This document shows, in pieces, positions 1 to 64,000 of a stretch of 64,000 nucleotides of DNA; position 1 is the first letter of the stretch, and each line of letters begins with the position of its first letter. Below the pieces are notes generated by a model. It worked only from the letters and a program-made list of their open reading frames with translations, did not search any database and was not told the origin of the DNA. Source of the stretch: Streptomyces sp. NBC_01267 (lineage in GTDB: Bacteria > Actinomycetota > Actinomycetes > Streptomycetales > Streptomycetaceae). The translations under genes were made by a program, and so were the position numbers. Location of the stretch: NCBI RefSeq assembly GCF_036241575.1, contig NZ_CP108455.1, positions 4,591,501 to 4,655,500 on the forward strand, written 5' to 3'.

Positions 1-2
1 AG

Positions 3-2414
3 CAGGCGCAGGCCGCGATGGCCTCGCAGGCCGAGGCGCAGGCCGAGCAGGCGCATGCGAAGACCGGGTCGCAGGAGGGGACGAAGTTCTACCGGATCAG
101 TCCGCCCGAGGGGCGTCACCACGACTCGCTCTGGGAGATCGCTCAGCGGCACCTCGGGGACGGCCGCCGGTACAAGGAGATCTACCAGCTCAACAAGGAC
201 CGCATGCAGCCCGACGGCACCAAGCTGTCCGAGGCCAGTCTGATCCGGCCCGGCTGGATCATGGAGATGCCGGCCGACGCCCACGGCGGCGAGGTCGTGG
301 AGATGCCCGACCAGGCGCCGAAGGTCTCCGAAGCGGTACAGCACCAGATCAATGAGTACGCCAAGTCCGGCGCCCACCAGGAGAAGCCCGCGCAGCACCA
401 GGGTGGCAGCCGGGGTGAGAACCCGACGGCGCAGATCTCCGTGCCGCAGCAGCGTGTCCCCGACGCCCCCACCGGGGACTCGGGTGCGGTCGCCGAGGCG
501 CCGTCGCAGAGTTCGGATTCCGGGTTCGGGCTGTCGGCGGCGCTCGTCGGTGCCCCGCTGCTCGCCGCCGGTGTGCTCGGCGCGCTGGGCCGTCGCCGCC
601 GGATGGCGCTGTGGCAGTCCGCGATGACGGCGGTCGCCGGGCGGCGCGGCATGGAGCCGCCGGTGCCGACGGGTGACGAAGCCGATGCGCACGACGCGCT
701 GCTGGTGGGCGCGGATCCGGAGGCCGTGCGGTTCCTGGATCTGGCGCTGCGCGGACTCTCCGCGTCGCTGGCGGACGAGAACCGTCAGCTCCCCGTGGTG
801 TACGCGGCCTGGTTCACCGACGGCGATCTGCACCTTCAGCTCGCGCAGCCGTCCGGCACGCCGCCCGCGCCGTGGGAGCAGGGCCAGGACCAGACGTTCT
901 GGCGGCTGGAGCGGTCGGCCGTCTCGGCGTACGAGGGGATCGACCCGGAGACCGCGGCGGCCCCGTACCCCGGGCTGGTCAGTCTCGGTACGCGGGACGA
1001 CGCGCGGCTGCTGCTGAACCTGGAGGCCGTGCCGGGCGTCGTCGCGCTCAGCGGCCCCGACGACGCGCGCGCCGCCGTGCTGTCCTCGGTCGCCGCCGAA
1101 CTGGCCACCAACGGCTGGTCGGACCGGATGACCGTCACCGTCGTCGGGTTCGGCGCCGAGTTGAGCCCGCTCGCGCCCACCCGGCTCCGGCACCTCGGCT
1201 CGGTCGAGGAACTCGTCGAGATGCTCGGCGCCGAGATCGGGCAGCGCCGTGGCGCGCTGGGCGCGGCGGGGCACGACTCGGTGCTCACCGGGCGTACGGG
1301 ACCGGCCCAGCAGACCCGTTGGGCCCCGCACCTGGTGCTCGTCGCGCAGGAGCCGACGGCGGAGGAAGCGGCTGCGCTGGCCGAACTGACCACTGATTCA
1401 GGGCGGTTGGGAATCGGCTGCCTGATCGGGACCGGATCCGGCAACCAACTGCCGGGTGCCACTTGGGACTTGGAAATCACGGAGGACGGCAGGCTGCTCG
1501 CGCCGCTGCTCGGTCTCGAACTCCAGGCGCAGTTGCTGCCGCAGGCCCAGCACGAGGCCGTCGTACGGCTCTTCGCCGACGCGGACCCGGAGGGCGACGG
1601 CCCGGAGCCGGCCCGCCCGTTCCTGGTCGACATCACCGAGCAGGGGCGCCCCGCGGTGTACGCCAGGCTGGTCGGCCCGTACGAGATCATCGGCCTCGAC
1701 ACCCCCGACAGCGAACGCAGCGCCCTGCTGCACGAGGCGCTGGCGCTGCTGCTGCTGCACCGGGAGGGCGTGCACCCGCGCGTCCTCGCCTCGGCCATGT
1801 GGCCGCGCGGTGTCACCCCGGAGGTGTGCGACGCGCTCATCGAGCGGCTGCGGATGTGGCTGGGTACGGACGAGGACGGCTCGGCCCGGCTCCGTACCGA
1901 TGACACCGGGCGGCTCACGCTCGCCCCGTCGGTCGTCTCCGACCTGGACGTGCTGCGTTCGCTGCACCACGAGGCGACGGAGGGGCGCGGTACACGGCGG
2001 GCGTCGGTGCGCGAGCGGCTGCTCACGGACGCGCTCGGACTGGTGCGGGGGCCGCTGCTCGCGGACCGTACAGAGGGGCGTTACGGCTGGCTGACGCACG
2101 AGATCATCGACACCCAGTTGCCGTTGCTGGTGGCCGATGTGGCGCTGGCACTGTCGGCCCACCACCTGGAACAGGACCAGCCGGAGAAGGCGATCGCCGC
2201 GCTGGAGGCCGCGGTGGCCGGGTCCTCGGCCGACGAGCGGCTGTGGAACGAGCTGCTGCGGGCGACGCACGCGACCGGCGACATGGACCGGCTGCGGCAG
2301 CTCGCGGCGGACCTCGCGGTACGGAGCGGGGCGCGGGGGCTCCCGCCCCGTACGGAGGCGCTGCTGGACGAGCTGCTTCCGGGGTGGCGCGAGGGGGCTG
2401 CGGCGGCGGGGTGA
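3..2414 (+). CDS. LysM / SARP-type (BTAD) regulator-like membrane protein, 5' end outside window
   Basis: The reading frame is already open at the first bases with an Ala/Gln-rich stretch running into the window, so the true start is probably upstream; the first internal ATG is at 18. The visible 798 residues contain a LysM-like module (about residues 22-85, with DSLWEIAQRHLGDGRRY), a Pro/Gln-rich linker, one membrane segment (about 172-190, followed by RRRR), a large central region of unknown fold, and a C-terminal winged-helix plus BTAD helical repeat (about 545-790) as in SARP regulators. LysM binds glycan and BTAD domains accompany transcription factors; proteins joining both occur in actinobacteria, but their job is not settled. 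A membrane-bound regulator or assembly factor is an inference. Confidence 0.8.
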   Translation, partial: QAQAAMASQAEAQAEQAHAKTGSQEGTKFYRISPPEGRHHDSLWEIAQRHLGDGRRYKEIYQLNKDRMQPDGTKLSEASLIRPGWIMEMPADAHGGEVVEMPDQAPKVSEAVQHQINEYAKSGAHQEKPAQHQGGSRGENPTAQISVPQQRVPDAPTGDSGAVAEAPSQSSDSGFGLSAALVGAPLLAAGVLGALGRRRRMALWQSAMTAVAGRRGMEPPVPTGDEADAHDALLVGADPEAVRFLDLALRGLSASLADENRQLPVVYAAWFTDGDLHLQLAQPSGTPPAPWEQGQDQTFWRLERSAVSAYEGIDPETAAAPYPGLVSLGTRDDARLLLNLEAVPGVVALSGPDDARAAVLSSVAAELATNGWSDRMTVTVVGFGAELSPLAPTRLRHLGSVEELVEMLGAEIGQRRGALGAAGHDSVLTGRTGPAQQTRWAPHLVLVAQEPTAEEAAALAELTTDSGRLGIGCLIGTGSGNQLPGATWDLEITEDGRLLAPLLGLELQAQLLPQAQHEAVVRLFADADPEGDGPEPARPFLVDITEQGRPAVYARLVGPYEIIGLDTPDSERSALLHEALALLLLHREGVHPRVLASAMWPRGVTPEVCDALIERLRMWLGTDEDGSARLRTDDTGRLTLAPSVVSDLDVLRSLHHEATEGRGTRRASVRERLLTDALGLVRGPLLADRTEGRYGWLTHEIIDTQLPLLVADVALALSAHHLEQDQPEKAIAALEAAVAGSSADERLWNELLRATHATGDMDRLRQLAADLAVRSGARGLPPRTEALLDELLPGWREGAAAAG

Positions 2415-2444
2415 CGCGTCCGGGGCGGTGCGGGGCGTGCCGTG

Positions 2445-2580
2445 CGGGGTTTTCGGGGCGCTGCCCCGGACCCCGGTCCTCAATCGCCGGACGGGCTTGA
2501 ATTGCCGCTGCCGTGGCCCCGTGCAGCGCTGCCGGGCGGGCTGGATTTGGCTGCTGCCGTGGGCCCCGTGCAGCGCCGCC
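2445..2580. repeat. REP-like GC-rich intergenic element with internal 27-bp direct repeat
   Basis: The gap between the LysM/BTAD gene and mqnC holds a GC-rich block of the kind scattered between Streptomyces genes (core CTCAATCGCCGGACGGGCT near 2479-2497). Directly after it, 2507-2533 and 2553-2580 are near-identical copies of a 27/28-bp unit beginning GCTGCCGTGG and ending GTGCAGCGC(T/C)GCC. No ORF with credible codon usage is present. It may act as a terminator or simply be a dispersed repeat. Confidence 0.5.
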
Positions 2581-2690
2581 GCACCGCCTGGAACGTGTCG
2601 CAAACGCCGCAAAGGGGGCGAGATCTCTCGCCCCGATGCCTGGCGTAGGCTGGATCGGTCGTCAGTAGCCCCTTGGGAAGGACCCGCCCG

Positions 2691-3905
2691 GTGACCGAGA
2701 ACGCCGACCTTTCGTCTGTAAATGTCGCAGCCGTCCTCGATCGTGCCGCCGCAGGTGGGCGCATCACCCCCGAGGAAGCGCTCGTCCTGTACCGCGACGC
2801 CCCGCTGCACGCGCTGGGCGCCGCCGCCGACGCGGTGCGTCGTCGGCGGTACGCCGGGACCGAGCACATCGCCACGTACATCATCGAGCGCAACATCAAC
2901 TACACGAACGTCTGCGTGACGGCGTGCAAGTTCTGTGCCTTCTACGCCGCCCCGAAGGACAACGACAAGGGCTGGACCCGCGACCTCGACGACATCCTGC
3001 GCCGCTGCGCGGAGACCGTCGAACTCGGTGGTACGCAGATCATGTTCCAGGGCGGCCACCACCCGGACTTCGGCGTGGAGTACTACGAAGAGCACTTCTC
3101 GGCGATCAAGAAGGCCTACCCGCAGCTGGTCATCCACTCCCTCGGTGCCTCCGAGGTCGAGCACATGGCGCGGATCTCCAAGGTGTCGGTCGAGGAAGCG
3201 ATCTCGCGGATCCACGCCGCCGGGCTCGACTCCTTCGCCGGTGCGGGCGCCGAGCTGCTGCCCGCCAGGCCCCGCAAGGCCATCGCGCCGCTCAAGGAGT
3301 CCGGCGAGCGCTGGCTGGAGATCATGGAGGCGGCGCACGGGCTGGGTGTGGAGTCCACGTCCACCATGCTGATGGGTACCGGCGAGACCAACGCCGAGCG
3401 CATCGAGCACCTGCGGATGATCCGTGACGTGCAGGACCGGACGGGCGGCTTCCGCGCGTTCATCCCGTACACCTATCAGCCGGAGAACAACCACCTGAAG
3501 GGCCGGACGCAGGCCACGCTCTTCGAGTACCTGCGGATGATCGCCATCGCCCGGCTGTTCCTCGACAACGTCGCGCACATCCAGGGTTCCTGGCTGACCA
3601 CCGGCAAGGAGGTCGGCCAGCTGTCGCTGCACTACGGCGCGGACGACCTCGGCTCGATCATGCTGGAGGAGAACGTCGTCTCCTCGGCCGGTGCCAGGCA
3701 CCGTTCGAACCGGATGGAGATCATCGACCTCATCCGCAAGTCCGGCCGGGTCCCCGCGCAGCGCGCCACGACGTACGAGCACCTCGTCGTCCACGACGAC
3801 CCGGCGAACGACCCGGTCGACGACCGCGTCGTCTCGCACATCTCGTCCACCGCGATCGAGGGCGGCACCGCCCACCCGGAGCTGAAGCTCCTGAACTCCA
3901 ACTAG
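2691..3905 (+). CDS. mqnC: Cyclic dehypoxanthine futalosine synthase MqnC
   Basis: This is a radical SAM enzyme of the futalosine menaquinone pathway, converting dehypoxanthine futalosine to its cyclic form. The 404-residue product has the radical SAM cysteine motif CVTACKFC near residue 78, followed by a TIM-barrel with typical MqnC blocks (FQGGHHPDFG, HSLGASEVEHMA, TSTMLMGTGE, IPYTYQPENNHLKG). I chose the GTG at 2691 because GGGAAGGA lies 8 bases upstream; a TTG at 2673 is also in frame but has no such site. A degenerate amidohydrolase follows 14 bp downstream. Its presence implies that this organism makes menaquinone by the futalosine route and not through MenFDHCEB. Confidence 0.95.
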   Translation: MTENADLSSVNVAAVLDRAAAGGRITPEEALVLYRDAPLHALGAAADAVRRRRYAGTEHIATYIIERNINYTNVCVTACKFCAFYAAPKDNDKGWTRDLDDILRRCAETVELGGTQIMFQGGHHPDFGVEYYEEHFSAIKKAYPQLVIHSLGASEVEHMARISKVSVEEAISRIHAAGLDSFAGAGAELLPARPRKAIAPLKESGERWLEIMEAAHGLGVESTSTMLMGTGETNAERIEHLRMIRDVQDRTGGFRAFIPYTYQPENNHLKGRTQATLFEYLRMIAIARLFLDNVAHIQGSWLTTGKEVGQLSLHYGADDLGSIMLEENVVSSAGARHRSNRMEIIDLIRKSGRVPAQRATTYEHLVVHDDPANDPVDDRVVSHISSTAIEGGTAHPELKLLNSN

Positions 3906-3919
3906 GGCTCCGCGAAGCC

Positions 3920-4600
3920 TTGTTGACGATCCACGCCGCCGACGCGGTGCACGGCGCCCCGGACGCGGCCGACTCCGGCTCCGATTCCGACTCCGTGGCC
4001 GTGGACGGCGGTGTGGTCGTCGCCATCGGTCCGTACGAGGAGCTGACCGCCGCCCGTCCGCAGGCCCGGATCCGGCGGTGGTCCGGACTGATCACCCCGG
4101 GGCTGCTGAACACGGGGGCCCCGGCGCTGCTGGAGGCCGCCTACCACCCGGACCCGCGCGAGGCGGACCAGCTCGGCGGCGACCCGCTGACCGGTGCCGC
4201 GCTCACCGCACTCGGCATGGACGACGCCCGCTGGGGCGCCAGTGCCCGGCGCGGACTGCAACGGATGCTGCGGCACGGCACGACGGCCGTCCGCGGCCCC
4301 TTCACCCGGCCCGCCGTGCGTACGGCGGTCGCGCGCTCGGGACTGCGCGTCCACGCCCCCGGCCCGGCGGGCGGATTCGCCGCCCCCGATCCGCAGGCAC
4401 CGCCCGTACCGGCGACCGGGCTCGACCCGCTGATGTCCGTACCGGAACCGGCCGACGCGTTCGCGACGGCCCTCACCGTCGGCGGACCCGCGGACCTGGC
4501 GGTGTTCGGCGTGACGGACCTCGCGGCGCTGCGTGCCGAGGGCGCCGGGAGCTGTACGGCGACGGTGCTCGGCGGGCGGCTGGTCTTCCGCCGTAGTTGA
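3920..4600 (+). CDS. Imidazolonepropionase-like / degenerate amidohydrolase
   Basis: This 226-residue protein starts at TTG 3920 (a second TTG follows at 3923) without a clear ribosome-binding site, so it may depend on read-through from mqnC 14 bp upstream. It has the beta-sandwich ends of amidohydrolases: VVVAIGPYEEL and ITPGLL near the N-terminus, and DLAVFGVTDL...VLGGRLVF at the C-terminus. The metal-binding His-x-His expected after the PGL segment is replaced by NTGAP, and the protein is about half the usual 400 residues. It is unlikely to be an active hydrolase. The position next to mqnC suggests a structural role in, or a relic of, the aminodeoxyfutalosine deaminase step; that is inference. 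Confidence 0.7.
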   Translation: MLTIHAADAVHGAPDAADSGSDSDSVAVDGGVVVAIGPYEELTAARPQARIRRWSGLITPGLLNTGAPALLEAAYHPDPREADQLGGDPLTGAALTALGMDDARWGASARRGLQRMLRHGTTAVRGPFTRPAVRTAVARSGLRVHAPGPAGGFAAPDPQAPPVPATGLDPLMSVPEPADAFATALTVGGPADLAVFGVTDLAALRAEGAGSCTATVLGGRLVFRRS

Positions 4601-4603
4601 GGC

Positions 4604-4660
4604 CCGTCACGGCATCGTCCGTCACGGCACCGTCCGTCACGGCACCGTCGTCCGTCACGG
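4604..4660. repeat. Four-copy CCGTCACGG array between convergent genes
   Basis: The 9-bp imperfect palindrome CCGTCACGG (CCGT-C-ACGG) occurs at 4604, 4619, 4634 and 4652, spaced 15, 15 and 18 bp. The last copy overlaps the stop codon of the DUF3152 gene on the minus strand. It lies between two convergent genes and could fold into stacked small hairpins acting as a bidirectional terminator, or be a slippage-generated repeat. Confidence 0.65.
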
Positions 4661-5365
4661 CACCGAAGGGCCGCCCAGGTAGCGGCCCTTGGCGTCGTAC
4701 GGCCAGGCGTTGGCGACGCACCCCTTCAGGCCGTCTATCTGCTGCATCATCGCGGGGGCGGGGCGGCCCTTGCCCGGACAGGTCTCGTGGCCGTGGCCCG
4801 TCCAGTGGCCGACCTCGTGGTTGATGATGAGGGCGCGGTAATCGGTGAGCGGACCGTCGAATTCGGGCGATCCCTGCTGCCAGCGCTTGAGGTTGACCAT
4901 GACGTCCGTGCCGACCCGGCAGTTGACCTCGCCGTGCGTGTCGAGTCCGCTCCTGCCGCAGATGGTGTCGGTGGTCCTGGGGGTGGCGATGCGGATGACC
5001 AGTCCCGCGGTGTCGTCGGTGACCTGGCGGAAGGTGTGCTCGCCGTGGTGGGACCAGCCCCGCGGCGAGGCCAGGATGCGGGCGACCTCGGCGGCGGCCT
5101 GGTCCGGATCGATACCCGAACCGTTCTCCGTCTCGACCCGGTAGGCGTCACCCTTGGCGGTCGCCGGGACACCCGCGCGGGCGACGGTGAACTTGCCGGT
5201 GGAGTACGGGACCGAGCCATCCTTCCGGTCCCCGTCGCCGCCGCCCGACCGGTTCCCCACCGCGACGGCGCCACCGACCAGCAGCGCCGCCGCGATGACG
5301 CCGGCCACGGTCACGTTCCGACCGGGCTTCCCCCGCTGTCTCCGACTTGCCCCTTGTGCGGACAT
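4655..5365 (-). CDS. DUF3152-type exported zinc-protease-like protein
   Basis: This predicted 236-residue protein has a basic N-terminus (RRQRGKPGR), one signal-anchor/membrane segment (about residues 19-38, VAGVIAAALLVGGAVAVG), and an extracytoplasmic domain with NHEVGHWTGHGHETC. The HEVGH pentad matches the HExxH zinc-protease signature and the later His could be the third ligand. Family DUF3152 in actinobacteria has this architecture but no established substrate. The ATG at 5365 was preferred over the longer reading (to 5524) because GAAAGG precedes it and the longer frame overlaps menG. Several Cys residues (TICGRS, VNCRVG, ETCPGK, KGCVAN) could form disulfides outside the cell. Confidence 0.8.
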   Translation of the reverse strand: MSAQGASRRQRGKPGRNVTVAGVIAAALLVGGAVAVGNRSGGGDGDRKDGSVPYSTGKFTVARAGVPATAKGDAYRVETENGSGIDPDQAAAEVARILASPRGWSHHGEHTFRQVTDDTAGLVIRIATPRTTDTICGRSGLDTHGEVNCRVGTDVMVNLKRWQQGSPEFDGPLTDYRALIINHEVGHWTGHGHETCPGKGRPAPAMMQQIDGLKGCVANAWPYDAKGRYLGGPSVP

Positions 5366-5501
5366 TCGCGCCTTTCTCAACTCCCCGGTGGCTGTGCCTC
5401 CCTCTGTACTGAGTGTCGGTTGATCCGATTGGTTTAGTCCACACGCATCCTGGCTCCGACCGGCGCGAAGGGTCGCCGGGCCGGGCTGCTTGAATGGCGG
5501 G

Positions 5502-6197
5502 GTGACCCGAGCCTCCCTGGACAAGCAGCCGCACGAAGTCGCCTCGATGTTCGACGACGTGGCGGCGAACTACGACCTCACCAATGACGTGCTGTCCCTC
5601 GGACAGGCGCGCCTGTGGCGCAAGGAGGTCGCCAAGGCGGTCGACGCGCGTCCCGCGCAGAAGGTCCTCGACCTCGCCGCGGGGACCGCCACCTCCTCGC
5701 TGCCGTTCGCGCAGACCGGTGCGTACGTCGTGCCCTGCGACTTCTCGATCGGCATGCTCCAGGTCGGCAAGCGGCGCCATCCGCACCTCCCGATCACCGC
5801 GGGCGACGCGACGAAGCTGCCCTTCCGCGACGGTGTCTTCGACGCCGTGACGATCTCGTTCGGCCTGCGCAACGTCCAGGAGACGGATGCCGCGCTGCGG
5901 GAGCTGTACCGCGTGACCAAGCCGGGCGGCCGAGTGGTGATCTGCGAGTTCTCGCAGCCGACCTGGGCCCCGTTCCGTACGGTCTACACCGAGTACCTGA
6001 TGCGCGCGCTGCCCCCGGTGGCCACCGCCGTCTCGTCCAACCCCGACGCGTACGTCTATCTCGCCGAGTCGATCCGCGCCTGGCCCGACCAGCCCGCGCT
6101 GGCCGCCCGGCTCCAGCAGGCCGGCTGGGCGGATGTCGCCTGGCGGAATCTGACCGGCGGCATCGTGGCGCTGCACCGGGGGTTCAAGAAGGGCTGA
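5502..6197 (+). CDS. menG: Demethylmenaquinone methyltransferase MenG/UbiE
   Basis: This SAM-dependent C-methyltransferase of 231 residues carries out the last ring methylation, converting demethylmenaquinone to menaquinone. SAM motif I is [11 protein letters not shown] near residue 51, preceded by the family hallmark [18 protein letters not shown] and followed by [12 protein letters not shown] and [13 protein letters not shown], all typical of UbiE/MenG. The start is the GTG at 5502 (MTRASLDKQ by alignment); a TTG at 5490 would add four residues. It is transcribed divergently from the DUF3152 gene. With mqnC, the GGR-like gene and the polyprenyl synthase, it makes this region a menaquinone neighbourhood beside complex I. 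Confidence 0.95.
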
Positions 6198-6261
6198 CAC
6201 CGCCCCGGTTGCCGCCCCGCCCTCGGGCTCGGCTCCCGGGGCCCCGGCTCCCGGGACCCCG

Positions 6262-6297
6262 GCTCCCCGGGCTCCCCGGGCTCCCCGGGCTCCCCGC
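6262..6297. repeat. GCTCCCCGG 9-bp tandem repeat (about 3.9 copies)
   Basis: Perfect 9-bp units at 6262, 6271, 6280 and a partial fourth at 6289 sit in the gap between convergent menG and a GNAT gene, just before the GNAT stop codon. A further related stretch (CCCCGGCTCCCGG) precedes it. Probably a replication-slippage repeat; it may also form GC-rich structure at the 3' ends of both genes. Confidence 0.65.
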
Positions 6298-6299
6298 CC

Positions 6300-6809
6300 T
6301 CACAGCTCCAGCCGGAAGCAGTACCCCTTCCGCTGGCTCATCGGCGACACGAACCTCTCGTGCAGCTCCATCCCGAGCCGCCGGGTCACCGCTATCGACC
6401 GCTCGTTCTCGGCGTCGACCATCGCGAACACCTGCTCCAGTCCCGCCGCCCGTACCCGCTCCAGCGTGGTCCGGGCGGCGGCGGTCACGTAACCCCGGCC
6501 CCAGTACGCGCGGCCGAGCCGCCAGCCGATCTCGATCTCGCCGACGGGGCCGAACTCCTCACGCGGCCACGGCTGCGCGCCGGTGAAGCCGATCACCTCG
6601 TCGTGCTCGTCGAGCATCGTCCAGAGGCAGAAGCCGCGCTCGGCGTCGTGCCTGCGCTGCCGTGCGGTCAACTCCTCGTACACGGACAACTCGGCCGAGC
6701 TACCGCCGTGGAACTCCATCACTTCGGGGTCGTCGAAGACGCGGTGCCAGGCGAGAGCGTCCTCCTCGGTGGGGACGCGGAGCCGTACGACAGGCAGGGG
6801 CTTGGTCAC
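6300..6809 (-). CDS. GNAT family N-acetyltransferase (RimJ/RimL-like)
   Basis: This 169-residue acetyltransferase resembles the RimJ/RimL type (Acetyltransf_3). The acetyl-CoA pyrophosphate-binding loop is GRAYWGRGYVTAAA, preceded by EIEIGWRLG, with the late FAMVDAENERSIAVTRRLGM segment typical of the group. The GTG at 6809 (MTKPLPVVRL) was chosen because AAGGGTGAG lies just upstream; the open frame extends to 6977 but that part overlaps the divergent gene and looks non-coding. The substrate cannot be read from the sequence; such proteins acetylate ribosomal protein N-termini or small molecules. It faces away from the GGR-like gene. Confidence 0.85.
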   Translation of the reverse strand: MTKPLPVVRLRVPTEEDALAWHRVFDDPEVMEFHGGSSAELSVYEELTARQRRHDAERGFCLWTMLDEHDEVIGFTGAQPWPREEFGPVGEIEIGWRLGRAYWGRGYVTAAARTTLERVRAAGLEQVFAMVDAENERSIAVTRRLGMELHERFVSPMSQRKGYCFRLEL

Positions 6810-6909
6810 TTCGGTCTCACCCTTCAGTGGATCGTTCAGGAGGTCCCCATAGACTGCACGTGTCCAGTGCCGTACGGCACGCGAATTCGAGTCTTCCGGA
6901 GATCCCGCC

Positions 6910-8193
6910 GTGACCGAGCCCCTCTCCGAGCACACCGCAGATGTGATCGTCGTCGGAGCGGGTCCCGCCGGCTCCACGACCGCGTACTACCTGGCCAAGG
7001 CCGGGCTCGACGTACTGCTCCTGGAGAAGACCGCCTTCCCGCGCGAGAAGGTCTGCGGTGACGGACTGACCCCGCGCGCCACCAAGCAGCTGGTCTCGAT
7101 GGGGATCGACATCTCCGAAGAGGCGGGCTGGCTGCGGAACAAGGGCCTGCGGATCATCGGCGGCGGTGTACGGCTCCAGCTGGACTGGCCGGACCTCGCC
7201 TCGTACCCGGACTACGGACTCGTCCGCAAGCGCGACGACTTCGACGAGCAGCTGGCCCGCCAGGCGCAGAAGGCGGGCGCCCGGCTGTACGAGCGCTGCA
7301 ACGTCGGCGCACCGATCACCGACCCGCGCACCGGCCGGATCACCGGCGTCAACGCCAAGATGGGCGAGGAGAAGACCCCGGTCACCTTCCACGCCCCGCT
7401 GGTGGTCGCCGCCGACGGCAACTCCACCCGGCTGTCCATCGGCATGGGACTGCACCGGCGCGAGGACCGGCCGATGGGTATCGCGGTCCGTACGTACTTC
7501 ACTTCGCCGCGTCATGACGACGACTACCTGGAGTCCTGGCTGGAGCTGTGGGACCGCCGAGGTGCCCAGGAGCGGCTGCTGCCCGGTTACGGCTGGATCT
7601 TCGGCATGGGCGACGGCACCTCCAACGTCGGCCTCGGCATTCTCGACTCCTCCTCCGCCTTCCGCGAGCTGGACTGGCGCGAGGTGCTGAAGGCGTGGTG
7701 TGCGTCGATGCCGGAGGACTGGGGTTACGTCCCCGACAACATGACGATGCCGATCCGCGGCGCCGCCCTGCCGATGGCCTTCAACCGCCAGCCGCACTAC
7801 ACCAAGGGCCTCCTGCTGGTGGGCGACGCGGGCGGGATGGTCAACCCGTTCAACGGTGAGGGCATCGCGTACGCCATGGAGTCGGGCCAGATCGCGGCGG
7901 ACGTGATCGTTCAGGCCTCGGCCCGCGCGACCCCGGCGCAGCGCGAGATGGCGCTGCACAACTACCCGAAGATCCTCAAGGACACCTACGGCGGTTACTA
8001 CACGCTGGGCCGGGCGTTCGTGAAGCTGATCGGCAACCCGAAGGTCATGAAGATCGCGGCGCAGCGCGGTCTGACGCACCCGGTGCTGATGAAGTTCACG
8101 CTGAAGATGCTGGCGAACCTGACGGACCCGACGGGCGGGGACGCGATGGACCGGATCATCAACGGGCTGACGAAGGTGGCACCCAGCTCCTGA
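6910..8193 (+). CDS. Geranylgeranyl reductase family flavoprotein, probable menaquinone side-chain reductase
   Basis: This 427-residue FAD-dependent oxidoreductase has the N-terminal dinucleotide fold VIVVGAGPAGSTTAYYL, the family motif VCGDGLTPRA near residue 55, and the second FAD motif LLVGDAGGMVNPFNGEGIAYA near residue 305. Family members hydrogenate isoprenoid double bonds; in mycobacteria MenJ reduces one unit of the menaquinone side chain. Streptomycetes make partly saturated MK-9, and menG lies about 700 bp away, so the same reaction is likely here, although archaeal-type lipid reductases share the fold. The GTG start at 6910 has CCGGAG upstream. The C-terminal helix region (KFTLKMLANLTD) is typical. 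Confidence 0.88.
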   Translation: MTEPLSEHTADVIVVGAGPAGSTTAYYLAKAGLDVLLLEKTAFPREKVCGDGLTPRATKQLVSMGIDISEEAGWLRNKGLRIIGGGVRLQLDWPDLASYPDYGLVRKRDDFDEQLARQAQKAGARLYERCNVGAPITDPRTGRITGVNAKMGEEKTPVTFHAPLVVAADGNSTRLSIGMGLHRREDRPMGIAVRTYFTSPRHDDDYLESWLELWDRRGAQERLLPGYGWIFGMGDGTSNVGLGILDSSSAFRELDWREVLKAWCASMPEDWGYVPDNMTMPIRGAALPMAFNRQPHYTKGLLLVGDAGGMVNPFNGEGIAYAMESGQIAADVIVQASARATPAQREMALHNYPKILKDTYGGYYTLGRAFVKLIGNPKVMKIAAQRGLTHPVLMKFTLKMLANLTDPTGGDAMDRIINGLTKVAPSS

Positions 8194-8283
8194 CGGGAGC
8201 GGGCCGTGTCCTGACGGTAATGGGGCCGCGTCCGGAAGGAAACGGGCGACGCCGACGCGGCCCCGGCCTCATAGCCTTGCGCC

Positions 8284-8817
8284 ATGACCGAACACGCCCT
8301 CGTCCCCGCCGACTTCGTCGTTCCCACCGAGCTGATCACCCCGCTGTTCCGGCTGGAACCCCTGGGGCCGCAGCACAACGCCGCCGATCACGCCGCCTGG
8401 TCCGCGGGCATCGAGCACATCCGCGCCACCCCCGGCTTCGAAGATCGGGAGTGGCCGCCGGTGGGCGGGATGACCCTGGAGGCGAACCTGCACGACCTCC
8501 AGAAGCACGCGGACGACTTCGCTCAGCGGCGCGGATTCACCTACACCGTCATCGGAACCGGAACCGGAACCGGAACCGGAACCGGAACCGGAACCGGCAT
8601 CGACGTCGGCGATGGCGACGGCGACGGCGGCGATTACGAGGTGATCGGGTGCGTGTACATCTATCCCGCCCGTGGCGACGGCCAGGACCCCCGCCCGCAC
8701 GTGAGCTCCTGGGTCCGCGCGGACCGGGCCGAACTGGACGCGCCGCTGCACGCCGCCGTATCCGACTGGCTGGCCACGGACTGGCCCCTGGGCAGCGTCA
8801 GGTACGCGCCCCGCTGA
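8284..8817 (+). CDS. GNAT-like N-acetyltransferase with Gly-Thr repeat insert
   Basis: This predicted 177-residue protein resembles short Streptomyces N-acetyltransferases: RLEPLGPQHNAADHAAW near the start and VIGCVYIYPA followed by SSWVRADRAELDAPLHAAVSDWL at the end. Between the strands YTVIG and DYEVIGCVYIY lies a low-complexity insert, seven Gly-Thr pairs and then alternating Gly-Asp, produced by a GGAACC hexanucleotide repeat. The canonical Q/RxxGxG/A loop is not clear, so activity is uncertain. The insert sits where a surface beta-hairpin turn would be, and in-frame length changes would probably be tolerated. A TAGCCT box ends eight bases before the ATG, which would suit a leaderless transcript. 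Confidence 0.75.
   Translation: MTEHALVPADFVVPTELITPLFRLEPLGPQHNAADHAAWSAGIEHIRATPGFEDREWPPVGGMTLEANLHDLQKHADDFAQRRGFTYTVIGTGTGTGTGTGTGTGIDVGDGDGDGGDYEVIGCVYIYPARGDGQDPRPHVSSWVRADRAELDAPLHAAVSDWLATDWPLGSVRYAPR
8554..8595 (+). repeat. (GGAACC)7 hexanucleotide microsatellite inside a gene
   Basis: Seven perfect copies of GGAACC run in frame and encode (Gly-Thr)7. The unit length preserves the reading frame, so slippage would change protein length without frameshift. The same hexamer recurs three times near the 3' end of nuoC2 (63824-63841). Confidence 0.95.
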
Positions 8818-8830
8818 TCGGCAGCGACGC

Positions 8831-10096
8831 TCATGCGCGGCTCGGGGCGGCCTCCGGCTCCGGCTGCGACTCGGGTTCCGGCTGTGCCGCGCCGGGGTCA
8901 TGCCGGGGGAGCAGCAGCGGCGTCGCCAGGATCAGCAGACCGGCGACCGCGATCGCGGTGCGCGGACCGATGAGGGCGGCCAGCAGGCCCCACAGGGCGG
9001 TGAACGCCGCGATGCTGGACTTGCTGGTGACCGACCAGGCGGACAGCGTACGGGCCACCCGGTCGGGCGCGGTCCGGGTGAGCCGGTAGGTCGCGAGCAC
9101 CGGGTTGTACACGCCCGAGCAGGTGATCAGCCCCAGCTCGACGGCCATCACGATGACGAGCCCGGAAACGCCGGGACGGACGAAGGCCAGCCCGATCGGC
9201 CAGCACGCCCGCAGCGTGCCGGCGGTGAGCAGGACCTTGTGCTCCCCGAACCGGGTGACGAACCGGCGGGCCAGCCGCGAGCCGATCAGGCCGCCGATGC
9301 AGGGCACCGCGAAGGCGATGCAGTACTGCCAGGGGGCGAACCCGAGGTGGCTGAGCATGAGCACGGACAGCAGCGGCGAGGCCGCCATGATCAGGCCGTT
9401 GTTCAGGATCGAGTTGAAGAACAGCGGGCGCAGCGTCGCGTGCTTGAGGATGTACCGCCACCCGTCGAGCAGGTCACCGGCGCGCATCCGTGGTCCCGCG
9501 GCCCGCTCGGGGCGCGGTTCCTCGCCGCCGATCGCGCGGATTCCCGCAGCGGAGAGCAGGTAGCTGACCGCGTTGGCCAGGACGGTCATCACCGGGCCGA
9601 ACATCCCGATCGCGGCCCCGCCGATCGGCGGCCCGAGCATGGTGGCGGTCCAGGTCGTGGACTCGAACCGGCCGTTCGCGACGAGCAGGTCCTCCGGTCG
9701 TACGAGCGCCTTCATGCAGGCCCCGCTCGCCGCCGTGAAGGCGATGTCGGCCGCACCGACGATCACCGACACGACCAGCAGCTGGGCGAAGCTGAGGTGG
9801 CCCAGCGCCCAGGCGGCGGGGATGCTCATCAGCACGGCGAACCGGATCAGGTCCATCGCGACCATCACCGGCCGCTTGCGGCGGAACTCCACCCAGGGGC
9901 CGAGCGGCACCGCCACCACCGCACCGACCGCCAGCCCGGCGGCGGCCAGCAACGACACCTGGGTCGTTCCGGCGTGCAGCGCGAGGATCGCGATCAGGGA
10001 GAACGAGTCGAACGCGAGCCACGTCCCGAACGTACTGGTCGCGTAGGCCGCCCAGAGCCACCCGAACTGCCGGCCCAGCGACCGCCTGGACACCAT
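8831..10096 (-). CDS. MFS transporter (Enterobactin-exporter/MFS_3-like)
   Basis: This 421-residue major facilitator has about 12 membrane segments, a cytoplasmic loop VEFRRKRPVM between TM2 and TM3, and a long central loop (about residues 195-225). It ends in a Pro/Glu-rich tail (PEPESQPEPEA). The arrangement resembles drug or siderophore efflux permeases of the MFS_3 group. The ATG at 10096 has GGGAGGTG nine bases upstream and is preferred over the upstream in-frame start. It is divergent from the phosphotransferase gene; the shared 277-bp gap carries a 13-bp tandem repeat. The substrate is not identifiable. Confidence 0.85.
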   Translation of the reverse strand: MVSRRSLGRQFGWLWAAYATSTFGTWLAFDSFSLIAILALHAGTTQVSLLAAAGLAVGAVVAVPLGPWVEFRRKRPVMVAMDLIRFAVLMSIPAAWALGHLSFAQLLVVSVIVGAADIAFTAASGACMKALVRPEDLLVANGRFESTTWTATMLGPPIGGAAIGMFGPVMTVLANAVSYLLSAAGIRAIGGEEPRPERAAGPRMRAGDLLDGWRYILKHATLRPLFFNSILNNGLIMAASPLLSVLMLSHLGFAPWQYCIAFAVPCIGGLIGSRLARRFVTRFGEHKVLLTAGTLRACWPIGLAFVRPGVSGLVIVMAVELGLITCSGVYNPVLATYRLTRTAPDRVARTLSAWSVTSKSSIAAFTALWGLLAALIGPRTAIAVAGLLILATPLLLPRHDPGAAQPEPESQPEPEAAPSRA

Positions 10097-10142
10097 GATC
10101 AGAGCACCTCCCGCTCTCTTCACCGCTCGCCGGAACTCTGAC

Positions 10143-10194
10143 GTCGACCCCCGGCGTCGACCCCCGGCGTCGACCCCCGATGTCGACCCCCGAG
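10143..10194. repeat. 13-bp tandem repeat GTCGACCCCCGGC x4
   Basis: Four head-to-tail 13-bp units start at 10143, 10156, 10169 and 10182, each opening with the palindrome GTCGAC; the last two differ only in their final bases (GAT, GAG). They lie 47 bp upstream of the MFS start codon and 180 bp upstream of the divergent phosphotransferase. Helical spacing of 13 bp per palindrome could allow cooperative protein binding, or it may be slippage. Confidence 0.85.
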
Positions 10195-10373
10195 ATCAAA
10201 GCGACCAGCACACCCGCAGGTCAAACAACCGACCCGACCGTAGCCACAACGGCACGTTGTGCGCCTGGTCAGCCGGCTGCACCAGCGTGAGGAATCACAG
10301 CGGGACGTTCCGGGACGTTCCGGAGAGGGAGAGCCGCTCCGCTCCGCCTACGGCCTCGGTACTGTGATGTCGC

Positions 10374-11267
10374 ATGACCGACCGCGAGATCGAAATCACC
10401 GCAGACCTGGTCCGCGACCTGCTCCAGGAGCAACATCCAGACCTTGCAGGGCTGGCCATCCGCGAGGTGGCGGGCGGCTGGGGCAACCAGATGTGGCGCC
10501 TCGGGGACGAGTTGGCCGTGCGCATGCAGCGCATGGACCCCACCCCGGAGCTCCAGCTCAACGAGCGGCGGTGGCTACCCGTGCTGGCCCCGCGCCTTCC
10601 GCTCCCGGTGCCGACCCCGGTGCGGCTCGGCGAACCGTCCGAGCGCTTCCCCAAGCACTGGACCGTGATGACGTGGGTTCCCGGCGAGCCGCTGGACCAC
10701 GGCTCGATCAGCCGCGGCGACCACGCGGCCGACACCCTGGCGGGCTTCCTCCAGGCGCTCCATGTGGAGGCACCCGCCGAGGCGCCGATCTCCATGGACC
10801 GCAGGACCCATCCCAGGAACTGCACGGACAGCTTCGGGAACTTCTTCCAGGCCGTTGCCCCCGACGACATCGCTGCCGACGTCCGGGCCGTCTGGGACGA
10901 CGCCGTTGCGGCCGACGCGTGGGAGGGCCCGCCCGTGTGGGTGCACGGCGACCTCCATCCCGCGAACGTCGTCGTCTCGGACGGAACGCTCTCGGGCATC
11001 GTCGACTTCGGTGACATGTTCGCCGGCGATCCGGCGTGGGACCTCGCCGCCGCATGGGTGCTGCTGCCCGCGGGCACGGCCTCACGGTTCTTCGACACGT
11101 ACGCGCATGCGGACGAGGCGGCGATCCGGCGCGCCCGCGGGCTGGCTGCTATGAAGAGCCTCTTCCTGATGCTCATGGGGCAGAACGGAGACCGGGGCCT
11201 TCCCGGCGGCAAGCCGCACTGGGGACCAGCTGGCCGAGCGGCACTTGACCGTGTTCTGAAGGGCTGA
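10374..11267 (+). CDS. APH-family phosphotransferase
   Basis: This 297-residue aminoglycoside-phosphotransferase-fold kinase has the catalytic loop VHGDLHPANVVV (His-Gly-Asp-x-x-x-x-Asn) near residue 196 and the metal-binding DFGDMFAGDPAWDLA that follows, both intact. The N-lobe has VAGGWGNQMWRLGDELAVRM, where a Lys is replaced by Arg/Met, as is common in environmental homologues. These proteins phosphorylate antibiotics, sugars or other small alcohols; nothing here fixes the substrate. There is no good ribosome-binding site at ATG 10374, but TACTGT at 10360-10365 could be a -10 box giving a leaderless message. Confidence 0.85.
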   Translation: MTDREIEITADLVRDLLQEQHPDLAGLAIREVAGGWGNQMWRLGDELAVRMQRMDPTPELQLNERRWLPVLAPRLPLPVPTPVRLGEPSERFPKHWTVMTWVPGEPLDHGSISRGDHAADTLAGFLQALHVEAPAEAPISMDRRTHPRNCTDSFGNFFQAVAPDDIAADVRAVWDDAVAADAWEGPPVWVHGDLHPANVVVSDGTLSGIVDFGDMFAGDPAWDLAAAWVLLPAGTASRFFDTYAHADEAAIRRARGLAAMKSLFLMLMGQNGDRGLPGGKPHWGPAGRAALDRVLKG

Positions 11268-11300
11268 AGGGCTGAAGGGCGTTTGATTCTTGGTCGAGGG

Positions 11301-11343
11301 GCACTCCGGGGAGGCTCGCGAACGGCACTCCGGAGAGGTCGCG
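11301..11343 (+). promoter_or_regulatory. Direct repeat GCACTCCGG(G/A)GAGG(C)TCGCG upstream of LysR gene
   Basis: Two 19-20 bp near-identical copies lie at 11301-11320 and 11325-11343, immediately upstream of a TAGAGT -10 box (11352-11357). The position would suit autoregulation by the LysR protein, although the classical T-N11-A dyad is not evident. Confidence 0.45.
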
Positions 11344-11351
11344 GGCGGGAC

Positions 11352-11357
11352 TAGAGT
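11352..11357 (+). promoter_or_regulatory. -10 box TAGAGT of lysR-type gene (leaderless)
   Basis: TAGAGT matches the Streptomyces -10 consensus and ends eight bases before the GTG start, so transcription would begin at or next to the start codon. No ribosome-binding site precedes the GTG. Confidence 0.5.
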
Positions 11358-11365
11358 CGGGCGAC

Positions 11366-12295
11366 GTGGACCTCGATGCCGTACGCACCTTCGTCGCCGT
11401 GGCGGACACGGGCCAGTTCCAGCAGGCCGCCGCCGACCTGGCGGTCACCCAGCAGGCCGTCTCCAAGCGCGTCGCCGCACTGGAGAAGGACCTCGGTGTA
11501 CGGCTCTTCACCCGCACGGCGCGCGGCGCCCGGCTCACCGTCGACGGGCAGGCGTTCCTGCCCCACGCCCGAGACCTCCTCCAGGCCGAGGAACGGGCAG
11601 CCGCCTCCGTGCGGCCCGGTCGGCGCGCGCTCCGCGTCGATGTCATCAGCAGGCGGCTGGGCCCGGCCGACCTGCTGCGCGACTTCCACCGCACGCACCC
11701 CGGGACCGAGCTCGACATCGTCACCCACTACGACGCGGACTCCGCCATCGCGGCCGTCCGGTCCGGCACGGTCGACGCGACGTTCCGCGCCCTCACCCTG
11801 CCCGCGCGACGCCTCCCCGACGGGATCGAGTCGGTCCGGATCCTCGACGAACCCGTCCAACTCCTGATCGGCCCGGCCCACGAGTTCGCCGGGGCCCGCA
11901 CGGTGACCCCGGCCCAGCTCGCCGGGCACCGGATCTGGATGCCCGACATGACCCCCGGGACCGAATGGGCCGTGTACTACAGCGACCTCGCCGCCGCGTT
12001 CGGGCTCACCATCGACTCCGCCGGTCCCCGCTTCGGCACCTCGCCCCTCCTGGACGCGATCGCCGACTCCCCGACCCTGACGACCTTCATCGGCGAGCGG
12101 ACCCGGTTCGTCTGGCCCCCCGAACACGGCCTGCGACGGGTCGCCCTGCACGACCCGACACCGCTCTACCCGCACTCCCTGATCTGGCGCAGCGACAACC
12201 CGCACCCCGCGCTGGCCGCGTTCCGCGCCTATCTTCGCTCCGTGCGGGACGACCGCCCGGGTACCGGCGTCTGGGTGCCGGAATGGGCGCGGTGA
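11366..12295 (+). CDS. LysR family transcriptional regulator
   Basis: This 309-residue regulator begins with the LysR winged helix-turn-helix (residues 1-65: FVAVADTGQFQQAAADLAVTQQAVSKRVAALEKDLGVRLF), followed by a two-lobed effector-binding domain (about 85-295). The inducer is not recognisable. The C-terminus ends in RPGTGVWVPEWAR; a closely similar ending (LGTGVRVPGWAR) is found without its gene at 13715-13753, suggesting an old duplication. A hypothetical reading frame in opposite orientation starts 13 bp after the stop in both places. Transcription is probably leaderless from TAGAGT at 11352. Confidence 0.9.
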   Translation: MDLDAVRTFVAVADTGQFQQAAADLAVTQQAVSKRVAALEKDLGVRLFTRTARGARLTVDGQAFLPHARDLLQAEERAAASVRPGRRALRVDVISRRLGPADLLRDFHRTHPGTELDIVTHYDADSAIAAVRSGTVDATFRALTLPARRLPDGIESVRILDEPVQLLIGPAHEFAGARTVTPAQLAGHRIWMPDMTPGTEWAVYYSDLAAAFGLTIDSAGPRFGTSPLLDAIADSPTLTTFIGERTRFVWPPEHGLRRVALHDPTPLYPHSLIWRSDNPHPALAAFRAYLRSVRDDRPGTGVWVPEWAR

Positions 12296-12478
12296 CCGGA
12301 CCGCCGGGTCAGGCTTGCAGTGCGGCTGCTTGTACGGGGGCGGGTTCGGGTTCCAGGGCCAAGATAGGCCAACAGTGTTGCGTGCAAGGTGAGTTACGGC
12401 CTCGGACCCGCGCGGTTTCGAGATCGGCCCTCAAAGCTGTCCTCGGCCAGGCCCGCGGTCTTGATCGTTCGCTATTGC

Positions 12479-13648
12479 TCAGGCGACGTGGTGTTGCCAG
12501 CGGAGCGACGGGTTGTCGTCGATCCAGTACGTGTGGGACCTGTTCGTGATGCGGAGCTGGACGGCGGTGATGTCGGGACTTCCTGCGGCCTGCCATGCGG
12601 TCAACGCCTCCTCGATGTCGTCCCAGAGGGCTACGGGGCCGCCCTGGCGAACCGTCCAACTGCTGCCGTCGGCGGTGAACTCTGCGAAGGACTCGCGCTC
12701 TGTATCGAAGAGGTACAGGAGCTGGGCCCCTTCGGCCGTCGCGGCGTGCACGAACTGTGCTCCCGGTGCGGCGAGTTGGGCGATGAACGCGGGCATCCAC
12801 TCCTCCATCAGGACAGGCGGCAGCTTCGCTTCCCGCGCGTTGTCGGCGTAGGCCGTACGGGCGGACAGGTCGCCGGACAGCGGCAGCGCGGCCTGGGATC
12901 GGGCCTGCATGAATGAGGAGCGGCCGATGATCCTGCCCTCGGCAGTGCCGTCTTCGCGCACGGTGACCTTTGCCAGGCCCGTGCCGTAGTGCCAGGAACC
13001 GCCGACGGTAGCCAGGATGATGCCGCCCGGCTTGGTCTGCCTGATCCAGGCGAGGGGGATACGGCGGACGGCGCAGGTGGCGATCGTCCGGTCGTACGGT
13101 GCGCGGCGTGGGTGACCGAGAAGTCCGTCTCCGATCACGGTCCAGGTCTCGAACCCGGCCGCCTCCAGCGCGGCGTCCGCGCGGGCCGATACCGAGGGGT
13201 CCACCTCGACGGTCGTCACGTTGTCCTCACCGAGCCGGTGGCACATCAGGGCGGACGAGTAGCCGGTACCCGTACCGATCTCCAGCACCTGATGCCCGTC
13301 CTCCACCTCCAGACTCTCGATCATGTCCACCACGGTCACCGGGGTGGTGGACGACGACGTGGGGGAGCCTGTGACGGGACCGCGGACCTGGTCGGCGGTC
13401 AGATGTCCGTCGAGCTGAGTGGTCAGGGACGTGTCGCTGTAGGCGATCCGCATCCACTCGGCCGGATCGGTGCCGACTGTGGTGACCGGCCGCCAGCGGC
13501 CACCGTCCTGGGGGAGGAACACCCCGGGGTTCAGGAACAGCTCGCGTGGTACGGCCTCCACCGCCGCGCGCCACTGAGGCGTGGTGAGCACATCGGCCTT
13601 CGCCAGCCGATCGGCGAGGGCGCGCCGCTCGGGAGCCGTGTCGGTCAA
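12479..13648 (-). CDS. PIMT-like O-methyltransferase, graspetide (ATP-grasp RiPP) type
   Basis: This 389-residue class I methyltransferase related to protein-L-isoaspartate O-methyltransferase has the SAM motif I VLEIGTGTGYSSALM near residue 121, motif II VTTVEVDPS, and KPGGIILATVGG. An N-terminal helix precedes the fold and a long C-terminal region (about 230-389) ends RWQHHVA. This layout matches methyltransferases encoded with ATP-grasp ligases in graspetide clusters, where they convert Asp to aspartimide. No ATP-grasp ligase or precursor peptide lies in this window, so the gene looks orphaned. It starts at TTG 13648 behind GGGAGATG; an ATG at 13655 is out of frame. A simple protein-repair enzyme is the alternative. 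Confidence 0.75.
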   Translation of the reverse strand: MTDTAPERRALADRLAKADVLTTPQWRAAVEAVPRELFLNPGVFLPQDGGRWRPVTTVGTDPAEWMRIAYSDTSLTTQLDGHLTADQVRGPVTGSPTSSSTTPVTVVDMIESLEVEDGHQVLEIGTGTGYSSALMCHRLGEDNVTTVEVDPSVSARADAALEAAGFETWTVIGDGLLGHPRRAPYDRTIATCAVRRIPLAWIRQTKPGGIILATVGGSWHYGTGLAKVTVREDGTAEGRIIGRSSFMQARSQAALPLSGDLSARTAYADNAREAKLPPVLMEEWMPAFIAQLAAPGAQFVHAATAEGAQLLYLFDTERESFAEFTADGSSWTVRQGGPVALWDDIEEALTAWQAAGSPDITAVQLRITNRSHTYWIDDNPSLRWQHHVA

Positions 13649-13711
13649 GGGGCATCTCCCTGCGTCAGCAGATCAGAAGTAGCCAAGAGGCGCGGCCCAT
13701 TGCTGTGCTCC

Positions 13712-13753
13712 AACCTCGGGACCGGAGTCCGGGTACCGGGGTGGGCACGGTGA
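13712..13753 (+). pseudogene. Remnant of a LysR gene 3' end
   Basis: The 13 codons ending at TGA 13753 read LGTGVRVPGWAR-stop and are about 77 percent identical in DNA over 39 bases to the last codons of the LysR gene ending at 12295. No upstream LysR coding sequence accompanies it. As at the intact copy, a minus-strand stop codon follows exactly 13 bp downstream. Confidence 0.45.
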
Positions 13754-13766
13754 GCATGCCACCGGG

Positions 13767-14162
13767 TCACCCTCTGCGCCGCGGATGCGTGCACTCCGGC
13801 GGGCTCAACGTCAGGTAGGTCAACGGCCGTACGGACCACTCCAGATGACGGCCCTTGCGGAGCAGTAGTACGAGCCCGCAGGGTTCACCCCGGTGCAGTG
13901 CGGCGAGCGCGGGCAGCCAGCCGCCGTGCTCGGACCAGTACAGGGCGCGGGTCGCCTCACGTGGGGCGAGTCCGAGGACGTGGCTGGAGCGCAACTGCGA
14001 GCGGACCGTACGGATCGCTTCGCGTGGCGTGGCCAGGATGCGGAGGTCGACGGGTTCGGGGACGAAGCCGTTGGCGGGCCCGTAGCGCAGGACCTCGAAC
14101 CGGTAGCCGTGTTCGAGGCGGGCCTGCGTGGGGGTGGGGTGCGGTGGTGGTGTTGTACGCAT
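13767..14162 (-). CDS. Hypothetical protein, 131 aa
   Basis: I do not recognise this protein. The 131 residues begin with a Pro/Thr-rich segment, then a compact domain (FEVLRYGPANGFVPEPVDLRI, TPREAIRTVRSQLRSS, EHGGWLPALAALHRGEPCGLVLLLRKGRH) ending ECTHPRRRG. There is no signal peptide or membrane segment. ATG 14162 was chosen by the coding pattern; the ribosome-binding site is weak. A 12-bp GC-rich perfect hairpin lies 30 bases upstream. It is convergent with the remnant LysR tail and upstream of the lone methyltransferase on the same strand (118-bp gap), so co-transcription is possible. Confidence 0.55.
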   Translation of the reverse strand: MRTTPPPHPTPTQARLEHGYRFEVLRYGPANGFVPEPVDLRILATPREAIRTVRSQLRSSHVLGLAPREATRALYWSEHGGWLPALAALHRGEPCGLVLLLRKGRHLEWSVRPLTYLTLSPPECTHPRRRG

Positions 14163-14191
14163 GGCCGACCGTCCGATCGCAGCGTCTGGGA

Positions 14192-14235
14192 GCCCCCGCC
14201 CCGGGGTGTTGTGTGACGAACAGCGGGGCGGGGGC
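14192..14235 (-). promoter_or_regulatory. Perfect 12-bp hairpin just upstream of the 131-aa gene
   Basis: Arms 14192-14203 (GCCCCCGCCCCG) and 14224-14235 are exact inverted complements with a 20-base loop. On the minus strand the hairpin ends 30 bases before the ATG at 14162, where it could act as an attenuator or block upstream read-through. Confidence 0.5.
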
Positions 14236-14404
14236 GGCTTCTGGAACTTGTACGCCAACGAGCTTGCACGCAGGGCGAGTTACAGAATCGGGGCGCGGCT
14301 GAGCTACTGCCGTGACCGGCGTTGGCGACGTACGGTGACCGTAGCGCTACCCATCCGTGCGGCGCAAGTATGCTCCTGGCTGTACTTGTCTCCGGACATG
14401 CGTG

Positions 14405-14435
14405 AAGGCCCTTGCCTGCGCGGGCAGAGGGCCTT
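14405..14435 (-). terminator. Terminator of XRE-DUF397 operon
   Basis: AAGGCCCT (14405-14412) pairs with AGGGCCTT (14428-14435), with an inner GCC/GGC stem. It lies 25 bases beyond the DUF397 stop codon on the minus strand. As usual in Streptomyces there is no long U tract. Confidence 0.65.
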
Positions 14436-14459
14436 CGGGGAGGGAGATCGCTGAGGCGG

Positions 14460-14672
14460 CTACCGTCCGGCGCGGTCGAACTCGCCCGCCTTGACGCCGT
14501 GGATGAACGCGGCGAACTTCGCCCGGCTCGTAGCGGCAACGGCGCCCGGATCGTCACTCTCGCGCATCAGGATGTCGTCGGCGTTCGCCGCGATCTCGAC
14601 GCACTGCTCCTGGCCGTTGGAGAAGGATGACTTCTGCCACTCGATTGCTGTGTCCATGCTGCGGATTCTCAC
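14460..14672 (-). CDS. DUF397 small acidic protein
   Basis: This 70-residue DUF397 protein has the family signatures WQKSSFSNGQEQCVEIA, ILMRESDDPGAV and FAAFIHGVKAGEFD. The GTG at 14672 overlaps the stop of the upstream XRE gene by 4 bp, indicating translational coupling; an internal ATG at 14657 would give 65 residues. In streptomycetes DUF397 proteins are partners of adjacent DUF5753-type XRE regulators (WhiJ-like pairs) that control development and antibiotic production, acting as cognate modulators. The pair is followed by a terminator hairpin at 14405. Confidence 0.9.
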   Translation of the reverse strand: MRIRSMDTAIEWQKSSFSNGQEQCVEIAANADDILMRESDDPGAVAATSRAKFAAFIHGVKAGEFDRAGR

Positions 14673-15523
14673 ATGTCCCGCGCGATGTGGTGAATGAAGC
14701 TGCGTGACTCCGAGGGCTCCAGCGAGGCTTGCTTCGCGACGTCCAGTTGCAACCCGTACTTGCGAATGTCCGCCGCCGCATCCAGGAAGAGACCGCGGAT
14801 GGGGGTGTCGATGTGCACCGTGTCGAGTTGTGGCACGGCGCCGGCTGCGTACAGCACGGTCTGGGTGATGTCGATGAACCGGTCGATGGCGAACGGGATC
14901 ACCTGCACGGTCACGTTCGGCCGGTCCGTTGCCTCGATGAGGTGCTGCAATTGCTCGCGGGCCGTCGTGCGTCCGCCGACGCGCATGCGCAGAGCCGCTT
15001 CGTGTACGAGGACATCGAAGGTGGGTGGCTGCTCCCTGTCGAGCAGTGATTGCCTCCGCATGCGGTGTTCGAGCCTGGCCGCCACGTCCTCCTCGGGCAG
15101 TTTGGGGAGGACTGCTTCGAACAGGGCTCGGGCGTACTCAGGTGTCTGGAGCAATCCGGGCAGTGTCACCGACTGCAGGCACTGCATGTGACGGGCGTGA
15201 TGCTCCATCTCCGCGATGTTCAAGAACCCGGGCGCGAGTACTCCCCGGTATTCGTCCCACCAGAACTGGCCCCGGTGTTCCCGCGATATGGCGCACAGTG
15301 CCTCGATCAACGCATGGTCGTCGCAGGCGTAGAAACTGGCCAGGCGGCGAATCCGGTCCTCGCCGATGCCGGTACGGCCCGCCTCGATGTGACTGATCTT
15401 GGCCTGGTCGGTCGAGATGAGCCCGGCTGCTTCCCGGGCAGTCTTGCCCGCGCGTTCGCGCAGCTTCCTCAGCTCACCGCCCAGGCGTACCTGGCGCCCG
15501 GTCGGGTTGTCCCTTGGCGGCAT
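14669..15523 (-). CDS. XRE family regulator with DUF5753 domain (WhiJ-like)
   Basis: This 284-residue DNA-binding protein has a helix-turn-helix at residues 13-70 (LGGELRKLRERAGKTAREAAGLI...QAKISHIEAGRTGI) followed by a DUF5753 domain (about 95-275, with LPGLLQTPEYARAL and VQVIPFA). This is the architecture of the WhiJ paralogues that are abundant in Streptomyces. The ATG at 15523 has GGGGAAGGTGAC upstream; a longer frame to 15577 lacks one. It is coupled to the DUF397 gene and divergent from a HATPase gene, completing the typical three-gene set. It probably represses its own promoter region at 15524-15778. Confidence 0.92.
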   Translation of the reverse strand: MPPRDNPTGRQVRLGGELRKLRERAGKTAREAAGLISTDQAKISHIEAGRTGIGEDRIRRLASFYACDDHALIEALCAISREHRGQFWWDEYRGVLAPGFLNIAEMEHHARHMQCLQSVTLPGLLQTPEYARALFEAVLPKLPEEDVAARLEHRMRRQSLLDREQPPTFDVLVHEAALRMRVGGRTTAREQLQHLIEATDRPNVTVQVIPFAIDRFIDITQTVLYAAGAVPQLDTVHIDTPIRGLFLDAAADIRKYGLQLDVAKQASLEPSESRSFIHHIARDM

Positions 15524-15778
15524 GTCACCTTCCCCTGTTTGCGACCAGTTTGGCGTCTGACGGCGGGACTGGTCCACTCGGTCGTGTGAACCCTAGTGAC
15601 AAGCTTGCTCCGGGGCTTGTATTCCCTCTACGGTCCTGACCGTGCGGCGTTTACCACCGAATGCCCGAAGTGCAGCCATGCGTAGGCCTGTTGAGTGTGC
15701 GCGGTTGGCCGATGCCACGGGTTGCAGATGGCGCTGCATGCTGCGACCGAGACCGGATCACGTAAGGGAGAACGCGAA

Positions 15779-16219
15779 ATGACCCCGGCAACCGCCCCTC
15801 CAGTACCTCGCCCGCCCCTTCCACAACGCGGAGCGCGTTACCGGGTCGTCGCGCCGAACAGTCCGACCGCCCCGGGCATCGTGCGGGACTTCCTCGGGAC
15901 ACTGCTCCGGGCTACCGGGCACCCCCGGCTGGTGGATGATGCCCGTCTCTGTGCGAGCGAGGTCGTCACCAACTCGTACTGTCATACGCGTTCGCGGATG
16001 ATCCGGGTGGATGTGACCGTCAACCCGAAGCAGGTGACGGTGTACGTGACGGACGAGGAGCCGGATTCGCCGCCCCGGCCCGTACATCGGCAGTTGCCGG
16101 ACGCGGAACGCGGCCGTGGGCTGGTCCTGGTGGACTGCCTGGCCGCCCGCTGGGGAGTACGGGTCAACGATGAACCCGTACCGGGCTCCAAGTCCGTCTG
16201 GTTCACGCTCGTCGAATGA
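15779..16219 (+). CDS. ATP-binding (HATPase_c) anti-sigma-factor-like protein
   Basis: This 146-residue stand-alone GHKL ATPase domain has the N box (DDARLCASEVVTNSYCHT, residues 58-75), G1 region VYVTDEEPDSPP and G2 motif ERGRGLVLVDCLAARWGV. Such proteins resemble the SpoIIAB/RsbW anti-sigma kinases and are plentiful in Streptomyces beside XRE/DUF397 pairs. ATG 15779 has AAGGGAGA upstream. It is divergent from the XRE gene with a 255-bp shared promoter region. Whether it phosphorylates an anti-anti-sigma factor cannot be told from sequence. Confidence 0.88.
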   Translation: MTPATAPPVPRPPLPQRGARYRVVAPNSPTAPGIVRDFLGTLLRATGHPRLVDDARLCASEVVTNSYCHTRSRMIRVDVTVNPKQVTVYVTDEEPDSPPRPVHRQLPDAERGRGLVLVDCLAARWGVRVNDEPVPGSKSVWFTLVE

Positions 16220-16305
16220 CCGGGCGTGGGCGGGGCGAAGGGAACTGCCCGCGCGGCGGCGAGTTCGGCTCAGTCCTCAAGGTCGGGGCCCGGCTGGGGA
16301 ATGGC

Positions 16306-16336
16306 TTGAGTCTCCAGTGGCTGGAGACAGCAGAGT
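16306..16336 (+). promoter_or_regulatory. MerR-type promoter/operator with 19-bp spacer
   Basis: TTGAGT (16306-16311) and CAGAGT (16331-16336) are separated by 19 bp, and the spacer region carries a perfect dyad GTCTCCAG-TGG-CTGGAGAC (16310-16328). The over-long spacer with a central dyad is the hallmark of MerR-controlled promoters, here just upstream of the MerR gene itself. Transcription would start within a base or two of the ATG at 16344. Confidence 0.7.
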
Positions 16337-16343
16337 GGGGGAC

Positions 16344-17282
16344 ATGGACGTGACGACCCTCTACTCGATCGGGGAGCTTTCCCGGCGGACCGGCGTGCCC
16401 GTGAGGACCATCCGGTTCTACTCCGATTCGGGGGTGGTGACGCCGACCACCCGAAGTCCCGCCGGTTACCGGCTCTACGACCTCGACGCACTGCTTCGTC
16501 TGGAACTTCTCCGCACCCTGCGCGAGCTGGGCATGGACCTGGCCACGATTCAACGGGTACTGGACCGTGAGCTCTCGGTGGCGGAAGTCGCCGCGGCGCA
16601 CGCCGACGCGATGGACGTCCAGATCCGGGTGCTGCAACTGCGTCGGAGCGTTCTGCGAGTCGTGGCCGGACGCGGGTCCGATCCCGAGGAGACCAAGCTC
16701 ATGCACAGGCTCACGCAGTTGTCCGGCGAGGAACGCCGGCGCCTGATCGACGATTTCATTGAGGGCACCTTCGGCACCATGGATGCCGACCCAGCGGCTG
16801 TGGCCATGGTTCGCGCTGCCACTCCCGACCTCCCCGATGATCCGTCCAGCGACCAGGTCGCCGCCTGGGTGGAGCTCGCCGGGCTGGTCGGCGACGAGGA
16901 CTTCCGGGCCCGGATGCGCCGGACGGCCGGGCGTCAGGCCGCCGGGCGACCGCTCGACATCGAGAGCGAGGCCGGCGAGGAACTGATGGGAGTCACCCGT
17001 CAGAAGGTGGCCGAGGCCATGGAGTCGGGCATCGGCCCGCGCGACAGCAGGGCCGCCCCCGTCATCGACGACCTGGTGCACCGCTTCGCCGAGGTGTTCG
17101 CGCGCACCCCTGACGTGGAATTCCGGGCCTGGATGGCCCAGCGGTTCGAAGAGGCGCACGATCCCAGGGTGGATCGGTACTGGCGGCTGGTGTGGATCGT
17201 CAACGGCTGGCAGGTGGTACCGAGCCTGACCCCCGTGTACCCCTGGCTCATCCAGGCCCTGCGAAGTGACCGCGACGCATAG
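16344..17282 (+). CDS. MerR family transcriptional regulator
   Basis: This 312-residue protein begins with a MerR winged helix (YSIGELSRRTGVPVRTIRFYSDSGVV...GYRLYDLDAL), then the dimerisation coiled coil (about residues 75-125) and a 190-residue helical effector domain without recognisable metal-binding cysteines. It resembles the large-effector, drug- or lipophile-sensing members. A 19-bp-spacer promoter with a perfect dyad ends eight bases before the ATG, so autoregulation is likely and the message may be leaderless; a weak GTGGGGG precedes the ATG as well. The target other than itself is unknown. Confidence 0.9.
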   Translation: MDVTTLYSIGELSRRTGVPVRTIRFYSDSGVVTPTTRSPAGYRLYDLDALLRLELLRTLRELGMDLATIQRVLDRELSVAEVAAAHADAMDVQIRVLQLRRSVLRVVAGRGSDPEETKLMHRLTQLSGEERRRLIDDFIEGTFGTMDADPAAVAMVRAATPDLPDDPSSDQVAAWVELAGLVGDEDFRARMRRTAGRQAAGRPLDIESEAGEELMGVTRQKVAEAMESGIGPRDSRAAPVIDDLVHRFAEVFARTPDVEFRAWMAQRFEEAHDPRVDRYWRLVWIVNGWQVVPSLTPVYPWLIQALRSDRDA

Positions 17283-17339
17283 TCACGCCGTGGCGTCGGC
17301 GTTGCCGGGCTGCTGGACTGCACGACTCCACCCCGGTCG

Positions 17340-17383
17340 GCTGTGGTCGAACTCGCCTGCCCTCAGGCCGAGTGCCGTCCAGG
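17340..17383 (-). pseudogene. Possible DUF397 C-terminal remnant
   Basis: On the minus strand this reads TWTALGLRAGEFDHS, close to the DUF397 ending (compare AAFIHGVKAGEFDRAG at 14460). It follows directly after the rraA-like stop, with no room for the rest of a DUF397 gene, so it appears to be a fragment left by rearrangement. Confidence 0.3.
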
Positions 17384-18007
17384 TCAGCCCTCGAAGCCGT
17401 TCTCGGCCAGGATCTCGTCGATGCGGGCGCGGTGCGCCGTTTCCCACGCGTCGAGTGACTCGTCGGCCTCCTTGGCCAACTTGGCCCGAGCCGAGAGGAG
17501 TACCTCTTCCCGACGGGCGTGGGGCGTGACCACGATGCCCTCCTCGTCGGCCACGACGATGTCCCCGGCGTTCACCCGCACGCCTCCGCACCGCACTTCG
17601 CCGTTGAGGGGGACGACGGCCTTTTTGGTGCCGGGGTACGGGATGACGCCCCTGGCGAAGACGGGGAAGCCCATCGCGCGCACCTCGGCGAGGTCCCTGA
17701 TCACGCCGTCCGCCACCAGCGCCACGATGCCCCGGCGCTGGGCGACGGCGCAGACGTTCCCTCCGGCGAGTGCGTAGTCCACATCGCCCGCCTCGACGAC
17801 GAGGACCGAGCCGGGCTCCGCGCGGTGGATGGCCGCGTGCAGCATGAGGTTGTCACCGGGAGGGCACCGCACGGTGAACGCGGGGCCCGCGATGCGTGGA
17901 GGCGACGGCCACAGCGGGCGGATACCGGTGTTCATGACGTGCTCGCGGCCCAGGACGTCCGCGAGGGTGGTCGGGGAGATGTCCTGGAAGCCGGTGAGGT
18001 CGCTCAT
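17384..18007 (-). CDS. RraA family protein (HMG/CHA aldolase-like)
   Basis: This 207-residue protein has the RraA/HMG aldolase fold. Typical motifs are PGDNLMLHAAIHRAEPGSVLVVEAGD, GGNVCAVAQRRGIVALVADGVIRD (the Arg-Asp pair binds metal and substrate in class II pyruvate aldolases) and GDIVVADEEGIVVTP. Family members are either 4-hydroxy-4-methyl-2-oxoglutarate aldolases or RNase E regulators. The added C-terminal helix (residues 170-207) and the intact R-D motif favour an aldolase-type activity. No catabolic partners are adjacent, so the pathway is not defined. Confidence 0.85.
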   Translation of the reverse strand: MSDLTGFQDISPTTLADVLGREHVMNTGIRPLWPSPPRIAGPAFTVRCPPGDNLMLHAAIHRAEPGSVLVVEAGDVDYALAGGNVCAVAQRRGIVALVADGVIRDLAEVRAMGFPVFARGVIPYPGTKKAVVPLNGEVRCGGVRVNAGDIVVADEEGIVVTPHARREEVLLSARAKLAKEADESLDAWETAHRARIDEILAENGFEG

Positions 18008-18144
18008 GCTCGTCCTTCGCCTTCGTGCGGGCGCCCGCTGTCGTGGTGGAGACCGGACCGTGCCGCTGCGAGCCTATGAGCTGATGTGGGCGCGGGGAAC
18101 TGCTGGGCGTCAGCCCTTGGGCAGCCGCCGGACGGCCTTGAGGC

Positions 18145-18591
18145 CTACTGCTGTTCCGTGGCGATCAGCCTGGCGAGCAGCGCGTTGAGCTGCTTCCGTT
18201 CCGTAGGCGTCAGCGGGGCGAGCAGTTCGTCGTTGGCCCGGTCGCCCAGTTTCTCCAGGCGGTGCAGGAGCGCCCGGCCGTCCGCCGTGAGTTCGAGTGC
18301 GTTCTTGCGGGCGTCGCGGGGGTCCCTGGTGCGGCTGATCAGCTGCTTGGCCTGTAGCTCGTTGAGCACCGTGACCATGTCCTTGGGGTCGATCCGGACG
18401 GTGCGGGACAGCTCGGCCTGGGCCAGGGGGCCGAGTTCGGCGATGCCGCACAGCACCGCGTGGTGGGGCATCCGTACGCCCTCCTCGGCGAGGTGTTCGC
18501 TGACCAGGCGGTGGCCGCGGGCCGAGGCGCGGGCCAACAGCCAGCTGGGCAGGGTCCGGAGGCGGCTGAGCGGGGCGGGGGATGCGTGCAT
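18145..18591 (-). CDS. MarR family transcriptional regulator
   Basis: This 148-residue MarR repressor has a winged helix at residues 35-100 (AVLCGIAELGPLAQAELSRTVRIDPKDMVTVLNELQAKQLISRTRDPRDARKNALELT) flanked by dimerisation helices. It is transcribed divergently from a quinone oxidoreductase, a common pairing in which the regulator responds to quinones or other redox-active compounds. On the minus strand TAGACT (18598-18603) lies six bases before the ATG, so the transcript is probably leaderless, and a palindrome (18615-18626) overlaps the promoter. No cysteine switch is obvious apart from Cys48. Confidence 0.9.
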   Translation of the reverse strand: MHASPAPLSRLRTLPSWLLARASARGHRLVSEHLAEEGVRMPHHAVLCGIAELGPLAQAELSRTVRIDPKDMVTVLNELQAKQLISRTRDPRDARKNALELTADGRALLHRLEKLGDRANDELLAPLTPTERKQLNALLARLIATEQQ

Positions 18592-18610
18592 GGCGACAGT
18601 CTAGGCAAAT

Positions 18611-18659
18611 TCGTTGGGGTTCCCCATGGATTCGATTATCGTTGGGGATCCCAATGGAT
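18611..18659. promoter_or_regulatory. Twin MarR-type operator between marR and quinone oxidoreductase genes
   Basis: Two similar sites are arranged as direct repeats: TCGTTGGGGTTCCCCATGG at 18611 and CGTTGGGGATCCCAATGG at 18640. Each contains a short palindrome (TGGGG-TT-CCCCA at 18615-18626; TTGGG-GAT-CCCAA at 18642-18654). They lie between the divergent start codons; the first overlaps the marR -35 region. This suits one repressor controlling both genes. Confidence 0.65.
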
Positions 18660-18697
18660 TGCGGCCGGAAGCCGGAAGCCGGGAGAGGGAGGCGCGC

Positions 18698-19624
18698 ATG
18701 CGCAGGATCAGGTTCCAGCCGTGGGACACCGCCGAGCCGTTCGTGATCGACGAGGTGCCCGTGCCGGTCCCGGGTCCCGGGCAACTGCTCGTACACACCG
18801 AGGTCGTGGGGGTGGGGATCGGTCTCGTCAGGATGCTGCGCGGCCGTACCGCGCCGGAAGCCGGACCGGGCGGCGAGATGGTCGGGCGGGTCGCCGCGCT
18901 GGGCGTGGGTGTGGCGGGGTTCGAGGTCGGGGACCGCGTGGGCGGGGTGGTGTTCGAGGACGTCTACGCCCGGTCGGTGCTCGCCGCCCCTGCGTTGGTC
19001 ACTCGTGTACCGCCGGAGGTGACCGCCCCGGACGCGCTTGCGCTGGTACGCGGCGGCCTGGTCGCGCTCGGCGCACTTCGTGCCGGACGCTTCGAGCGGG
19101 GCGAGTCGGTCCTGGTCACCGCGGCGGCCAGTGGGAGCGGGCATCTGGCCGTGCAACTGGCCAGGGCGCTGGGTGCGGGTCGGGTCGTCGCGGCGGTCGG
19201 GTCGCCGGAGAAGGCCGGCTTCGTGCGCGGGTGCGGCGCCGACGAGGTGGTGACGTACGGGCAGGAGTCCTGGGGCGACCCGGTGGACGTGGTCCTGGAC
19301 GGCGTCGGCGGCGCGTTGGTGCAGCGGGGAGTGGACGCTCTCGCGCCGCACGGCAGGCTCGTGGCGTTCAGTGCGGGCGGCGGCGCCGTGGACGCCGGAA
19401 GCCTGCTCGGCGACCTCAAGTCGGTGACCGGGTTCTCCGTCGGACGGATCAGCCGCGACCGGCCCGAACGGATCGCCCGGCTGCGGGCAGAGCTGTGGGA
19501 CCTGCACGCCGCGGGCCGCCTGCACCCGGCGCACACGGCGCTGCCGCTCGACCGGATCGCGGAGGCCGTCGAGTTGGTCGAGGCGCGCGGCAACCTCGGC
19601 CGGGTCCTGCTGCGCACGGGCTGA
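18698..19624 (+). CDS. Zinc-binding-dehydrogenase-type quinone oxidoreductase (MDR)
   Basis: This 308-residue medium-chain reductase has an N-terminal GroES-like domain and a Rossmann fold with VLVTAAASGSGHLAVQLARALGAGRVVAAVGSPEKAGF (about residues 120-165), a variant of the AxxGxxG NADPH motif. Cys ligands for catalytic or structural zinc are absent, as in QOR-type enzymes that reduce quinones with NADPH. ATG 18698 is preceded by GGGAGG. The divergent MarR repressor and twin operators suggest induction by quinone-like or electrophilic compounds. Confidence 0.85.
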   Translation: MRRIRFQPWDTAEPFVIDEVPVPVPGPGQLLVHTEVVGVGIGLVRMLRGRTAPEAGPGGEMVGRVAALGVGVAGFEVGDRVGGVVFEDVYARSVLAAPALVTRVPPEVTAPDALALVRGGLVALGALRAGRFERGESVLVTAAASGSGHLAVQLARALGAGRVVAAVGSPEKAGFVRGCGADEVVTYGQESWGDPVDVVLDGVGGALVQRGVDALAPHGRLVAFSAGGGAVDAGSLLGDLKSVTGFSVGRISRDRPERIARLRAELWDLHAAGRLHPAHTALPLDRIAEAVELVEARGNLGRVLLRTG

Positions 19625-19643
19625 CCGCCCGGCAGGTTCCGGT

Positions 19644-19673
19644 CATGACGATTCATGACGATTCATGACGATG
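19644..19673. repeat. CATGACGATT 10-bp tandem repeat x3
   Basis: Three adjacent copies (19644, 19654, 19664; the last ends CATGACGATG) lie 20 bp after the quinone oxidoreductase stop codon, in a 233-bp gap before the convergent NlpC/P60 gene. No other structure of note was seen in that gap. Confidence 0.8.
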
Positions 19674-19857
19674 GGCCGTCGCTCCCGAGCGGGGGGAACG
19701 GTGGCCCATCGGCCATGACTTGCCACTGAACGGTCATCTCGGACGAATCGGGGAAATGCCTCGGACAGGTCGGAGAGCCGTCGGGTGGATCGGGGCACCC
19801 GTCCGGTGACGGATCGGAGAACCGCCCAGGGGGGACCGGAGGGCAGCCCCGTGTGGA

Positions 19858-20700
19858 TCAGAGAACGCGGACCGCGCCGGTCGGCTGGTCGTAGCTCAGG
19901 GGGCGCTCGACCACACCGGAGCTCGGGTTCTGCGCGCCGACGAACTGGCCGCCGCCGACGTAGATGGCCACGTGGTACGCGCTGCCCGCGCTGCCCCAGT
20001 AAAGGATGTCGCCGGGCTGGAGGTTGCTCAGCGAGACCTGGGTGCCCGCGGTCGACTGGCCCTGCGAGACGCGCGGCAGGTCGACGCCGATGTTCTTGTA
20101 CGCGGCCTGGACCAGGCCGGAGCAGTCCCAGGAGCTGGAACCGGTGCCGCCCATGACGTACGCGTCGCCGATGTGGGACTTCACGAAGCTCACGATGGAC
20201 GCGGCGGAGCCGGTGGCCTGCGAGGAGCTGGAGGAGCTGCTGCCGCCGGTGTTGCTGACGCTGGACGCGGGGACGGCGTTGAGCGTCGTACGGGCGGAGG
20301 AGCGCGACGCGCGCTGCAGGGCAGCCGCCTCGGCCTTCTTCTTGGCTTCGGCCTCGGCCTTGGCCTTCGCCTCGGCCTTCTTCTTGGCCTCGGCCTTGTG
20401 GACGGCGTCCGTCTTGGCCTTCTTGGCGGCCTTGGCGGCGTCCTGGGCCGCGGTGTCCTGCTGGGCCTGCTGCTGCAGGTCGGTGGCGGCCTGCTCGGTG
20501 GCTTCGGCGACCTGTGCGGCGCTGAGGGTGGGCATCTGGATGGTGGTCTCGGTCACCGGCTCGGCAGCGTTTGCCGAACCGGCGGCGCCTGCCACTGCGA
20601 TGGTGCTGAGAACGCCACCGGCAACTCCGGCGCGGAGCACGTTCTTGGCTGTGCTGAGGCGGGGCTTCCGGTGGCTGGGTATGTGAGCGGTGTGGGACAT
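19858..20700 (-). CDS. Secreted C40-family (NlpC/P60) peptidoglycan hydrolase
   Basis: This 280-residue exported protein has a signal peptide (about residues 1-46, VAGGVLSTIAVAGAAGSANA, cleavage after ANAAE), then a long Ala/Lys/Glu-rich coiled coil (about 60-130, many KAKAEAEAKKKAE units) and a Ser-rich linker. The C-terminal NlpC/P60 domain has DCSGLVQAAYKNIGVDLPR (catalytic Cys), AYHVAIYVGGGQFVGA (His) and a third polar residue nearby. Such enzymes cut D-Glu-meso-DAP or LL-DAP bonds in the cell wall. ATG 20700 is used; an in-frame GTG lies at 20706. The leader is unusually long for this genome, and cell-wall hydrolase genes of actinobacteria are often under c-di-AMP riboswitch control. Confidence 0.92.
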   Translation of the reverse strand: MSHTAHIPSHRKPRLSTAKNVLRAGVAGGVLSTIAVAGAAGSANAAEPVTETTIQMPTLSAAQVAEATEQAATDLQQQAQQDTAAQDAAKAAKKAKTDAVHKAEAKKKAEAKAKAEAEAKKKAEAAALQRASRSSARTTLNAVPASSVSNTGGSSSSSSSQATGSAASIVSFVKSHIGDAYVMGGTGSSSWDCSGLVQAAYKNIGVDLPRVSQGQSTAGTQVSLSNLQPGDILYWGSAGSAYHVAIYVGGGQFVGAQNPSSGVVERPLSYDQPTGAVRVL

Positions 20701-20831
20701 GAGCACTACCGCTATCAGTCATTCCCGGTCCCCATCAACAAACGTGTGTTGCGCCACAGTTACGAACGGATGAGTTCATTCCGGTTGCCCACGGCCTTTA
20801 TTGACGCCCAAACGGGCAATACGGTCATCGA

Positions 20832-20853
20832 TGATCATGGTTGTGATCATGGG
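20832..20853. repeat. Twin TGATCATGG repeat upstream of nlpC/P60
   Basis: TGATCATGG at 20832-20840 and again at 20844-20852 form direct repeats 12 bp apart, each containing the palindrome TGATCA, in a locally AT-richer stretch about 140 bp before the NlpC/P60 start codon. Could be an operator or the loop of an RNA hairpin. Confidence 0.5.
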
Positions 20854-21054
20854 CTTTCCGTAATTCGTCCGAATTGCCCGACGCCTACCATCCGTTCACG
20901 AAGTTGGCCAAGCCCCGTTTCTTCCGCACCCGGCGCGGAGTGAGGCAGGTCACGCCGCGGTCACGAACCCGGGAGGGGTGCGGCTGCGTCCGCGAACGGC
21001 GCCGCTCGTGAATGCGCGCACGCGGCCGTCCGTGACCGTTCCGGTCGCCGAACT

Positions 21055-21069
21055 CACCCCCTAGGGGTG
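21055..21069. promoter_or_regulatory. Perfect dyad CACCCC-CTA-GGGGTG
   Basis: A 15-bp dyad lies about 10 bp beyond the TAGAGG box proposed for the nlpC/P60 leader, at the very 5' end of the predicted transcript, and 370 bp from nuoA. It may be an operator or the P1 stem of a leader RNA. The rest of 21085-21300 shows no coding signal. Confidence 0.5.
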
Positions 21070-21307
21070 TGCGGCGGACCTCTATCACTCGGATCTGTCC
21101 ATCGCCAATTTGCGTGTATGGGCCACTACTTGATAGGGGCGCACCCTCTGGACCAGCGGTAACACGGGAAGATGTCACGTCTCGTGACCACCCGGGCGCT
21201 TCGCGTATGAAGATCACCGGTCATCCGACTTCATGATCCTTCGTCAGGTGGTGGAGATCACAAAGGCGTTGTCGTACCCCGTGTCGCAGATCACAGACCG
21301 GCGGGCA

Positions 21308-21345
21308 TAGGATGCGGGGCAGTCGGGCTTGTGACCTGCTTCACA
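21308..21345 (+). promoter_or_regulatory. nuo operon promoter region with Rex-type operator
   Basis: TGTGACCTGCTTCACA at 21330-21345 differs at one defined position from the Streptomyces Rex operator TGTGAACNNNTTCACA. Rex represses respiratory genes and is released by a high NADH/NAD+ ratio; complex I genes are known or expected targets. A TAGGAT box (21308-21313) upstream could be the -10 element, placing the site just after the start point. The operator is 97 bp before nuoA. Confidence 0.7.
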
Positions 21346-21441
21346 TATTCGCGATCTTCGTCCGGACGGCGGGGCGAGCGAGGCGGACGAGCCGGCCCGA
21401 TGCGGTCCAACGGTCAAGGACGACTGGAAGGAGCGAGGAGC

Positions 21442-21801
21442 GTGAATGCCTACGCGCCCATCCTCGTACTCGGCGCCCTCGGGGCAGGGTTTGCGATCTT
21501 CTCCGTGGTCATGGCCACGCTTATCGGCCCCAAGCGCTACAACCGGGCGAAGCTCGAAGCGTACGAGTGCGGTATCGAACCGACACCCACGCCGGCCGGA
21601 GGCGGCCGTTTCCCGATCAAGTACTACCTGACGGCGATGCTGTTCATCGTCTTCGACATCGAGATCGTCTTCCTCTATCCCTGGGCGGTCACCTTCGACT
21701 CCCTGGGGCTTTTCGGGCTCGTCGAGATGCTGCTCTTCGTGCTCACCGTCTTCGTCGCCTACGCGTATGTGTGGCGGCGCGGCGGTCTGGAATGGGACTG
21801 A
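21442..21801 (+). CDS. nuoA: NADH-quinone oxidoreductase subunit A
   Basis: This 119-residue membrane subunit of complex I has three transmembrane helices (about residues 5-27, 60-82 and 86-108) and the conserved loop KLEAYECGIEPT, which contacts the quinone-binding region. GTG 21442 follows GAGGAG. It is the first gene of a 14-gene operon, nuoA to nuoN, which runs 16 kb in one direction with 4-bp or shorter gaps at most junctions, indicating one transcript and coupled translation. The nuo promoter region upstream carries a likely Rex site. Confidence 0.97.
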   Translation: MNAYAPILVLGALGAGFAIFSVVMATLIGPKRYNRAKLEAYECGIEPTPTPAGGGRFPIKYYLTAMLFIVFDIEIVFLYPWAVTFDSLGLFGLVEMLLFVLTVFVAYAYVWRRGGLEWD

Positions 21802-21818
21802 GGGGCTGAGGGGCACCT

Positions 21819-22373
21819 ATGGGACTCGAAGAGAAGCTGCCGAGTGGCTTTCTGCTGACCACCGTCGAACAGGCCGCGGGCTGGGTACGGAAATCCTCCG
21901 TCTTCCCGGCCACCTTCGGCCTCGCCTGCTGCGCCATCGAGATGATGACGACGGGCGCGGGCCGGTACGACCTGGCGCGGTTCGGCATGGAGGTCTTCCG
22001 CGGATCGCCGCGACAGGCGGACCTGATGATCGTGGCCGGGCGGGTGAGCCAGAAGATGGCGCCCGTCCTGCGGCAGGTCTATGACCAGATGCCCAGCCCC
22101 AAGTGGGTTATCTCCATGGGGGTTTGTGCGTCATCGGGCGGCATGTTCAACAATTACGCAATTGTTCAGGGTGTGGACCACATCGTCCCGGTTGATATCT
22201 ATTTGCCCGGCTGCCCGCCCCGTCCCGAGATGCTGATGGACGCCATCCTCAAGCTCCACCAGAAGATCCAGGGCTCCAAGCTCGGGGTCAACCAGGTGGA
22301 AGCGGCCCGCGAGGCGGAGGAGGCGGCCCTCAAGGCGCTCCCGACGATCGAGATGAAGGGGCTGCTGCGGTGA
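21819..22373 (+). CDS. nuoB: NADH-quinone oxidoreductase subunit B
   Basis: This 184-residue peripheral-arm subunit holds cluster N2. The cysteine ligands are visible in [11 protein letters not shown] (tandem Cys), MGVCASSGG and LPGCPPRPE. It transfers electrons from the 4Fe-4S chain to menaquinone at the NuoB/NuoD interface. Codons 94-131 (about 22105-22210) use an unusual number of A/T-ending codons and include an 18-bp AT-rich dyad, unlike the rest of the gene. It starts 17 bp after nuoA; the stop overlaps the nuoC GTG. Confidence 0.97.
22149..22166. repeat. AT-rich dyad inside nuoB (AACAATT-ACGC-AATTGTT)
   Basis: A perfect 7-bp inverted repeat with a 4-base loop lies inside the cysteine-rich part of nuoB and is spelled with codons rare in this genome (AAT, GCA, ATT, GTT). 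It could form an mRNA hairpin or a protein-binding site. Confidence 0.6.
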
Positions 22374-23083
22374 GTGACGAGCACGAGAAGAACGGCGCGG
22401 CACCGGACCGGCGCGACGCTTCCGGTGAGGTCATCGGCGTACGCAAGGGGATGTTCGGCGCCAACAACGGCGGGGACACCAGCGGATACGGCGGTCTCGT
22501 ACGGACCGTGGCCCTGCCCGGCGCCACGAACCGGCCCTACGGCGGTTGGTTCGACGAGGTCGCCGACGAGCTGGAGGGTGCGCTGGAGGAGCAGGGACTC
22601 GTCCCCGGCAACGCCATCGAGAAGACGGTCGTCGACCGCGGCGAGCTCACCTTCCACATCGACCGCGAGCACCTGCCGACCGTGGCGCGGACCCTGCGCG
22701 ACGATCCGGCCCTCCGCTTCGAGCTCTGCACGGGCGTGAGCGCCGTGCACTTCCCGGGGGACAAGGGCCGCGAACTGCACGCGGTCTACCACCTGCGCTC
22801 GATCACCCACGGGCGGCTGATCCGCCTGGAGGTCGGTACGCCGGACGCGGACCCGCACATCCCGTCGCTGGTCGCGGTCTATCCGACCAACGACTGGCAC
22901 GAGCGCGAGGTCTACGACTTCTTCGGCCTGATCTTCGACGGCCACCCGGCCCTCACCCGGATCATGATGCCGGACGACTGGCAGGGCTTCCCGCAGCGCA
23001 AGGACTACCCCCTGGGCGGCATCGCCATCGAGTACAAGGGCGCCCAGATTCCCGCTCCGGACCAGCGGAGGTCGTACACCTGA
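22370..23083 (+). CDS. nuoC: NADH-quinone oxidoreductase subunit C
   Basis: This 237-residue hydrophilic subunit belongs to the 30-kDa family, with the signature [43 protein letters not shown] near residues 180-222. An N-terminal extension of about 45 residues (charged, then Gly/Asn-rich) is typical for actinobacteria. GTG 22370 overlaps nuoB by 4 bp; the stop overlaps the nuoD ATG by one base. It forms the connecting module with NuoD between the NADH arm and the membrane arm. Separate nuoC and nuoD genes, as here, contrast with the fused nuoCD of enterobacteria. Confidence 0.97.
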
Positions 23084-24420
23084 TGTCCACTTCACCCACC
23101 TCCGCATCACAGGCCGCGGCCCGCGAGACGACCGAGGGGACTGTATATACAGTCACCGGTGGCGACTGGGACGAAGTCGTCCAGTCCGCGGCCAAGGCCG
23201 ACGACGAGCGCATCGTCGTCAACATGGGACCGCAGCACCCGTCCACGCACGGTGTGCTCCGGCTGATCCTGGAGATCGACGGCGAGACCGTCACCGAGGC
23301 CCGCTGCGGCATCGGCTATCTCCACACCGGCATCGAGAAGAACCTCGAATACCGGACCTGGACGCAGGGCACCACCTTCGTCACGCGCATGGACTACCTG
23401 ACGCCGTTCTTCAACGAGACGGCGTACTGCCTGGGCGTCGAGAAGCTGCTCGGCATCGAGGACCAGATTCCCGACCGGGTGTCGGTCATCCGCGTCCTGC
23501 TGATGGAGCTCAACCGGATCTCCTCGCACCTGGTCTGTCTCGCCACCGGCGGTATGGAACTGGGCGCGACGACGATAATGATCTACGGCTTCCGCGACCG
23601 TGAACTCGTCCTCGACATCTTCGAGCTGATCACCGGACTCCGGATGAACCACGCGTTCGTCAGGCCCGGCGGACTGGCCCAGGACCTGCCCCCGGGCGCC
23701 GTGGACCAGCTGCGCGAGTTCGTGAAGACGATGCGCAAGAACCTGCCGGAGTACGACAAGCTCGCCACCGGCAACCCGATCTTCAAGGCGCGCATGCAGA
23801 ACGTCGGCTATCTCGACCTGGCCGGCTGCATGGCCCTCGGCGCGACCGGTCCGATCGTGCGCTCCGCGGGGCTCCCGCACGACCTGCGCAAGACCGACCC
23901 GTACTGCGGTTACGAGAACTACGACTTCGAGGTCCCGACCGCCGACACCTGCGACTCCTACGGCCGCTTCCTGGTGCGCCTCGAAGAGATGCGGCAGTCG
24001 CTGCGCATCATCGAGCAGTGCCTGGACCGCCTGGAGCCGGGCCCGGTCATGGTCGCCGACAAGAAGATCGCCTGGCCCGCGCAGCTCGCGCTCGGCCCGG
24101 ACGGACTCGGCAACTCGCTGGACCACATCAAGGAGATCATGGGCACCTCCATGGAGGCCCTGATCCACCACTTCAAGCTGGTGACCGAGGGCTTCCGGGT
24201 CCCGGCCGGACAGGCGTACACCGCGGTCGAGTCACCCAAGGGCGAACTGGGCGTCCACGTCGTCTCCGACGGCGGCACCCGGCCCTACCGGGTCCACTTC
24301 CGCGACCCGTCCTTCACCAATCTGCAGGCCATGGCGGCGATGTGCGAGGGCGGCCAGGTCGCCGACGTCATCGTCGCTGTCGCGTCCATCGACCCCGTGA
24401 TGGGAGGCGTCGACCGATGA
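23083..24420 (+). CDS. nuoD: NADH-quinone oxidoreductase subunit D
   Basis: This 445-residue 49-kDa subunit lines the quinone pocket together with NuoB. Signatures include [39 protein letters not shown], the central [18 protein letters not shown] and the C-terminal end PVMGGVDR. The quinone-contacting His of HPSTHG is present. The N-terminal 45 residues are variable; within them codons 20-24 form a 16-bp perfect palindrome (23139-23154) built from codons rare in this genome. ATG 23083 follows GCGGAGG and overlaps nuoC by one base. Confidence 0.97.
23139..23154. promoter_or_regulatory. 16-bp perfect palindrome GACTGTATATACAGTC within nuoD
   Basis: This symmetric, AT-rich sequence lies 56 bp into nuoD and encodes part of TVYTV with ACT, GTA, TAT and ACA, all uncommon in this GC-rich genome. 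The GTATATAC core resembles operators of GntR/YtrA-type repressors. It may be an intragenic operator or block. Confidence 0.55.
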
Positions 24421-25238
24421 CGGACGCTGCTCCGGCGGCTTCGACCGCTGCAACGAGTCTGGGCATGCCCCAACTCCCCGCTCCCGACTACCCGGCCGAC
24501 GTACGCGCCAGGCTCGACGCGGACGCGAAGGAGATCGTCGCCCGCTACCCGGACAGCAGGTCGGCACTGCTGCCGCTGCTGCACCTGGTGCAGGCCGAGG
24601 AGGGGTACGTCACCCGGACCGGGGTGCGGTTCTGCGCCGAGGTGCTGGACCTGACCACCGCCGAGGTCACCGCGGTCTCCACCTTCTACTCCATGTACCG
24701 GCGCAAGCCGAGCGGCGACTACCAGGTCGGCGTCTGCACCAACACCCTGTGCGCGGTGATGGGCGGCGACGCGATCTACTCCGCGCTGCGGGAACACCTG
24801 GACGTCGGCGACGGGGAGACCACCGGCGACGGCAAGGTCACCCTGGAGCACATCGAGTGCAACGCGGCCTGCGACTTCGCGCCGGTCCTGATGGTGAACT
24901 GGGAGTTCTTCGACAACCAGACCGTCGAGTCCGCGAAGCAACTGGTCGACGACCTGCGAGCAGGGCAGCAGGTGGCCCCGACCCGCGGTGCGCCCCTCTG
25001 TACCTACCAGGAGACCTCCCGGATCCTGGCGGGCTTCCCCGACCAGCGGCCCGGAGCGGTCGAGGCGACCGGCGGCGCGGGACCCGCGTCACTGGTCGGC
25101 CTGCGGCTCGCGAAGGGCGAGGGCCCCCGGCCACGCGTGGTGTCCCCACGTGGCGAGGCCCCCGAGGACCCACCACAGCAGACCTCGGCCTCCGACCCGG
25201 ACAACCAGGCAGGACCCGCGGCCGAGGAGGGGGAGTGA
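24417..25238 (+). CDS. nuoE: NADH-quinone oxidoreductase subunit E
   Basis: This 273-residue thioredoxin-fold 2Fe-2S subunit of the NADH module carries cluster N1a, with ligands visible in [11 protein letters not shown] and [11 protein letters not shown]. The helical domain (residues 25-95) has the usual VQAEEGYVT and [11 protein letters not shown]. The C-terminal tail from about residue 185 (Gly/Pro/Glu-rich, ending AAEEGE) is an actinobacterial extension not found in the 166-residue E. coli protein. Its ATG overlaps the nuoD stop (ATGA), and its stop overlaps the nuoF start. Confidence 0.97.
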
Positions 25239-26623
25239 TGACCTTGGCGACCGAGATCAACGGCGGCGGAAACGGCGAGGGGAACGGCAGGACCGGCCCC
25301 GAGCAGGTGCTCACGCCGGTCCTTTCGGCCTTCTGGGACCAGGCGGAGTCCTGGACCCTGGAGACGTACAAGCGGCACGAGGGGTACGAGGGCCTGAAGA
25401 AGGCCCTCGCCATGGAGCCCGACGACCTCATCGCGTACGTCAAGGACTCCGGTCTGCGCGGCCGTGGCGGCGCGGGCTTCCCCACCGGAATGAAGTGGCA
25501 GTTCATCCCGCAGGGCGACGGAAAGCCGCACTATCTAGTTGTCAACGCCGACGAATCGGAGCCCGGGACCTGCAAGGACATCCCGCTCCTCTTCGCGAAC
25601 CCGCATTCCCTCATCGAGGGGATCGTGATCGCCTGTTACGCGATCAGGTCTTCGCATGCCTTCATCTATCTCCGGGGCGAAGTCGTCCCCGTACTGCGGA
25701 GGTTGCACGAGGCCGTACGCGAGGCGTACGAGGCGGGCTTCCTCGGCAAGGACATCCTGGGCAGCGGACTCGACCTCGACGTCACCGTGCACGCGGGGGC
25801 GGGCGCGTACATCTGCGGTGAAGAGACCGCACTGCTCGATTCCCTGGAGGGCCGCCGCGGCCAGCCCAGGCTCCGTCCTCCCTTCCCTGCCGTGGCCGGG
25901 CTCTACGCATGTCCCACTGTGGTGAACAACGTCGAGTCCATCGCATCGGTTCCCGCGATCCTGAACCGGGGCAAGGACTGGTTCCGGACCATGGGCAGCG
26001 AGAAGTCCCCCGGATTCACGCTCTATTCGCTGAGCGGGCACGTCACCAGCCCCGGCCAGTACGAGGCCCCGCTCGGCATCACGCTCCGCCAGCTGCTCGA
26101 CATGAGCGGCGGCATCCGGAGCGGCCACCGGCTCAAGTTCTGGACACCGGGCGGCTCTTCGACCCCGATGTTCACCGAAGAACACCTCGACGTCCCGCTG
26201 GACTACGAAGGGGTGGGCGCCGCCGGATCGATGCTCGGCACCAAGGCGCTCCAGTGCTTCGACGAGACGACCTGCGTGGTGCGGGCCGTCACCCGCTGGA
26301 CCGAGTTCTACGCGCACGAGTCCTGCGGCAAGTGCACACCGTGCCGCGAAGGGACGTACTGGCTGGTCCAGTTGCTCCGCGACATCGAGGCGGGCAAGGG
26401 CCAGATGGCCGACCTCGACAAGCTGAACGACATCGCCGACAACATAAACGGTAAGTCGTTCTGCGCACTCGGCGACGGCGCCGCCTCGCCGATCTTCTCC
26501 TCGCTCAAGTACTTCCGCGAGGAGTACGAGCAGCACATCACCGGCAAGGGCTGCCCGTTCGACCCGGCCAGGTCGACGGTCTGGGCCGACGAACCCCACC
26601 GCACCTCGGAGGTGAACGCATGA
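25238..26623 (+). CDS. nuoF: NADH-quinone oxidoreductase subunit F
   Basis: This 461-residue flavoprotein oxidises NADH and passes electrons through FMN to cluster N3. The FMN/NADH glycine motif [14 protein letters not shown] is near residue 75, [12 protein letters not shown] and [19 protein letters not shown] follow, and the 4Fe-4S ligands are [12 protein letters not shown] with the distal Cys in [12 protein letters not shown] 25238 follows GAGGAGGGGGA; an in-frame GTG at 25235 would add one residue. Presence of this subunit shows that the first complex I is a true NADH dehydrogenase, unlike the second cluster at the right end as far as it is visible. Confidence 0.97.
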
Positions 26624-29184
26624 CAGTACTTCAGCCCGACAGTGGCTCCGCCACGGGCAAACGCGCTCCCTCCGGGGGCGGGGCGGCGGCAGTTCCGCCG
26701 GAGGACCTGGTCTCGCTGACCATCGACGGCATCGCGATCTCGGTCCCCAAGGGGACCCTGGTCATCCGCGCCGCCGAACAGGTCGGCGTCGAGATCCCGC
26801 GCTTCTGCGACCACCCGCTCCTCGACCCGGCCGGCGCCTGCCGTCAGTGCATCGTCGAGGTCGAGGGCCAGCGCAAGCCGATGGCCTCCTGCACCATCAC
26901 CTGCACCGACGGCATGGTCGTCAAGTCGCAGATCACCTCGCCGGTCGCCGAGAAGGCCCAGCGCGGTGTGATGGAGCTGCTGCTCATCAACCACCCGCTG
27001 GACTGCCCGGTCTGCGACAAGGGCGGCGAGTGCCCGCTGCAGAACCAGTCCATGTCGCACGGCGACGCGGACTCCCGCTTCGACGGCAAGAAGCGGACCT
27101 TCGAGAAGCCGGTACCGATCTCCACCCAGGTGCTGCTCGACCGGGAGCGGTGCGTGCTCTGCGCCCGCTGTACGCGGTTCTCCAACCAGATCGCCGGAGA
27201 CCCGATGATCGAGCTGCTGGAACGCGGCGCGCTCCAGCAGGTCGGCATCGGCGAGGGTGACCCCTTCGAGTCGTACTTCTCCGGCAACACCATCCAGATC
27301 TGCCCGGTCGGCGCGCTCACCTCGGCGGCGTACCGGTTCCGCTCCCGCCCCTTCGACCTGGTGTCGTCGCCCTCGGTGTGCGAGCACTGCGCGGGCGGCT
27401 GCGCGACCCGCACCGACCACCGGCGCGGCAAGGTCATGCGGCGGCTCGCCGCCAACGACCCCGAGGTCAACGAGGAGTGGCTCTGCGACAAGGGGCGCTT
27501 CGGGTTCCGTTACGCCCAGCGCCCCGACCGGCTGACCACCCCCCTCGTACGGAACGAGGACGGCGTCCTGGAAACGGCCAGCTGGCCGGAGGCGCTGGAG
27601 AAGGCGGCGAACGGACTCGCGGCGGCCTGCGGCCGGGCCGGGGTGCTCACCGGTGGCCGCCTCACCGTCGAAGACGCGTACGCCTACGCCAAGTTCGCGC
27701 GCGTCGCCCTCGACACCAACGACGTGGACTTCCGCGCCCGGGTGCACTCCGCCGAGGAGGCCGACTTCCTGGCCGCCCGGGTCGCGGGGCGCGGCCGGGA
27801 TCTCGACGGTGCGGGCGTCACCAACACCTCGCTGGAGAAGGCCCCGGCCGTCCTCCTCGTCGGATTCGAGTCCGAGGAGGAGGCCCCCGGTGTCTTCCTG
27901 CGGCTGCGCAAGGCACACCGCAAGCACGGCCAGCGCACCTTCGCCCTGGCCACGTACGCGACCCGTGGACTGGCCAAGGCGGGCGGGGTGCTGCTGCCCG
28001 CGGCGCCCGGCACCGAGACCGAGTGGCTGGACGCCATCGCGGGCGGGGTGGGCCTGGACGCCGAAGGGCAGCAGGCCGCCGAGGCGTTGCGTGCGGACGG
28101 CGCGGTGATCGTCGTCGGCGAGCGGCTGGCCGCCGTACCCGGCGGGCTGACCGCGGTCGTCCGGACCGCGACGGCCACCGGCGCCGCCCTGGTGTGGGTG
28201 CCCCGCAGGGCGGGTGAGCGCGGCGCCGTCGAGGCGGGCGCGATCCCCGCGCTGCTGCCCGGCGGCCGTCCCGCCACCGACCCCCGGGCCCGCGAAGAGG
28301 TCGCGGCCCTCTGGGGGGTACGCGAACTGCCGCACCGGTTCGGCCGCGACACCGGCCAGATCATCGAGGCCGCGGCCACCGGCGAACTCGGCGCACTGCT
28401 CGTCGCGGGCGTCGAGACCGCCGACCTGCCCGACCCGGCCCGCGCCCGGGAAGCACTCGACAAGGTCGGCTTCCTGGTCTCCCTCGAACTGCGGCCCAGC
28501 GAGGTCACCGAGCGGGCCGACGTGGTCTTCCCGGTGGCCGCGGTCGCCGAGAAGGCGGGCACCTTCCTCAACTGGGAAGGCCGGGCAAGGCCGTTCGAGG
28601 CGTCGCTCAAGCCGGAGCAGATGACGCGCACGCTGGCCCCCGCCGACTCGCGGGTGCTGCACATGCTCGCCGACGCGCTGGCCGACGCCGCGGGCGGTGA
28701 CCGGCTCAGCCACTTCGCGCTGCCGGACGTCAGGTCCGTACGCGACGAACTGGACAGGCTGGGTTCCTGGACCGGCCGGTACGCGGACGACCCGGCCGCC
28801 ACGACCCGGCCGCTGCCCCGCCCCGCCGAGGGCGAAGCGGTCCTCGCCGGCCACCGGATGCTGCTCGACCAGGGGCGGCTCCAGGACGGCGACGAAGCCC
28901 TGGCGGGCACCCGGCACGCGGCGGTCGCCAGGCTCTCGGCCACCACCGCCGCCGAGACCGGCGTCAAGGACGGCGACGTCCTCGCGGTGACCGGTCCCGC
29001 CGGTGACGTCCGGCTGCCGCTCCAGGTCACCGCGATGCCGGACCGGGTGGTCTGGCTCCCGCTGAACTCGACGGGCAGCGGGGTCCTTGCGGACACCGGC
29101 GCCCGACCCGGCGAGCTGGTGCGGATCTCCGCGGCAGCCGACGGACCCGCCGGAACCACGGCCACGACGGAGGTGGAGGCGTGA
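26620..29184 (+). CDS. nuoG: NADH-quinone oxidoreductase subunit G
   Basis: This 854-residue iron-sulfur subunit has, in order, a plant-type 2Fe-2S domain ([16 protein letters not shown]), the His/Cys cluster N5 motif [18 protein letters not shown], a 4Fe-4S pair ([11 protein letters not shown]...[10 protein letters not shown]), and the N7 ligands CEHCAGGC plus LCDKGRFGF found in bacteria that use menaquinone. After these come a molybdopterin-oxidoreductase-like domain without cofactor and a C-terminal MopB-type beta domain (about 745-840). Retaining N7 is typical for actinobacteria. ATG 26620 overlaps nuoF by 4 bp. Electrons from NuoF pass through it to NuoI and NuoB. Confidence 0.97.
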
Positions 29185-30551
29185 CGAACTACTACCTCGC
29201 GGCGACCGAGGACCTGTCCATGTTCGGACGGGACCCCTGGTGGCTGGTCGTCGTCAAGGCGGTCTTCTGCTTCGCCTTCCTGATGCTCACCGTGCTCTTC
29301 GCCATCGTGTGGGAGCGCAAGGTGGTCGCCTGGATGCAGCTGCGCATCGGGCCCAACCGGCACGGCCCCTGGGGCATGCTCCAGTCGCTGGCCGACGGCA
29401 TCAAGCTGATGCTGAAGGAAGACCTGGTCGTCAAACGGGCGGACAAGTTCGTCTACATCCTCGCGCCGGTCGTCGCCGCGGTGCCCGCCTTCATGGCGAT
29501 CGCGGTCATCCCGTTCGGCCCCTCGGGCAACGAGGTGTCGATCTTCGGCCACCGCACGACGATGCAGCTCACCGACCTGCCGATCGCGATGCTCTACATT
29601 CTCGCGGTCGCCTCGGTCGGCATCTACGGCATCGTCCTCGCCGGATGGTCGTCGGGTTCGACGTACCCGCTGCTCGGCGGTCTGCGCTCGTGCGCCCAGA
29701 TGATCAGCTACGAGATCGCGATGGGCGCGGCGTTCGCCTCGGTCTTCCTCTACTCGGGGTCGATGTCCACCTCGGCGATCGTCGACGCACAGAAGGACCG
29801 CTGGTTCATCGTGCTGCTGCCGGTCTCCTTCATCATCTACATCGTCACGATGATCGGTGAGACCAACCGCGCCCCGTTCGACATGCCGGAGTCCGAGGGC
29901 GACCTGGTCGGCGGCTTCAACACCGAGTACTCGTCGATCAAGTTCGCGATGTTCATGCTGGCCGAGTACGTCAACATGGTCACCGTCTCGGCGGTCTCCG
30001 CGACGCTCTTCCTGGGCGGCTGGCGGGCCCCCTGGCCGATCTCCACCTTCTGGGAGGGGGCGAACCACGGCTGGTGGCCGATGCTCTGGTTCGTCATCAA
30101 GGTCCAGCTGCTGCTGTTCTTCTTCATCTGGCTGCGCGGGACACTGCCCCGCGTCCGCTACGACCAGTTGATGAAGCTGGGCTGGAAGGTCCTGATCCCG
30201 GTCTCGGTGGTCTGGCTGATGCTGGTGGCGACCGTACGGGCGCTGCGCAACGCCGACTACGACTACTCCCGGATCGTGCTCTACGGAGCCGGGGCCGTCG
30301 TGGCGATCCTGCTGCTGTCCTTCGTCTACGACATCTTCCGCGACAAGCAGGAGAAGCAGGAACAGGCGGCGGCCGACGCGGCAGGACCGGGGCCGGCCTT
30401 CGACCCGATGGCGGGCGGCTTCCCCGTACCGCCCCTGCCCGGACAGACCCTTCCCCCCGTACCCCGGCGGCCTTCGCGCACGGAGCGGGAGCTGATTGTC
30501 AGTGGTGGCGTGGACACTGTGAGTGACGGAAAGGAGGCTGACGATGCCTGA
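29181..30551 (+). CDS. nuoH: NADH-quinone oxidoreductase subunit H
   Basis: This 456-residue membrane subunit at the joint of the two arms has eight or nine transmembrane helices, [22 protein letters not shown] and the quinone-site loop [26 protein letters not shown]. The C-terminus is extended by about 60 Pro-rich residues past the last helix. GTG 29181 overlaps nuoG by 4 bp, and its last 8 bp overlap nuoI. It couples quinone reduction to proton movement. Confidence 0.97.
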
Positions 30552-31176
30552 CCGCTCTACTGAGGCTTCCGGGGACGAGACCCCCAAGGCTCCCTGGCAG
30601 AACCCGGTGGCCGGCTTCGGCGTGACCTTCAAGGCCATGTTCAAGAAGCGGCTGACCGAGCAGTACCCGGAGCAGGAGAAGACCACGGCGCCGCGCTTCC
30701 ACGGGCGGCACCAGCTCAACCGGCATCCGGACGGACTGGAGAAGTGCATCGGGTGCGAGCTGTGCGCCTGGGCCTGTCCGGCGGACGCGATCTACGTGGA
30801 GGGCGCGGACAACACCGAGGAGGAGCGCTACTCCCCGGGCGAGCGGTACGGCCGCGTCTACCAGATCAACTACGCCCGCTGCATCCTGTGCGGACTCTGC
30901 ATCGAGGCCTGCCCGACCAGGGCGCTGACGATGACCAATGAGTTCGAACTGGCCGACAGCAGCCGGGCGAACCTCATCTACACCAAGGAGCAGCTGCTCG
31001 CCGGTCTCGACGAGGGCATGGTCGAATCGCCGCACTCGATCTTCCCGGGCACCGACGAACAGGACTACTACCGGGGGCTGGTGACCGAGGCCGCCCCGGG
31101 CACCGTCCGCCAGGTCGCGGTCTCCAAGGGCGAGACACCCTCGGACGGGGCACCGAAAGAGGGGGCGGGGGCGTGA
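30544..31176 (+). CDS. nuoI: NADH-quinone oxidoreductase subunit I
   Basis: This 210-residue 8Fe ferredoxin-like subunit has two complete 4Fe-4S motifs, [16 protein letters not shown] and [16 protein letters not shown], carrying N6a and N6b. They link NuoG to cluster N2 in NuoB. ATG 30544 is preceded by GGAAAGGAGG, the strongest ribosome-binding site in the operon, and lies inside the end of nuoH. The C-terminal 45 residues are Gly/Ala-rich and probably disordered. Confidence 0.97.
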
Positions 31177-32015
31177 ACTACCTGACCTCCACCGGTGAGG
31201 CCTTCCAGTTCTGGGTGCTGGGCACCGTCGCCGTGATCGGCGCGCTGTCCACCGTACTCATGCGGCGGGCCGTGCACAGCGCGCTGAGCCTCGCCGGAAC
31301 CATGATCGTCCTGGCGGTCTTCTACCTCGCCAACGGCGCGTACTTCCTGGGCATCGTCCAGATCGTCGTCTACACCGGCGCGATCATGATGCTCTTCCTC
31401 TTCGTGGTCATGCTGGTCGGTGTCACCGCCGCCGACTCGCTGAAGGAGACCATCAAGGGGCAGCGCTGGCTGGCCGTGCTCTGCGGGCTCGGCTTCGGCA
31501 TCCTGCTGATCGCCGGTATCGCCAACGCCTCGCTGAAGACCTTCACCGGCCTGGGCCAGGCCAACTCCGCGGGGAACGTCCAGGGCCTCGCCGCCCTGAT
31601 CTTCACCAAGTACGTCTTCGCCTTCGAGATCACCGGCGCGCTGCTCATCACCGCGGCCGTCGGCGCGATGGTGCTCACCCACCGCGAGCGGTCCGAACGG
31701 GCCATGACCCAGCGGGAGATGTCCGAGGAGCGCGTACGCGGAAGGCAGGTTCCCCCGCTGCCCGCTCCCGGTGTCTACGCCCGGCACAACGCCGTGGACA
31801 TCGCGGGACTGCTGCCGGACGGGACGCCCTCGGAGCTCACCGTCATGCAGACGCTCCGCCGCCGCGGTCAGATCCGCGACGTGTCGAGCGAGGCCATGGC
31901 CAACCTCAAGGCGCTGGAACAGCGCTCCGAGGAGCGGCTCGGCCGGGACGCCGGACACGGTCACGACGCCGAACTGCCCGGTGACCACGACCGCGAAGAG
32001 GAGGAGGCGAAGTGA
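31173..32015 (+). CDS. nuoJ: NADH-quinone oxidoreductase subunit J
   Basis: This 280-residue membrane subunit has five transmembrane helices in the first 175 residues, including the [20 protein letters not shown] helix with its pi-bulge, which takes part in coupling. The remaining 105 residues form a charged cytoplasmic tail ending in a His/Asp/Glu-rich stretch, longer than in E. coli (184 residues) but usual in streptomycetes. GTG 31173 overlaps nuoI by 4 bp. Confidence 0.96.
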
Positions 32016-32311
32016 ACCCGGTCAACTATCTGTATCTCGCCTCGCTGTTGTTCACCATCGGCGCGGCCGGGGTGCTGATCAGGCGGAACGCGATCGTGGT
32101 GTTCATGTGCGTGGAGCTGATGCTCAACGCCTGCAACCTCGCGTTCGTCGCCTTCTCCCGTATGCACGGAAATCTCGACGGCCAGGTCATCGCCTTCTTC
32201 ACGATGGTCGTTGCCGCCGCCGAGGTCGTGGTCGGGCTCGCGATCATCGTGTCGCTCTTCCGTTCCCGCCACTCGGCCTCGGTCGACGACGCCAGCCTGA
32301 TGAAGCTGTAA
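32012..32311 (+). CDS. nuoK: NADH-quinone oxidoreductase subunit K
   Basis: This 99-residue membrane subunit has three helices and the conserved acidic residue in [16 protein letters not shown], followed by [17 protein letters not shown] with a second Glu. Both glutamates are part of the proton path in the MrpC-like subunit. GTG 32012 overlaps nuoJ by 4 bp. Confidence 0.97.
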
Positions 32312-32325
32312 GGGGTCGCTGAACA

Positions 32326-34221
32326 GTGGAGAACTTGATTGCGCTGCTGATTGCAGCGCCTTTGCTCGGAGCGGCGGTACTGCTCTGCGGCGGGCGGCGG
32401 TTCGACCGTGCCGGCCACTGGCTCGGCACGCTCTTCGCCGGTGCGTCGTTCGTGATCGCGGCCGTCCTCTTCGTGAACATGCTGGGCAGGAGCGCGGACC
32501 ACCGCACCCTGCACCAGCACCTGTTCACCTGGATCCCGGTGGGCGGCTTCCGGGCCGACGCCGCCTTCCAGCTCGACCAGCTGTCGATGACGTTCGTCCT
32601 GCTGATCTCCGGTGTGGGCACGCTGATCCACATCTACTCGATCGGCTACATGGAGCACGACGAGCGGCGCCGCCGCTTCTTCGGCTACCTGAACCTCTTC
32701 CTCGCGGCGATGCTGCTGCTGGTCCTCGCCGACAACTACCTGCTGCTGTACGTCGGGTGGGAGGGCGTCGGTCTGGCGTCGTACCTGCTGATCGGCTTCT
32801 GGCAGCACAAGCCGAGCGCGGCGACGGCGGCCAAGAAGGCCTTCATCGTCAACCGCGTCGGTGACATGGGCCTGTCGATCGCGATCATGCTGATGTTCAC
32901 CACCTTCGGGACCTTCGCCTTCGGCCCGGTCCTGTCCACCGCGGGGCACGCCTCGGAGGGCAAACTCACCGCCATCGGGCTGATGCTGCTGCTCGCCGCC
33001 TGCGGCAAGTCCGCACAGGTGCCGCTGCAGTCCTGGCTCGGTGACGCGATGGAGGGCCCGACCCCGGTCTCGGCCCTGATCCACGCGGCGACGATGGTGA
33101 CGGCGGGCGTGTACCTGATCACCCGGTCCGGCGCGATCTTCAACCTGGCCCCCGACGCGCAGATGGCGGTCGTGGTGGTCGGCGCGGTGACGCTCCTCTT
33201 CGGTGCGATCGTCGGTTGCGCGAAGGACGACATCAAGAAGGCCCTCGCGGGTTCGACGATGTCGCAGATCGGCTACATGATCCTCGCGGCCGGGCTCGGC
33301 CCGATCGGCTACGCCTTCGCGATCATGCACCTGGTCACCCACGGCTTCTTCAAGGCCGGACTCTTCCTCGGCGCCGGATCGGTCATGCACGGCATGAACG
33401 ACGAGGTGGACATGCGGAAGTACGGCGGCCTGCGGAAGTACATGCCGGTGACGTTCGTGACCTTCGGGCTCGGCTATCTCGCGATCATCGGCTTCCCCGG
33501 CCTCTCCGGGTTCTTCTCCAAGGACAAGATCATCGAGGCGGCCTTCGCCAAGGGCGGCACCGAGGGCTGGATCCTCGGCGGCGCGGCCCTGCTGGGCGCC
33601 GGGATCACCGCGTTCTACATGACCCGGGTCATGCTGATGACGTTCTTCGGCGAGAAGCGCTGGGTGCCCGACGCGGACGGCAACCAGCCGCACCCGCACG
33701 AGTCGCCCAAGTCGATGACCATCCCCATGATCATCCTGGCGTTCGGTTCGGTCTTCGCCGGAGCGTTCTTCGGGATCGGCAACCGCTTCCTGCACTGGCT
33801 GGAGCCCGTCACCGGCCATGCCGAGGGCAATTCGCCGGTCAGCGCGGGCGTGGTCACCGCCGGGACGATGGTGGTCCTGGTGATCGGCGCCGTCATCGCC
33901 TGGCTGGTCTACGGCCGCAAGCCCGTCCCGGCAGTGGCGCCCAAGGGCTCGCTGCTCACCCGCGCCGCCCGGCGCGATCTCCTCCAGGACGACTTCAACC
34001 ACGTCGTTCTGGTCCGCGGCGGCGAACACCTCACCCGGTCGCTGGTCTATCTCGACCACAGCCTGGTGGACGGTGTCGTCAACGGCACCGCCGCCTCGGT
34101 CGGCGGCCTCTCGGGACGGCTGCGCAAGCTGCAGAACGGCTACGCCCGGAGTTACGCGGCCTCGATGTTCGGCGGCGCAGTGATTCTCGTCGCCGCGACC
34201 CTGCTGATGAGGGCGGTCTGA
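32326..34221 (+). CDS. nuoL: NADH-quinone oxidoreductase subunit L
   Basis: This 631-residue antiporter-like subunit is at the distal end of the membrane arm. It has about 16 helices; the conserved proton-channel residues are visible in [18 protein letters not shown] (Glu) and [37 protein letters not shown] (Lys and His). The C-terminal lateral helix runs from about residue 520. GTG 32326 is 14 bp after nuoK, the widest gap within this part of the operon. It pumps one proton per cycle with NuoM and NuoN. Confidence 0.97.
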
Positions 34222-34226
34222 TCACG

Positions 34227-35807
34227 ATGTCCTTTCCTCTCCTGACGGCAACAGCCGCGCTCCCGGCGGTCGGTGCGGTCGTCACCGCCGCGGTCCCGGC
34301 CGCGCGGCGCACGGCGGCGAAGTGGCTGGCGCTGCTGTTCTCGCTCGGCACGCTCGTCCTGGGCGCCGTCCAGTTCGTACGGTTCGAGCCCGGCGGCGCG
34401 CGCTACCAGCTCACCGAATCGCACGCCTGGATCAAGGACTTCGGGGTGCGGTACGAACTGGGCGTGGACGGGATCGGTCTGGCGATGCTCGCCCTGACCG
34501 CCCTGCTCATCCCGTTCGTGATCCTGGCCGGCTGGCACGACGCCGACCCCCTGGAGACACACAGTTCGCGGTGGCGGCCCACCCAGGGCTTCTTCGCCCT
34601 GATCCTGGCCGTCGAAGCGATGGTGATCCTCTCCTTCGAGGCCACCGACGTCTTCCTCTTCTACATCCTCTTCGAAGCCATGCTCATCCCGATGTACTTC
34701 CTCATCGGCGGCTTCGGGGACCGGGCGCACGCCCAGGGCGACGAGGCGGCGGCGACCCAACGCTCGTACGCGGCGGTCAAGTTCCTCCTCTACAACCTGG
34801 TCGGCGGCCTGCTCATGCTGGCCGCGGTCATCGGCCTCTACGTGGTCGCGGGGAACTTCTCGCTCCAGGACATCGTCGCGGCACGGGCCAACGGCTCGCT
34901 GCACATGGCGACCAGCACCGAGCGCTGGCTCTTCCTCGGCTTCTTCTTCGCCTTCGCGGTGAAGGCGCCGCTGTGGCCGCTGCACACCTGGCTGCCCAAC
35001 GCCATGGGTGAGGCGACCGCCCCGGTCGCCGTGCTGATCACCGCCGTGGTCGACAAGGTCGGCACGTTCGCGATGCTGCGCTTCTGCCTCCAGCTCTTCC
35101 CCGAGGCGAGCAAGTGGGCCACTCCGGTGATCCTGGTGCTCGCGCTGATCAGCATCATCTACGGCGCGCTGCTCGCGGTCGGCCAGCGCGACATCAAGCG
35201 GCTGATCGCCTACGCGTCGGTCTCGCACTTCGGCTTCATCATCCTGGGCATCTTCGCGATGACCACCCAGGGCCAGTCGGGCGCGACGCTCTACATGGTC
35301 AACCACGGGATCTCCACGGCCGCCCTGATGCTGGTGGCCGGGTTCCTGATCTCGCGGCGCGGATCGCGGCTCATCGCCGACTACGGCGGGGTGCAGAAGG
35401 TGGCCCCGGTGCTCGCCGGGACCTTCCTGATCGGCGGTCTCGCGACGCTGTCGCTGCCCGGCCTGTCGCCGTTCGTCAGTGAATTCCTGGTCCTGGTGGG
35501 CACGTTCAGCGCCTACCCGGCCGCCGGGATCGTCGCGACCATCGGCATCGTGCTCGCCGCGCTCTACGTCCTCGTCCTCTACCAACGGACGATGACGGGC
35601 CCGGTCAAGGCCACCGTGCAGGGGATGGCGGACCTCAAGGTCCGTGAACTGGTCGTCGTACTGCCGCTGATCGCGCTGCTGGTCTTCCTCGGTGTCTATC
35701 CGAAGCCGCTGACGGAGATCGTCGACCCGGCCGTGAAGCACACGATGTCCGACGTTCAGAAGAAGGACCCCCGTCCTTCCCAGCCCGCAGTGGAGGCCGC
35801 GAAGTGA
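34227..35807 (+). CDS. nuoM: NADH-quinone oxidoreductase subunit M
   Basis: This 526-residue antiporter-like subunit has about 14 helices, with FYILFEAMLIPMYFLIGGFG (channel Glu), VKAPLWPLHTWLPNAMGEATAPVAVLIT and a further Lys in QRDIKRLIAYASVSHFGF. ATG 34227 lies 5 bp after the nuoL stop; the same frame is open far upstream, but that part is the shadow of nuoL. The ribosome-binding site (GGGCGG) is distant, so translation may depend on nuoL. Confidence 0.96.
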   Translation: MSFPLLTATAALPAVGAVVTAAVPAARRTAAKWLALLFSLGTLVLGAVQFVRFEPGGARYQLTESHAWIKDFGVRYELGVDGIGLAMLALTALLIPFVILAGWHDADPLETHSSRWRPTQGFFALILAVEAMVILSFEATDVFLFYILFEAMLIPMYFLIGGFGDRAHAQGDEAAATQRSYAAVKFLLYNLVGGLLMLAAVIGLYVVAGNFSLQDIVAARANGSLHMATSTERWLFLGFFFAFAVKAPLWPLHTWLPNAMGEATAPVAVLITAVVDKVGTFAMLRFCLQLFPEASKWATPVILVLALISIIYGALLAVGQRDIKRLIAYASVSHFGFIILGIFAMTTQGQSGATLYMVNHGISTAALMLVAGFLISRRGSRLIADYGGVQKVAPVLAGTFLIGGLATLSLPGLSPFVSEFLVLVGTFSAYPAAGIVATIGIVLAALYVLVLYQRTMTGPVKATVQGMADLKVRELVVVLPLIALLVFLGVYPKPLTEIVDPAVKHTMSDVQKKDPRPSQPAVEAAK

Positions 35808-37456
35808 GCGCAACAGCTGTCCACAGCCTGTGGACAATGGGGGCGGTCGGCCCCATCGGCAAGATTCCGGCTCCCCACATCGAGTACGCGCAGCTCTCAC
35901 CCGTGCTGATCATTCTCGGTGCCGCGATGCTGGGCGTCCTCGTCGAGGCCTTCGTGCCGCGCAGGGGCCGTTACTACGCCCAGGTGTTCCTCACGGTCGT
36001 GGCCATCGCCGCCTCCTTCGCGGCGGTCGTCGCGCTGGCGGCCGGTGGATACGGCTCGACCAAGGCGCACATCGCGGCCATGGGCGCGGTCGCGGTCGAC
36101 GGGCCCGCGCTGTTCCTCCAGGGCACCATCCTGCTGGCCGCGCTGGTCGCGGTCTTCACCTTCGCCGAGCGCAGGCTCGACCCCGAGGTGCACGGCAACC
36201 GCGTCGACTCGTTCGCCGCCCAGGCCGCGTCCGTACCGGGCAGCGAGAGCGAACAGGAGGCGGTCAAGGCCGGGTTCACCACCACCGAGATCTTCCCGCT
36301 CGCGCTCTTCGCGGTCGGCGGCATGCTGGTCTTCCCGGCGGCCAACGACCTGCTGACGCTCTTCGTGGCGCTGGAGGTCTTCTCGCTCCCGCTCTACCTC
36401 ATGTGCGCCCTCGCCCGCCGCAAGCGGCTGATGTCGCAGGAGGCCGCGGTGAAGTACTTCCTGCTCGGGGCCTTCTCGTCCGCCTTCCTGCTCTTCGGGA
36501 TCGCGCTGCTCTACGGGTACGCGGGCTCCGTCTCGTACGCCCGCATCGCCGCGGTCGTCGACGGCACCGTGCAGAACGTCGACCCGGCGCTCGCCGACAC
36601 CATGGGCAACGACGCGCTGCTGCTCATCGGCGGCGCGATGATCCTGATGGGGCTGCTCTTCAAGGTCGGTGCCGTGCCGTTCCACATGTGGACCCCGGAC
36701 GTCTACCAGGGCGCCCCGACCCCGGTCACCGGCTTCATGGCGGCGGCCACCAAGGTCGCCGCGTTCGGCGCGCTGCTGCGGCTGCTGTACGTGGTGCTGC
36801 CGGGCATGCGCTGGGACTGGCGGCCGGTCATGTGGGCCGTCGCGATCATCACCATGCTGGGCGGTGCGATCGTCGCGATCACCCAGACCGACATCAAGCG
36901 GATGCTGGCGTACTCGTCGATCGCGCACGCCGGGTTCCTCCTGGCCGGTGTCATCGCGACCACGCCCGAGGGCATCAGCTCCGTCCTCTTCTACCTGGTG
37001 ACGTACTCCTTCGTGACGATCGGCGCGTTCGCCGTGGTCACGCTGGTGCGGGACGCGGGCGGCGAGGCGACGCACCTGTCCAAGTGGGCCGGGCTCGGGC
37101 GCCGTTCACCCCTGGTGGCGGCGGTCTTCGCGGTCTTCCTGCTCGCTTTCGCGGGCATCCCGCTCACCAGCGGGTTCAGCGGGAAGTTCGCGGTGTTCAA
37201 GGCGGCGGCGGACGGCGGGGCCGGCGGCCTGGTCGTGGTCGGTGTGATCTCCTCGGCCATCGCCGCGTTCTTCTACATCCGGGTCATCGTGCTGATGTTC
37301 TTCAGCGAGCCGAAGGCCGACGGCCCGACGGTCGCCGTCCCGTCGGCACTGACGACGACGACCATCGCGGTGGGCGTCGCGGTCACGCTGGTGCTGGGCC
37401 TCGCGCCGCAGTACTTCCTGGACCTGGCGAGCCAGGCGGGAGTCTTCGTCCGGTAG
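35804..37456 (+). CDS. nuoN: NADH-quinone oxidoreductase subunit N
   Basis: This 550-residue antiporter-like subunit is the last gene of the operon. Signatures include [20 protein letters not shown] (channel Glu), [34 protein letters not shown] and [20 protein letters not shown]. About 14 helices are expected. GTG 35804 overlaps the nuoM stop by 4 bp. A strong hairpin follows 70 bp downstream. Confidence 0.97.
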
Positions 37457-37484
37457 GCGCCTCGCCAGGGGCCCCTGCCCTGCG

Positions 37485-37520
37485 CAGCGCCGACGTGTAC
37501 GACAGCGCCGACGTGTACGA
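37485..37520. repeat. Perfect 18-bp tandem duplication after nuoN
   Basis: CAGCGCCGACGTGTACGA occurs twice head to tail at 37485-37502 and 37503-37520, immediately before the operon terminator. Probably recent slippage. Confidence 0.9.
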
Positions 37521-37524
37521 CCGC

Positions 37525-37567
37525 CGAACGCCGGGCGGGCCGGAGGTATCGGCCCGCCCGGCGTTCG
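37525..37567 (+). terminator. nuo operon terminator
   Basis: A perfect 17-bp inverted repeat (CGAACGCCGGGCGGGCC at 37525-37541 and its complement at 37551-37567) with a 9-base loop lies 69 bp after the nuoN stop. It is among the strongest stems in the window and lacks a U tract, as common in Streptomyces. Confidence 0.85.
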
Positions 37568-37754
37568 CCGTTTCCGTTCCCGGCCGCCCGCAGAACGGCG
37601 GACATGGTCGCTGACCTGGTATTTCCCGTGCGGCCCGGCCGCCCCGGCCCCGTCCCGGAGTACCGGTGTGTCCGGGGATGTCAGTGCGGGACCCTATCGT
37701 GGCTGGAGTGACCGGCAGTACGGACGAGGGACAAGTGCGACGGGGGACCGAGCG

Positions 37755-39743
37755 ATGAACGGGAGCGGCGAGGCAGTGGCGGAGCGCGAACAGAGCGAGG
37801 CGCTCAGCACACTGCACCGGGTCTTCGGCTACGACGCCTTCCGCGGCGAGCAGGAAGAGATCATCGAGCAGGTGGTCAACGGCGGGGACGCCGTGGTGCT
37901 GATGCCCACCGGCGGCGGAAAGTCCCTCTGCTACCAGATCCCCGCGCTGGTCAGACCCGGTACGGGTGTGGTGATCTCGCCGCTGATCGCGCTGATGCAG
38001 GACCAGGTGGACGCGCTGCGCGCCCTCGGTGTGCGCGCCGGGTTCATGAACTCCACGCAGGACTTCGACGAGCGGCGCACGGTGGAGGCCGAGCTGCTCG
38101 CCGGGGAGCTGGACCTGCTGTACCTGGCGCCCGAGCGGCTGCGCGTGGAGTCCACGCTGGGGCTGCTGAGCCGCGCGAAGATCTCCGTGTTCGCGGTCGA
38201 CGAGGCGCACTGCGTGGCCTCCTGGGGACATGACTTCCGGCCGGACTACCTGGCCCTCTCGCTGCTCGGCGAGCGCTGGCCCGAGGTACCGCGGATCGCC
38301 CTGACCGCGACCGCCACCCGGGCCACGCACCAGGAGATCACCCAGCGGCTCGGGATGTCCGGCGCACGGCACTTCGTGGCGGGCTTCGACCGGCCCAACA
38401 TCCAGTACCGGATCGTCCCGAAGAACGACCCCAAGAAGCAGCTGCTCGCCTTCCTGAAGGAGGAGCACGCCGGGGACGCGGGCATCGTCTACTGCCTCTC
38501 CCGCGCCTCCGTGGACCGGACCGCCGAGTACCTGTGCAAGAACGGCATCGAGGCGGTGCCGTACCACGCGGGCCTGGACGCGGGCACCCGCGCCGTCCAC
38601 CAGTCGCGGTTCCTGCGCGAGGAGGGCCTGGTGGTCGTGGCGACCATCGCCTTCGGGATGGGGATCGACAAGCCGGACGTCCGGTTCGTGGCCCACCTGG
38701 ACCTGCCCAAGTCGGTGGAGGGGTACTACCAGGAGACCGGCCGCGCGGGACGGGACGGGATGCCGTCCACGGCGTGGATGACGTACGGCCTCCAGGACGT
38801 GGTCCAGCAGCGGAAGATGATCCAGACCGGCGAGGGCGACGAGACGTTCCGCCGCCGGGCCGCCGCGCACCTCGACGCGATGCTGGCGCTCTGCGAGACC
38901 GCCGGATGCCGTCGGGTCCAGCTGCTCCAGTACTTCGGCCAGGAGGCCGTGACACCGGCCTGCGGCAACTGCGACACCTGCCTCAGCCCGCCCGAGACCT
39001 GGGACGGGACGGTGGCCGCGCAGAAGGTGCTGTCCACGGTGGTGCGGCTGGACCGGGAGCGCCGGCAGAAGTTCGGGGCGGGTCAGATCGTCGACATCCT
39101 GCTGGGCCGGAAGACCGCCAAGGTCATCCAGTTCGACCACGACCAGCTGTCGGTCTTCGGCATCGGCGAGGACCTGTCGGAGGGCCAGTGGCGGGGCGTG
39201 GTGCGGCAGTTGCTGGCGCAGGGGCTGCTCGCCGTCGAGGGGGAGTACGGCACGCTGGTGCTGACCGGCACCAGCGGTTCGGTGCTGGCGCGGGAGGCCG
39301 AGGTCCGGCTGCGCAAGGAGCCCGAGAAGGCCGTGGTGCCCAGGCCCGCGAAGGGTGAGAAGAAGGCCAGAGCCGCCGCGGCGGTCGCCGATCTGTCGGC
39401 GGAGGCGGTGCCGGTCTTCGAGGCGCTGCGGGCATGGCGGGCGCAGCAGGCCAAGGAGCAGGGCGTTCCGGCGTATGTGATCTTCCACGACGCGACCCTG
39501 CGGGAGATCGCCACGGTGCGGCCGTCCTCGCTCGGGGAACTCGGCGGGATCGGCGGTCTGGGCGAGAAGAAGCTGGCGACGTACGGGGAGGGCGTGCTGG
39601 GGGTGCTGGCGGGCGGTTCCCCGGACGCGCCCGAGAAGCCGGATGCCCCGAAGGAACCGGACGCACAGGACGTCCCGGAGGAGTGGGACGCATCCGAGGA
39701 GCCGCCCGCGCCCGAGGAGTCGTACGCGCCCGAGGATTTCTGA
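37755..39743 (+). CDS. recQ: ATP-dependent DNA helicase RecQ
   Basis: This 662-residue 3'-5' helicase has superfamily 2 motifs in order: [13 protein letters not shown] (Walker A), [26 protein letters not shown] and [13 protein letters not shown] zinc-binding RQC subdomain follows (CETAGCRR...CGNCDTC), then a winged helix, and an HRDC domain at about residues 560-630. The C-terminus is a 40-residue Pro/Glu/Asp tail with repeated PEE/PDAP units. ATG 37755 was chosen by alignment; GGGGGACC upstream is weak and the open frame extends to 37668. RecQ unwinds recombination intermediates and stalled forks. Confidence 0.92.
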
Positions 39744-39820
39744 ACCGTGAGGGTCCCGAGGGTCCTGAGGTCCTGAGGGGTCCCCGAGGGGGAGGGCGCA
39801 CGCGCGGGCGGTTCACGCGG

Positions 39821-39911
39821 GGCTCCGCCCCCCTCGGGGCCGCCCCGCGTGACCCCGGGCCCGGCTCCGCGCCGGTCGGGCTCCGCCCCTCGGGGCTGCC
39901 CCGCGTGGACC
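39821..39911. repeat. GC-rich direct repeat between recQ and GPP34 gene
   Basis: A unit reading GGCTCCGCCCC...CTCGGGGC(C/T)GCCCCGCGTG occurs at 39821-39854 and again at 39878-39911, the second running up to the stop of the convergent GPP34 gene. It resembles dispersed GC-rich intergenic elements of Streptomyces. Confidence 0.6.
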
Positions 39912-40553
39912 TCAGGCCCCGCTCCGCCGTGACCTGTCGCGCTGGACGTTGCGCCGTACCGCGTTCGCCGGCCACTCGCTGCGGATCAGCCCCCGCATCG
40001 CCGCCCGGGACCGCCACCCCTCCTGCGCCGTCACCTGCGCCAGGCCGGTCGCCGCGACCAGCGCGGCCAGGGCGCGGCTGCGGTGGTCGGGGAAGTCCGC
40101 CGTCTCCGCCGCCGCGAAGTGCGCGCGGGCCTGCGCCGACCAGTTGTGCGGGCCCGCGGGATGGCGGTGGTAAGGAAGTAGACCGGCGAAGCGGCGGGTC
40201 TCCCTGAGCAGGACGCCCTGCTCCACCAGGCGGTCCAGGTACAGCCCCTCGATCTGGCTGCCGTTCCGGTGGATCCAGCTGCGGGCGGAGGCCGTTCCGG
40301 CGAACGTTCCCTTGCCCGGTTCCGGGAGCAGCGCCAGGACCTGGGCGAGGACCGGGTCGCCCGGCACCAGCGGGTTGACCACCAGCACCTTGCCCAGGGA
40401 CTCGGAGATCTGGCCCTGGAGCTCCAGTTCCGCCAGAGCCGCGCCGGCCATCCCGTACTCCAGGTAGCGGCCCCGGCAGAACGTCTTGCCCCGCGCGGGG
40501 TCCAGCGCGAGCAGCAGCAGCTCTTCGGGAAGGGTCGGCTCGGCCCGGCTCAT
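39912..40553 (-). CDS. GPP34 (GOLPH3-like) family protein
   Basis: This 213-residue helical protein is of the Golgi-phosphoprotein-3-like family: PTLPEELLLLALDPARGKTF, YGMAGAALAELELQGQI, VVNPLVPGDPVLAQVLALL and a C-terminal Ala-rich helix bundle. Eukaryotic members bind phosphoinositides; the many streptomycete paralogues have no settled role, though several are linked to membrane or secondary-metabolism loci. Its ATG overlaps the stop of fumarylacetoacetase (ATGA), so it is read from the same message. Confidence 0.85.
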   Translation of the reverse strand: MSRAEPTLPEELLLLALDPARGKTFCRGRYLEYGMAGAALAELELQGQISESLGKVLVVNPLVPGDPVLAQVLALLPEPGKGTFAGTASARSWIHRNGSQIEGLYLDRLVEQGVLLRETRRFAGLLPYHRHPAGPHNWSAQARAHFAAAETADFPDHRSRALAALVAATGLAQVTAQEGWRSRAAMRGLIRSEWPANAVRRNVQRDRSRRSGA

Positions 40554-41776
40554 GGCGTGGGTACGATCCTTCCGGTCACCTCGCCGAGACCCACCCTGGT
40601 CCCGTCCGGGCCCGGCGCCCAGGCGGTCATGGTGACCTCGTCGCCGTCCTCCAGGAACGTCCGCTTGCCGTGCGGGAGTTCGAGGGGCCGGGTGCCGTTC
40701 CAGGTGATCTCCAGGAGTGAGCCGCACTGGTCCGGCGACGTGCCACTGACCGTGCCCGACCCGAACAGGTCCCCGGTACGGAGCGAGGCGCCGTTCACCG
40801 TCATGTGGGCCAGCATCTGCGCGGCCGTCCAGTACATCCCGGAGAACGGCGGCTCGGAGATCAGCTGCCCGTTGACCGCCACCGAGAGGTGCAGGTCGAA
40901 GCCGCCCGGCTCCTCGGCCGAGGCGTCGTCGAGGTAGGGCAGCAGGGGCAGTTCACGCTCCGGCGGGGCGGTCCGTGCCGCGTCCAGCGCCTCCAGCGGG
41001 GTCACCCAGGCCGACACCGAGGTGGCGAAGGACTTGCCGAGGAAGGGGCCCAGCGGGACGTACTCCCAGGCCTGGATGTCGCGTGCGGACCAGTCGTTGA
41101 GGAGCTGGAGCCCGAAGACGTGCTCACGGAAGTCGGCCAGCGGGACCGGGCCGCCCTGTCCGGACGGCACGCCGACGACGAAGCCGACCTCCGCCTCGAT
41201 GTCGAGCTTGACCGAGGGGCCGAAGACCGGCGCCGGGTCCGAGGGCGCCTTGCGCTGGCCCGACGGGCGTACGACATCGGTGCCCGACACGACGACCGTG
41301 CCCGCGCGGCCGTGGTAACCGATGGGCAGGTGCTTCCAGTTGGGGGTCAGCGCCACCGAGTCCGGGCGGAAGATCCGGCCGACGTTCGTCGCGTGGTTCT
41401 CGCTCGCGTAGAAGTCGACGTAGTCGGCGACCTCGTACGGCAGGTGGAGCGTGACGGCGGACAGCGGATACAGCAGCGGCTCGATGTCCGCGCGGTGCGC
41501 CGGGACGGTGACCCAGGCGGTCAGCGCCCGCCGTACGTCGCGCCACGCGGTACGCCCCGCCGCGAGCAGCGGGTTCAGCGTGGGGTGCGCCAGCAGCTTG
41601 CTGTAAGGCGAGCCCAGCGCGAACGCCGCGGCTCCGGCATCCAGCACATGACCGCCTATGCGCACACCCACCCGGCGCCGGTCGGGTTCCGCGGGGGTGG
41701 AGAAGACACCGTACGGAAGGTTGTGCGGGCCGAAGGGATCGCCTTCGGACAGGTCGAGCGGGCTCTGCTCAGGCAT
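40550..41776 (-). CDS. fahA: Fumarylacetoacetase
   Basis: This 408-residue enzyme hydrolyses fumarylacetoacetate to fumarate and acetoacetate, the last step of tyrosine catabolism by the homogentisate route. The N-terminal SH3-like domain (residues 15-110) is followed by the metal-binding core: DYVDFYASENHATNVG, KLDIEAEVGFVVG (Glu metal ligands), LLNDWSARDIQAWEYVPLGPFLGKSF and the late TGDLFGSGTVSG. All catalytic blocks are present. GAGGCAG precedes ATG 41776. Homogentisate dioxygenase is not in this window. Confidence 0.95.
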   Translation of the reverse strand: MPEQSPLDLSEGDPFGPHNLPYGVFSTPAEPDRRRVGVRIGGHVLDAGAAAFALGSPYSKLLAHPTLNPLLAAGRTAWRDVRRALTAWVTVPAHRADIEPLLYPLSAVTLHLPYEVADYVDFYASENHATNVGRIFRPDSVALTPNWKHLPIGYHGRAGTVVVSGTDVVRPSGQRKAPSDPAPVFGPSVKLDIEAEVGFVVGVPSGQGGPVPLADFREHVFGLQLLNDWSARDIQAWEYVPLGPFLGKSFATSVSAWVTPLEALDAARTAPPERELPLLPYLDDASAEEPGGFDLHLSVAVNGQLISEPPFSGMYWTAAQMLAHMTVNGASLRTGDLFGSGTVSGTSPDQCGSLLEITWNGTRPLELPHGKRTFLEDGDEVTMTAWAPGPDGTRVGLGEVTGRIVPTP

Positions 41777-41873
41777 GGGGTGCTGCCTCGCTTTCGGGTC
41801 TCTGGGACACGCCTACGTTACGGCGGCAACCGTCACGGCGTCAGCTGTCACCGGACGGACGGGCCGGGCGCAT

Positions 41874-41917
41874 GTTCCAGGTGAACCTTCCGGCCGAACG
41901 TTCCGGGTGAATGTGTT
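41874..41917. repeat. Degenerate TTCCGG(G/C)(T/C)GAA repeats
   Basis: Units TTCCAGGTGAA, TTCCGGCCGAA, TTCCGGGTGAA and TTCCGGCCGGA follow each other at about 13-15 bp spacing in the gap between divergent fahA and a GNAT gene. Some are near-palindromic. Regulatory use is possible but unproven. Confidence 0.4.
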
Positions 41918-41992
41918 CCGGCCGGATGCTCCCGGCGGGTGCTCCGGATGAACGCTCCGGGCGGGTGCGCCCGCCGTGCGAGGATCCCGCGC

Positions 41993-42433
41993 ATGAGCGT
42001 AGAGATCGAAGCCGTGCACGAGGTGACCGACGAACTGGTGCGGGCGTTCACCCGCCTCCTTCCGCAACTGTCGTCCACGGCCCGGCCGCTGGACCGCGAG
42101 GCGCTGGCGGCACTGGCCTCCGTCGACACCCAGACGCTGCTGGTCGCGCGGGTCGACGGCGAGGTAGCCGGAACGCTGACCCTGGTGGTGTCCCCGCTGC
42201 CGTCCGGTCGGCGGGCCCATGTGGAGGACGTGGTGGTCGACACCGCCGCTCGCGGCCACGGAGTCGGCAGGGCGCTGATCGAGCACGCGCTCGGCGTGGC
42301 CGAGGCCGCCGGGGCGCGCACGGTCGACCTCACGTCGCGGCCCTCCAGGGAAGCGGCGAACCGGCTGTACGAACGGGTGGGGTTCCGGCGGCGGGAGTCG
42401 AACGTCTACCGGTACGCGTTCGAGCCGGTGTGA
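41993..42433 (+). CDS. GNAT family N-acetyltransferase
   Basis: This 146-residue acetyltransferase has the complete motif A: AHVEDVVVDTAARGHGVGRALIEHALGVAEAAGA (acetyl-CoA loop RGHGVG), followed by VDLTSRPSREAANRLYERVGFRRRESNVYRY. ATG 41993 follows GAGGA; the longer frame to 41939 adds unlikely sequence. The substrate is unknown. It is convergent with the peptidase operon. Confidence 0.88.
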   Translation: MSVEIEAVHEVTDELVRAFTRLLPQLSSTARPLDREALAALASVDTQTLLVARVDGEVAGTLTLVVSPLPSGRRAHVEDVVVDTAARGHGVGRALIEHALGVAEAAGARTVDLTSRPSREAANRLYERVGFRRRESNVYRYAFEPV

Positions 42434-42453
42434 CACGCAGGGGGCAGGTGCCG

Positions 42454-42535
42454 CGCGGCGGGGCGACAGGCGCTCCGTCAGGAAGCAGCGGGGCAACGGG
42501 CGCTCCGTCAGGAAGCAGCGGGGCAACGGGCGCCC
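42454..42535. repeat. 30-bp tandem repeat, about 2.7 copies
   Basis: The 30-bp unit at 42481-42510 (starting GGAAGCAGCGGGGCAACGGG, ending CGCTCCGTCA) is repeated at 42511-42535 and more loosely at 42454-42480. It fills the gap between the GNAT stop (42433) and the convergent hydrolase stop (42573). Confidence 0.8.
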
Positions 42536-42572
42536 CCGGGAAGGGGACGGCCGCGCCCCGCCGCACCTGGTC

Positions 42573-44567
42573 CTACCCCGCCGTCCGCGGGATCCGCCGC
42601 TCCCACGACCGCTGGAACACGACCTCGTCCCCGTCCTCGCAGATCACCTCGTTCGACGTGATGAAGACCGCCGCGTCGCAGGTGATCTCGGAGCGCGTCC
42701 TGACCCGTACGTCCCAGCCCGTCTCCGGGCGGTGCAGGCGGATCGACCAGTCCGAGCGGGTGTGCGCGGACAGCGGGTCCGACTCGTTGATCGTGTACGT
42801 CTCCAGCGCGTCCTCGCTGAACTCCAGCCCGTCCGGGTAGATCCGGGTGCCGCCGTAGCGCGGGTCGACCTCCAGCCGCCAGGTCCCCTTCGCCACGTCG
42901 CGTACGACCAGCCGCTCGGGGCGCTCCTCCTGGTCTTCCGGGTAGACCACCGCGAGCGCTTCCGACTGCTCGGGCTCCTCGAAGGTGATGTGGTCCTCGG
43001 TGTGCGCGCGGACCGGCAGTTCCATCGTCGAGGCCGCCGGGTCCAGGGTCCAGCCGTGCGCCGAGTCCGGCTGGGGCCAGATCCACGGCCAGTACGCGGA
43101 GGAGACCGACAGCCGGATGCGGTGGCCGGGCGGGAAGGTGTGCCCCACGCCGTTGAGTTCGAAGGTGACCGTCTCGGTGGTGCCCGGCTCCCAGATGTCC
43201 GCGCGGTCCCGGCCGTGCCGGGCCGAGAAGTTGAGCGCCCCCCGGGTGACCAGGGTGGAGGAGCCGTCCGGTGCCACGTCGCAGAGCCGGGCGATCACCT
43301 GGCCGGTGCGGACCTCGGAGCGTACCGAGAGATGGACCTTCGCCCGGCCCAGGATCTCGATCGGCGCCTGGCGGACCGGGAATTCGAAGCAGACGGACTT
43401 CGCGTCCTCGTCCCGCTGGTCCGGCGGCAGGTCGGCGTCGTTGCCGAAGGGGAAGAAGCGCCCCGCGTCCAGGCCGGTCTGCTGCGGGGACCTCACCACC
43501 ATCGGGTCGCCCTGGAGCGCGTACGAGACCGGGGTGACGTGCGGCGAGGGCCAGGCCGTGTCGGCGACCCAGCGGCCGGGCAGCTCCGGGTACACCGTCG
43601 CGGGCGGGTGCGACTCGCTGATCCAGGAGCGGAGCAGCGGCTCCTCCATGACACCGGTGTCCTCGCCCTTGAGGTGGTGGTCCCACCAGCGCAACGTCTC
43701 CTGGAGGAAGCCGATGGCCGGGCCCGGCGGCAGCCCGCGGTCCGGGTACTGGTGCGACCACGGGCCGATCAGCCCCCGGACCCGCGACGGGTCCAGATGC
43801 TCGACCAGCCGCAGGACGGTGTCCCGGTACGGGTCGTGCCAGCCGCCGACCGCGAGCACCGCCGCGTCGATGGCCGTGTAGTCCTCGCAGACGCTGCCGT
43901 GCCTCCAGTAGGCGTCGCGGGTCTGATGGGCGAGCCAGGTGTGGATGAAGGGGTCCACGGCCTCCAGCCGGCGCAGCCACATGTCCCGCCACACGGAGCC
44001 GACCTGTGCCGGGTCCGGCGGCCGGCACACGAAGGCGAGCATCGTCGCCGCCCAGGCGTGCATGTCCACGGCGAGCACCGAACCGCTCATGTAGTGGACG
44101 TCGTTGTCGTAGCGGTCGTCGGCCGAGCAGACCGTCACGATCGCCTTGAGCGGTTCGGGTGCGAGGGCCGCGATCTGGAGCGAGTTGAAGCCGCCCCAGG
44201 AGATGCCGAACATGCCGACCTTGCCGGTGCACCACGGCTGCTCGGCGAGCCAGTTCACGACGGCGACCCCGTCGGCCAGCTCCTGCGCGTCGTACTCGTC
44301 GCCGGGCATGCCGGTGGAGTTGCCGTGGCCGCGCACGTCCACCCGTACGGAGGCGTAACCGTGGCCCGCGTACCAGGGGTGCCGCTGCCAGTCCCGTGGC
44401 GCGGTCCAGTCGTTGAGCCGGTAGGGGAGGTATTCGAGCAGTGCCGGGACCGGCTCCTCACTGATCGGGCGCCAGATCCTGGCGTACAGCTGGGTGCCGT
44501 CCGGGAGGGGGATCCAGACGTCCTCGCGGCGGGTCTCGTACGGGAAGTCGGTGCGGATTCGAGCCAC
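42573..44567 (-). CDS. CocE/NonD family hydrolase (X-Pro dipeptidyl-peptidase-like)
   Basis: This 664-residue serine hydrolase has an N-terminal alpha/beta domain with the nucleophile elbow GISWGGFNS (Ser about residue 124), an inserted helical cap, the catalytic Asp/His region GGWHDPYRDT and GPWSHQYPD, and a C-terminal jelly-roll domain. No signal peptide is seen, so it is probably cytoplasmic. It resembles X-Pro dipeptidyl aminopeptidases and cocaine esterase-type enzymes. GTG 44567 follows AGGAG. It lies 12 bp after a proton-coupled oligopeptide transporter, which supports peptide processing after uptake. Confidence 0.88.
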   Translation of the reverse strand: MARIRTDFPYETRREDVWIPLPDGTQLYARIWRPISEEPVPALLEYLPYRLNDWTAPRDWQRHPWYAGHGYASVRVDVRGHGNSTGMPGDEYDAQELADGVAVVNWLAEQPWCTGKVGMFGISWGGFNSLQIAALAPEPLKAIVTVCSADDRYDNDVHYMSGSVLAVDMHAWAATMLAFVCRPPDPAQVGSVWRDMWLRRLEAVDPFIHTWLAHQTRDAYWRHGSVCEDYTAIDAAVLAVGGWHDPYRDTVLRLVEHLDPSRVRGLIGPWSHQYPDRGLPPGPAIGFLQETLRWWDHHLKGEDTGVMEEPLLRSWISESHPPATVYPELPGRWVADTAWPSPHVTPVSYALQGDPMVVRSPQQTGLDAGRFFPFGNDADLPPDQRDEDAKSVCFEFPVRQAPIEILGRAKVHLSVRSEVRTGQVIARLCDVAPDGSSTLVTRGALNFSARHGRDRADIWEPGTTETVTFELNGVGHTFPPGHRIRLSVSSAYWPWIWPQPDSAHGWTLDPAASTMELPVRAHTEDHITFEEPEQSEALAVVYPEDQEERPERLVVRDVAKGTWRLEVDPRYGGTRIYPDGLEFSEDALETYTINESDPLSAHTRSDWSIRLHRPETGWDVRVRTRSEITCDAAVFITSNEVICEDGDEVVFQRSWERRIPRTAG

Positions 44568-44579
44568 GGCAGGCGCTCC

Positions 44580-46094
44580 TCAGTGGACGGGGTGCATGGT
44601 GCGTTTGAGCCAGGGTGCTGCGGCGACGACCGCGAGTCCGGCGACGACGGCGATGGCGCCGTTGACCCCGAAGTACGCGGGGTCGGAGACCTCGCCGTAC
44701 AGCTTCACGATCTGGGCCTGAATGCCGTTGGCCAGGGCCAGCGACAGGAACCAGAGGGCCATCGTCTGGCTGGCGAAGGCGGCGGGGGCGAGCTTCGTGG
44801 TGGCGGACATGCCCGAGGTCTCCACCAGGATGTCGCCGAGCCCGAGCAGGGCGTACGAGCCGACGATCCACCAGACGGACATCAGCCAGTCGGTGCCGGT
44901 ACGGCCGGAAGTGGCCGGAACCATGATCAGGAAGGAGAGACCGCCGAGGATGGTGCCGATCGCGATCTTGTTGGAGGCGTGCGGCTGGCGCTTGCCCATC
45001 CGTACCCAGAGGGCGGCGACCACCGGAGCCAGCGCCACCTCGAAGGCGCCGAGCGCGGAGGCGTACCAGCTGGCCGGGAAGTGGAAGCCGAAGATCTCCG
45101 TCTTGGCGTTGGTCGACGCGAGCAGGATCATCGTCGAGTACGCCTGGAAGAGGATGAAGTTGAAGACCACCGAGGAGAGGAAGAGGACGATGTAGGGGCG
45201 CAGATGGGCGCGCTCCGCGCGGGTCACCCGGGGGCTCCGGAACATCACGGCGAAGAAGATGATCGGCGCCACCACCGAGACGACGGTGAGCACGTCCACG
45301 GTGCGGTCCAGGGTCAGCCAGCCGGTCAGCCCGAGGATCACGGCCACCACGGCGACCGCCAGGCACCCGCCGACGATCAGCCTGACCGCGCGGCGCATCG
45401 CGGCGGGCGGCAGCGCCTGTTCGGCGGAGTCGGAGCGGCCCGCGATGTGGCGGCGCCCCAGGACGTACTGGATCAGGCCCAACGTCATCCCGACGGCCGC
45501 GGCGGAGAACCCCCAGTGCCAGCCCTTGTGGTCACCGAGCCAGCCGGTGATCAGCGGACCGAGGAACGCGCCGATGTTGATGCACATGTAGTACAGCGCG
45601 AAGCCGGCGTCCCGGCGCTGGTCCTCGGTGCGGTACAGCTTGCCGACCAGGGTGGCCACGTTGGGCTTGAGCAGCCCCGTGCCGAGCGAGATGAGCCCGA
45701 GGCCCACCCAGGTCATGGCGGCCGTCGGGATCGCCATCGAGTAGTGGCCGACGGCGATCAGGATGCCGCCGTACAGGACGGCGCGGTACGAGCCGAGAAT
45801 GCGGTCGGCGAGCCAGCCGCCCGCCACCGACACCAGATAGACCAGCGTGCCGTAGGCGGCGGAGACGGAGGCAGCCGCGCCCGGCGACATGCCCAGGCCG
45901 TCGTCCGCCACGGTGGCCGTGAAGTAGAGGACGAGAATGGCCTGCATTCCGAGGAACGAGAATCGCTCCCAGATCTCCAGGCCGGACAGGGTCATCAGAC
46001 CCCGTGGCTGGCCGAAGAAGGAATGGTCGTCGCCCGGCTGCGTCGGGGGCTGAGCCGGTGGCGTCAGTCCCGGCTGCGGCTCTGTTCCGGACAA
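44580..46094 (-). CDS. POT-family peptide:H+ symporter
   Basis: This 504-residue transporter has about 14 membrane segments. POT/PTR2 signatures are SGLEIWERFSFLGMQAILVLYF (the ExxER-type motif of TM1), VSVAGGWLADRILGSYRAVLYGG and FALYYMCINIGAFLGPLITGWLG. It imports di- and tripeptides with protons. TTG 46094 has GGAGC at proper distance. It heads a two-gene operon with the CocE/NonD hydrolase. Two dyads (46109-46129, 46130-46151) sit directly upstream. Confidence 0.92.
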   Translation of the reverse strand: MSGTEPQPGLTPPAQPPTQPGDDHSFFGQPRGLMTLSGLEIWERFSFLGMQAILVLYFTATVADDGLGMSPGAAASVSAAYGTLVYLVSVAGGWLADRILGSYRAVLYGGILIAVGHYSMAIPTAAMTWVGLGLISLGTGLLKPNVATLVGKLYRTEDQRRDAGFALYYMCINIGAFLGPLITGWLGDHKGWHWGFSAAAVGMTLGLIQYVLGRRHIAGRSDSAEQALPPAAMRRAVRLIVGGCLAVAVVAVILGLTGWLTLDRTVDVLTVVSVVAPIIFFAVMFRSPRVTRAERAHLRPYIVLFLSSVVFNFILFQAYSTMILLASTNAKTEIFGFHFPASWYASALGAFEVALAPVVAALWVRMGKRQPHASNKIAIGTILGGLSFLIMVPATSGRTGTDWLMSVWWIVGSYALLGLGDILVETSGMSATTKLAPAAFASQTMALWFLSLALANGIQAQIVKLYGEVSDPAYFGVNGAIAVVAGLAVVAAAPWLKRTMHPVH

Positions 46095-46108
46095 AGGTGC
46101 TGCTCCAT

Positions 46109-46151
46109 TTCAAATCGAGGTGTTTTGAACATACCGGTCACGCTCGGTATG
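46109..46151. promoter_or_regulatory. Two adjacent dyads upstream of the peptide-transport operon
   Basis: TTCAAA-N9-TTTGAA (46109-46129) is followed at once by CATACCG-N8-CGGTATG (46130-46151). They start 15 bp upstream of the transporter TTG and about 120 bp upstream of the divergent polyprenyl synthase. Likely operators for an unidentified regulator. Confidence 0.55.
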
Positions 46152-46271
46152 CGCTCGGGGTGGGCGGGCAGGCGCTCATGGTGATCGAAAGCGGACCGGA
46201 TACGCTGCCTTGAGTGCGGACAGCGACACATCGACAATCCGTGTGATCGTCAGCAGACAGGAGATCCCCTC

Positions 46272-47282
46272 GTGACCGTCGTCGAGCCATTCGGGCTGAG
46301 GGTGCGGGACCAGGCACTTGACGCCGATGTCCAGGCCGGACTGGCGGCTGTCGAGGCCGGGCTGCTCGATGCCACCAAGAGCGAGGTCCCTTTCATCACG
46401 GAGGCCGCGCAACATCTGGTACGGGCTGGGGGTAAGCGCTTTCGTCCGCTTCTCGTGATGCTCGCTGCCCAGTTCGGCGACCCTTATGCACCCGGAGTCG
46501 TACCTTCTGCCGTAGTGGTCGAATTGACACATCTGGCGACGCTTTACCACGACGACGTGATGGACGAGGCAGAAGTGCGCCGCGGGGTGGACAGCGCCAA
46601 CGCGCGCTGGGACAACTCCGTCGCGGTCCTCACCGGCGACTTCCTCTTCGCGCGCGCGTCGCACATCCTGGCCGACCTGGGCCCGGAGGCCGTACGCATC
46701 CAGGCCGAGGCGTTCGAGCGTCTGGTGACCGGTCAGATCCTGGAGACCGCGGGACCGCGGGACGGCCGCGACCCGGTCGACCACTACCTCGACGTCCTGT
46801 CGGGCAAGACCGGCTCGCTGATCGCCGTGTCCGGGCGCTTCGGCGCGATGATGTCCGGCGCCGACGAGAGCGTGGTGAACACCCTCACCCAGTACGGCGA
46901 ACGGCTCGGCATGGCCTTCCAGCTGGCCGACGACGTACTGGACATCGCCAGCGACAGCCACGAGTCGGGCAAGACCCCGGGCACCGATCTGCGCGAGGGC
47001 ATCCCCACCCTGCCGGTGCTGCGGCTGCGCGCCCAGGCCGCCGCCCACGGCCGGCCGGACGACCAGGCCCTGGTCGAACTGCTCGACGGCGACCTCACGG
47101 ACGACGTCAGGCACGCCGAGGCGCTGCGGCTGATGCGGGTTCACCCGGCCCTGGAACAGGCCCGGCAGGACACCGTGCGGTACGCGGAGGAGGCACGGGC
47201 CTCGCTCGCGCCGCTGCGGGAGTGCTTCGCGAAGACGGCGCTGGAGGAACTCTGCGGCGCCGTGGTGCACCGCGTCGGCTGA
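46272..47282 (+). CDS. Polyprenyl diphosphate synthase (long-chain, menaquinone side chain)
   Basis: This 336-residue all-trans prenyl elongating enzyme has both aspartate-rich motifs (first LYHDDVMDEAEVRRG near residue 92, second FQLADDVLDIASDSHESGKTPGTDLREG near 222), plus GGKRFRPLL and the KTGSLI segment. The small residues before the first motif fit a long-chain product, and in an organism with MK-9 this would be the nonaprenyl-type synthase for the menaquinone tail. GTG 46272 follows AGGAG. It joins mqnC, menG and the GGR-like reductase in the same 45-kb neighbourhood as complex I. Confidence 0.9.
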   Translation: MTVVEPFGLRVRDQALDADVQAGLAAVEAGLLDATKSEVPFITEAAQHLVRAGGKRFRPLLVMLAAQFGDPYAPGVVPSAVVVELTHLATLYHDDVMDEAEVRRGVDSANARWDNSVAVLTGDFLFARASHILADLGPEAVRIQAEAFERLVTGQILETAGPRDGRDPVDHYLDVLSGKTGSLIAVSGRFGAMMSGADESVVNTLTQYGERLGMAFQLADDVLDIASDSHESGKTPGTDLREGIPTLPVLRLRAQAAAHGRPDDQALVELLDGDLTDDVRHAEALRLMRVHPALEQARQDTVRYAEEARASLAPLRECFAKTALEELCGAVVHRVG

Positions 47283-47438
47283 CGGATCCGCACCGGCACA
47301 TCCGGTCACCCTTACGGCCGCTCTGCGACCCGCGCCGGTTCAACGCCCCTACGGGGACGGGGGACCGGCGCCGTCGGTTGTCATACCCGAGGGGTACATG
47401 GACTTGCTCCCGCGGGGTGACGCGGAGCGCCGGGGGAT

Positions 47439-47469
47439 TTGGTGGGATGGAACCACCACGCCCCACCAA
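47439..47469. promoter_or_regulatory. Dyad TTGGTGGG-N15-CCCACCAA upstream of lolA-like gene
   Basis: A perfect 8-bp inverted repeat lies about 80 bp before the ATG of the LolA-like gene. A GGAAC box within it is reminiscent of envelope-stress (ECF sigma) -35 elements, but no convincing -10 was seen. Confidence 0.4.
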
Positions 47470-47546
47470 TTCGGGTGAGAATGGCGGCGCGGGGGTGGAC
47501 GAGAGCAACCGGACGGATCGCCGCCGATCACGGAGGTAGGGCACAC

Positions 47547-48815
47547 ATGGCACCGAACGACAGCGCGCAGGACACCGCAGAGGCCACGGACCTGACCGCC
47601 GGCCGCCGGAAGGCGGCGCGTTACTTCCTCCCGGTCGCGGTGGCGGGGGTGGCTGCCGTGACGATCGGTCTGGTCCCGGCGCTCGCCAGCTCGGGAGACC
47701 CGAACCTGCCGAAGATCACGGCCCAGCAGCTCATCGAGAAGATCGCCGCGTCGAACACCCAGCAGCTGTCCGGCACCGTCCAGGTCAGCGCGGACCTGGG
47801 CATCCCGTCGCTGGGCGGAATGGCCGACTCGTTCCTGAAGGACGCGGCCGGGGGCGACGGCGGAGCGAGCGCCGACCCGCAGTCCAAGGCGATGGAACTC
47901 GCCTCGGGCACCCACACCCTGCGGGTGGCCGTCGACGGCCCCGACCGGCAGCGGGTCTCCCTCCTGGGCAGCGCCGCCGAGTACAGCCTGATCCACAACG
48001 GTGACCAGGTCTGGGCGTACGACAGCAAGTCCGGTGAGGTCTACCACTCCAAGGGCGACAAGCCGTCGGCCACGGCGAAGGACCGGCGCGCCCACCGGGA
48101 CGGCAAGGACCAGCTCCCCGCCACCCCGAAGGCGTTCGCCGACGAGGTGCTGAAGGCGGCCGGTCCGACGACCTCGGTGACCGTCGACGGCACGACGCAG
48201 GTGGCCGGGCAGGACGCGTACCAACTGCTCATCAAGCCGAAGCAGTCCGGCTCGACGATCGGATCCGTACGGATCGCGGTGGACGCGAAGAACGGCACCC
48301 CGCTCAAGTTCACGCTCACCCCGTCCGACGGTGGCAAGGCCGCCATCGACGTCGGCTTCACCAAGGTCAGCTTCGCGAAGCCGTCGGCCTCGTCCTTCAC
48401 CTTCACTCCGCCGAAGGGCGCGAAGGTGACGGAGGGCAGCGACCTGGGCAAGGCGCCGAAGGACAGCGGCCCGATGTCCGCCCTGCCGGGGGACTCCAAG
48501 GGCCTGCCCGGGGGCGCGAAGGGCCTGGGGACGGAAGTCCTCGGCAAGGGCTGGACGTCGGTGGTGCAGCTGGACGCCGGCAGCGCGGCCGGGATCCCCG
48601 GCCTGCCGAGCGCCGGGAGCACGGGCACGAGCGGTGCCCCCGCGGGCGCGGAGAAGTTCCTGGGCTCGCTGGGGGACAAGGTGACGGGCTCGTTCGGCTC
48701 GGGCACGGTGTTCCACACGCGGCTGGTGAACGCGCTGCTGACGGACGACGGGAAGATGTTCGTCGGAACCGTCGACAAGGCGGGACTGGTGAAGGCCGCC
48801 GACGCGGCGAAGTAG
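47547..48815 (+). CDS. LolA-like / DUF2092-type exported protein
   Basis: This 422-residue protein has a signal-anchor near residues 28-47 (YFLPVAVAGVAAVTIGLVPALAS) and a large extracytoplasmic part. It resembles the LolA/LolB/RseB fold: LIEKIAASNTQQLSGTVQVSADLGIPS, YSLIHNGDQVWAYDSKSGEVYH, YQLLIKPKQSGSTIGSVRIAVDAKNGTPLKF. The C-terminal third is Gly/Ser/Pro-rich. ATG 47547 follows CGGAGGTAGG. The next genes encode an ABC exporter, so a lipid- or lipoprotein-handling role at the cell surface is plausible. RseB-like sensing is the alternative. Confidence 0.82.
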   Translation: MAPNDSAQDTAEATDLTAGRRKAARYFLPVAVAGVAAVTIGLVPALASSGDPNLPKITAQQLIEKIAASNTQQLSGTVQVSADLGIPSLGGMADSFLKDAAGGDGGASADPQSKAMELASGTHTLRVAVDGPDRQRVSLLGSAAEYSLIHNGDQVWAYDSKSGEVYHSKGDKPSATAKDRRAHRDGKDQLPATPKAFADEVLKAAGPTTSVTVDGTTQVAGQDAYQLLIKPKQSGSTIGSVRIAVDAKNGTPLKFTLTPSDGGKAAIDVGFTKVSFAKPSASSFTFTPPKGAKVTEGSDLGKAPKDSGPMSALPGDSKGLPGGAKGLGTEVLGKGWTSVVQLDAGSAAGIPGLPSAGSTGTSGAPAGAEKFLGSLGDKVTGSFGSGTVFHTRLVNALLTDDGKMFVGTVDKAGLVKAADAAK

Positions 48816-48825
48816 GAAGCCTGAG

Positions 48826-48864
48826 GGCCGGGGCGGTGTCGCAGTACGCGGCGCCGCCCCGGCC
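48826..48864 (+). terminator. Terminator after lolA-like gene
   Basis: GGCCGGGGCGG (48826-48836) pairs perfectly with 48854-48864 across a 17-base loop, 11 bases after the stop codon. The ABC gene that follows is therefore probably a separate transcript. Confidence 0.75.
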
Positions 48865-49041
48865 GCGTTCCCGGACCACCCGGGCAGCTGCCCAAGTCCT
48901 GGGGCCTGTCCGGCTGGTCGCCGGACCCGAATCCCGGCGCACCGGCCCTGCGGGCAGATCGGCGCCGCGCGGCGGACGGCGGTTCGACGACATGCCCCGG
49001 CCTGAGAGCCTGTACGGGCACCGAACGACGGGAGGACCGCC

Positions 49042-50007
49042 ATGCCGGCCTCAACAGCCCGACCGGACCCGGCCGGGGCTGCGGTCATCGAGACCCGCGC
49101 CCTCACCAAGCGCTTCCGCGGCGGCCAACTCGCCGTGAACCAGCTGGACCTCACGGTCCCGCACGGCAGCGTCTTCGGCTTCCTCGGGCCCAACGGCTCC
49201 GGCAAGACCACCACCATCCGGATGCTGCTCGGCCTCATCGAGCCGACGTCCGGGACCGTGCGCCTGCTGGGCCGCCCGATGCCGCGCGCCGCCCGCGCCG
49301 TACTGCCCGGGGTGGGTGCGCTCATCGAGGGGCCCGCGCTGTACGGGTTCCTCTCCGGGCGTGACAACCTCATCCGTTACGACTCCGCCGACCCGGAGGC
49401 CGATCCGCGCACCCGGCGGGCCCGTGTCGACGCCGCCCTCGACCGCGTCGGGCTGGCCCCGGCCGCGGGCAAGAAGGCCAGGGCGTACTCGCTCGGCATG
49501 AAGCAGCGCCTCGGTGTCGCCTCCGCGCTGCTCCAGCCGCGCGGACTGCTGGTGCTCGACGAGCCGACGAACGGCCTCGACCCGCAGGGCATGCGCGAGA
49601 TCCGGTCCCTGGTACGGGAGTTGGCGGACGACGGCACGACCGTGTTCCTCTCCTCCCATCTCCTCGACGAGATCGAGCAGGTCTGCACCCACGCCGCCGT
49701 GATGGCCCGGGGCAGGCTGCTCGCCCAGGGCCCGGTCGGCGAGCTCGCGACCCGTGGCCGGCTCGCCGTCTCCACCCCCGACCCGGGGGAGGCCGTCCGG
49801 GTGCTCACGGAGCTGGGGGTGTCCGGCGTGACCGCCACCGGCGACCGGGTCACCGGTGAACCACCGTCCGACGGGACCGACTTGGCGGACCTGAACGCCG
49901 CACTCGTACGGGGCGGTGTCCGTGTCAGATCCTTCGGCGTCGAACGTGCCTCGCTCGAAGACGCCTTCGTCGCACTCACCGGGGAGGGATTCGATGTCGC
50001 AGGCTGA
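49042..50007 (+). CDS. ABC transporter ATP-binding protein
   Basis: This 321-residue ATPase has Walker A GPNGSGKTT (about residue 52), signature YSLGMKQRLGVASALL (SLGMK variant usual in export types), Walker B GLLVLDEPTNGLD and the switch His in FLSSHLLDEIEQ. A C-terminal DUF4162-like domain follows (about 240-320). This is the CcmA/DrrA-type layout used for drug or lipid export, often giving self-resistance. ATG 49042 follows GGGAGG. The permease starts within its last 14 bp. Confidence 0.93.
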   Translation: MPASTARPDPAGAAVIETRALTKRFRGGQLAVNQLDLTVPHGSVFGFLGPNGSGKTTTIRMLLGLIEPTSGTVRLLGRPMPRAARAVLPGVGALIEGPALYGFLSGRDNLIRYDSADPEADPRTRRARVDAALDRVGLAPAAGKKARAYSLGMKQRLGVASALLQPRGLLVLDEPTNGLDPQGMREIRSLVRELADDGTTVFLSSHLLDEIEQVCTHAAVMARGRLLAQGPVGELATRGRLAVSTPDPGEAVRVLTELGVSGVTATGDRVTGEPPSDGTDLADLNAALVRGGVRVRSFGVERASLEDAFVALTGEGFDVAG

Positions 50008-50986
50008 GCCCGTGGACGGGAGCGGGGCCGGAATCGCCGACGGAGGCGTGGGCAGGGCGACCGACACGCCGGGCGGCACGGCCGTTGTGCCGGCCGGGAC
50101 AGGTGATCCGACCGTTGCGCAGGCCGGGTCGGGCGCGCGCGCCGCCGGGAGACTCCGCAGGTCGCTCGGTCTCTTCCGCTCCGAGCTGACGACCACCTTC
50201 CGCCGTTGGCGCACGCTGGCGCTGCTCGCCGTACTGGCGGCCGTCCCCGTCCTCATCGGTATCGCCGTGAAACTGGAGACGGGCAAGGGCTCGGCCGCGG
50301 GCACCGGCAGCGACGGCCCGGCCTTCCTCACGGACGTCACCAACAACGGTCTCTTCCTGGTCTTCGCGGCCCTCGCGGCGACCCTCCCGGTCTTCCTGCC
50401 GCTGGCGGTCGGCGTCGTCGCGGGCGACGCGGTCGCGGGCGAGGCGAACGCCGGTACGCTCCGCTATCTGCTGGTCGCCCCGGCGGGCCGGACCCGGCTG
50501 CTGTTCGCCAAGTACGTCTGCGCGCTGGCCTTCTGCCTGGCGGCGACCCTCGTCGTGGCGCTCTCCGCGCTGGCGGTGGGCGCCCTGCTCTTCCCGCTCG
50601 GCGACGTCACGACGATCTCCGGCACGCAGATCTCCTTCGCCGACGGCCTCGGCCGCGCGGCGCTGATCGCGCTCGTCGTCGCCGCCTCGCTGGTCGGGGT
50701 CGCCTCGCTCGGGCTGTTCGTCTCCACCCTCACCAACAGCGGGATCGCCGCGATGGCCACGACGGTCGGTCTGCTGATCACCGTGCAGATCCTGGACACC
50801 GTCCCGCAGTTGGACGCGGTGCAGCCGTATCTCTTCCCGCACTACTGGCTGTCCTTCGCGGACCTGCTGCGCGCGCCGGTCTACTGGGACGACGTGGTCA
50901 GGAACCTCGATCTGCAAGGGCTGTACGCGGCGGTGTTCGGCTCGGCGGCCTGGGCGCGGTTCACCGCGAAGGACATCGCCGCATGA
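49994..50986 (+). CDS. ABC transporter permease
   Basis: This 330-residue ABC-2 type membrane protein has a 55-residue Gly/Ala-rich cytoplasmic N-terminus, then six helices (about residues 75-95, 112-140, 166-188, 215-240, 249-270 and 300-318 by hydrophobicity). A typical loop GDAVAGEANAGTLRYLLVAPAGRTRLLFAKY precedes helix three. ATG 49994 follows GGGGAGGGA and overlaps the ATPase gene by 14 bp, so the two are translated together. The substrate is not evident. Confidence 0.9.
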   Translation: MSQAEPVDGSGAGIADGGVGRATDTPGGTAVVPAGTGDPTVAQAGSGARAAGRLRRSLGLFRSELTTTFRRWRTLALLAVLAAVPVLIGIAVKLETGKGSAAGTGSDGPAFLTDVTNNGLFLVFAALAATLPVFLPLAVGVVAGDAVAGEANAGTLRYLLVAPAGRTRLLFAKYVCALAFCLAATLVVALSALAVGALLFPLGDVTTISGTQISFADGLGRAALIALVVAASLVGVASLGLFVSTLTNSGIAAMATTVGLLITVQILDTVPQLDAVQPYLFPHYWLSFADLLRAPVYWDDVVRNLDLQGLYAAVFGSAAWARFTAKDIAA

Positions 50987-50994
50987 GGGGCGGC

Positions 50995-51032
50995 GGGGCG
51001 CCGCCGGAACCGCGGGGCGCCGCCGGAACCGC
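50995..51032. repeat. Perfect 19-bp tandem repeat GGGGCGCCGCCGGAACCGC x2
   Basis: Two perfect copies (50995-51013, 51014-51032), followed by a weaker third, lie just after the ABC permease stop codon. Confidence 0.85.
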
Positions 51033-51197
51033 GGGGGACCGCCCGGACCGCGGGCACAGGGAGGGCACGTGCCGTACCGAGAAGCCGTCCCCCGACGCGG
51101 CCCGACACGACACGTACCGTTTCCCCGGCGCTCATTGTCGGATGTGGAACTTCCCCTGTCAACACGCTCCGTAGCGTCCGGCCGCCACCCCGGTGAA

Positions 51198-51203
51198 TAG
51201 ACT
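51198..51203 (+). promoter_or_regulatory. -10 box TAGACT of tetR-type gene (leaderless)
   Basis: TAGACT lies six bases before GTG 51210, so the TetR message probably starts at its start codon. No ribosome-binding site is present there. Confidence 0.5.
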
Positions 51204-51209
51204 CATCCG

Positions 51210-51791
51210 GTGAACCTCAGGCCCAACCCCGCGCGTCGCAGCGGGAAATCACAGCAGGCGATTCTCGCGGCGGCCCTCGCGCTCTGCACCGAACGCGGGT
51301 ACGCCCGTGTCACGGTCGAAGGGATCGCGGCCCGAGCCGGAGTGAGCAAGAAGACGATCTACCGCTGGTGGCCGTCGAAGGGCGCACTGGTGCTGGAAGC
51401 GATCGACGCCGCGGTCATCGGGTCCAGGCCGTTCCCCGACACCGGCGATCTGGCCGCCGATCTGCACGCCCAGATGAGTGCGGTCGTGGGGCTGCTGGCC
51501 CATCCGCCGCTGGGCCCCGCGTACGCCGGGGTCCTCACCGAGATCCAGTACGACGACGACCTGGCCAGGACCGTGCAGGACGTGTTCATCGGGCCGCGCC
51601 TCGAACTGGCCACCGCCCGGCTGCGCAGCGCCCAGGAGCAGGGGGTGCTGCCGCGGGACACGGACCTCGGGCTGGCGGTGGAGATGCTGTACGGCCCGCT
51701 CTACTACCGCCACACCCTGCGTCGGCCCACGTACGACGCCGATGAACTCACCCGGCTCATCGCCCATGTCCTGAAGGGGCTCGGCGGCTGA
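51210..51791 (+). CDS. TetR/AcrR family transcriptional regulator
   Basis: This 193-residue TetR protein has an N-terminal helix-turn-helix (QAILAAALALCTERGYARVTVEGIAARAGVSKKTIYRWWPSKGALV, residues 16-61) and a ligand-binding domain of the TetR_C_11/16 kind (VEMLYGPLYYRHTLRR). It follows the ABC exporter genes in the same direction and may control them. Transcription appears leaderless from TAGACT at 51198. Confidence 0.92.
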   Translation: MNLRPNPARRSGKSQQAILAAALALCTERGYARVTVEGIAARAGVSKKTIYRWWPSKGALVLEAIDAAVIGSRPFPDTGDLAADLHAQMSAVVGLLAHPPLGPAYAGVLTEIQYDDDLARTVQDVFIGPRLELATARLRSAQEQGVLPRDTDLGLAVEMLYGPLYYRHTLRRPTYDADELTRLIAHVLKGLGG

Positions 51792-51809
51792 CCCTGCGTC
51801 CGGACGCGG

Positions 51810-52829
51810 TCAGGAAGCGGATTCCGTGGACGAGGACGCGGTTTCCGTGGACGACGTGGGAGCGGACGCCGATGGCTCTTCCGGGGTCCGCTCCGGTGCC
51901 TGCGGCTTCGCCGCCCGCGCCTCGGCCTTCAGGCGTGCCGCCCGCGCCCGCGTCCGGTGGGCGTTACGCAGCGCGTCCCAGGTCAGTACGGTCAGCGCCA
52001 GCCACACCAGCCCGAAGCCGGCCCACCGCTCGGGCGGCATCGCCTCGTGGAAGTACAGGATGCCGAGACCGAACTGGAAGACCGGGGCCAGGTACTGGAG
52101 CAGGCCCAGCGTGGAGAGCGGGACCCGGATCGCCGCGGCGCCGAAGAGGATCAGGGGAATCGCGGTGACCAGTCCGGTGGAGGCGAGGAGCGCGCCGTGG
52201 GCGGGGGTGCCGAAGGTGGCCTCGCCGCTGGCGGCCAGGTAGAGCAGATAGCCGAGGGCGGGCAGGAACTGCACCGCCGTCTCGGCCGCCAGGGACTCCA
52301 GGCCGCCCAGGTTGACCTTCTTCTTGACCAGCCCGTAGGTGGCGAAGGAGAAGGCCAGCATGAGGGAGATCCACGGCGGTTTGCCGTATCCGACCGCCAG
52401 GACGAGGACCGCCGCGACACCGGTGCCGACGGCCGCCCACTGGGCCGGGCGCAGCCGCTCGCCGAGCAGCAGGACGCCCATGGCGATGGTGACCAGCGGG
52501 TTGATGAAGTATCCGAGGGAGGCCTCGACGACCTGGCCGTTGTTCACGGCCCAGATGTAGCCGCCCCAGTTGACGCTGATCACCACCGCGGCGACCGCGA
52601 TCAGGCCCAGCTTGCGGCGGTCGCGGACCAGCTCCCCGATCCAGGCCCAGCGGCGCATCAGCAGCAGCGCGATCAGGACGAAGCCCAGGGACCACACCAT
52701 GCGGTGGGCGAGGATCTCCATGGCGCCCGAGGGCTTGAGCAGCGGCCAGAACATGGGCACGAGGCCCCACAGCACGTACGCGACAACGCCGTTCAGGAAA
52801 CCTGTCCGCTGCTCGCTGGTCCCCTTCAC
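51810..52829 (-). CDS. rarD: EamA family transporter RarD
   Basis: This 339-residue drug/metabolite-superfamily protein has ten membrane segments in two EamA halves. RarD signatures are GVVAYVLWGLVPMFWPLL, SVNWGGYIWAVNNGQVVEASLGYFINPLV and LQYLAPVFQFGLGILYFHEAM. The C-terminal 55 residues are charged then Ser/Thr-rich. GTG 52829 follows AGGGGAGGG and is preferred to a TTG at 52856. E. coli RarD is linked to chloramphenicol sensitivity; the physiological substrate is unknown. Confidence 0.88.
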   Translation of the reverse strand: MKGTSEQRTGFLNGVVAYVLWGLVPMFWPLLKPSGAMEILAHRMVWSLGFVLIALLLMRRWAWIGELVRDRRKLGLIAVAAVVISVNWGGYIWAVNNGQVVEASLGYFINPLVTIAMGVLLLGERLRPAQWAAVGTGVAAVLVLAVGYGKPPWISLMLAFSFATYGLVKKKVNLGGLESLAAETAVQFLPALGYLLYLAASGEATFGTPAHGALLASTGLVTAIPLILFGAAAIRVPLSTLGLLQYLAPVFQFGLGILYFHEAMPPERWAGFGLVWLALTVLTWDALRNAHRTRARAARLKAEARAAKPQAPERTPEEPSASAPTSSTETASSSTESAS

Positions 52830-52908
52830 GGGCCCTCCCCTGGAATGTTCCGACAACGTGTCGAAGGTAAGGGGAAGAGGGCCCGTGTGTCATGTCCGTG
52901 TCGCCATA

Positions 52909-52944
52909 CGGTCATGACAGCCGCGGCCGGGGCTGTCATGACCG
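52909..52944 (-). terminator. Strong dyad between the NmrA-like gene and rarD
   Basis: A perfect 14-bp inverted repeat (left arm 52909-52922, CGGTCATGACAGCC; right arm 52931-52944) with an 8-base loop lies 65 bp after the oxidoreductase stop on the minus strand and 80 bp before rarD. Best read as a terminator, although its TCATGA-centred arms could also bind a regulator. Confidence 0.6.
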
Positions 52945-53008
52945 CCCCGGCCGGGACTCGGACGGAGGCGTGGCTCGGACCCGGACGGGGCTCGGACCAG
53001 GGCCGGGA

Positions 53009-53863
53009 TCAGGCCAGGGCGGCGGCGATCGAGACGGCGATCGGGGTGGTGGGGCGGCCGGTCAGCCGGGCCAGGTCACCGCTGGTGGCGGCCAGCAGGC
53101 CGCGCTCGATGGCCGAGTCCACGTCCACCAGGATCGCCGCGAACTCCTCGGGCAGCCCGGCGCCGACCAGGATCTCCTGGTGTGCGGCGGCCGGGACGTT
53201 GCGGTACCCGATCTCCTGGCCGGAGGCCTTCGCCACCTCGGCGGCGTACTCGGGATACGACCAGGCGACGTCGCCGCTCAGCTCGTAGACCTTGCCCAGG
53301 TGCCCGTCCGAGACGAGGACGGCAGCCGCGGCAGCCGCGTAGTCGGCGCGGGCGGCGGAGGCGACCCGGCCCTCACCGGCGTTGGAGACGACCGCGCCGT
53401 GTGCGAGGACCGGCGCCAGGTTGGCGGTGTAGTTCTCGGTGTACCAGCCGTTGCGCAGGAAGGTGTGGGGGAGCCCGGAGTCGAGAATCAGCTGCTCGGT
53501 GACCTTGTGCTCGGCGGCCAGCTGGAAGTCGGCGTCGGGGCCGCCCAGTACGCCGGTGTACGCCAGCTGCGCGACGCCCGCCGCCTTCGCCGCCTCGATG
53601 ACCGCGGTGTGCTGCGGGACCCGCCTGCCGACCTCGCTGCCGGAGATCAGGAGGACACGGTCGCCGGAGCGGAAGGCGCCGGTGAGGCTCGCGGGGTCGT
53701 CGTAGTCGGCGATGCGCAGCTCCACGCCGCGCGCCGCCAGGCCGGCGGCCTTCTCCTTGTCGCGGACGACTGCGGCGACCTGCTCGGCGGGGACCCGGGC
53801 GAGCAGCTCGTCGATGACGAGACGGCCGAGGGCTCCGGTGGCTCCGGTGACGACGATGCTCAT
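53009..53863 (-). CDS. NmrA-like NAD(P)H-binding oxidoreductase (QorB/YtfG-like)
   Basis: This 284-residue atypical short-chain reductase has the NADP motif IVVTGATGALGRLVIDELL at the N-terminus, then QHTAVIEAAKAAGVAQLAYTGVLGG, FLRNGWYTENY and a C-terminal substrate lobe. It resembles E. coli QorB, an NADPH:quinone reductase that protects against redox-active quinones. ATG 53863 follows GGGAG; the frame stays open to 53929. It is divergent from an HxlR-type regulator, a standard redox/electrophile-responsive pairing. Confidence 0.88.
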   Translation of the reverse strand: MSIVVTGATGALGRLVIDELLARVPAEQVAAVVRDKEKAAGLAARGVELRIADYDDPASLTGAFRSGDRVLLISGSEVGRRVPQHTAVIEAAKAAGVAQLAYTGVLGGPDADFQLAAEHKVTEQLILDSGLPHTFLRNGWYTENYTANLAPVLAHGAVVSNAGEGRVASAARADYAAAAAAVLVSDGHLGKVYELSGDVAWSYPEYAAEVAKASGQEIGYRNVPAAAHQEILVGAGLPEEFAAILVDVDSAIERGLLAATSGDLARLTGRPTTPIAVSIAAALA

Positions 53864-53937
53864 GGCGCTTGTCTCCCTTTTGGTGAGGTGTGGTGCTTTT
53901 GATGGCATTGTGCGGTGTCTGTCACTCACCCTACGGC

Positions 53938-53980
53938 AGGTACTAACCAGGGGATAGTGCCCACTTTGAAGTAAGGTACT
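53938..53980. promoter_or_regulatory. Twin AGGTACT sites in the qorB-like/hxlR gap
   Basis: AGGTACT at 53938-53944 and 53974-53980 are direct repeats 36 bp apart; between them is ACTTTGAAGT, a short palindrome. TAAGGT (53972-53977) ends six bases before the hxlR ATG and could be a -10 box, making that transcript leaderless and the second site overlap the promoter. Confidence 0.45.
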
Positions 53981-53983
53981 GGC

Positions 53984-54358
53984 ATGGACGTAAGCAACGA
54001 GAGGCCCGACGTCAACCGGCAGATGTGCCCCTCACGGCTGATCCTGGAGCACGTCACCAGCCGCTGGGGGGTGCTGGTGCTCGCCGTGCTCCTGGAGCGC
54101 TCGTACCGCTTCAGCGAACTGCGCCGCGAGGTCGGCGGGGTCAGCGAGAAGATGCTCGCCCAGACGCTGCGGACCCTGGAGCGGGACGGCTTCGTGCGCC
54201 GCGACGCCCAGGCCGTCATCCCGCCGCGCGTCGACTACACGCTCACCCCGCTCGGCAGGGAGGCCGCCGAACAGGTCTGGGAGCTGGCCCGCTGGACCGA
54301 GCGGCGGGTCGGTGAGGTGGCCGAGGCGCGCGAGGCGTACGACGGCGCCCGGTCCTGA
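53984..54358 (+). CDS. HxlR family regulator, probable redox/quinone sensor
   Basis: This 124-residue winged-helix protein has the HxlR pattern: MCPSRLILEHVTSRWGVLVLAVLLERSYRFSELRREVGGVSEKMLAQTLRTLERDGFVRRD. The single N-terminal Cys (MCPSR, residue 15) is in the position used for thiol sensing by YodB/QorR-like members, which derepress quinone reductases upon oxidation or alkylation. The divergent QorB-like gene fits this. The last codons (YDGARS-stop) are the first unit of a four-copy repeat that continues past the gene. Confidence 0.9.
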   Translation: MDVSNERPDVNRQMCPSRLILEHVTSRWGVLVLAVLLERSYRFSELRREVGGVSEKMLAQTLRTLERDGFVRRDAQAVIPPRVDYTLTPLGREAAEQVWELARWTERRVGEVAEAREAYDGARS

Positions 54359-54450
54359 TCACGGGGCGTGCGAACGGTCCGGTCCTGCTCGCGGGGCGTA
54401 CGACCGGTCCGGTCCTGACCGTGAGGGCATACGACGGGGCCCGGTCCTGA
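54335..54450. repeat. 30/31-bp tandem repeat spanning the hxlR stop codon
   Basis: Units beginning GCGTACGAC and ending CGGTCCTG(A) start at 54335, 54366, 54396 and 54427. The first is the 3' end of the hxlR coding sequence including its stop; the others are downstream copies. The last unit supplies the left arm of a terminator. Confidence 0.8.
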
Positions 54451-54469
54451 CACAGCAGAACCGGGCCCC
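54436..54469. terminator. Bidirectional terminator between hxlR and korB
   Basis: GGGGCCCGGT (54436-54445) and ACCGGGCCCC (54460-54469) form a perfect 10-bp stem with a 14-base loop, between the convergent HxlR gene and the 2-oxoacid oxidoreductase beta gene. Confidence 0.8.
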
Positions 54470-54490
54470 GGGGAACAGCAGTCGGACGCG

Positions 54491-55588
54491 CTATCCGGCG
54501 ACCGTCCAGGTGTCGCCGCCCGCGAGCAGAGCGGCCAGGTCGCCCTTGCCCTTCTGCTCGACGGCCGCTTCCAGCTGGTCGGACATCAGGGTGTCGTAGA
54601 CCGGGCGCTCGACGTCACGGAGGACGCCGATGGGGGTGTGGTGCAGCGTGTCGGCGTCGGCCAGCCGGGAGAGCGCGAAGGCCGTGGTCGGTGACGTGGC
54701 GTGCGCGTCGTGGACCAGGATCTGCGACTCGTTCTCCGGGGTGACCGCCACGACCTGGAGGTCACCGGTCGCGTGGTCGCGTACGACACCCTTCGCGCCG
54801 TCGGCACCGAAGCGGATCGGCTGCCCGTGCTCCAGACGGATCACCGCCTCCTGGGCCTGCTCCCTGTCCTTGAGGACCTCGAAGGCGCCGTCGTTGAAGA
54901 TGTTGCAGTTCTGGTAGATCTCCACCAGCGCCGTGCCCGGGTGGTCGGCGGCGGCGCGGAGCACGCTGGTGAGGTGCTTGCGGTCGGAGTCGACGGTACG
55001 GGCGACGAACGACGCCTCGGCGCCGATCGCCAGCGAGACCGGGTTGAAGGGTGCGTCGAGCGAGCCCATCGGCGTCGACTTGGTGATCTTCCCGACCTCG
55101 GAGGTGGGGGAGTACTGACCCTTGGTCAGCCCGTAGATCCGGTTGTTGAACAGCAGGATCTTGAGGTTGACGTTGCGGCGCAGGGCGTGGATGAGGTGGT
55201 TGCCGCCGATGGACAGCGCGTCGCCGTCACCCGTGACCACCCAGACACTCAAGTCCCGCCGGGACGAGGCGAGTCCGGTCGCGATGGCCGGGGCGCGGCC
55301 GTGGATGGAGTGCATCCCGTAGGTGTTCATGTAGTACGGGAATCGGGAGGAGCAGCCGATGCCGGAGACGAAGACGATGTTCTCTCTGGCCAGGCCGAGT
55401 TCGGGCATGAAGCCCTGGACGGCGGCGAGGACCGCGTAGTCGCCGCAGCCGGGGCACCAGCGGACTTCCTGGTCGGACTTGAAGTCCTTCATGGACTGCT
55501 TGGCCTCGGCCTTCGGCACCAGCTGGAGCAGGTCGTTCCCTGCGCCACCCGGCTGCCCGTGGCCCTGCGGCGAGTCGATCTCAGGCAT
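54491..55588 (-). CDS. korB: 2-oxoacid:ferredoxin oxidoreductase, beta subunit
   Basis: This 365-residue thiamin-diphosphate subunit has the TPP motif TGDGDALSIGGNHLIHALRRNVNLKILLFNN (about residues 140-170) and 4Fe-4S cysteines in WCPGCGDY, GIGCSSRFP and QNCNIFND. With the alpha subunit it oxidises a 2-oxo acid (2-oxoglutarate most likely) with CoA and reduces ferredoxin. The KorA/KorB naming follows the actinobacterial 2-oxoglutarate enzyme; pyruvate is an alternative. ATG 55588 overlaps the alpha-subunit gene by 8 bp. No ferredoxin domain is fused, so a separate ferredoxin is needed. Confidence 0.93.
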   Translation of the reverse strand: MPEIDSPQGHGQPGGAGNDLLQLVPKAEAKQSMKDFKSDQEVRWCPGCGDYAVLAAVQGFMPELGLARENIVFVSGIGCSSRFPYYMNTYGMHSIHGRAPAIATGLASSRRDLSVWVVTGDGDALSIGGNHLIHALRRNVNLKILLFNNRIYGLTKGQYSPTSEVGKITKSTPMGSLDAPFNPVSLAIGAEASFVARTVDSDRKHLTSVLRAAADHPGTALVEIYQNCNIFNDGAFEVLKDREQAQEAVIRLEHGQPIRFGADGAKGVVRDHATGDLQVVAVTPENESQILVHDAHATSPTTAFALSRLADADTLHHTPIGVLRDVERPVYDTLMSDQLEAAVEQKGKGDLAALLAGGDTWTVAG

Positions 55589-57536
55589 CGTTGGCCTCCT
55601 TGAGGGCCGTGGCGAGCTGCTCAGCCTTGAACGGCATTCCGTTGACCTGGTTGTACGAGACCGCGTCGACCAGGTACTTCGCACGGATCAGGGTGGCGAG
55701 CTGGCCCAGGTTCATCTCGGGCACCACGACCTTGTCGTACCGCTTCAGCACCTCGCCGAGGTTGCCCGGGAAGGGGTTGAGGTGGCGCAGATGGGCCTGC
55801 GCGATGGCGGTGCCCTCGGTGCGCAGCCGGCGGACGGCCGCGGTGATCGGGCCGTAGGTGGAGCCCCAGCCCAGGACCAGCGTGGTCGCGTGGTCCGGGT
55901 CGTCGACCTCCAGGTCGGGGACCTCGATGTTGTCGATCTTGGCCTGCCGGGTGCGGACCATGAAGTCGTGGTTGGCCGGGTCGTAGGAGATGTTCCCGGT
56001 GCCGTCCTGCTTCTCGATCCCGCCGATCCGGTGCTCCAGACCGGGCGTGCCGGGGACCGCCCAGGGGCGGGCGAGGGTCTCCGGGTCGCGCTTGTACGGG
56101 TAGAAGACCTCGGTCCCGTCGGCCAGCTCGTGGTTGGGCCCGGTGGCGAACTGGACCCGCAGGTCCGGGAGTTCACCGGTGTCCGGGATGCGCCACGGTT
56201 CCGAGCCGTTCGCGAGGTACCCGTCGGACAGCAGGAACACCGGGGTCCGGTACGTCAGGGCCATCCGGGCCGCGTCCAGGGCGGCGTCGAAGCAGTCCGC
56301 GGGCGTCTTCGGCGCGATCACCGGGACCGGTGCCTCGCCGTTGCGCCCGTACATCGCCTGGAGCAGGTCCGCCTGTTCGGTCTTGGTCGGCAGCCCGGTG
56401 GAGGGGCCGCCGCGCTGGATGTCGATGATCAGCAGCGGCAGTTCCAGCGACACCGCGAGACCGATCGTCTCCGACTTGAGCGCCACACCCGGACCGGACG
56501 TGGTGGTGACCGCCAGCGACCCGCCGAACGCGGCGCCCAGCGCCGCGCCGATCCCCGCGATCTCGTCCTCCGCCTGGAAGGTCCGCACACCGAAGTTCTT
56601 GTGCTTGGACAGCTCGTGCAGGATGTCGGACGCCGGGGTGATGGGGTACGAGCCGAGGTAGAGCGGCAGGTCCGCCTGGCGGCCCGCGGCGATCAGCCCG
56701 TACGACAGGGCCAGGTTCCCGCTGATGTTGCGGTAGGTCCCGGTCGGGAAGGCCTTGGTGGCCGGGGCGACCTCGTAGCTGACCGCGAAGTCCTCGGTGG
56801 TCTCCCCGAAGTTCCAGCCCGCCCGGAACGCCGCGACGTTGGCCTCGGCGATCTGCGGCTTCTTCGCGAACTTCGTCCGCAGGAACCGCTCGGTGTTCTC
56901 CGTCGGCCGGTGGTACATCCACGACAGCAGCCCGAGCGCGAACATGTTCTTGCTGCGCTCGGCCTCCTTGCGCGGCAGGCCGAACTCCTTCAGCGCCTCG
57001 ATCGTGAGCGTCGTCAGCGGCACCGGATGGACCTGGTAGGCCTCCAGCGACCCGTCCTCCAGCGGACTGGTCGCGTAACCGACCTTCGCCATCGGGCGCT
57101 TGGTGAACTCGTCCGTGTTCACGATGATGTCCGCGCCCCGCGGCACATCGGCGATGTTCGCCTTCAGCGCCGCCGGGTTCATCGCGACCAGCACGTTCGG
57201 TGCGTCGCCGGGGGTGAGGATGTCGTGGTCAGCGAAGTGCAGCTGGAACGACGAGACGCCCGGCAGGGTACCTGCGGGCGCGCGGATCTCGGCGGGGAAG
57301 TTCGGCAGCGTCGACAGGTCGTTCCCGAACGACGCGGTCTCCGAGGTGAAGCGGTCGCCGGTGAGCTGCATCCCGTCACCCGAGTCCCCCGCGAACCGGA
57401 TGATCACCCGATTCAGTCGGCGTACCTCTTTGGCGTCGGAGCCCTCTTTGCCGACAGAAGGGGCACGTTGTTCCCCGAGAAGGGCCTCATCGGCCTCATC
57501 GGCCTGCTCGGCTGGGCTACTGACCTGGCTGGTCAC
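55581..57536 (-). CDS. korA: 2-oxoacid:ferredoxin oxidoreductase, alpha (gamma-alpha fused) subunit
   Basis: This 651-residue subunit has the gamma domain first (VIIRFAGDSGDGMQLTGDRFTSETASFGND, then LPNFPAEIRAPAGTLPGVSSFQLHF) and the pyrimidine-binding alpha domain after (YPITPASDILHELSKHKNFGVRTFQAEDEIAGIGAALGA, TTSGPGVALKSETIGLAVSLELPLLIIDIQRGGPSTGLPTKTEQADL). This fused order is typical of the oxygen-tolerant actinobacterial enzyme. GTG 57536 has GGGAGG upstream at 10 bases; the frame remains open to 57746. A 23-bp dyad lies in its leader at 57603. Confidence 0.93.
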   Translation of the reverse strand: MTSQVSSPAEQADEADEALLGEQRAPSVGKEGSDAKEVRRLNRVIIRFAGDSGDGMQLTGDRFTSETASFGNDLSTLPNFPAEIRAPAGTLPGVSSFQLHFADHDILTPGDAPNVLVAMNPAALKANIADVPRGADIIVNTDEFTKRPMAKVGYATSPLEDGSLEAYQVHPVPLTTLTIEALKEFGLPRKEAERSKNMFALGLLSWMYHRPTENTERFLRTKFAKKPQIAEANVAAFRAGWNFGETTEDFAVSYEVAPATKAFPTGTYRNISGNLALSYGLIAAGRQADLPLYLGSYPITPASDILHELSKHKNFGVRTFQAEDEIAGIGAALGAAFGGSLAVTTTSGPGVALKSETIGLAVSLELPLLIIDIQRGGPSTGLPTKTEQADLLQAMYGRNGEAPVPVIAPKTPADCFDAALDAARMALTYRTPVFLLSDGYLANGSEPWRIPDTGELPDLRVQFATGPNHELADGTEVFYPYKRDPETLARPWAVPGTPGLEHRIGGIEKQDGTGNISYDPANHDFMVRTRQAKIDNIEVPDLEVDDPDHATTLVLGWGSTYGPITAAVRRLRTEGTAIAQAHLRHLNPFPGNLGEVLKRYDKVVVPEMNLGQLATLIRAKYLVDAVSYNQVNGMPFKAEQLATALKEANDA

Positions 57537-57602
57537 TGAACTGGACCTCCCTCGTCGAGGCGGCTGCTCGGACGGGCCCGGCTGGCCGGGCGCACCGGAT
57601 CC

Positions 57603-57625
57603 CACCCTACGTCGGTAAGGGTGGC
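57603..57625 (-). promoter_or_regulatory. Dyad CCACCCT-N9-AGGGTGG in korA leader
   Basis: A perfect 7-bp inverted repeat lies 67 bp upstream of the korA GTG on the minus strand. No known box (Rex, Fur, DmdR) matches. Candidate operator or leader hairpin. Confidence 0.45.
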
Positions 57626-57710
57626 CTTCCCTTGAGGGCTCATAGAGCGGACACCATTCCGATGCAGTGGATTGCCCCGGTTTGTCATGACTGAACCGTC
57701 CCCCGGCCCC

Positions 57711-57739
57711 CCGGCGCCCCCTCGGGGAGGGGGCGCCGG
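57711..57739 (-). terminator. Terminator of response-regulator transcript
   Basis: CCGGCGCCCCCTC (57711-57723) and GAGGGGGCGCCGG (57727-57739) form a perfect 13-bp stem with a 3-base loop, about 85 bp after the stop codon of the response regulator on the minus strand. A smaller dyad, CTGACA-GGG-TGTCAG (57804-57818), lies just after that stop. Confidence 0.75.
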
Positions 57740-57822
57740 TACTCATCCTTTGGTTCTAGGTCCCGCCCCGTCCGGCATCGCCGCGGGGCCGCGACCTCGC
57801 TATCTGACAGGGTGTCAGGTAA

Positions 57823-58494
57823 TTAGGAGTTCAGGTAGGTCAGCACCGCGAGCACCCGACGGTGATCCCCGTCACTCGGCGAGAGGCCGAGCTTCAGGAA
57901 GATGTTGCTGACGTGCTTCTCGACCGCTCCGTCACTGACCACCAGCTGCCTGGCGACGGCGGAATTCGTACGCCCCTCGGCCATCAGCCCCAGTACCTCG
58001 CGCTCGCGCGGCGTCAGTCCCGCCAGGACGTCCTGCTTGCGGCTGCGGCCCAGCAGCTGTGCCACCACCTCGGGGTCGAGCGCGGTCCCGCCCTGCGCCA
58101 CCCGGACCACGGCGTCCACGAACTCCCGGACCTCGGCGACCCGGTCCTTCAGCAGATAGCCGACGCCCCGGCTGGATCCGGCCAGCAGCTCGGTGGCGTA
58201 CTGCTCCTCCACGTACTGCGAGAGGACCAGGACCCCGATGCCCGGGTACTCCTTGCGCAGCCGTACGGCCGCCCGTACGCCCTCGTCGGTGTGGGTGGGC
58301 GGCATCCGGACGTCCGCGACCACCACATCCGGCAGTGCTTCCTGCGCCGCGAGGTCCGCGATCGTCTTGATCAGCGCCTCCGCGTCCCCCACGCCTGCGA
58401 CCACGTCGTGACCGAGGTCGGTCAACAACCGGGTCAGGCCCTCCCGCAGCAGCACTGAATCCTCGGCGATGACCACACGCACTCTGTCCTCCAC
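57823..58494 (-). CDS. LuxR-type (NarL/DesR) response regulator
   Basis: This 223-residue response regulator has a receiver domain with acidic pocket [14 protein letters not shown], phosphorylation site [12 protein letters not shown] (Asp about residue 60) and switch Lys in YLLKDRV, and a C-terminal LuxR helix-turn-helix ([45 protein letters not shown]). GTG 58494 was chosen by receiver-domain alignment; GGGGGG lies 10 bases upstream. It is downstream of two histidine kinase genes on the same strand and is probably the common target of both. Confidence 0.92.
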
Positions 58495-58769
58495 GACGCT
58501 GAAGCCCCCCAGTTGATGATGATGTCCGCCCTGCTCGCACCAGCATCCCAGCATCGGTGCCGGTGTGGGCGGGGGCCGAGGGGGAAGTATCGGATCCCCC
58601 CGCTCGCAATCGCGCCGAGCGAGGGACAAAGTATCTGATATTCCCCGGAGTTCATCACCTCGGGGCTACGTCACCTTCGGGGCTTCGTCACGTGGACGGC
58701 CGGTGCGGGACAGCGGGCGGTGGGCCGTGGGGCCGGGCCCGGTCGGACGGCGGTGCTTCCGGGACGCGC

Positions 58770-60104
58770 TCAGCCGCGCCAGGGCAGTTCGGCGGTGATG
58801 CTCGTCGGGCCGCCCACCGGGGAGTCGACGACCAGCAGCCCGTCGACCGCGTCCAGCCGCTCCGCCAGCCCCGCGAGACCGCTGCCCGCGGTGCCCGCCG
58901 CCGAGTCGTCGCCGGGCCCGCCGGCGCCGCCGCGGCCGTTGTCGGTGACCTGGAGCATGAGCCGGTTCTCCACCTGCCAGACGTCCACCGTCGCCCGGGT
59001 CGCCCGGGAGTGCTTGCTGACGTTCTGGAGGAGCTCGGAGACCGTGAAGTAGGCGATGCCCTCGATGGCGGCGGCCGGCCGGTGCGGCAGGTCCACCTCG
59101 ACCTGCACCGGCACCGTGCAGCGCGAGGCGATCGAGGAGAGTGCGGCGTCCAGGCCGCGGTCGGTCAGTACGGCCGGGTGGATGCCCCGGGCCAGGTCAC
59201 GCAGTTCCTGAAGGGCGACCTTCACCTCGCCGTGCGCCTCGTCGACCATCCGCGCCGCCGCCTCCGGGTCCGCCGTCAGCTTCTCCTTGGCCAGGCCCAG
59301 GTCCATGGCGAGCGCGACCAGCCGGGCCTGCGCCCCGTCGTGCAGATCCCGTTCGATCCTGCGCAGGTCGGCCGCCGCGGTGTCCACGACCACCCCGCGG
59401 TCCGATTCGAGTTCCGTCACCCGGGTGTCCAGCCGCGACGGGCCGAGCAGCCCCACCACCAGCAGCCGGTCCACGGAGGCCAGCCCGCGGATCACCCAGG
59501 GGGTGACGAGGACGAAGACCAGACCGGTCAGGCTGGTCAGGCCGATCTCGAGGGGGTTGTCCAGGTAGACGTTGTGCGCCCCGTCGCCGTACAGCTGGAT
59601 GCCGCCCTGGTGGGTGTAGGCCGGGAAGATCCACTGCCACAGCGGGTACGTCAGCGTCGCCCAGCCGGTCGTCCACAGCGTCACCGACACCACGAAGGCG
59701 AAGACCGCCCACGGGAAGTGCACCAGCGAGTAGACGAGGTGGCGCCAGGACGCCCCGCTCTTCAGGACGGCGCCCACCCACGACATCGCGCCGCCGGTCC
59801 TGCCCCGCACGGGAGCCGGGTCCCGCACATCGGCCCTCAGCAGCGCCCGCGCGCGGGCCCGCTCCATCGCCCCGAAGCCGCGGCAGGCGGCCAGCCCGAC
59901 GGCGAGCAACGGGATGCCGAGGAAGGTGATCACCAGGCCGACCCCCGCCGAGAACATCGTGATCCCGAAGGAGAACATCACGATGCTGATCGGCAGCGAC
60001 AGCAGCAGATACCCGAACTCGCGCCAGGTGCGCCCCTCGAACGGTGCCCGCAGCGCCGCAGGCACACGGTGGTCCCGGGTGCGAATGCCGTAATCCGTGG
60101 CCAT
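58770..60104 (-). CDS. Sensor histidine kinase (HisKA_3), second copy
   Basis: This 444-residue sensor kinase has four to five membrane helices in the first 220 residues (DUF4153/PspC-like sensor region with the insert TYPLWQWIFPAYTHQGGIQLYGDG, probably extracytoplasmic) and a coiled linker LDTRVTELESDRGVVVDTAAADLRR. The dimerisation box is IERDLHDGAQARLVALAM (phospho-His) and the HATPase_c domain has N box ELLQNVSKHSRA and GLAGLAERL. ATG 60104 is used; an ATG at 60116 is equally possible. The kinase core is nearly identical in DNA to the adjacent kinase gene. Confidence 0.9.
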   Translation of the reverse strand: MATDYGIRTRDHRVPAALRAPFEGRTWREFGYLLLSLPISIVMFSFGITMFSAGVGLVITFLGIPLLAVGLAACRGFGAMERARARALLRADVRDPAPVRGRTGGAMSWVGAVLKSGASWRHLVYSLVHFPWAVFAFVVSVTLWTTGWATLTYPLWQWIFPAYTHQGGIQLYGDGAHNVYLDNPLEIGLTSLTGLVFVLVTPWVIRGLASVDRLLVVGLLGPSRLDTRVTELESDRGVVVDTAAADLRRIERDLHDGAQARLVALAMDLGLAKEKLTADPEAAARMVDEAHGEVKVALQELRDLARGIHPAVLTDRGLDAALSSIASRCTVPVQVEVDLPHRPAAAIEGIAYFTVSELLQNVSKHSRATRATVDVWQVENRLMLQVTDNGRGGAGGPGDDSAAGTAGSGLAGLAERLDAVDGLLVVDSPVGGPTSITAELPWRG

Positions 60105-60298
60105 GGCGTCGTCCATTCCTGCTCGGCTGGCTGGTGTCTTGGTTACACGTCCATGGTGCTGGGCCGGGGAGGCGCGGACCATGAGGCGGAGCACCGTCTT
60201 CGACCGGGGGTTTTCCCCACCCCCTGGTCCGGGGCCGGGGCCGGAGAGACTCCAGGAATGCGGCCGGCCGGGATACGGCGTACGGCGGCCGGGACGGC

Positions 60299-61465
60299 TC
60301 AGCCGCGGTCCCGCCAGGGCAGTTCCGCCGTCACCGTGGTCGGTCCGCCGACCGGCGAGTCCAGCACGAAGAGGCCGTCGACCGCGCCGAGCCGGTCGGC
60401 GAGCCCCGCCATACCCGTACCGCCGTCCATCCGCGCACCACCGCGCCCGTCGTCCTGGACCTGGATCAGCAGCCGGTCGGCCGAGCGCCACACCTCGACG
60501 GACGCGGAGCGCGCCCGGGCGTGCTTGCTGACGTTCTGGAGGAGCTCCGAGACCGTGAAGTACGCGATTCCCTCGATGGCCTCGGCGGGCCGCTCCGTCA
60601 GATCGACGCTGACCTTCACCGGCGCCGTGCAGCGCGAGGCGATCGAGGAGAGTGCGGCGTCGAGGCCGCGGTCGGTCAGTACGGCGGGGTGGATGCCCCG
60701 GGCCAGATCGCGCAGCTCCTGAAGGGCCAGCTTCACCTCGCCGTGCGCCTCTCCGACCATCACGGCCGCGGCGTCCGGATCCTCCAGAAGCTTCTCCTTG
60801 GCCAGGCCGAGCCCCATGGCGAGCGCGACCAGCCGGGCCTGCGCCCCGTCGTGCAGATCCCGTTCGATCCGGCGCAGGTCGGCCGCCGCGGTGTCCACGA
60901 CCACCCCGCGGTCGGACTCCAGCTCGGCGATCCTGCGCTCCAGTTCGTCGGAGGGCGAGAGGAGGCCGCGGACCATCGCCCGGTCGACGTTGGTCAGCCC
61001 CCGTGCGATGAACGGAAGGACCGGCCACAGTACGAAGAGACTCGGCATGACCACGGCGAACGTCAGCACCCCCCACGGCAGCCGGATGAACTCGTACAGC
61101 ACCGTCCGCCAGCCCACCGGGTCCTTCAGGCCCGCCCACAGCCGGTTGAAGAACCCGCCGCCCCCGGTGACCAGACGGCTCGGCTCGTCCACCCGCACAC
61201 CGAGCAGCGCCCTGGCGCGGGCCCGCTCCAGTTTGCCGAGCTGACGGGCGCCGAGCAGTCCGGCGGCGAGCATCGGCAGCCCGACGACGGTGACCGCCAG
61301 GCCGCTGCCGGTGGCAACCATGAACACGACGTAAATAAATCCGACCAGGGACGTGGGCAGATTGGACAGGAGATGCGCGATCTCCTTCCAGGTGTGCCGC
61401 TCGAACGCAAAGCGCACGGGCGGCGGCCGGTCGGAGTCGAGCGGGCGGGAGTTCGTCGCGGTCAT
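60299..61465 (-). CDS. Sensor histidine kinase (HisKA_3), first copy
   Basis: This 388-residue paralogue of the next gene has an N-terminal membrane domain (FAFERHTWKEIAHLLSNLPTSLVGFIYVVFM and two further helix pairs) that lacks the extracytoplasmic insert of the other copy. The dimerisation box IERDLHDGAQARLVALAM is identical, and the ATPase domain has ELLQNVSKHARA, DDGRGG and GMAGLADRL. It is divergent from the second nuo cluster across 200 bp. The two kinases and one response regulator form a likely branched two-component system. Confidence 0.92.
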   Translation of the reverse strand: MTATNSRPLDSDRPPPVRFAFERHTWKEIAHLLSNLPTSLVGFIYVVFMVATGSGLAVTVVGLPMLAAGLLGARQLGKLERARARALLGVRVDEPSRLVTGGGGFFNRLWAGLKDPVGWRTVLYEFIRLPWGVLTFAVVMPSLFVLWPVLPFIARGLTNVDRAMVRGLLSPSDELERRIAELESDRGVVVDTAAADLRRIERDLHDGAQARLVALAMGLGLAKEKLLEDPDAAAVMVGEAHGEVKLALQELRDLARGIHPAVLTDRGLDAALSSIASRCTAPVKVSVDLTERPAEAIEGIAYFTVSELLQNVSKHARARSASVEVWRSADRLLIQVQDDGRGGARMDGGTGMAGLADRLGAVDGLFVLDSPVGGPTTVTAELPWRDRG

Positions 61466-61554
61466 GTGTCAAGCCTGCCGGGCCTCGGGGGCGGATGCCA
61501 TGGGGTAGCTGGGTGGGATGAAGTAGGGATAACCCCACCCCCTGTGCCCGATCC

Positions 61555-61588
61555 ACTTGCTTACCAAGTCTTTAGCAGGGCCTAGACT
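61555..61588 (+). promoter_or_regulatory. Promoter of second nuo cluster with overlapping dyad
   Basis: TAGACT (61583-61588) is a good -10 box; CTTACC (61560-61565) gives a 17-bp spacer. ACTTG-CTTAC-CAAGT (61555-61569) is a perfect dyad over the -35 region, a likely operator position. The start codon is about 80 bp downstream. No Rex-type site was found here. Confidence 0.55.
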
Positions 61589-61666
61589 CCCGTGCGTACG
61601 GATCGTCGAACGCGACGAATGTGACGGACGAGGCGACGAACAGGGCGCAGGGAGCGAGGGGCGGAC

Positions 61667-62089
61667 GTGCCGGGACCCACCGTTCTCGCGGCGGACCACA
61701 CGGATCTCGCGGCGGACCACACCGGATATTTCCACACCTACGCGGTCGTCGGCGTGCTCGCGGTCGTCGGTGTGCTCTTCGTCGCCGTGGCCTTCGGGGC
61801 CGGACGGCTGCTGCGGCCCGTGGTGCCGACGCCGGAGAAACTGCTGACGTACGAGTGCGGGGTCGACCCCGTCGGCGAGGGCTGGGCCCACACCCAGGTC
61901 CGCTACTACGTCTACGCCTTCCTCTACGTGATCTTCGCCGTCGACTCGATCTTCCTCTTCCCGTGGGCGACGGTCTTCGCGGCCAGCGGGTACGGGGCGG
62001 CCACGCTGGTGGAGATGTTCATCTTCCTCGGCTTCCTGGCCGTGGGACTGCTCTACGCATGGAAGAAGGGCGTCCTCGAATGGACGTGA
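61667..62089 (+). CDS. nuoA2: NADH-quinone oxidoreductase subunit A, second copy
   Basis: This 140-residue subunit has three transmembrane helices and the family loop [33 protein letters not shown], distinct from the first copy (KLEAYECGIEPTP). The N-terminus has an added 20 residues with duplicated LAADHT. GTG 61667 follows GAGGGG. It is the first gene of the second complex I cluster and overlaps nuoB2 by 10 bp. Confidence 0.93.
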
Positions 62090-62706
62090 CGAACCCGGCC
62101 GAACTGCCCGTGGTGTCCAGCAGCGGCCCCGCCGCCGGGCAGGCGCCGTCCGCCGCACCGCAACGCCTGGGCGTGCTCTCCCGGCTGGCGCCCGAGCCCA
62201 TGAAGGTGGTCCTCAACTGGGGCCGCCGGTACAGCCTGTGGGTCTTCAACTTCGGCCTCGCCTGCTGCGCGATCGAGTTCATCGCCGCCTCGATGGCCCG
62301 CCACGACTTCATCCGCCTCGGCGTGATCCCGTTCGCACCGGGCCCGCGCCAGGCCGACCTGATGATCGTCTCCGGCACCGTCACGGACAAGATGGCCCCG
62401 GCGGTCAAGCGGCTGTACGAGCAGATGCCCGAGCCGAAGTACGTCATCTCCTTCGGCGCGTGTTCCAACTGCGGCGGCCCTTACTGGGACTCGTACTCGG
62501 TGACCAAGGGCGTCGACCAGATCATCCCCGTCGACGTGTACGTGCCCGGCTGCCCGCCGCGTCCCGAGGCGCTGCTCCAGGGCATCCTGAAACTCCAGGA
62601 GAAGATCGCCAGGGAATCCCTGGGCGAGCGCTACTCCGCGCCCACCACCGCCCAGTTGACCAGCGGCCTCATCACCCCGCCGACGGCGCCGGGGGCCGGC
62701 CGGTGA
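62080..62706 (+). CDS. nuoB2: NADH-quinone oxidoreductase subunit B, second copy
   Basis: This 208-residue N2-cluster subunit has all ligands conserved ([32 protein letters not shown]), so electron transfer is expected to work. A 40-residue Pro/Ala/Ser N-terminal extension is present. Codon usage is normal for the genome, in contrast to the central part of nuoB of the first operon. ATG 62080 lies within the end of nuoA2; the stop overlaps the nuoC2 GTG by 4 bp. Confidence 0.94.
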
Positions 62707-63953
62707 CGCACGCGTACGACCGGCTGCCCGAAGCCGTCACCGAACTCTTCGGCGCGGACGCCACCGCCGAGCACAGCTACGACCTGCTGACCGTCGACGT
62801 CCCGGCCGCCTCGTGGATCTCCGCGCTGGAGACCGCCAGGGACCGGCTCGGCTGTACCTACTTCGACTGGCTGAGCGCCGTCGACGAACCGGGCACCGGC
62901 TTCCGGGTCTGCGCCCACGTGGTGGCGCTCGAGGGCCGTACGGTCCGCCGTCTGCTCGTACGCACCACCGTCCCGCACTCCGAGCCGGTGCTGCCGTCCG
63001 CCGTCGAGGTCTACGCGGGCGCGAGCTGGCACGAGCGTGAGACGCACGAGATGTTCGGCGTCGCCTTCACTGGCCATCCGCACCTGGTGCCGCTGCTGCT
63101 GCCCGAGAACTTCGAGGGCCACCCGCTGCGCAAGGACTTCGTCCTCGCGGCCCGGGTCGCGAAGGCGTGGCCCGGAGCGAAGGAGCCGGGGGAGTCGTCT
63201 GCCGGACACGCAGCCGGTGGGGCCGCTGGTGGGGCCGCTGGTGGGGCCAAGCGCCGTCAGATGCTGCCGCCCGGTGTTCCCGACCCCAACGAATGGGGCC
63301 CGCAGAAGGGCCAGCTCCCACCGGCTCCGACCCGCCCGGCCCGTGCCGCGCGGGCGGCGGGCGACCGCCCGGTACGTCGCGCGCGCAGCGTGAGCGAGGG
63401 CTCGGCGAGCCAGTCGACGGAGACCCCGGCGGAGACGCCGACGACGGAGACCCCGACGGTGGAGACGCGGGCGGCCGGTACCCGGGCGGCCGGACCCCAG
63501 GGGGCCGAGGCTCCTGCGGACCGGTCATCCGAGGCGCCGCGAACCCCGCCCCCGGCAGCACCCGCGTCCCCGCGGCGGAGCCGCAGCGTGTCCGAGGGAT
63601 CCACGTCCCAGCGGGCACCGCAGGGCGCCACCCCGGCGGGCAGCGACGACGCGCCCTGGCGCAACGCCAGGCCCACCTTCGACCCGACGGACGCCGAGGC
63701 TCCGGCAACCCCGCCTCGCACACCGGCCGATACCGATACCGAAGCCGAAGCCGAAGCCGAAGCCGAAACGGAACCCGGCACGACCCCGGAGCCGGGAGCG
63801 AAGGCCGGACCCGGCGCCACCCCGGAACCGGAACCGGAACCGGAGACCGACCCCGGCACCGGCACCGGCACTGCCACCGCCCCTGAACCTGACCCCGACC
63901 CCACGCCCGACCCCGCTGACCCCGATCCCCGCGCCGGAGGCGATACCGCGTGA
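62703..63953 (+). CDS. nuoC2: NADH-quinone oxidoreductase subunit C, second copy, with long disordered tail
   Basis: This 416-residue protein is a normal 30-kDa-family domain in its first 160 residues (signature [42 protein letters not shown]). A tail of about 250 residues follows, rich in Pro, Ala, Thr, Glu and Gly, with two copies of a motif RSVSEGS(A/T)SQ (about residues 226-237 and 297-308) and runs of EA, GT and PEPEP. The tail comes partly from hexanucleotide repeats. GTG 62703 overlaps nuoB2; the stop overlaps the next gene, nuoH2. No nuoD follows. Confidence 0.9.
63741..63841 (+). repeat. Hexanucleotide repeats in nuoC2 tail
   Basis: GAAGCC occurs four times (63741-63764), GGAACC three times (63824-63841), and GGCACC-like units follow. 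All keep frame and encode EA, PE and GT dipeptides. GGAACC is the same unit as in the GNAT gene at 8554. Confidence 0.85.
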
Positions 63954-64000
63954 ACGACGTACTCGGCGTCGCCATCCGGCTGGTCATCGTCTTTGTCGTG
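63950..64000 (+). CDS. nuoH2: NADH-quinone oxidoreductase subunit H, second copy (5' end only)
   Basis: GTG 63950 overlaps the nuoC2 stop by 4 bp and starts [17 protein letters not shown], a hydrophobic first helix like that of NuoH. Only 17 codons are inside the window. Gene order C2 then H2 is as in the second nuo clusters of other streptomycetes, which lack D, E, F and G. The identification rests on that order and the start sequence. Confidence 0.6.
   Translation, partial: MNDVLGVAIRLVIVFVV

Follow-up and report, generated by a model that had tools for sequence, protein, structure and literature searches.

A second nuo cluster of Streptomyces sp. NBC_01267 probably encodes an eleven-subunit complex I without an NADH module, with membrane-less relatives in other Actinobacteria

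The window, the whole 64,000-nucleotide stretch of the Streptomyces sp. NBC_01267 chromosome analysed here, contains two sets of nuo genes (Table 1). The first, nuo1, is an ordinary complex I operon that includes the E and F genes (PF01257, PF01512). The second, nuo2, begins near the right-hand end, where nuoA2, nuoB2, nuoC2 and nuoH2 lie on the same strand with consecutive genes overlapping at their ends. Reading on to the right (L004, C1:4645500-4665400) takes the cluster from nuoH2 to nuoN2, followed by mscL and an htpX-like M48 peptidase gene; nuoD, nuoE, nuoF and nuoG are absent from both the cluster and L004. NuoC2 consists of a 30-kDa domain (residues 31-151) and a long low-complexity tail. 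NuoL2 and NuoM2 score above their NCBIfam subfamily cut-offs, and NuoN2 reaches 315.7 bits against TIGR01770, below the cut-off of 332.6. An earlier note on the window had described nuoA2-B2-C2 and a NuoH-like start, the D to G genes being absent between C and H, and a NuoB2 with all N2 ligands; gene order, Pfam matches and the four cysteines found bear this out. The ferredoxin-type motif CxxCxxCxxxC occurs in the cluster and in L004 only in NuoI2, which carries the two 4Fe-4S motifs. The C2-H2 junction is visible in 19 of the 20 nuo2 genomes read, and D lies at the junction in none of the 19.

Table 1. Features of the window and of the stretches read outside it
Feature	Coordinates	Strand	Basis and remarks
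nuo1, ordinary complex I operon, genes A to N	21439..37456	+	ORFs and comparison with nuo2
korB, TPP-binding beta subunit	54491..55684	-	PF02775, 102.5 bits (cut-off 21.9); true start probably inside ORF
korA, 2-oxoacid:acceptor oxidoreductase alpha subunit	55581..57746	-	TIGR03710, 658.6 bits (cut-off 482.75); start probably inside ORF
Response regulator, AbrC3-like by gene order	57823..58629	-	PF00072, PF00196 above cut-off
Histidine kinase, AbrC2-like by gene order	58770..60104	-	PF13796, PF07730, PF02518 above cut-off
Histidine kinase, AbrC1-like by gene order	60299..61465	-	PF13796, PF07730 above cut-off, PF02518 just below
nuoA2	61667..62089	+	PF00507, 111.8 bits (cut-off 23.3)
nuoB2, N2-cluster subunit	62080..62706	+	PF01058, 101.6 bits (cut-off 27); Cys 62, 63, 128, 158
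nuoC2, 416 aa	62703..63953	+	PF00329, 116.3 bits (cut-off 22.5)
nuoH2	63950..64000 in window (start); whole gene L004:9951-10919	+	PF00146, 334.2 bits (cut-off 27)
nuoI2-J2-K2-L2-M2-N2	After nuoH2, up to L004:17784		ORFs read right of window; outside window
nuoD2, full NuoD, 380 aa	C1:4419666-4420808 (L011:9667-10809)	-	Outside window
Methyltransferase, NDUFAF7/MidA type	L011:10823-11908	-	PF02636; outside window, beside nuoD2

A complete nuoD2 lies elsewhere on the same chromosome, about 232 kb from nuoA2 and adjoining a gene for an NDUFAF7/MidA-type methyltransferase. With it, the genes for A, B, C, D and H to N, the set of an 11-subunit complex I, are all present in the genome, D being outside the cluster. 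By content and neighbors the cluster is the Streptomyces nuo2 described previously, together with a separate nuoD2 (PMC3765725, PMC8388888, PMC9239103). In the parts of these accounts drawn on here no nuoC2 is listed and one calls L missing, whereas C2 and L2 are both present in this genome; the supposedly incomplete nuo2 has the full eleven-gene set.

A hybrid machine for Streptomyces nuo2 has also been suggested, in the part of PMC9239103 used here, and the earlier note likewise had NuoD supplied by the first operon. The absence of D from the nuo2 cluster fits such borrowing. However, nuoD2 is present in 40/40 genomes with nuoH2 in a sample of 148 (40 with nuoH2, 65 with nuoD2), although these genomes are related and the counts are therefore not independent. 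In 13 of 20 loci read from other classes of Actinomycetota, a single 11-gene operon includes D2, placed between C2 and H2. Moreover, genome G111, a draft of 60 contigs estimated to be 100% complete, carries nuo2 together with nuoD2; searches of this genome for four subunits gave a single NuoB, a single NuoH, a single NuoD and no NuoF, with no sign of operon 1. A Nuo2 that lacks its own D and uses that of operon 1 is thus highly improbable. In the D tree, the 43 NuoD2 proteins of the class form one clade (0.96) nested within the in-operon D clade. The methyltransferase gene follows nuoN2 in 4 of the 13 in-operon loci, and four further loci from other classes carry D2 and the methyltransferase gene together, apart from nuo2. 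We suggest that nuoD2 and the methyltransferase gene left an ancestral operon and now lie elsewhere. The in-operon relatives, the methyltransferase link and the membrane-less sets described below go beyond the published accounts, as far as the parts of PMC3765725, PMC8388888 and PMC9239103 used here extend.

The quinone-site His of NuoD2 is kept in 18/18 full sets. The position of the quinone-binding Tyr of known complex I, which we take to be Nqo4 Tyr87, is Trp in 43/43 NuoD2 of the class, so that the quinone chemistry may differ. Related B, D, I and H subunits are also found in group 4 membrane-bound hydrogenases, and NuoD2 matches the D homologs of PDB entries 6cfw and 7z0s; unlike the D homolog of the group 4 membrane-bound [NiFe] hydrogenases, the NuoD2 sequence has no paired CxxC nickel ligands. 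Elsewhere in the genome, a third PF01058 gene (C1:210512) adjoins a gene with an apparent hydrogenase motif, RICGIC.

The alignment profile of the methyltransferase matches the NDUFAF7 homolog 5ztz (E = 1.7e-21), and a single-sequence phmmer search of the PDB gave no match. Its distribution follows that of NuoD2: in the 148 genomes, 61 have both, 4 NuoD2 only, 4 the methyltransferase only (one of these resting on a weak, short match) and 79 neither, and by family the corresponding numbers are 22/1/2/10 of 35 (p = 3.7e-6). About 20 of the methyltransferase matches were flagged as having in-frame stops; in 10/10 loci checked these lie at the gene end. The position targeted by NDUFAF7 is Arg in 43/43 NuoD2 of the class and Thr in NuoD1 (six genomes read); the same Arg occurs in three D proteins outside the NuoD2 clade, for which the stretches read gave no methyltransferase match. 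The enzyme may be a NuoD2 methyltransferase modifying Arg55, sharing with NDUFAF7/MidA, as presented in the part of PMC3829151 used here, the PF02636 family, the profile match to a solved homolog and the target Arg, and differing in that it follows NuoD2. In humans NDUFAF7 is an assembly factor of complex I; the present case would supply a bacterial context that pairs it with one particular NuoD.

Only a two-component system, consisting of one response regulator and two histidine kinases, separates korAB from nuo2, as had been noted from the window. The AbrC system affects antibiotic production, and nuo2 lies beside an AbrC-like one; the name AbrC3 for the response regulator is taken from the parts of PMC9239103 and PMC9739823 used here. 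As to co-occurrence of korAB and nuo2, which the earlier note had put forward as a check, KorA is found in 39/40 genomes with nuoH2 and in 79/108 without it, and the comparison of nuoD2 with KorA by family gives p = 0.11. It is quite conceivable, if somewhat short of an even chance, that the proximity is inherited gene order and that other donors feed Nuo2. Of the eight korAB loci read in genomes that lack nuoD2, five have korAB beside nuo1; 20 stretches of other classes, each at most 20 kb long, gave no korAB match; and KorA is absent from 6/65 nuoD2 genomes, G111 having nuo2 without KorA. Against this, korA lies within about 11 kb in 25/40 nuoH2 genomes (counted by eye; in 14 it is on another contig or far away and in one it is absent), and korAB adjoins the nuoB2-C2 locus in 14/25 nuoD2 genomes lacking nuoH2. 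KorAB as the electron donor of Nuo2 is possible but weak.

Taken together, the product of nuo2 is probably a complex I of eleven subunits that lacks the NADH module and whose D and methyltransferase genes lie elsewhere; at least three losses of the membrane arm probably left a soluble set of it. Of the ferredoxin-fed path bypassing NADH that was proposed at the outset, the second complex I without an NADH module is supported, NuoD borrowing is not supported and the korAB link is weak. A ferredoxin-type donor is the natural guess for such a complex. A low-potential carrier such as ferredoxin, reduced by KorAB or another enzyme, would feed electrons in at NuoI2; from there they would travel by way of N2 in NuoB2 to menaquinone at a site formed by B2, D2 and H2, accompanied by proton pumping. 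The cyanobacterial and chloroplast NDH-1 is an 11-subunit complex I type without the N module. Both it and Nuo2 have A, B, C, D and H-N without E, F and G, and ferredoxin is the proposed donor. Unlike NDH-1, nuo2 has a nuoD that is split off and adjoins a methyltransferase gene, Trp in place of the quinone-binding Tyr, a ninth NuoI cysteine and derivatives without a membrane arm.

These derivatives, new here, are found in 24 further genomes, spanning 12 families, that have nuoB2-C2 and nuoD2 with no membrane arm beside them (NuoH was sought genome-wide, A and J-N beside the trio). NuoI2 is present in the 23 where it would be visible; the G014 locus ends after C2. A "D2-only" class for NuoD2 genomes without NuoH2 was rejected, as a NuoB2-C2 locus is found in 25/25 and NuoI2 is seen in 23. 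In G060, the contig ends after A2-B2-C2 and the NuoD loop is still present; it is counted in neither the full nor the membrane-less class. G129 was rejected as a member because its extra B and D sit in another cluster. A tree with one distant outgroup shows three nested membrane-arm losses (supports 96-100), which implies at least three losses.

The membrane-less sets keep the N2 ligands in 24/24 and nine NuoI cysteines in 23/23 seen, whereas the parts presumed to face the membrane are eroded: the Q-site loop motif of NuoD is found in 18/18 full sets and in only one of 24 membrane-less ones (G026). That they are decaying remnants without function is quite unlikely. In favor of decay, A2 and H2 survive in G026 in partly deleted form, the large membrane-less clade has longer branches, and dN/dS values (0.17-0.55, the top ones at very low dS) tend to exceed those of two full-set pairs (0.13-0.37). 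However, dN/dS is below 1 in every usable comparison (NuoB of G032/G047 left out; NuoB is intact in G023 and G047 by motif search), the iron-sulfur cysteines are kept across the 12 families, and the sets persist even where the genome is small, as in G120 (1.5 Mb) and G100 (2.6 Mb). A spare peripheral arm docking on the nuo1 membrane arm would fit the frequent position of the trio shortly after nuo1; this too is unlikely, given that the eroded parts include the NuoD Q loop, the NuoB segments around the CC pair and the NuoI N-terminus, which we take to face the membrane arm.

The membrane-less sets are likely to be a soluble complex I fragment with a function of its own. Three or more lineages would have lost the membrane arm and kept soluble NuoB2-C2-D2-I2 under selection, most likely as an iron-sulfur oxidoreductase in which electrons of a donor run via I2 and B2 to an acceptor other than quinone, or to a partner, near D2. 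When the neighbors of the trio were clustered, none was recognised as a new, conserved gene for a redox partner. On balance, we lean toward the view that Actinobacteria repeatedly made a soluble four-subunit iron-sulfur enzyme (NuoB-C-D-I), dropping the whole proton pump, mostly keeping the NDUFAF7-like enzyme and needing no membrane quinone. On the usual view, complex I arose by the joining of a soluble, hydrogenase-like module to a membrane pump; the reverse step, pump loss, seems to have been repeated in genomes open to gene-by-gene comparison, one with remnants of the lost genes. The membrane-less sets are natural material for telling the electron-transfer parts of the quinone module from those needed for coupling. 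Actinomyces oris is absent among the matches listed (80 of 561 confirmed stretches) in a named-genome scan for nuoD2. A Tn5 hit in this species, ana_2659, annotated as "Ni/Fe-hydrogenase III large subunit" (row 23, Table 1, PMC5478893), belongs, judging from the order of the rows, to the weak class that also holds nuoM, nuoH and nuoI, in the part of that paper used here.

Sequence to the right of the window completes a ten-gene cluster (nuo2), A2-B2-C2-H2-I2-J2-K2-L2-M2-N2, followed by mscL and then an M48 peptidase gene. The window and its rightward extension hold no D, E, F or G gene in the cluster, and the earlier note had correctly described a reduced second complex I cluster. Identities to the ordinary complex I operon (operon 1) are 32–52% for ten subunits, B being left out. 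NuoC2 ends in a tail of approximately 250 low-complexity residues, and a PPGV motif following its domain is common to most aligned relatives. Among the sampled genomes, unrelated genes are inserted within nuo2 in G139 and G082 (loci L097, L098), where most subunit genes are still matched, and G030 carries NuoH2 in two copies on separate contigs (L108, L109).

By all signs this is the known Streptomyces nuo2 cluster. Excerpts of PMC3765725 report extra nuoA2, B2, D2 and H2 to N2, contiguous save nuoD2, with data suggesting one operon; the arrangement in S. ambofaciens is alike, with nuoJ2 apparently a pseudogene (PMC8388888, in excerpt). In contrast to the excerpted description in PMC9239103 of nuo2 as a possible hybrid without CDEFG and without L, both C2 and L2 are present here. 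In excerpts of PMC9239103 and PMC9739823 the two-component system AbrC1-C3 adjoins nuo2 and is tied to antibiotic production, with opposite signs. Rex control of operon 1 (nuoA1-N1) is reported in excerpts of PMC5355995, which do not give nuo2 among the targets.

Coordinates of features in the Streptomyces sp. NBC_01267 genome (8.07 Mb; C1, contig NZ_CP108455.1)
Feature	Location	Remark
Window	C1:4591501-4655500	
nuoD2	C1:4419666-4420808	full-length, 380 residues; 232 kb from nuoA2
nuoC2	window 62703-63953	
nuoI2	L004:10997-11620	L004, fetched locus C1:4645500-4665400
[NiFe] hydrogenase locus (L007)	G000:C1:210512	probable; elsewhere in the genome

A whole-genome Pfam search identified, besides the operon 1 gene, a second NuoD gene, which appeared among the matches in two parts. 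NuoD had been supposed to be lacking from nuo2 and borrowed from operon 1; the genome's own distant, complete nuoD2 argues against this, and the better interpretation of nuo2 is a full 11-subunit complex I whose nuoD2 has been displaced. Genome G111 (draft, 60 contigs, estimated 100% complete) provides a natural test: NuoH, NuoB and NuoD each gave a single match there, in every case of nuo2 type, so that NuoD can hardly be borrowed. NuoF and KorA gave no match in G111, and for want of KorA the 2-oxoacid oxidoreductase KorAB cannot well be the donor there either. Of the proposed 2-oxoacid/ferredoxin feed, ferredoxin is a likely electron donor and KorAB one candidate.

Immediately preceding nuoD2 is the genome's single PF02636-family methyltransferase gene. 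A profile of eleven such sequences matches the solved NDUFAF7 homolog 5ztz (E = 1.7e-21), with still stronger matches to 4f3n and 1zkd. NDUFAF7 dimethylates Arg85 of human NDUFS2, the NuoD homolog (PMC3829151, in excerpt); no paper linking such a methyltransferase to these gene sets in the phylum was found in the open-licence literature.

The distribution was surveyed in 148 genomes (35 families) of the class, with counts left uncorrected for descent within families. NuoD2 (full-length match, at least 40% identity; G138, at 38%, was added as it has the nuoB2-C2-I2 trio) occurs in 65: all 40 genomes that have NuoH2, 24 membrane-less ones, and G060, assigned to neither. A NuoB2-C2 locus was read in all 25 NuoD2 genomes without NuoH2. 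The methyltransferase is likewise found in 65 genomes, 61 of them with NuoD2; four have NuoD2 only (G100, G110, G120, G138), four the methyltransferase only (G033, a weak, short match; G059, G066, G146), and 79 neither (by family 22, 1, 2 and 10; p = 3.7e-6). KorA is present in 59 of 65 NuoD2 genomes (six without); 59 others have KorA only and 24 neither (p = 0.11 by family).

In 100 genomes from other classes of the phylum, 20 loci were fetched and read. Thirteen display A2-B2-C2-D2-H2-I2-J2-K2-L2-M2-N2 as one run, with L nearer NuoL1 by score in four and the methyltransferase gene directly after N2 in four. In four of the 20, D2 and the methyltransferase gene are at most 2 kb apart and either stand at a distance from nuo2 or are cut off; three (L279-L281) are more distant complexes. 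The simplest reading is that both genes departed the ancestral operon together. The 43 class NuoD2 sequences form one clade (0.96) nested among other-class sequences, and since the split-off L265, L269 and L270 are its nearest group, the split may, on this tree, be older than the class. A quinone-site Tyr is replaced by Trp in 17/20 other-class loci, 43/43 class NuoD2, and 80/80 named loci (80 of 561 confirmed stretches).

The 24 membrane-less genomes, from 12 families, have a nuoB2-C2(-I2) locus without an adjacent membrane-arm gene, save A2/H2 remnants in G026. NuoH was sought genome-wide (protein and profile), A and J-N beside the trio; all 24 yielded the operon 1 NuoH, with more distant homologs in G011, G018 and G026, a match to the H2 remnant in G026, and a short fragment at another site in G032. 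On the single G026 contig, A2 and H2 are partly deleted, B2, C2 and I2 are matched, and J2-N2 were not found on reading the locus. The trio occupies the position of nuo2 in the window, after operon 1 and a polyprenyl synthase gene; korAB adjoins it in 14/25, and an htpX-like or yajQ-like gene (the latter by reading alone) follows. Family searches on the window and the sequence to its right confirmed the polyprenyl synthase and M48 families. In a concatenated B, C, D, I tree with one distant outgroup, G026, G014/G141 and a large clade take three different positions among full sets; the relevant nodes have supports of 96–100 (several other deep nodes are weak, 20–60), which argues for at least three membrane-arm losses. 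This repeated loss of the pump while B, C, D and I are kept would surprise a specialist; no paper on membrane-less sets was found in the open-licence literature.

All 24 retain the four N2 ligands within one open frame, and nine NuoI cysteines are present wherever NuoI was seen (23/23). The ninth (CPDWC), additional to eight cluster ligands, occurs in all 41 NuoI2 sequences counted and is absent from the window's NuoI1. The motif E-x-G-(A/G)-(I/M/L)-(T/S)-P in the NuoD loop is found in 18/18 full sets and 1/24 membrane-less sets, that of G026, a recent loss. In 21 of the 24 membrane-less genomes cofactor ligands are kept, and lost sites otherwise conserved in full sets cluster in the NuoD loop, around the NuoB CC pair, and at the NuoI N-terminus, regions that we take to face the quinone chamber and membrane arm in complex I structures. 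Pairwise dN/dS is 0.17–0.55 for membrane-less sets (the top value, G014/G141, at very low dS; one comparison, 0.82, left out as wrongly extracted) versus 0.13–0.37 for two pairs of full sets, indicating that selection still acts, somewhat relaxed.

In Actinomyces oris, the Tn5 hit ana_2659, named Ni/Fe-hydrogenase III large subunit (PMC5478893, Table 1, in excerpt), could be a nuoD2; judging from the order of the rows, it shares a weak coaggregation class with nuoH, nuoI and nuoM. A nuoD2 resembling those of other uncultured actinobacterial MAGs listed alongside is carried by two public MAG records (L186, L188) under the title Bifidobacterium breve, and these titles are probably wrong.
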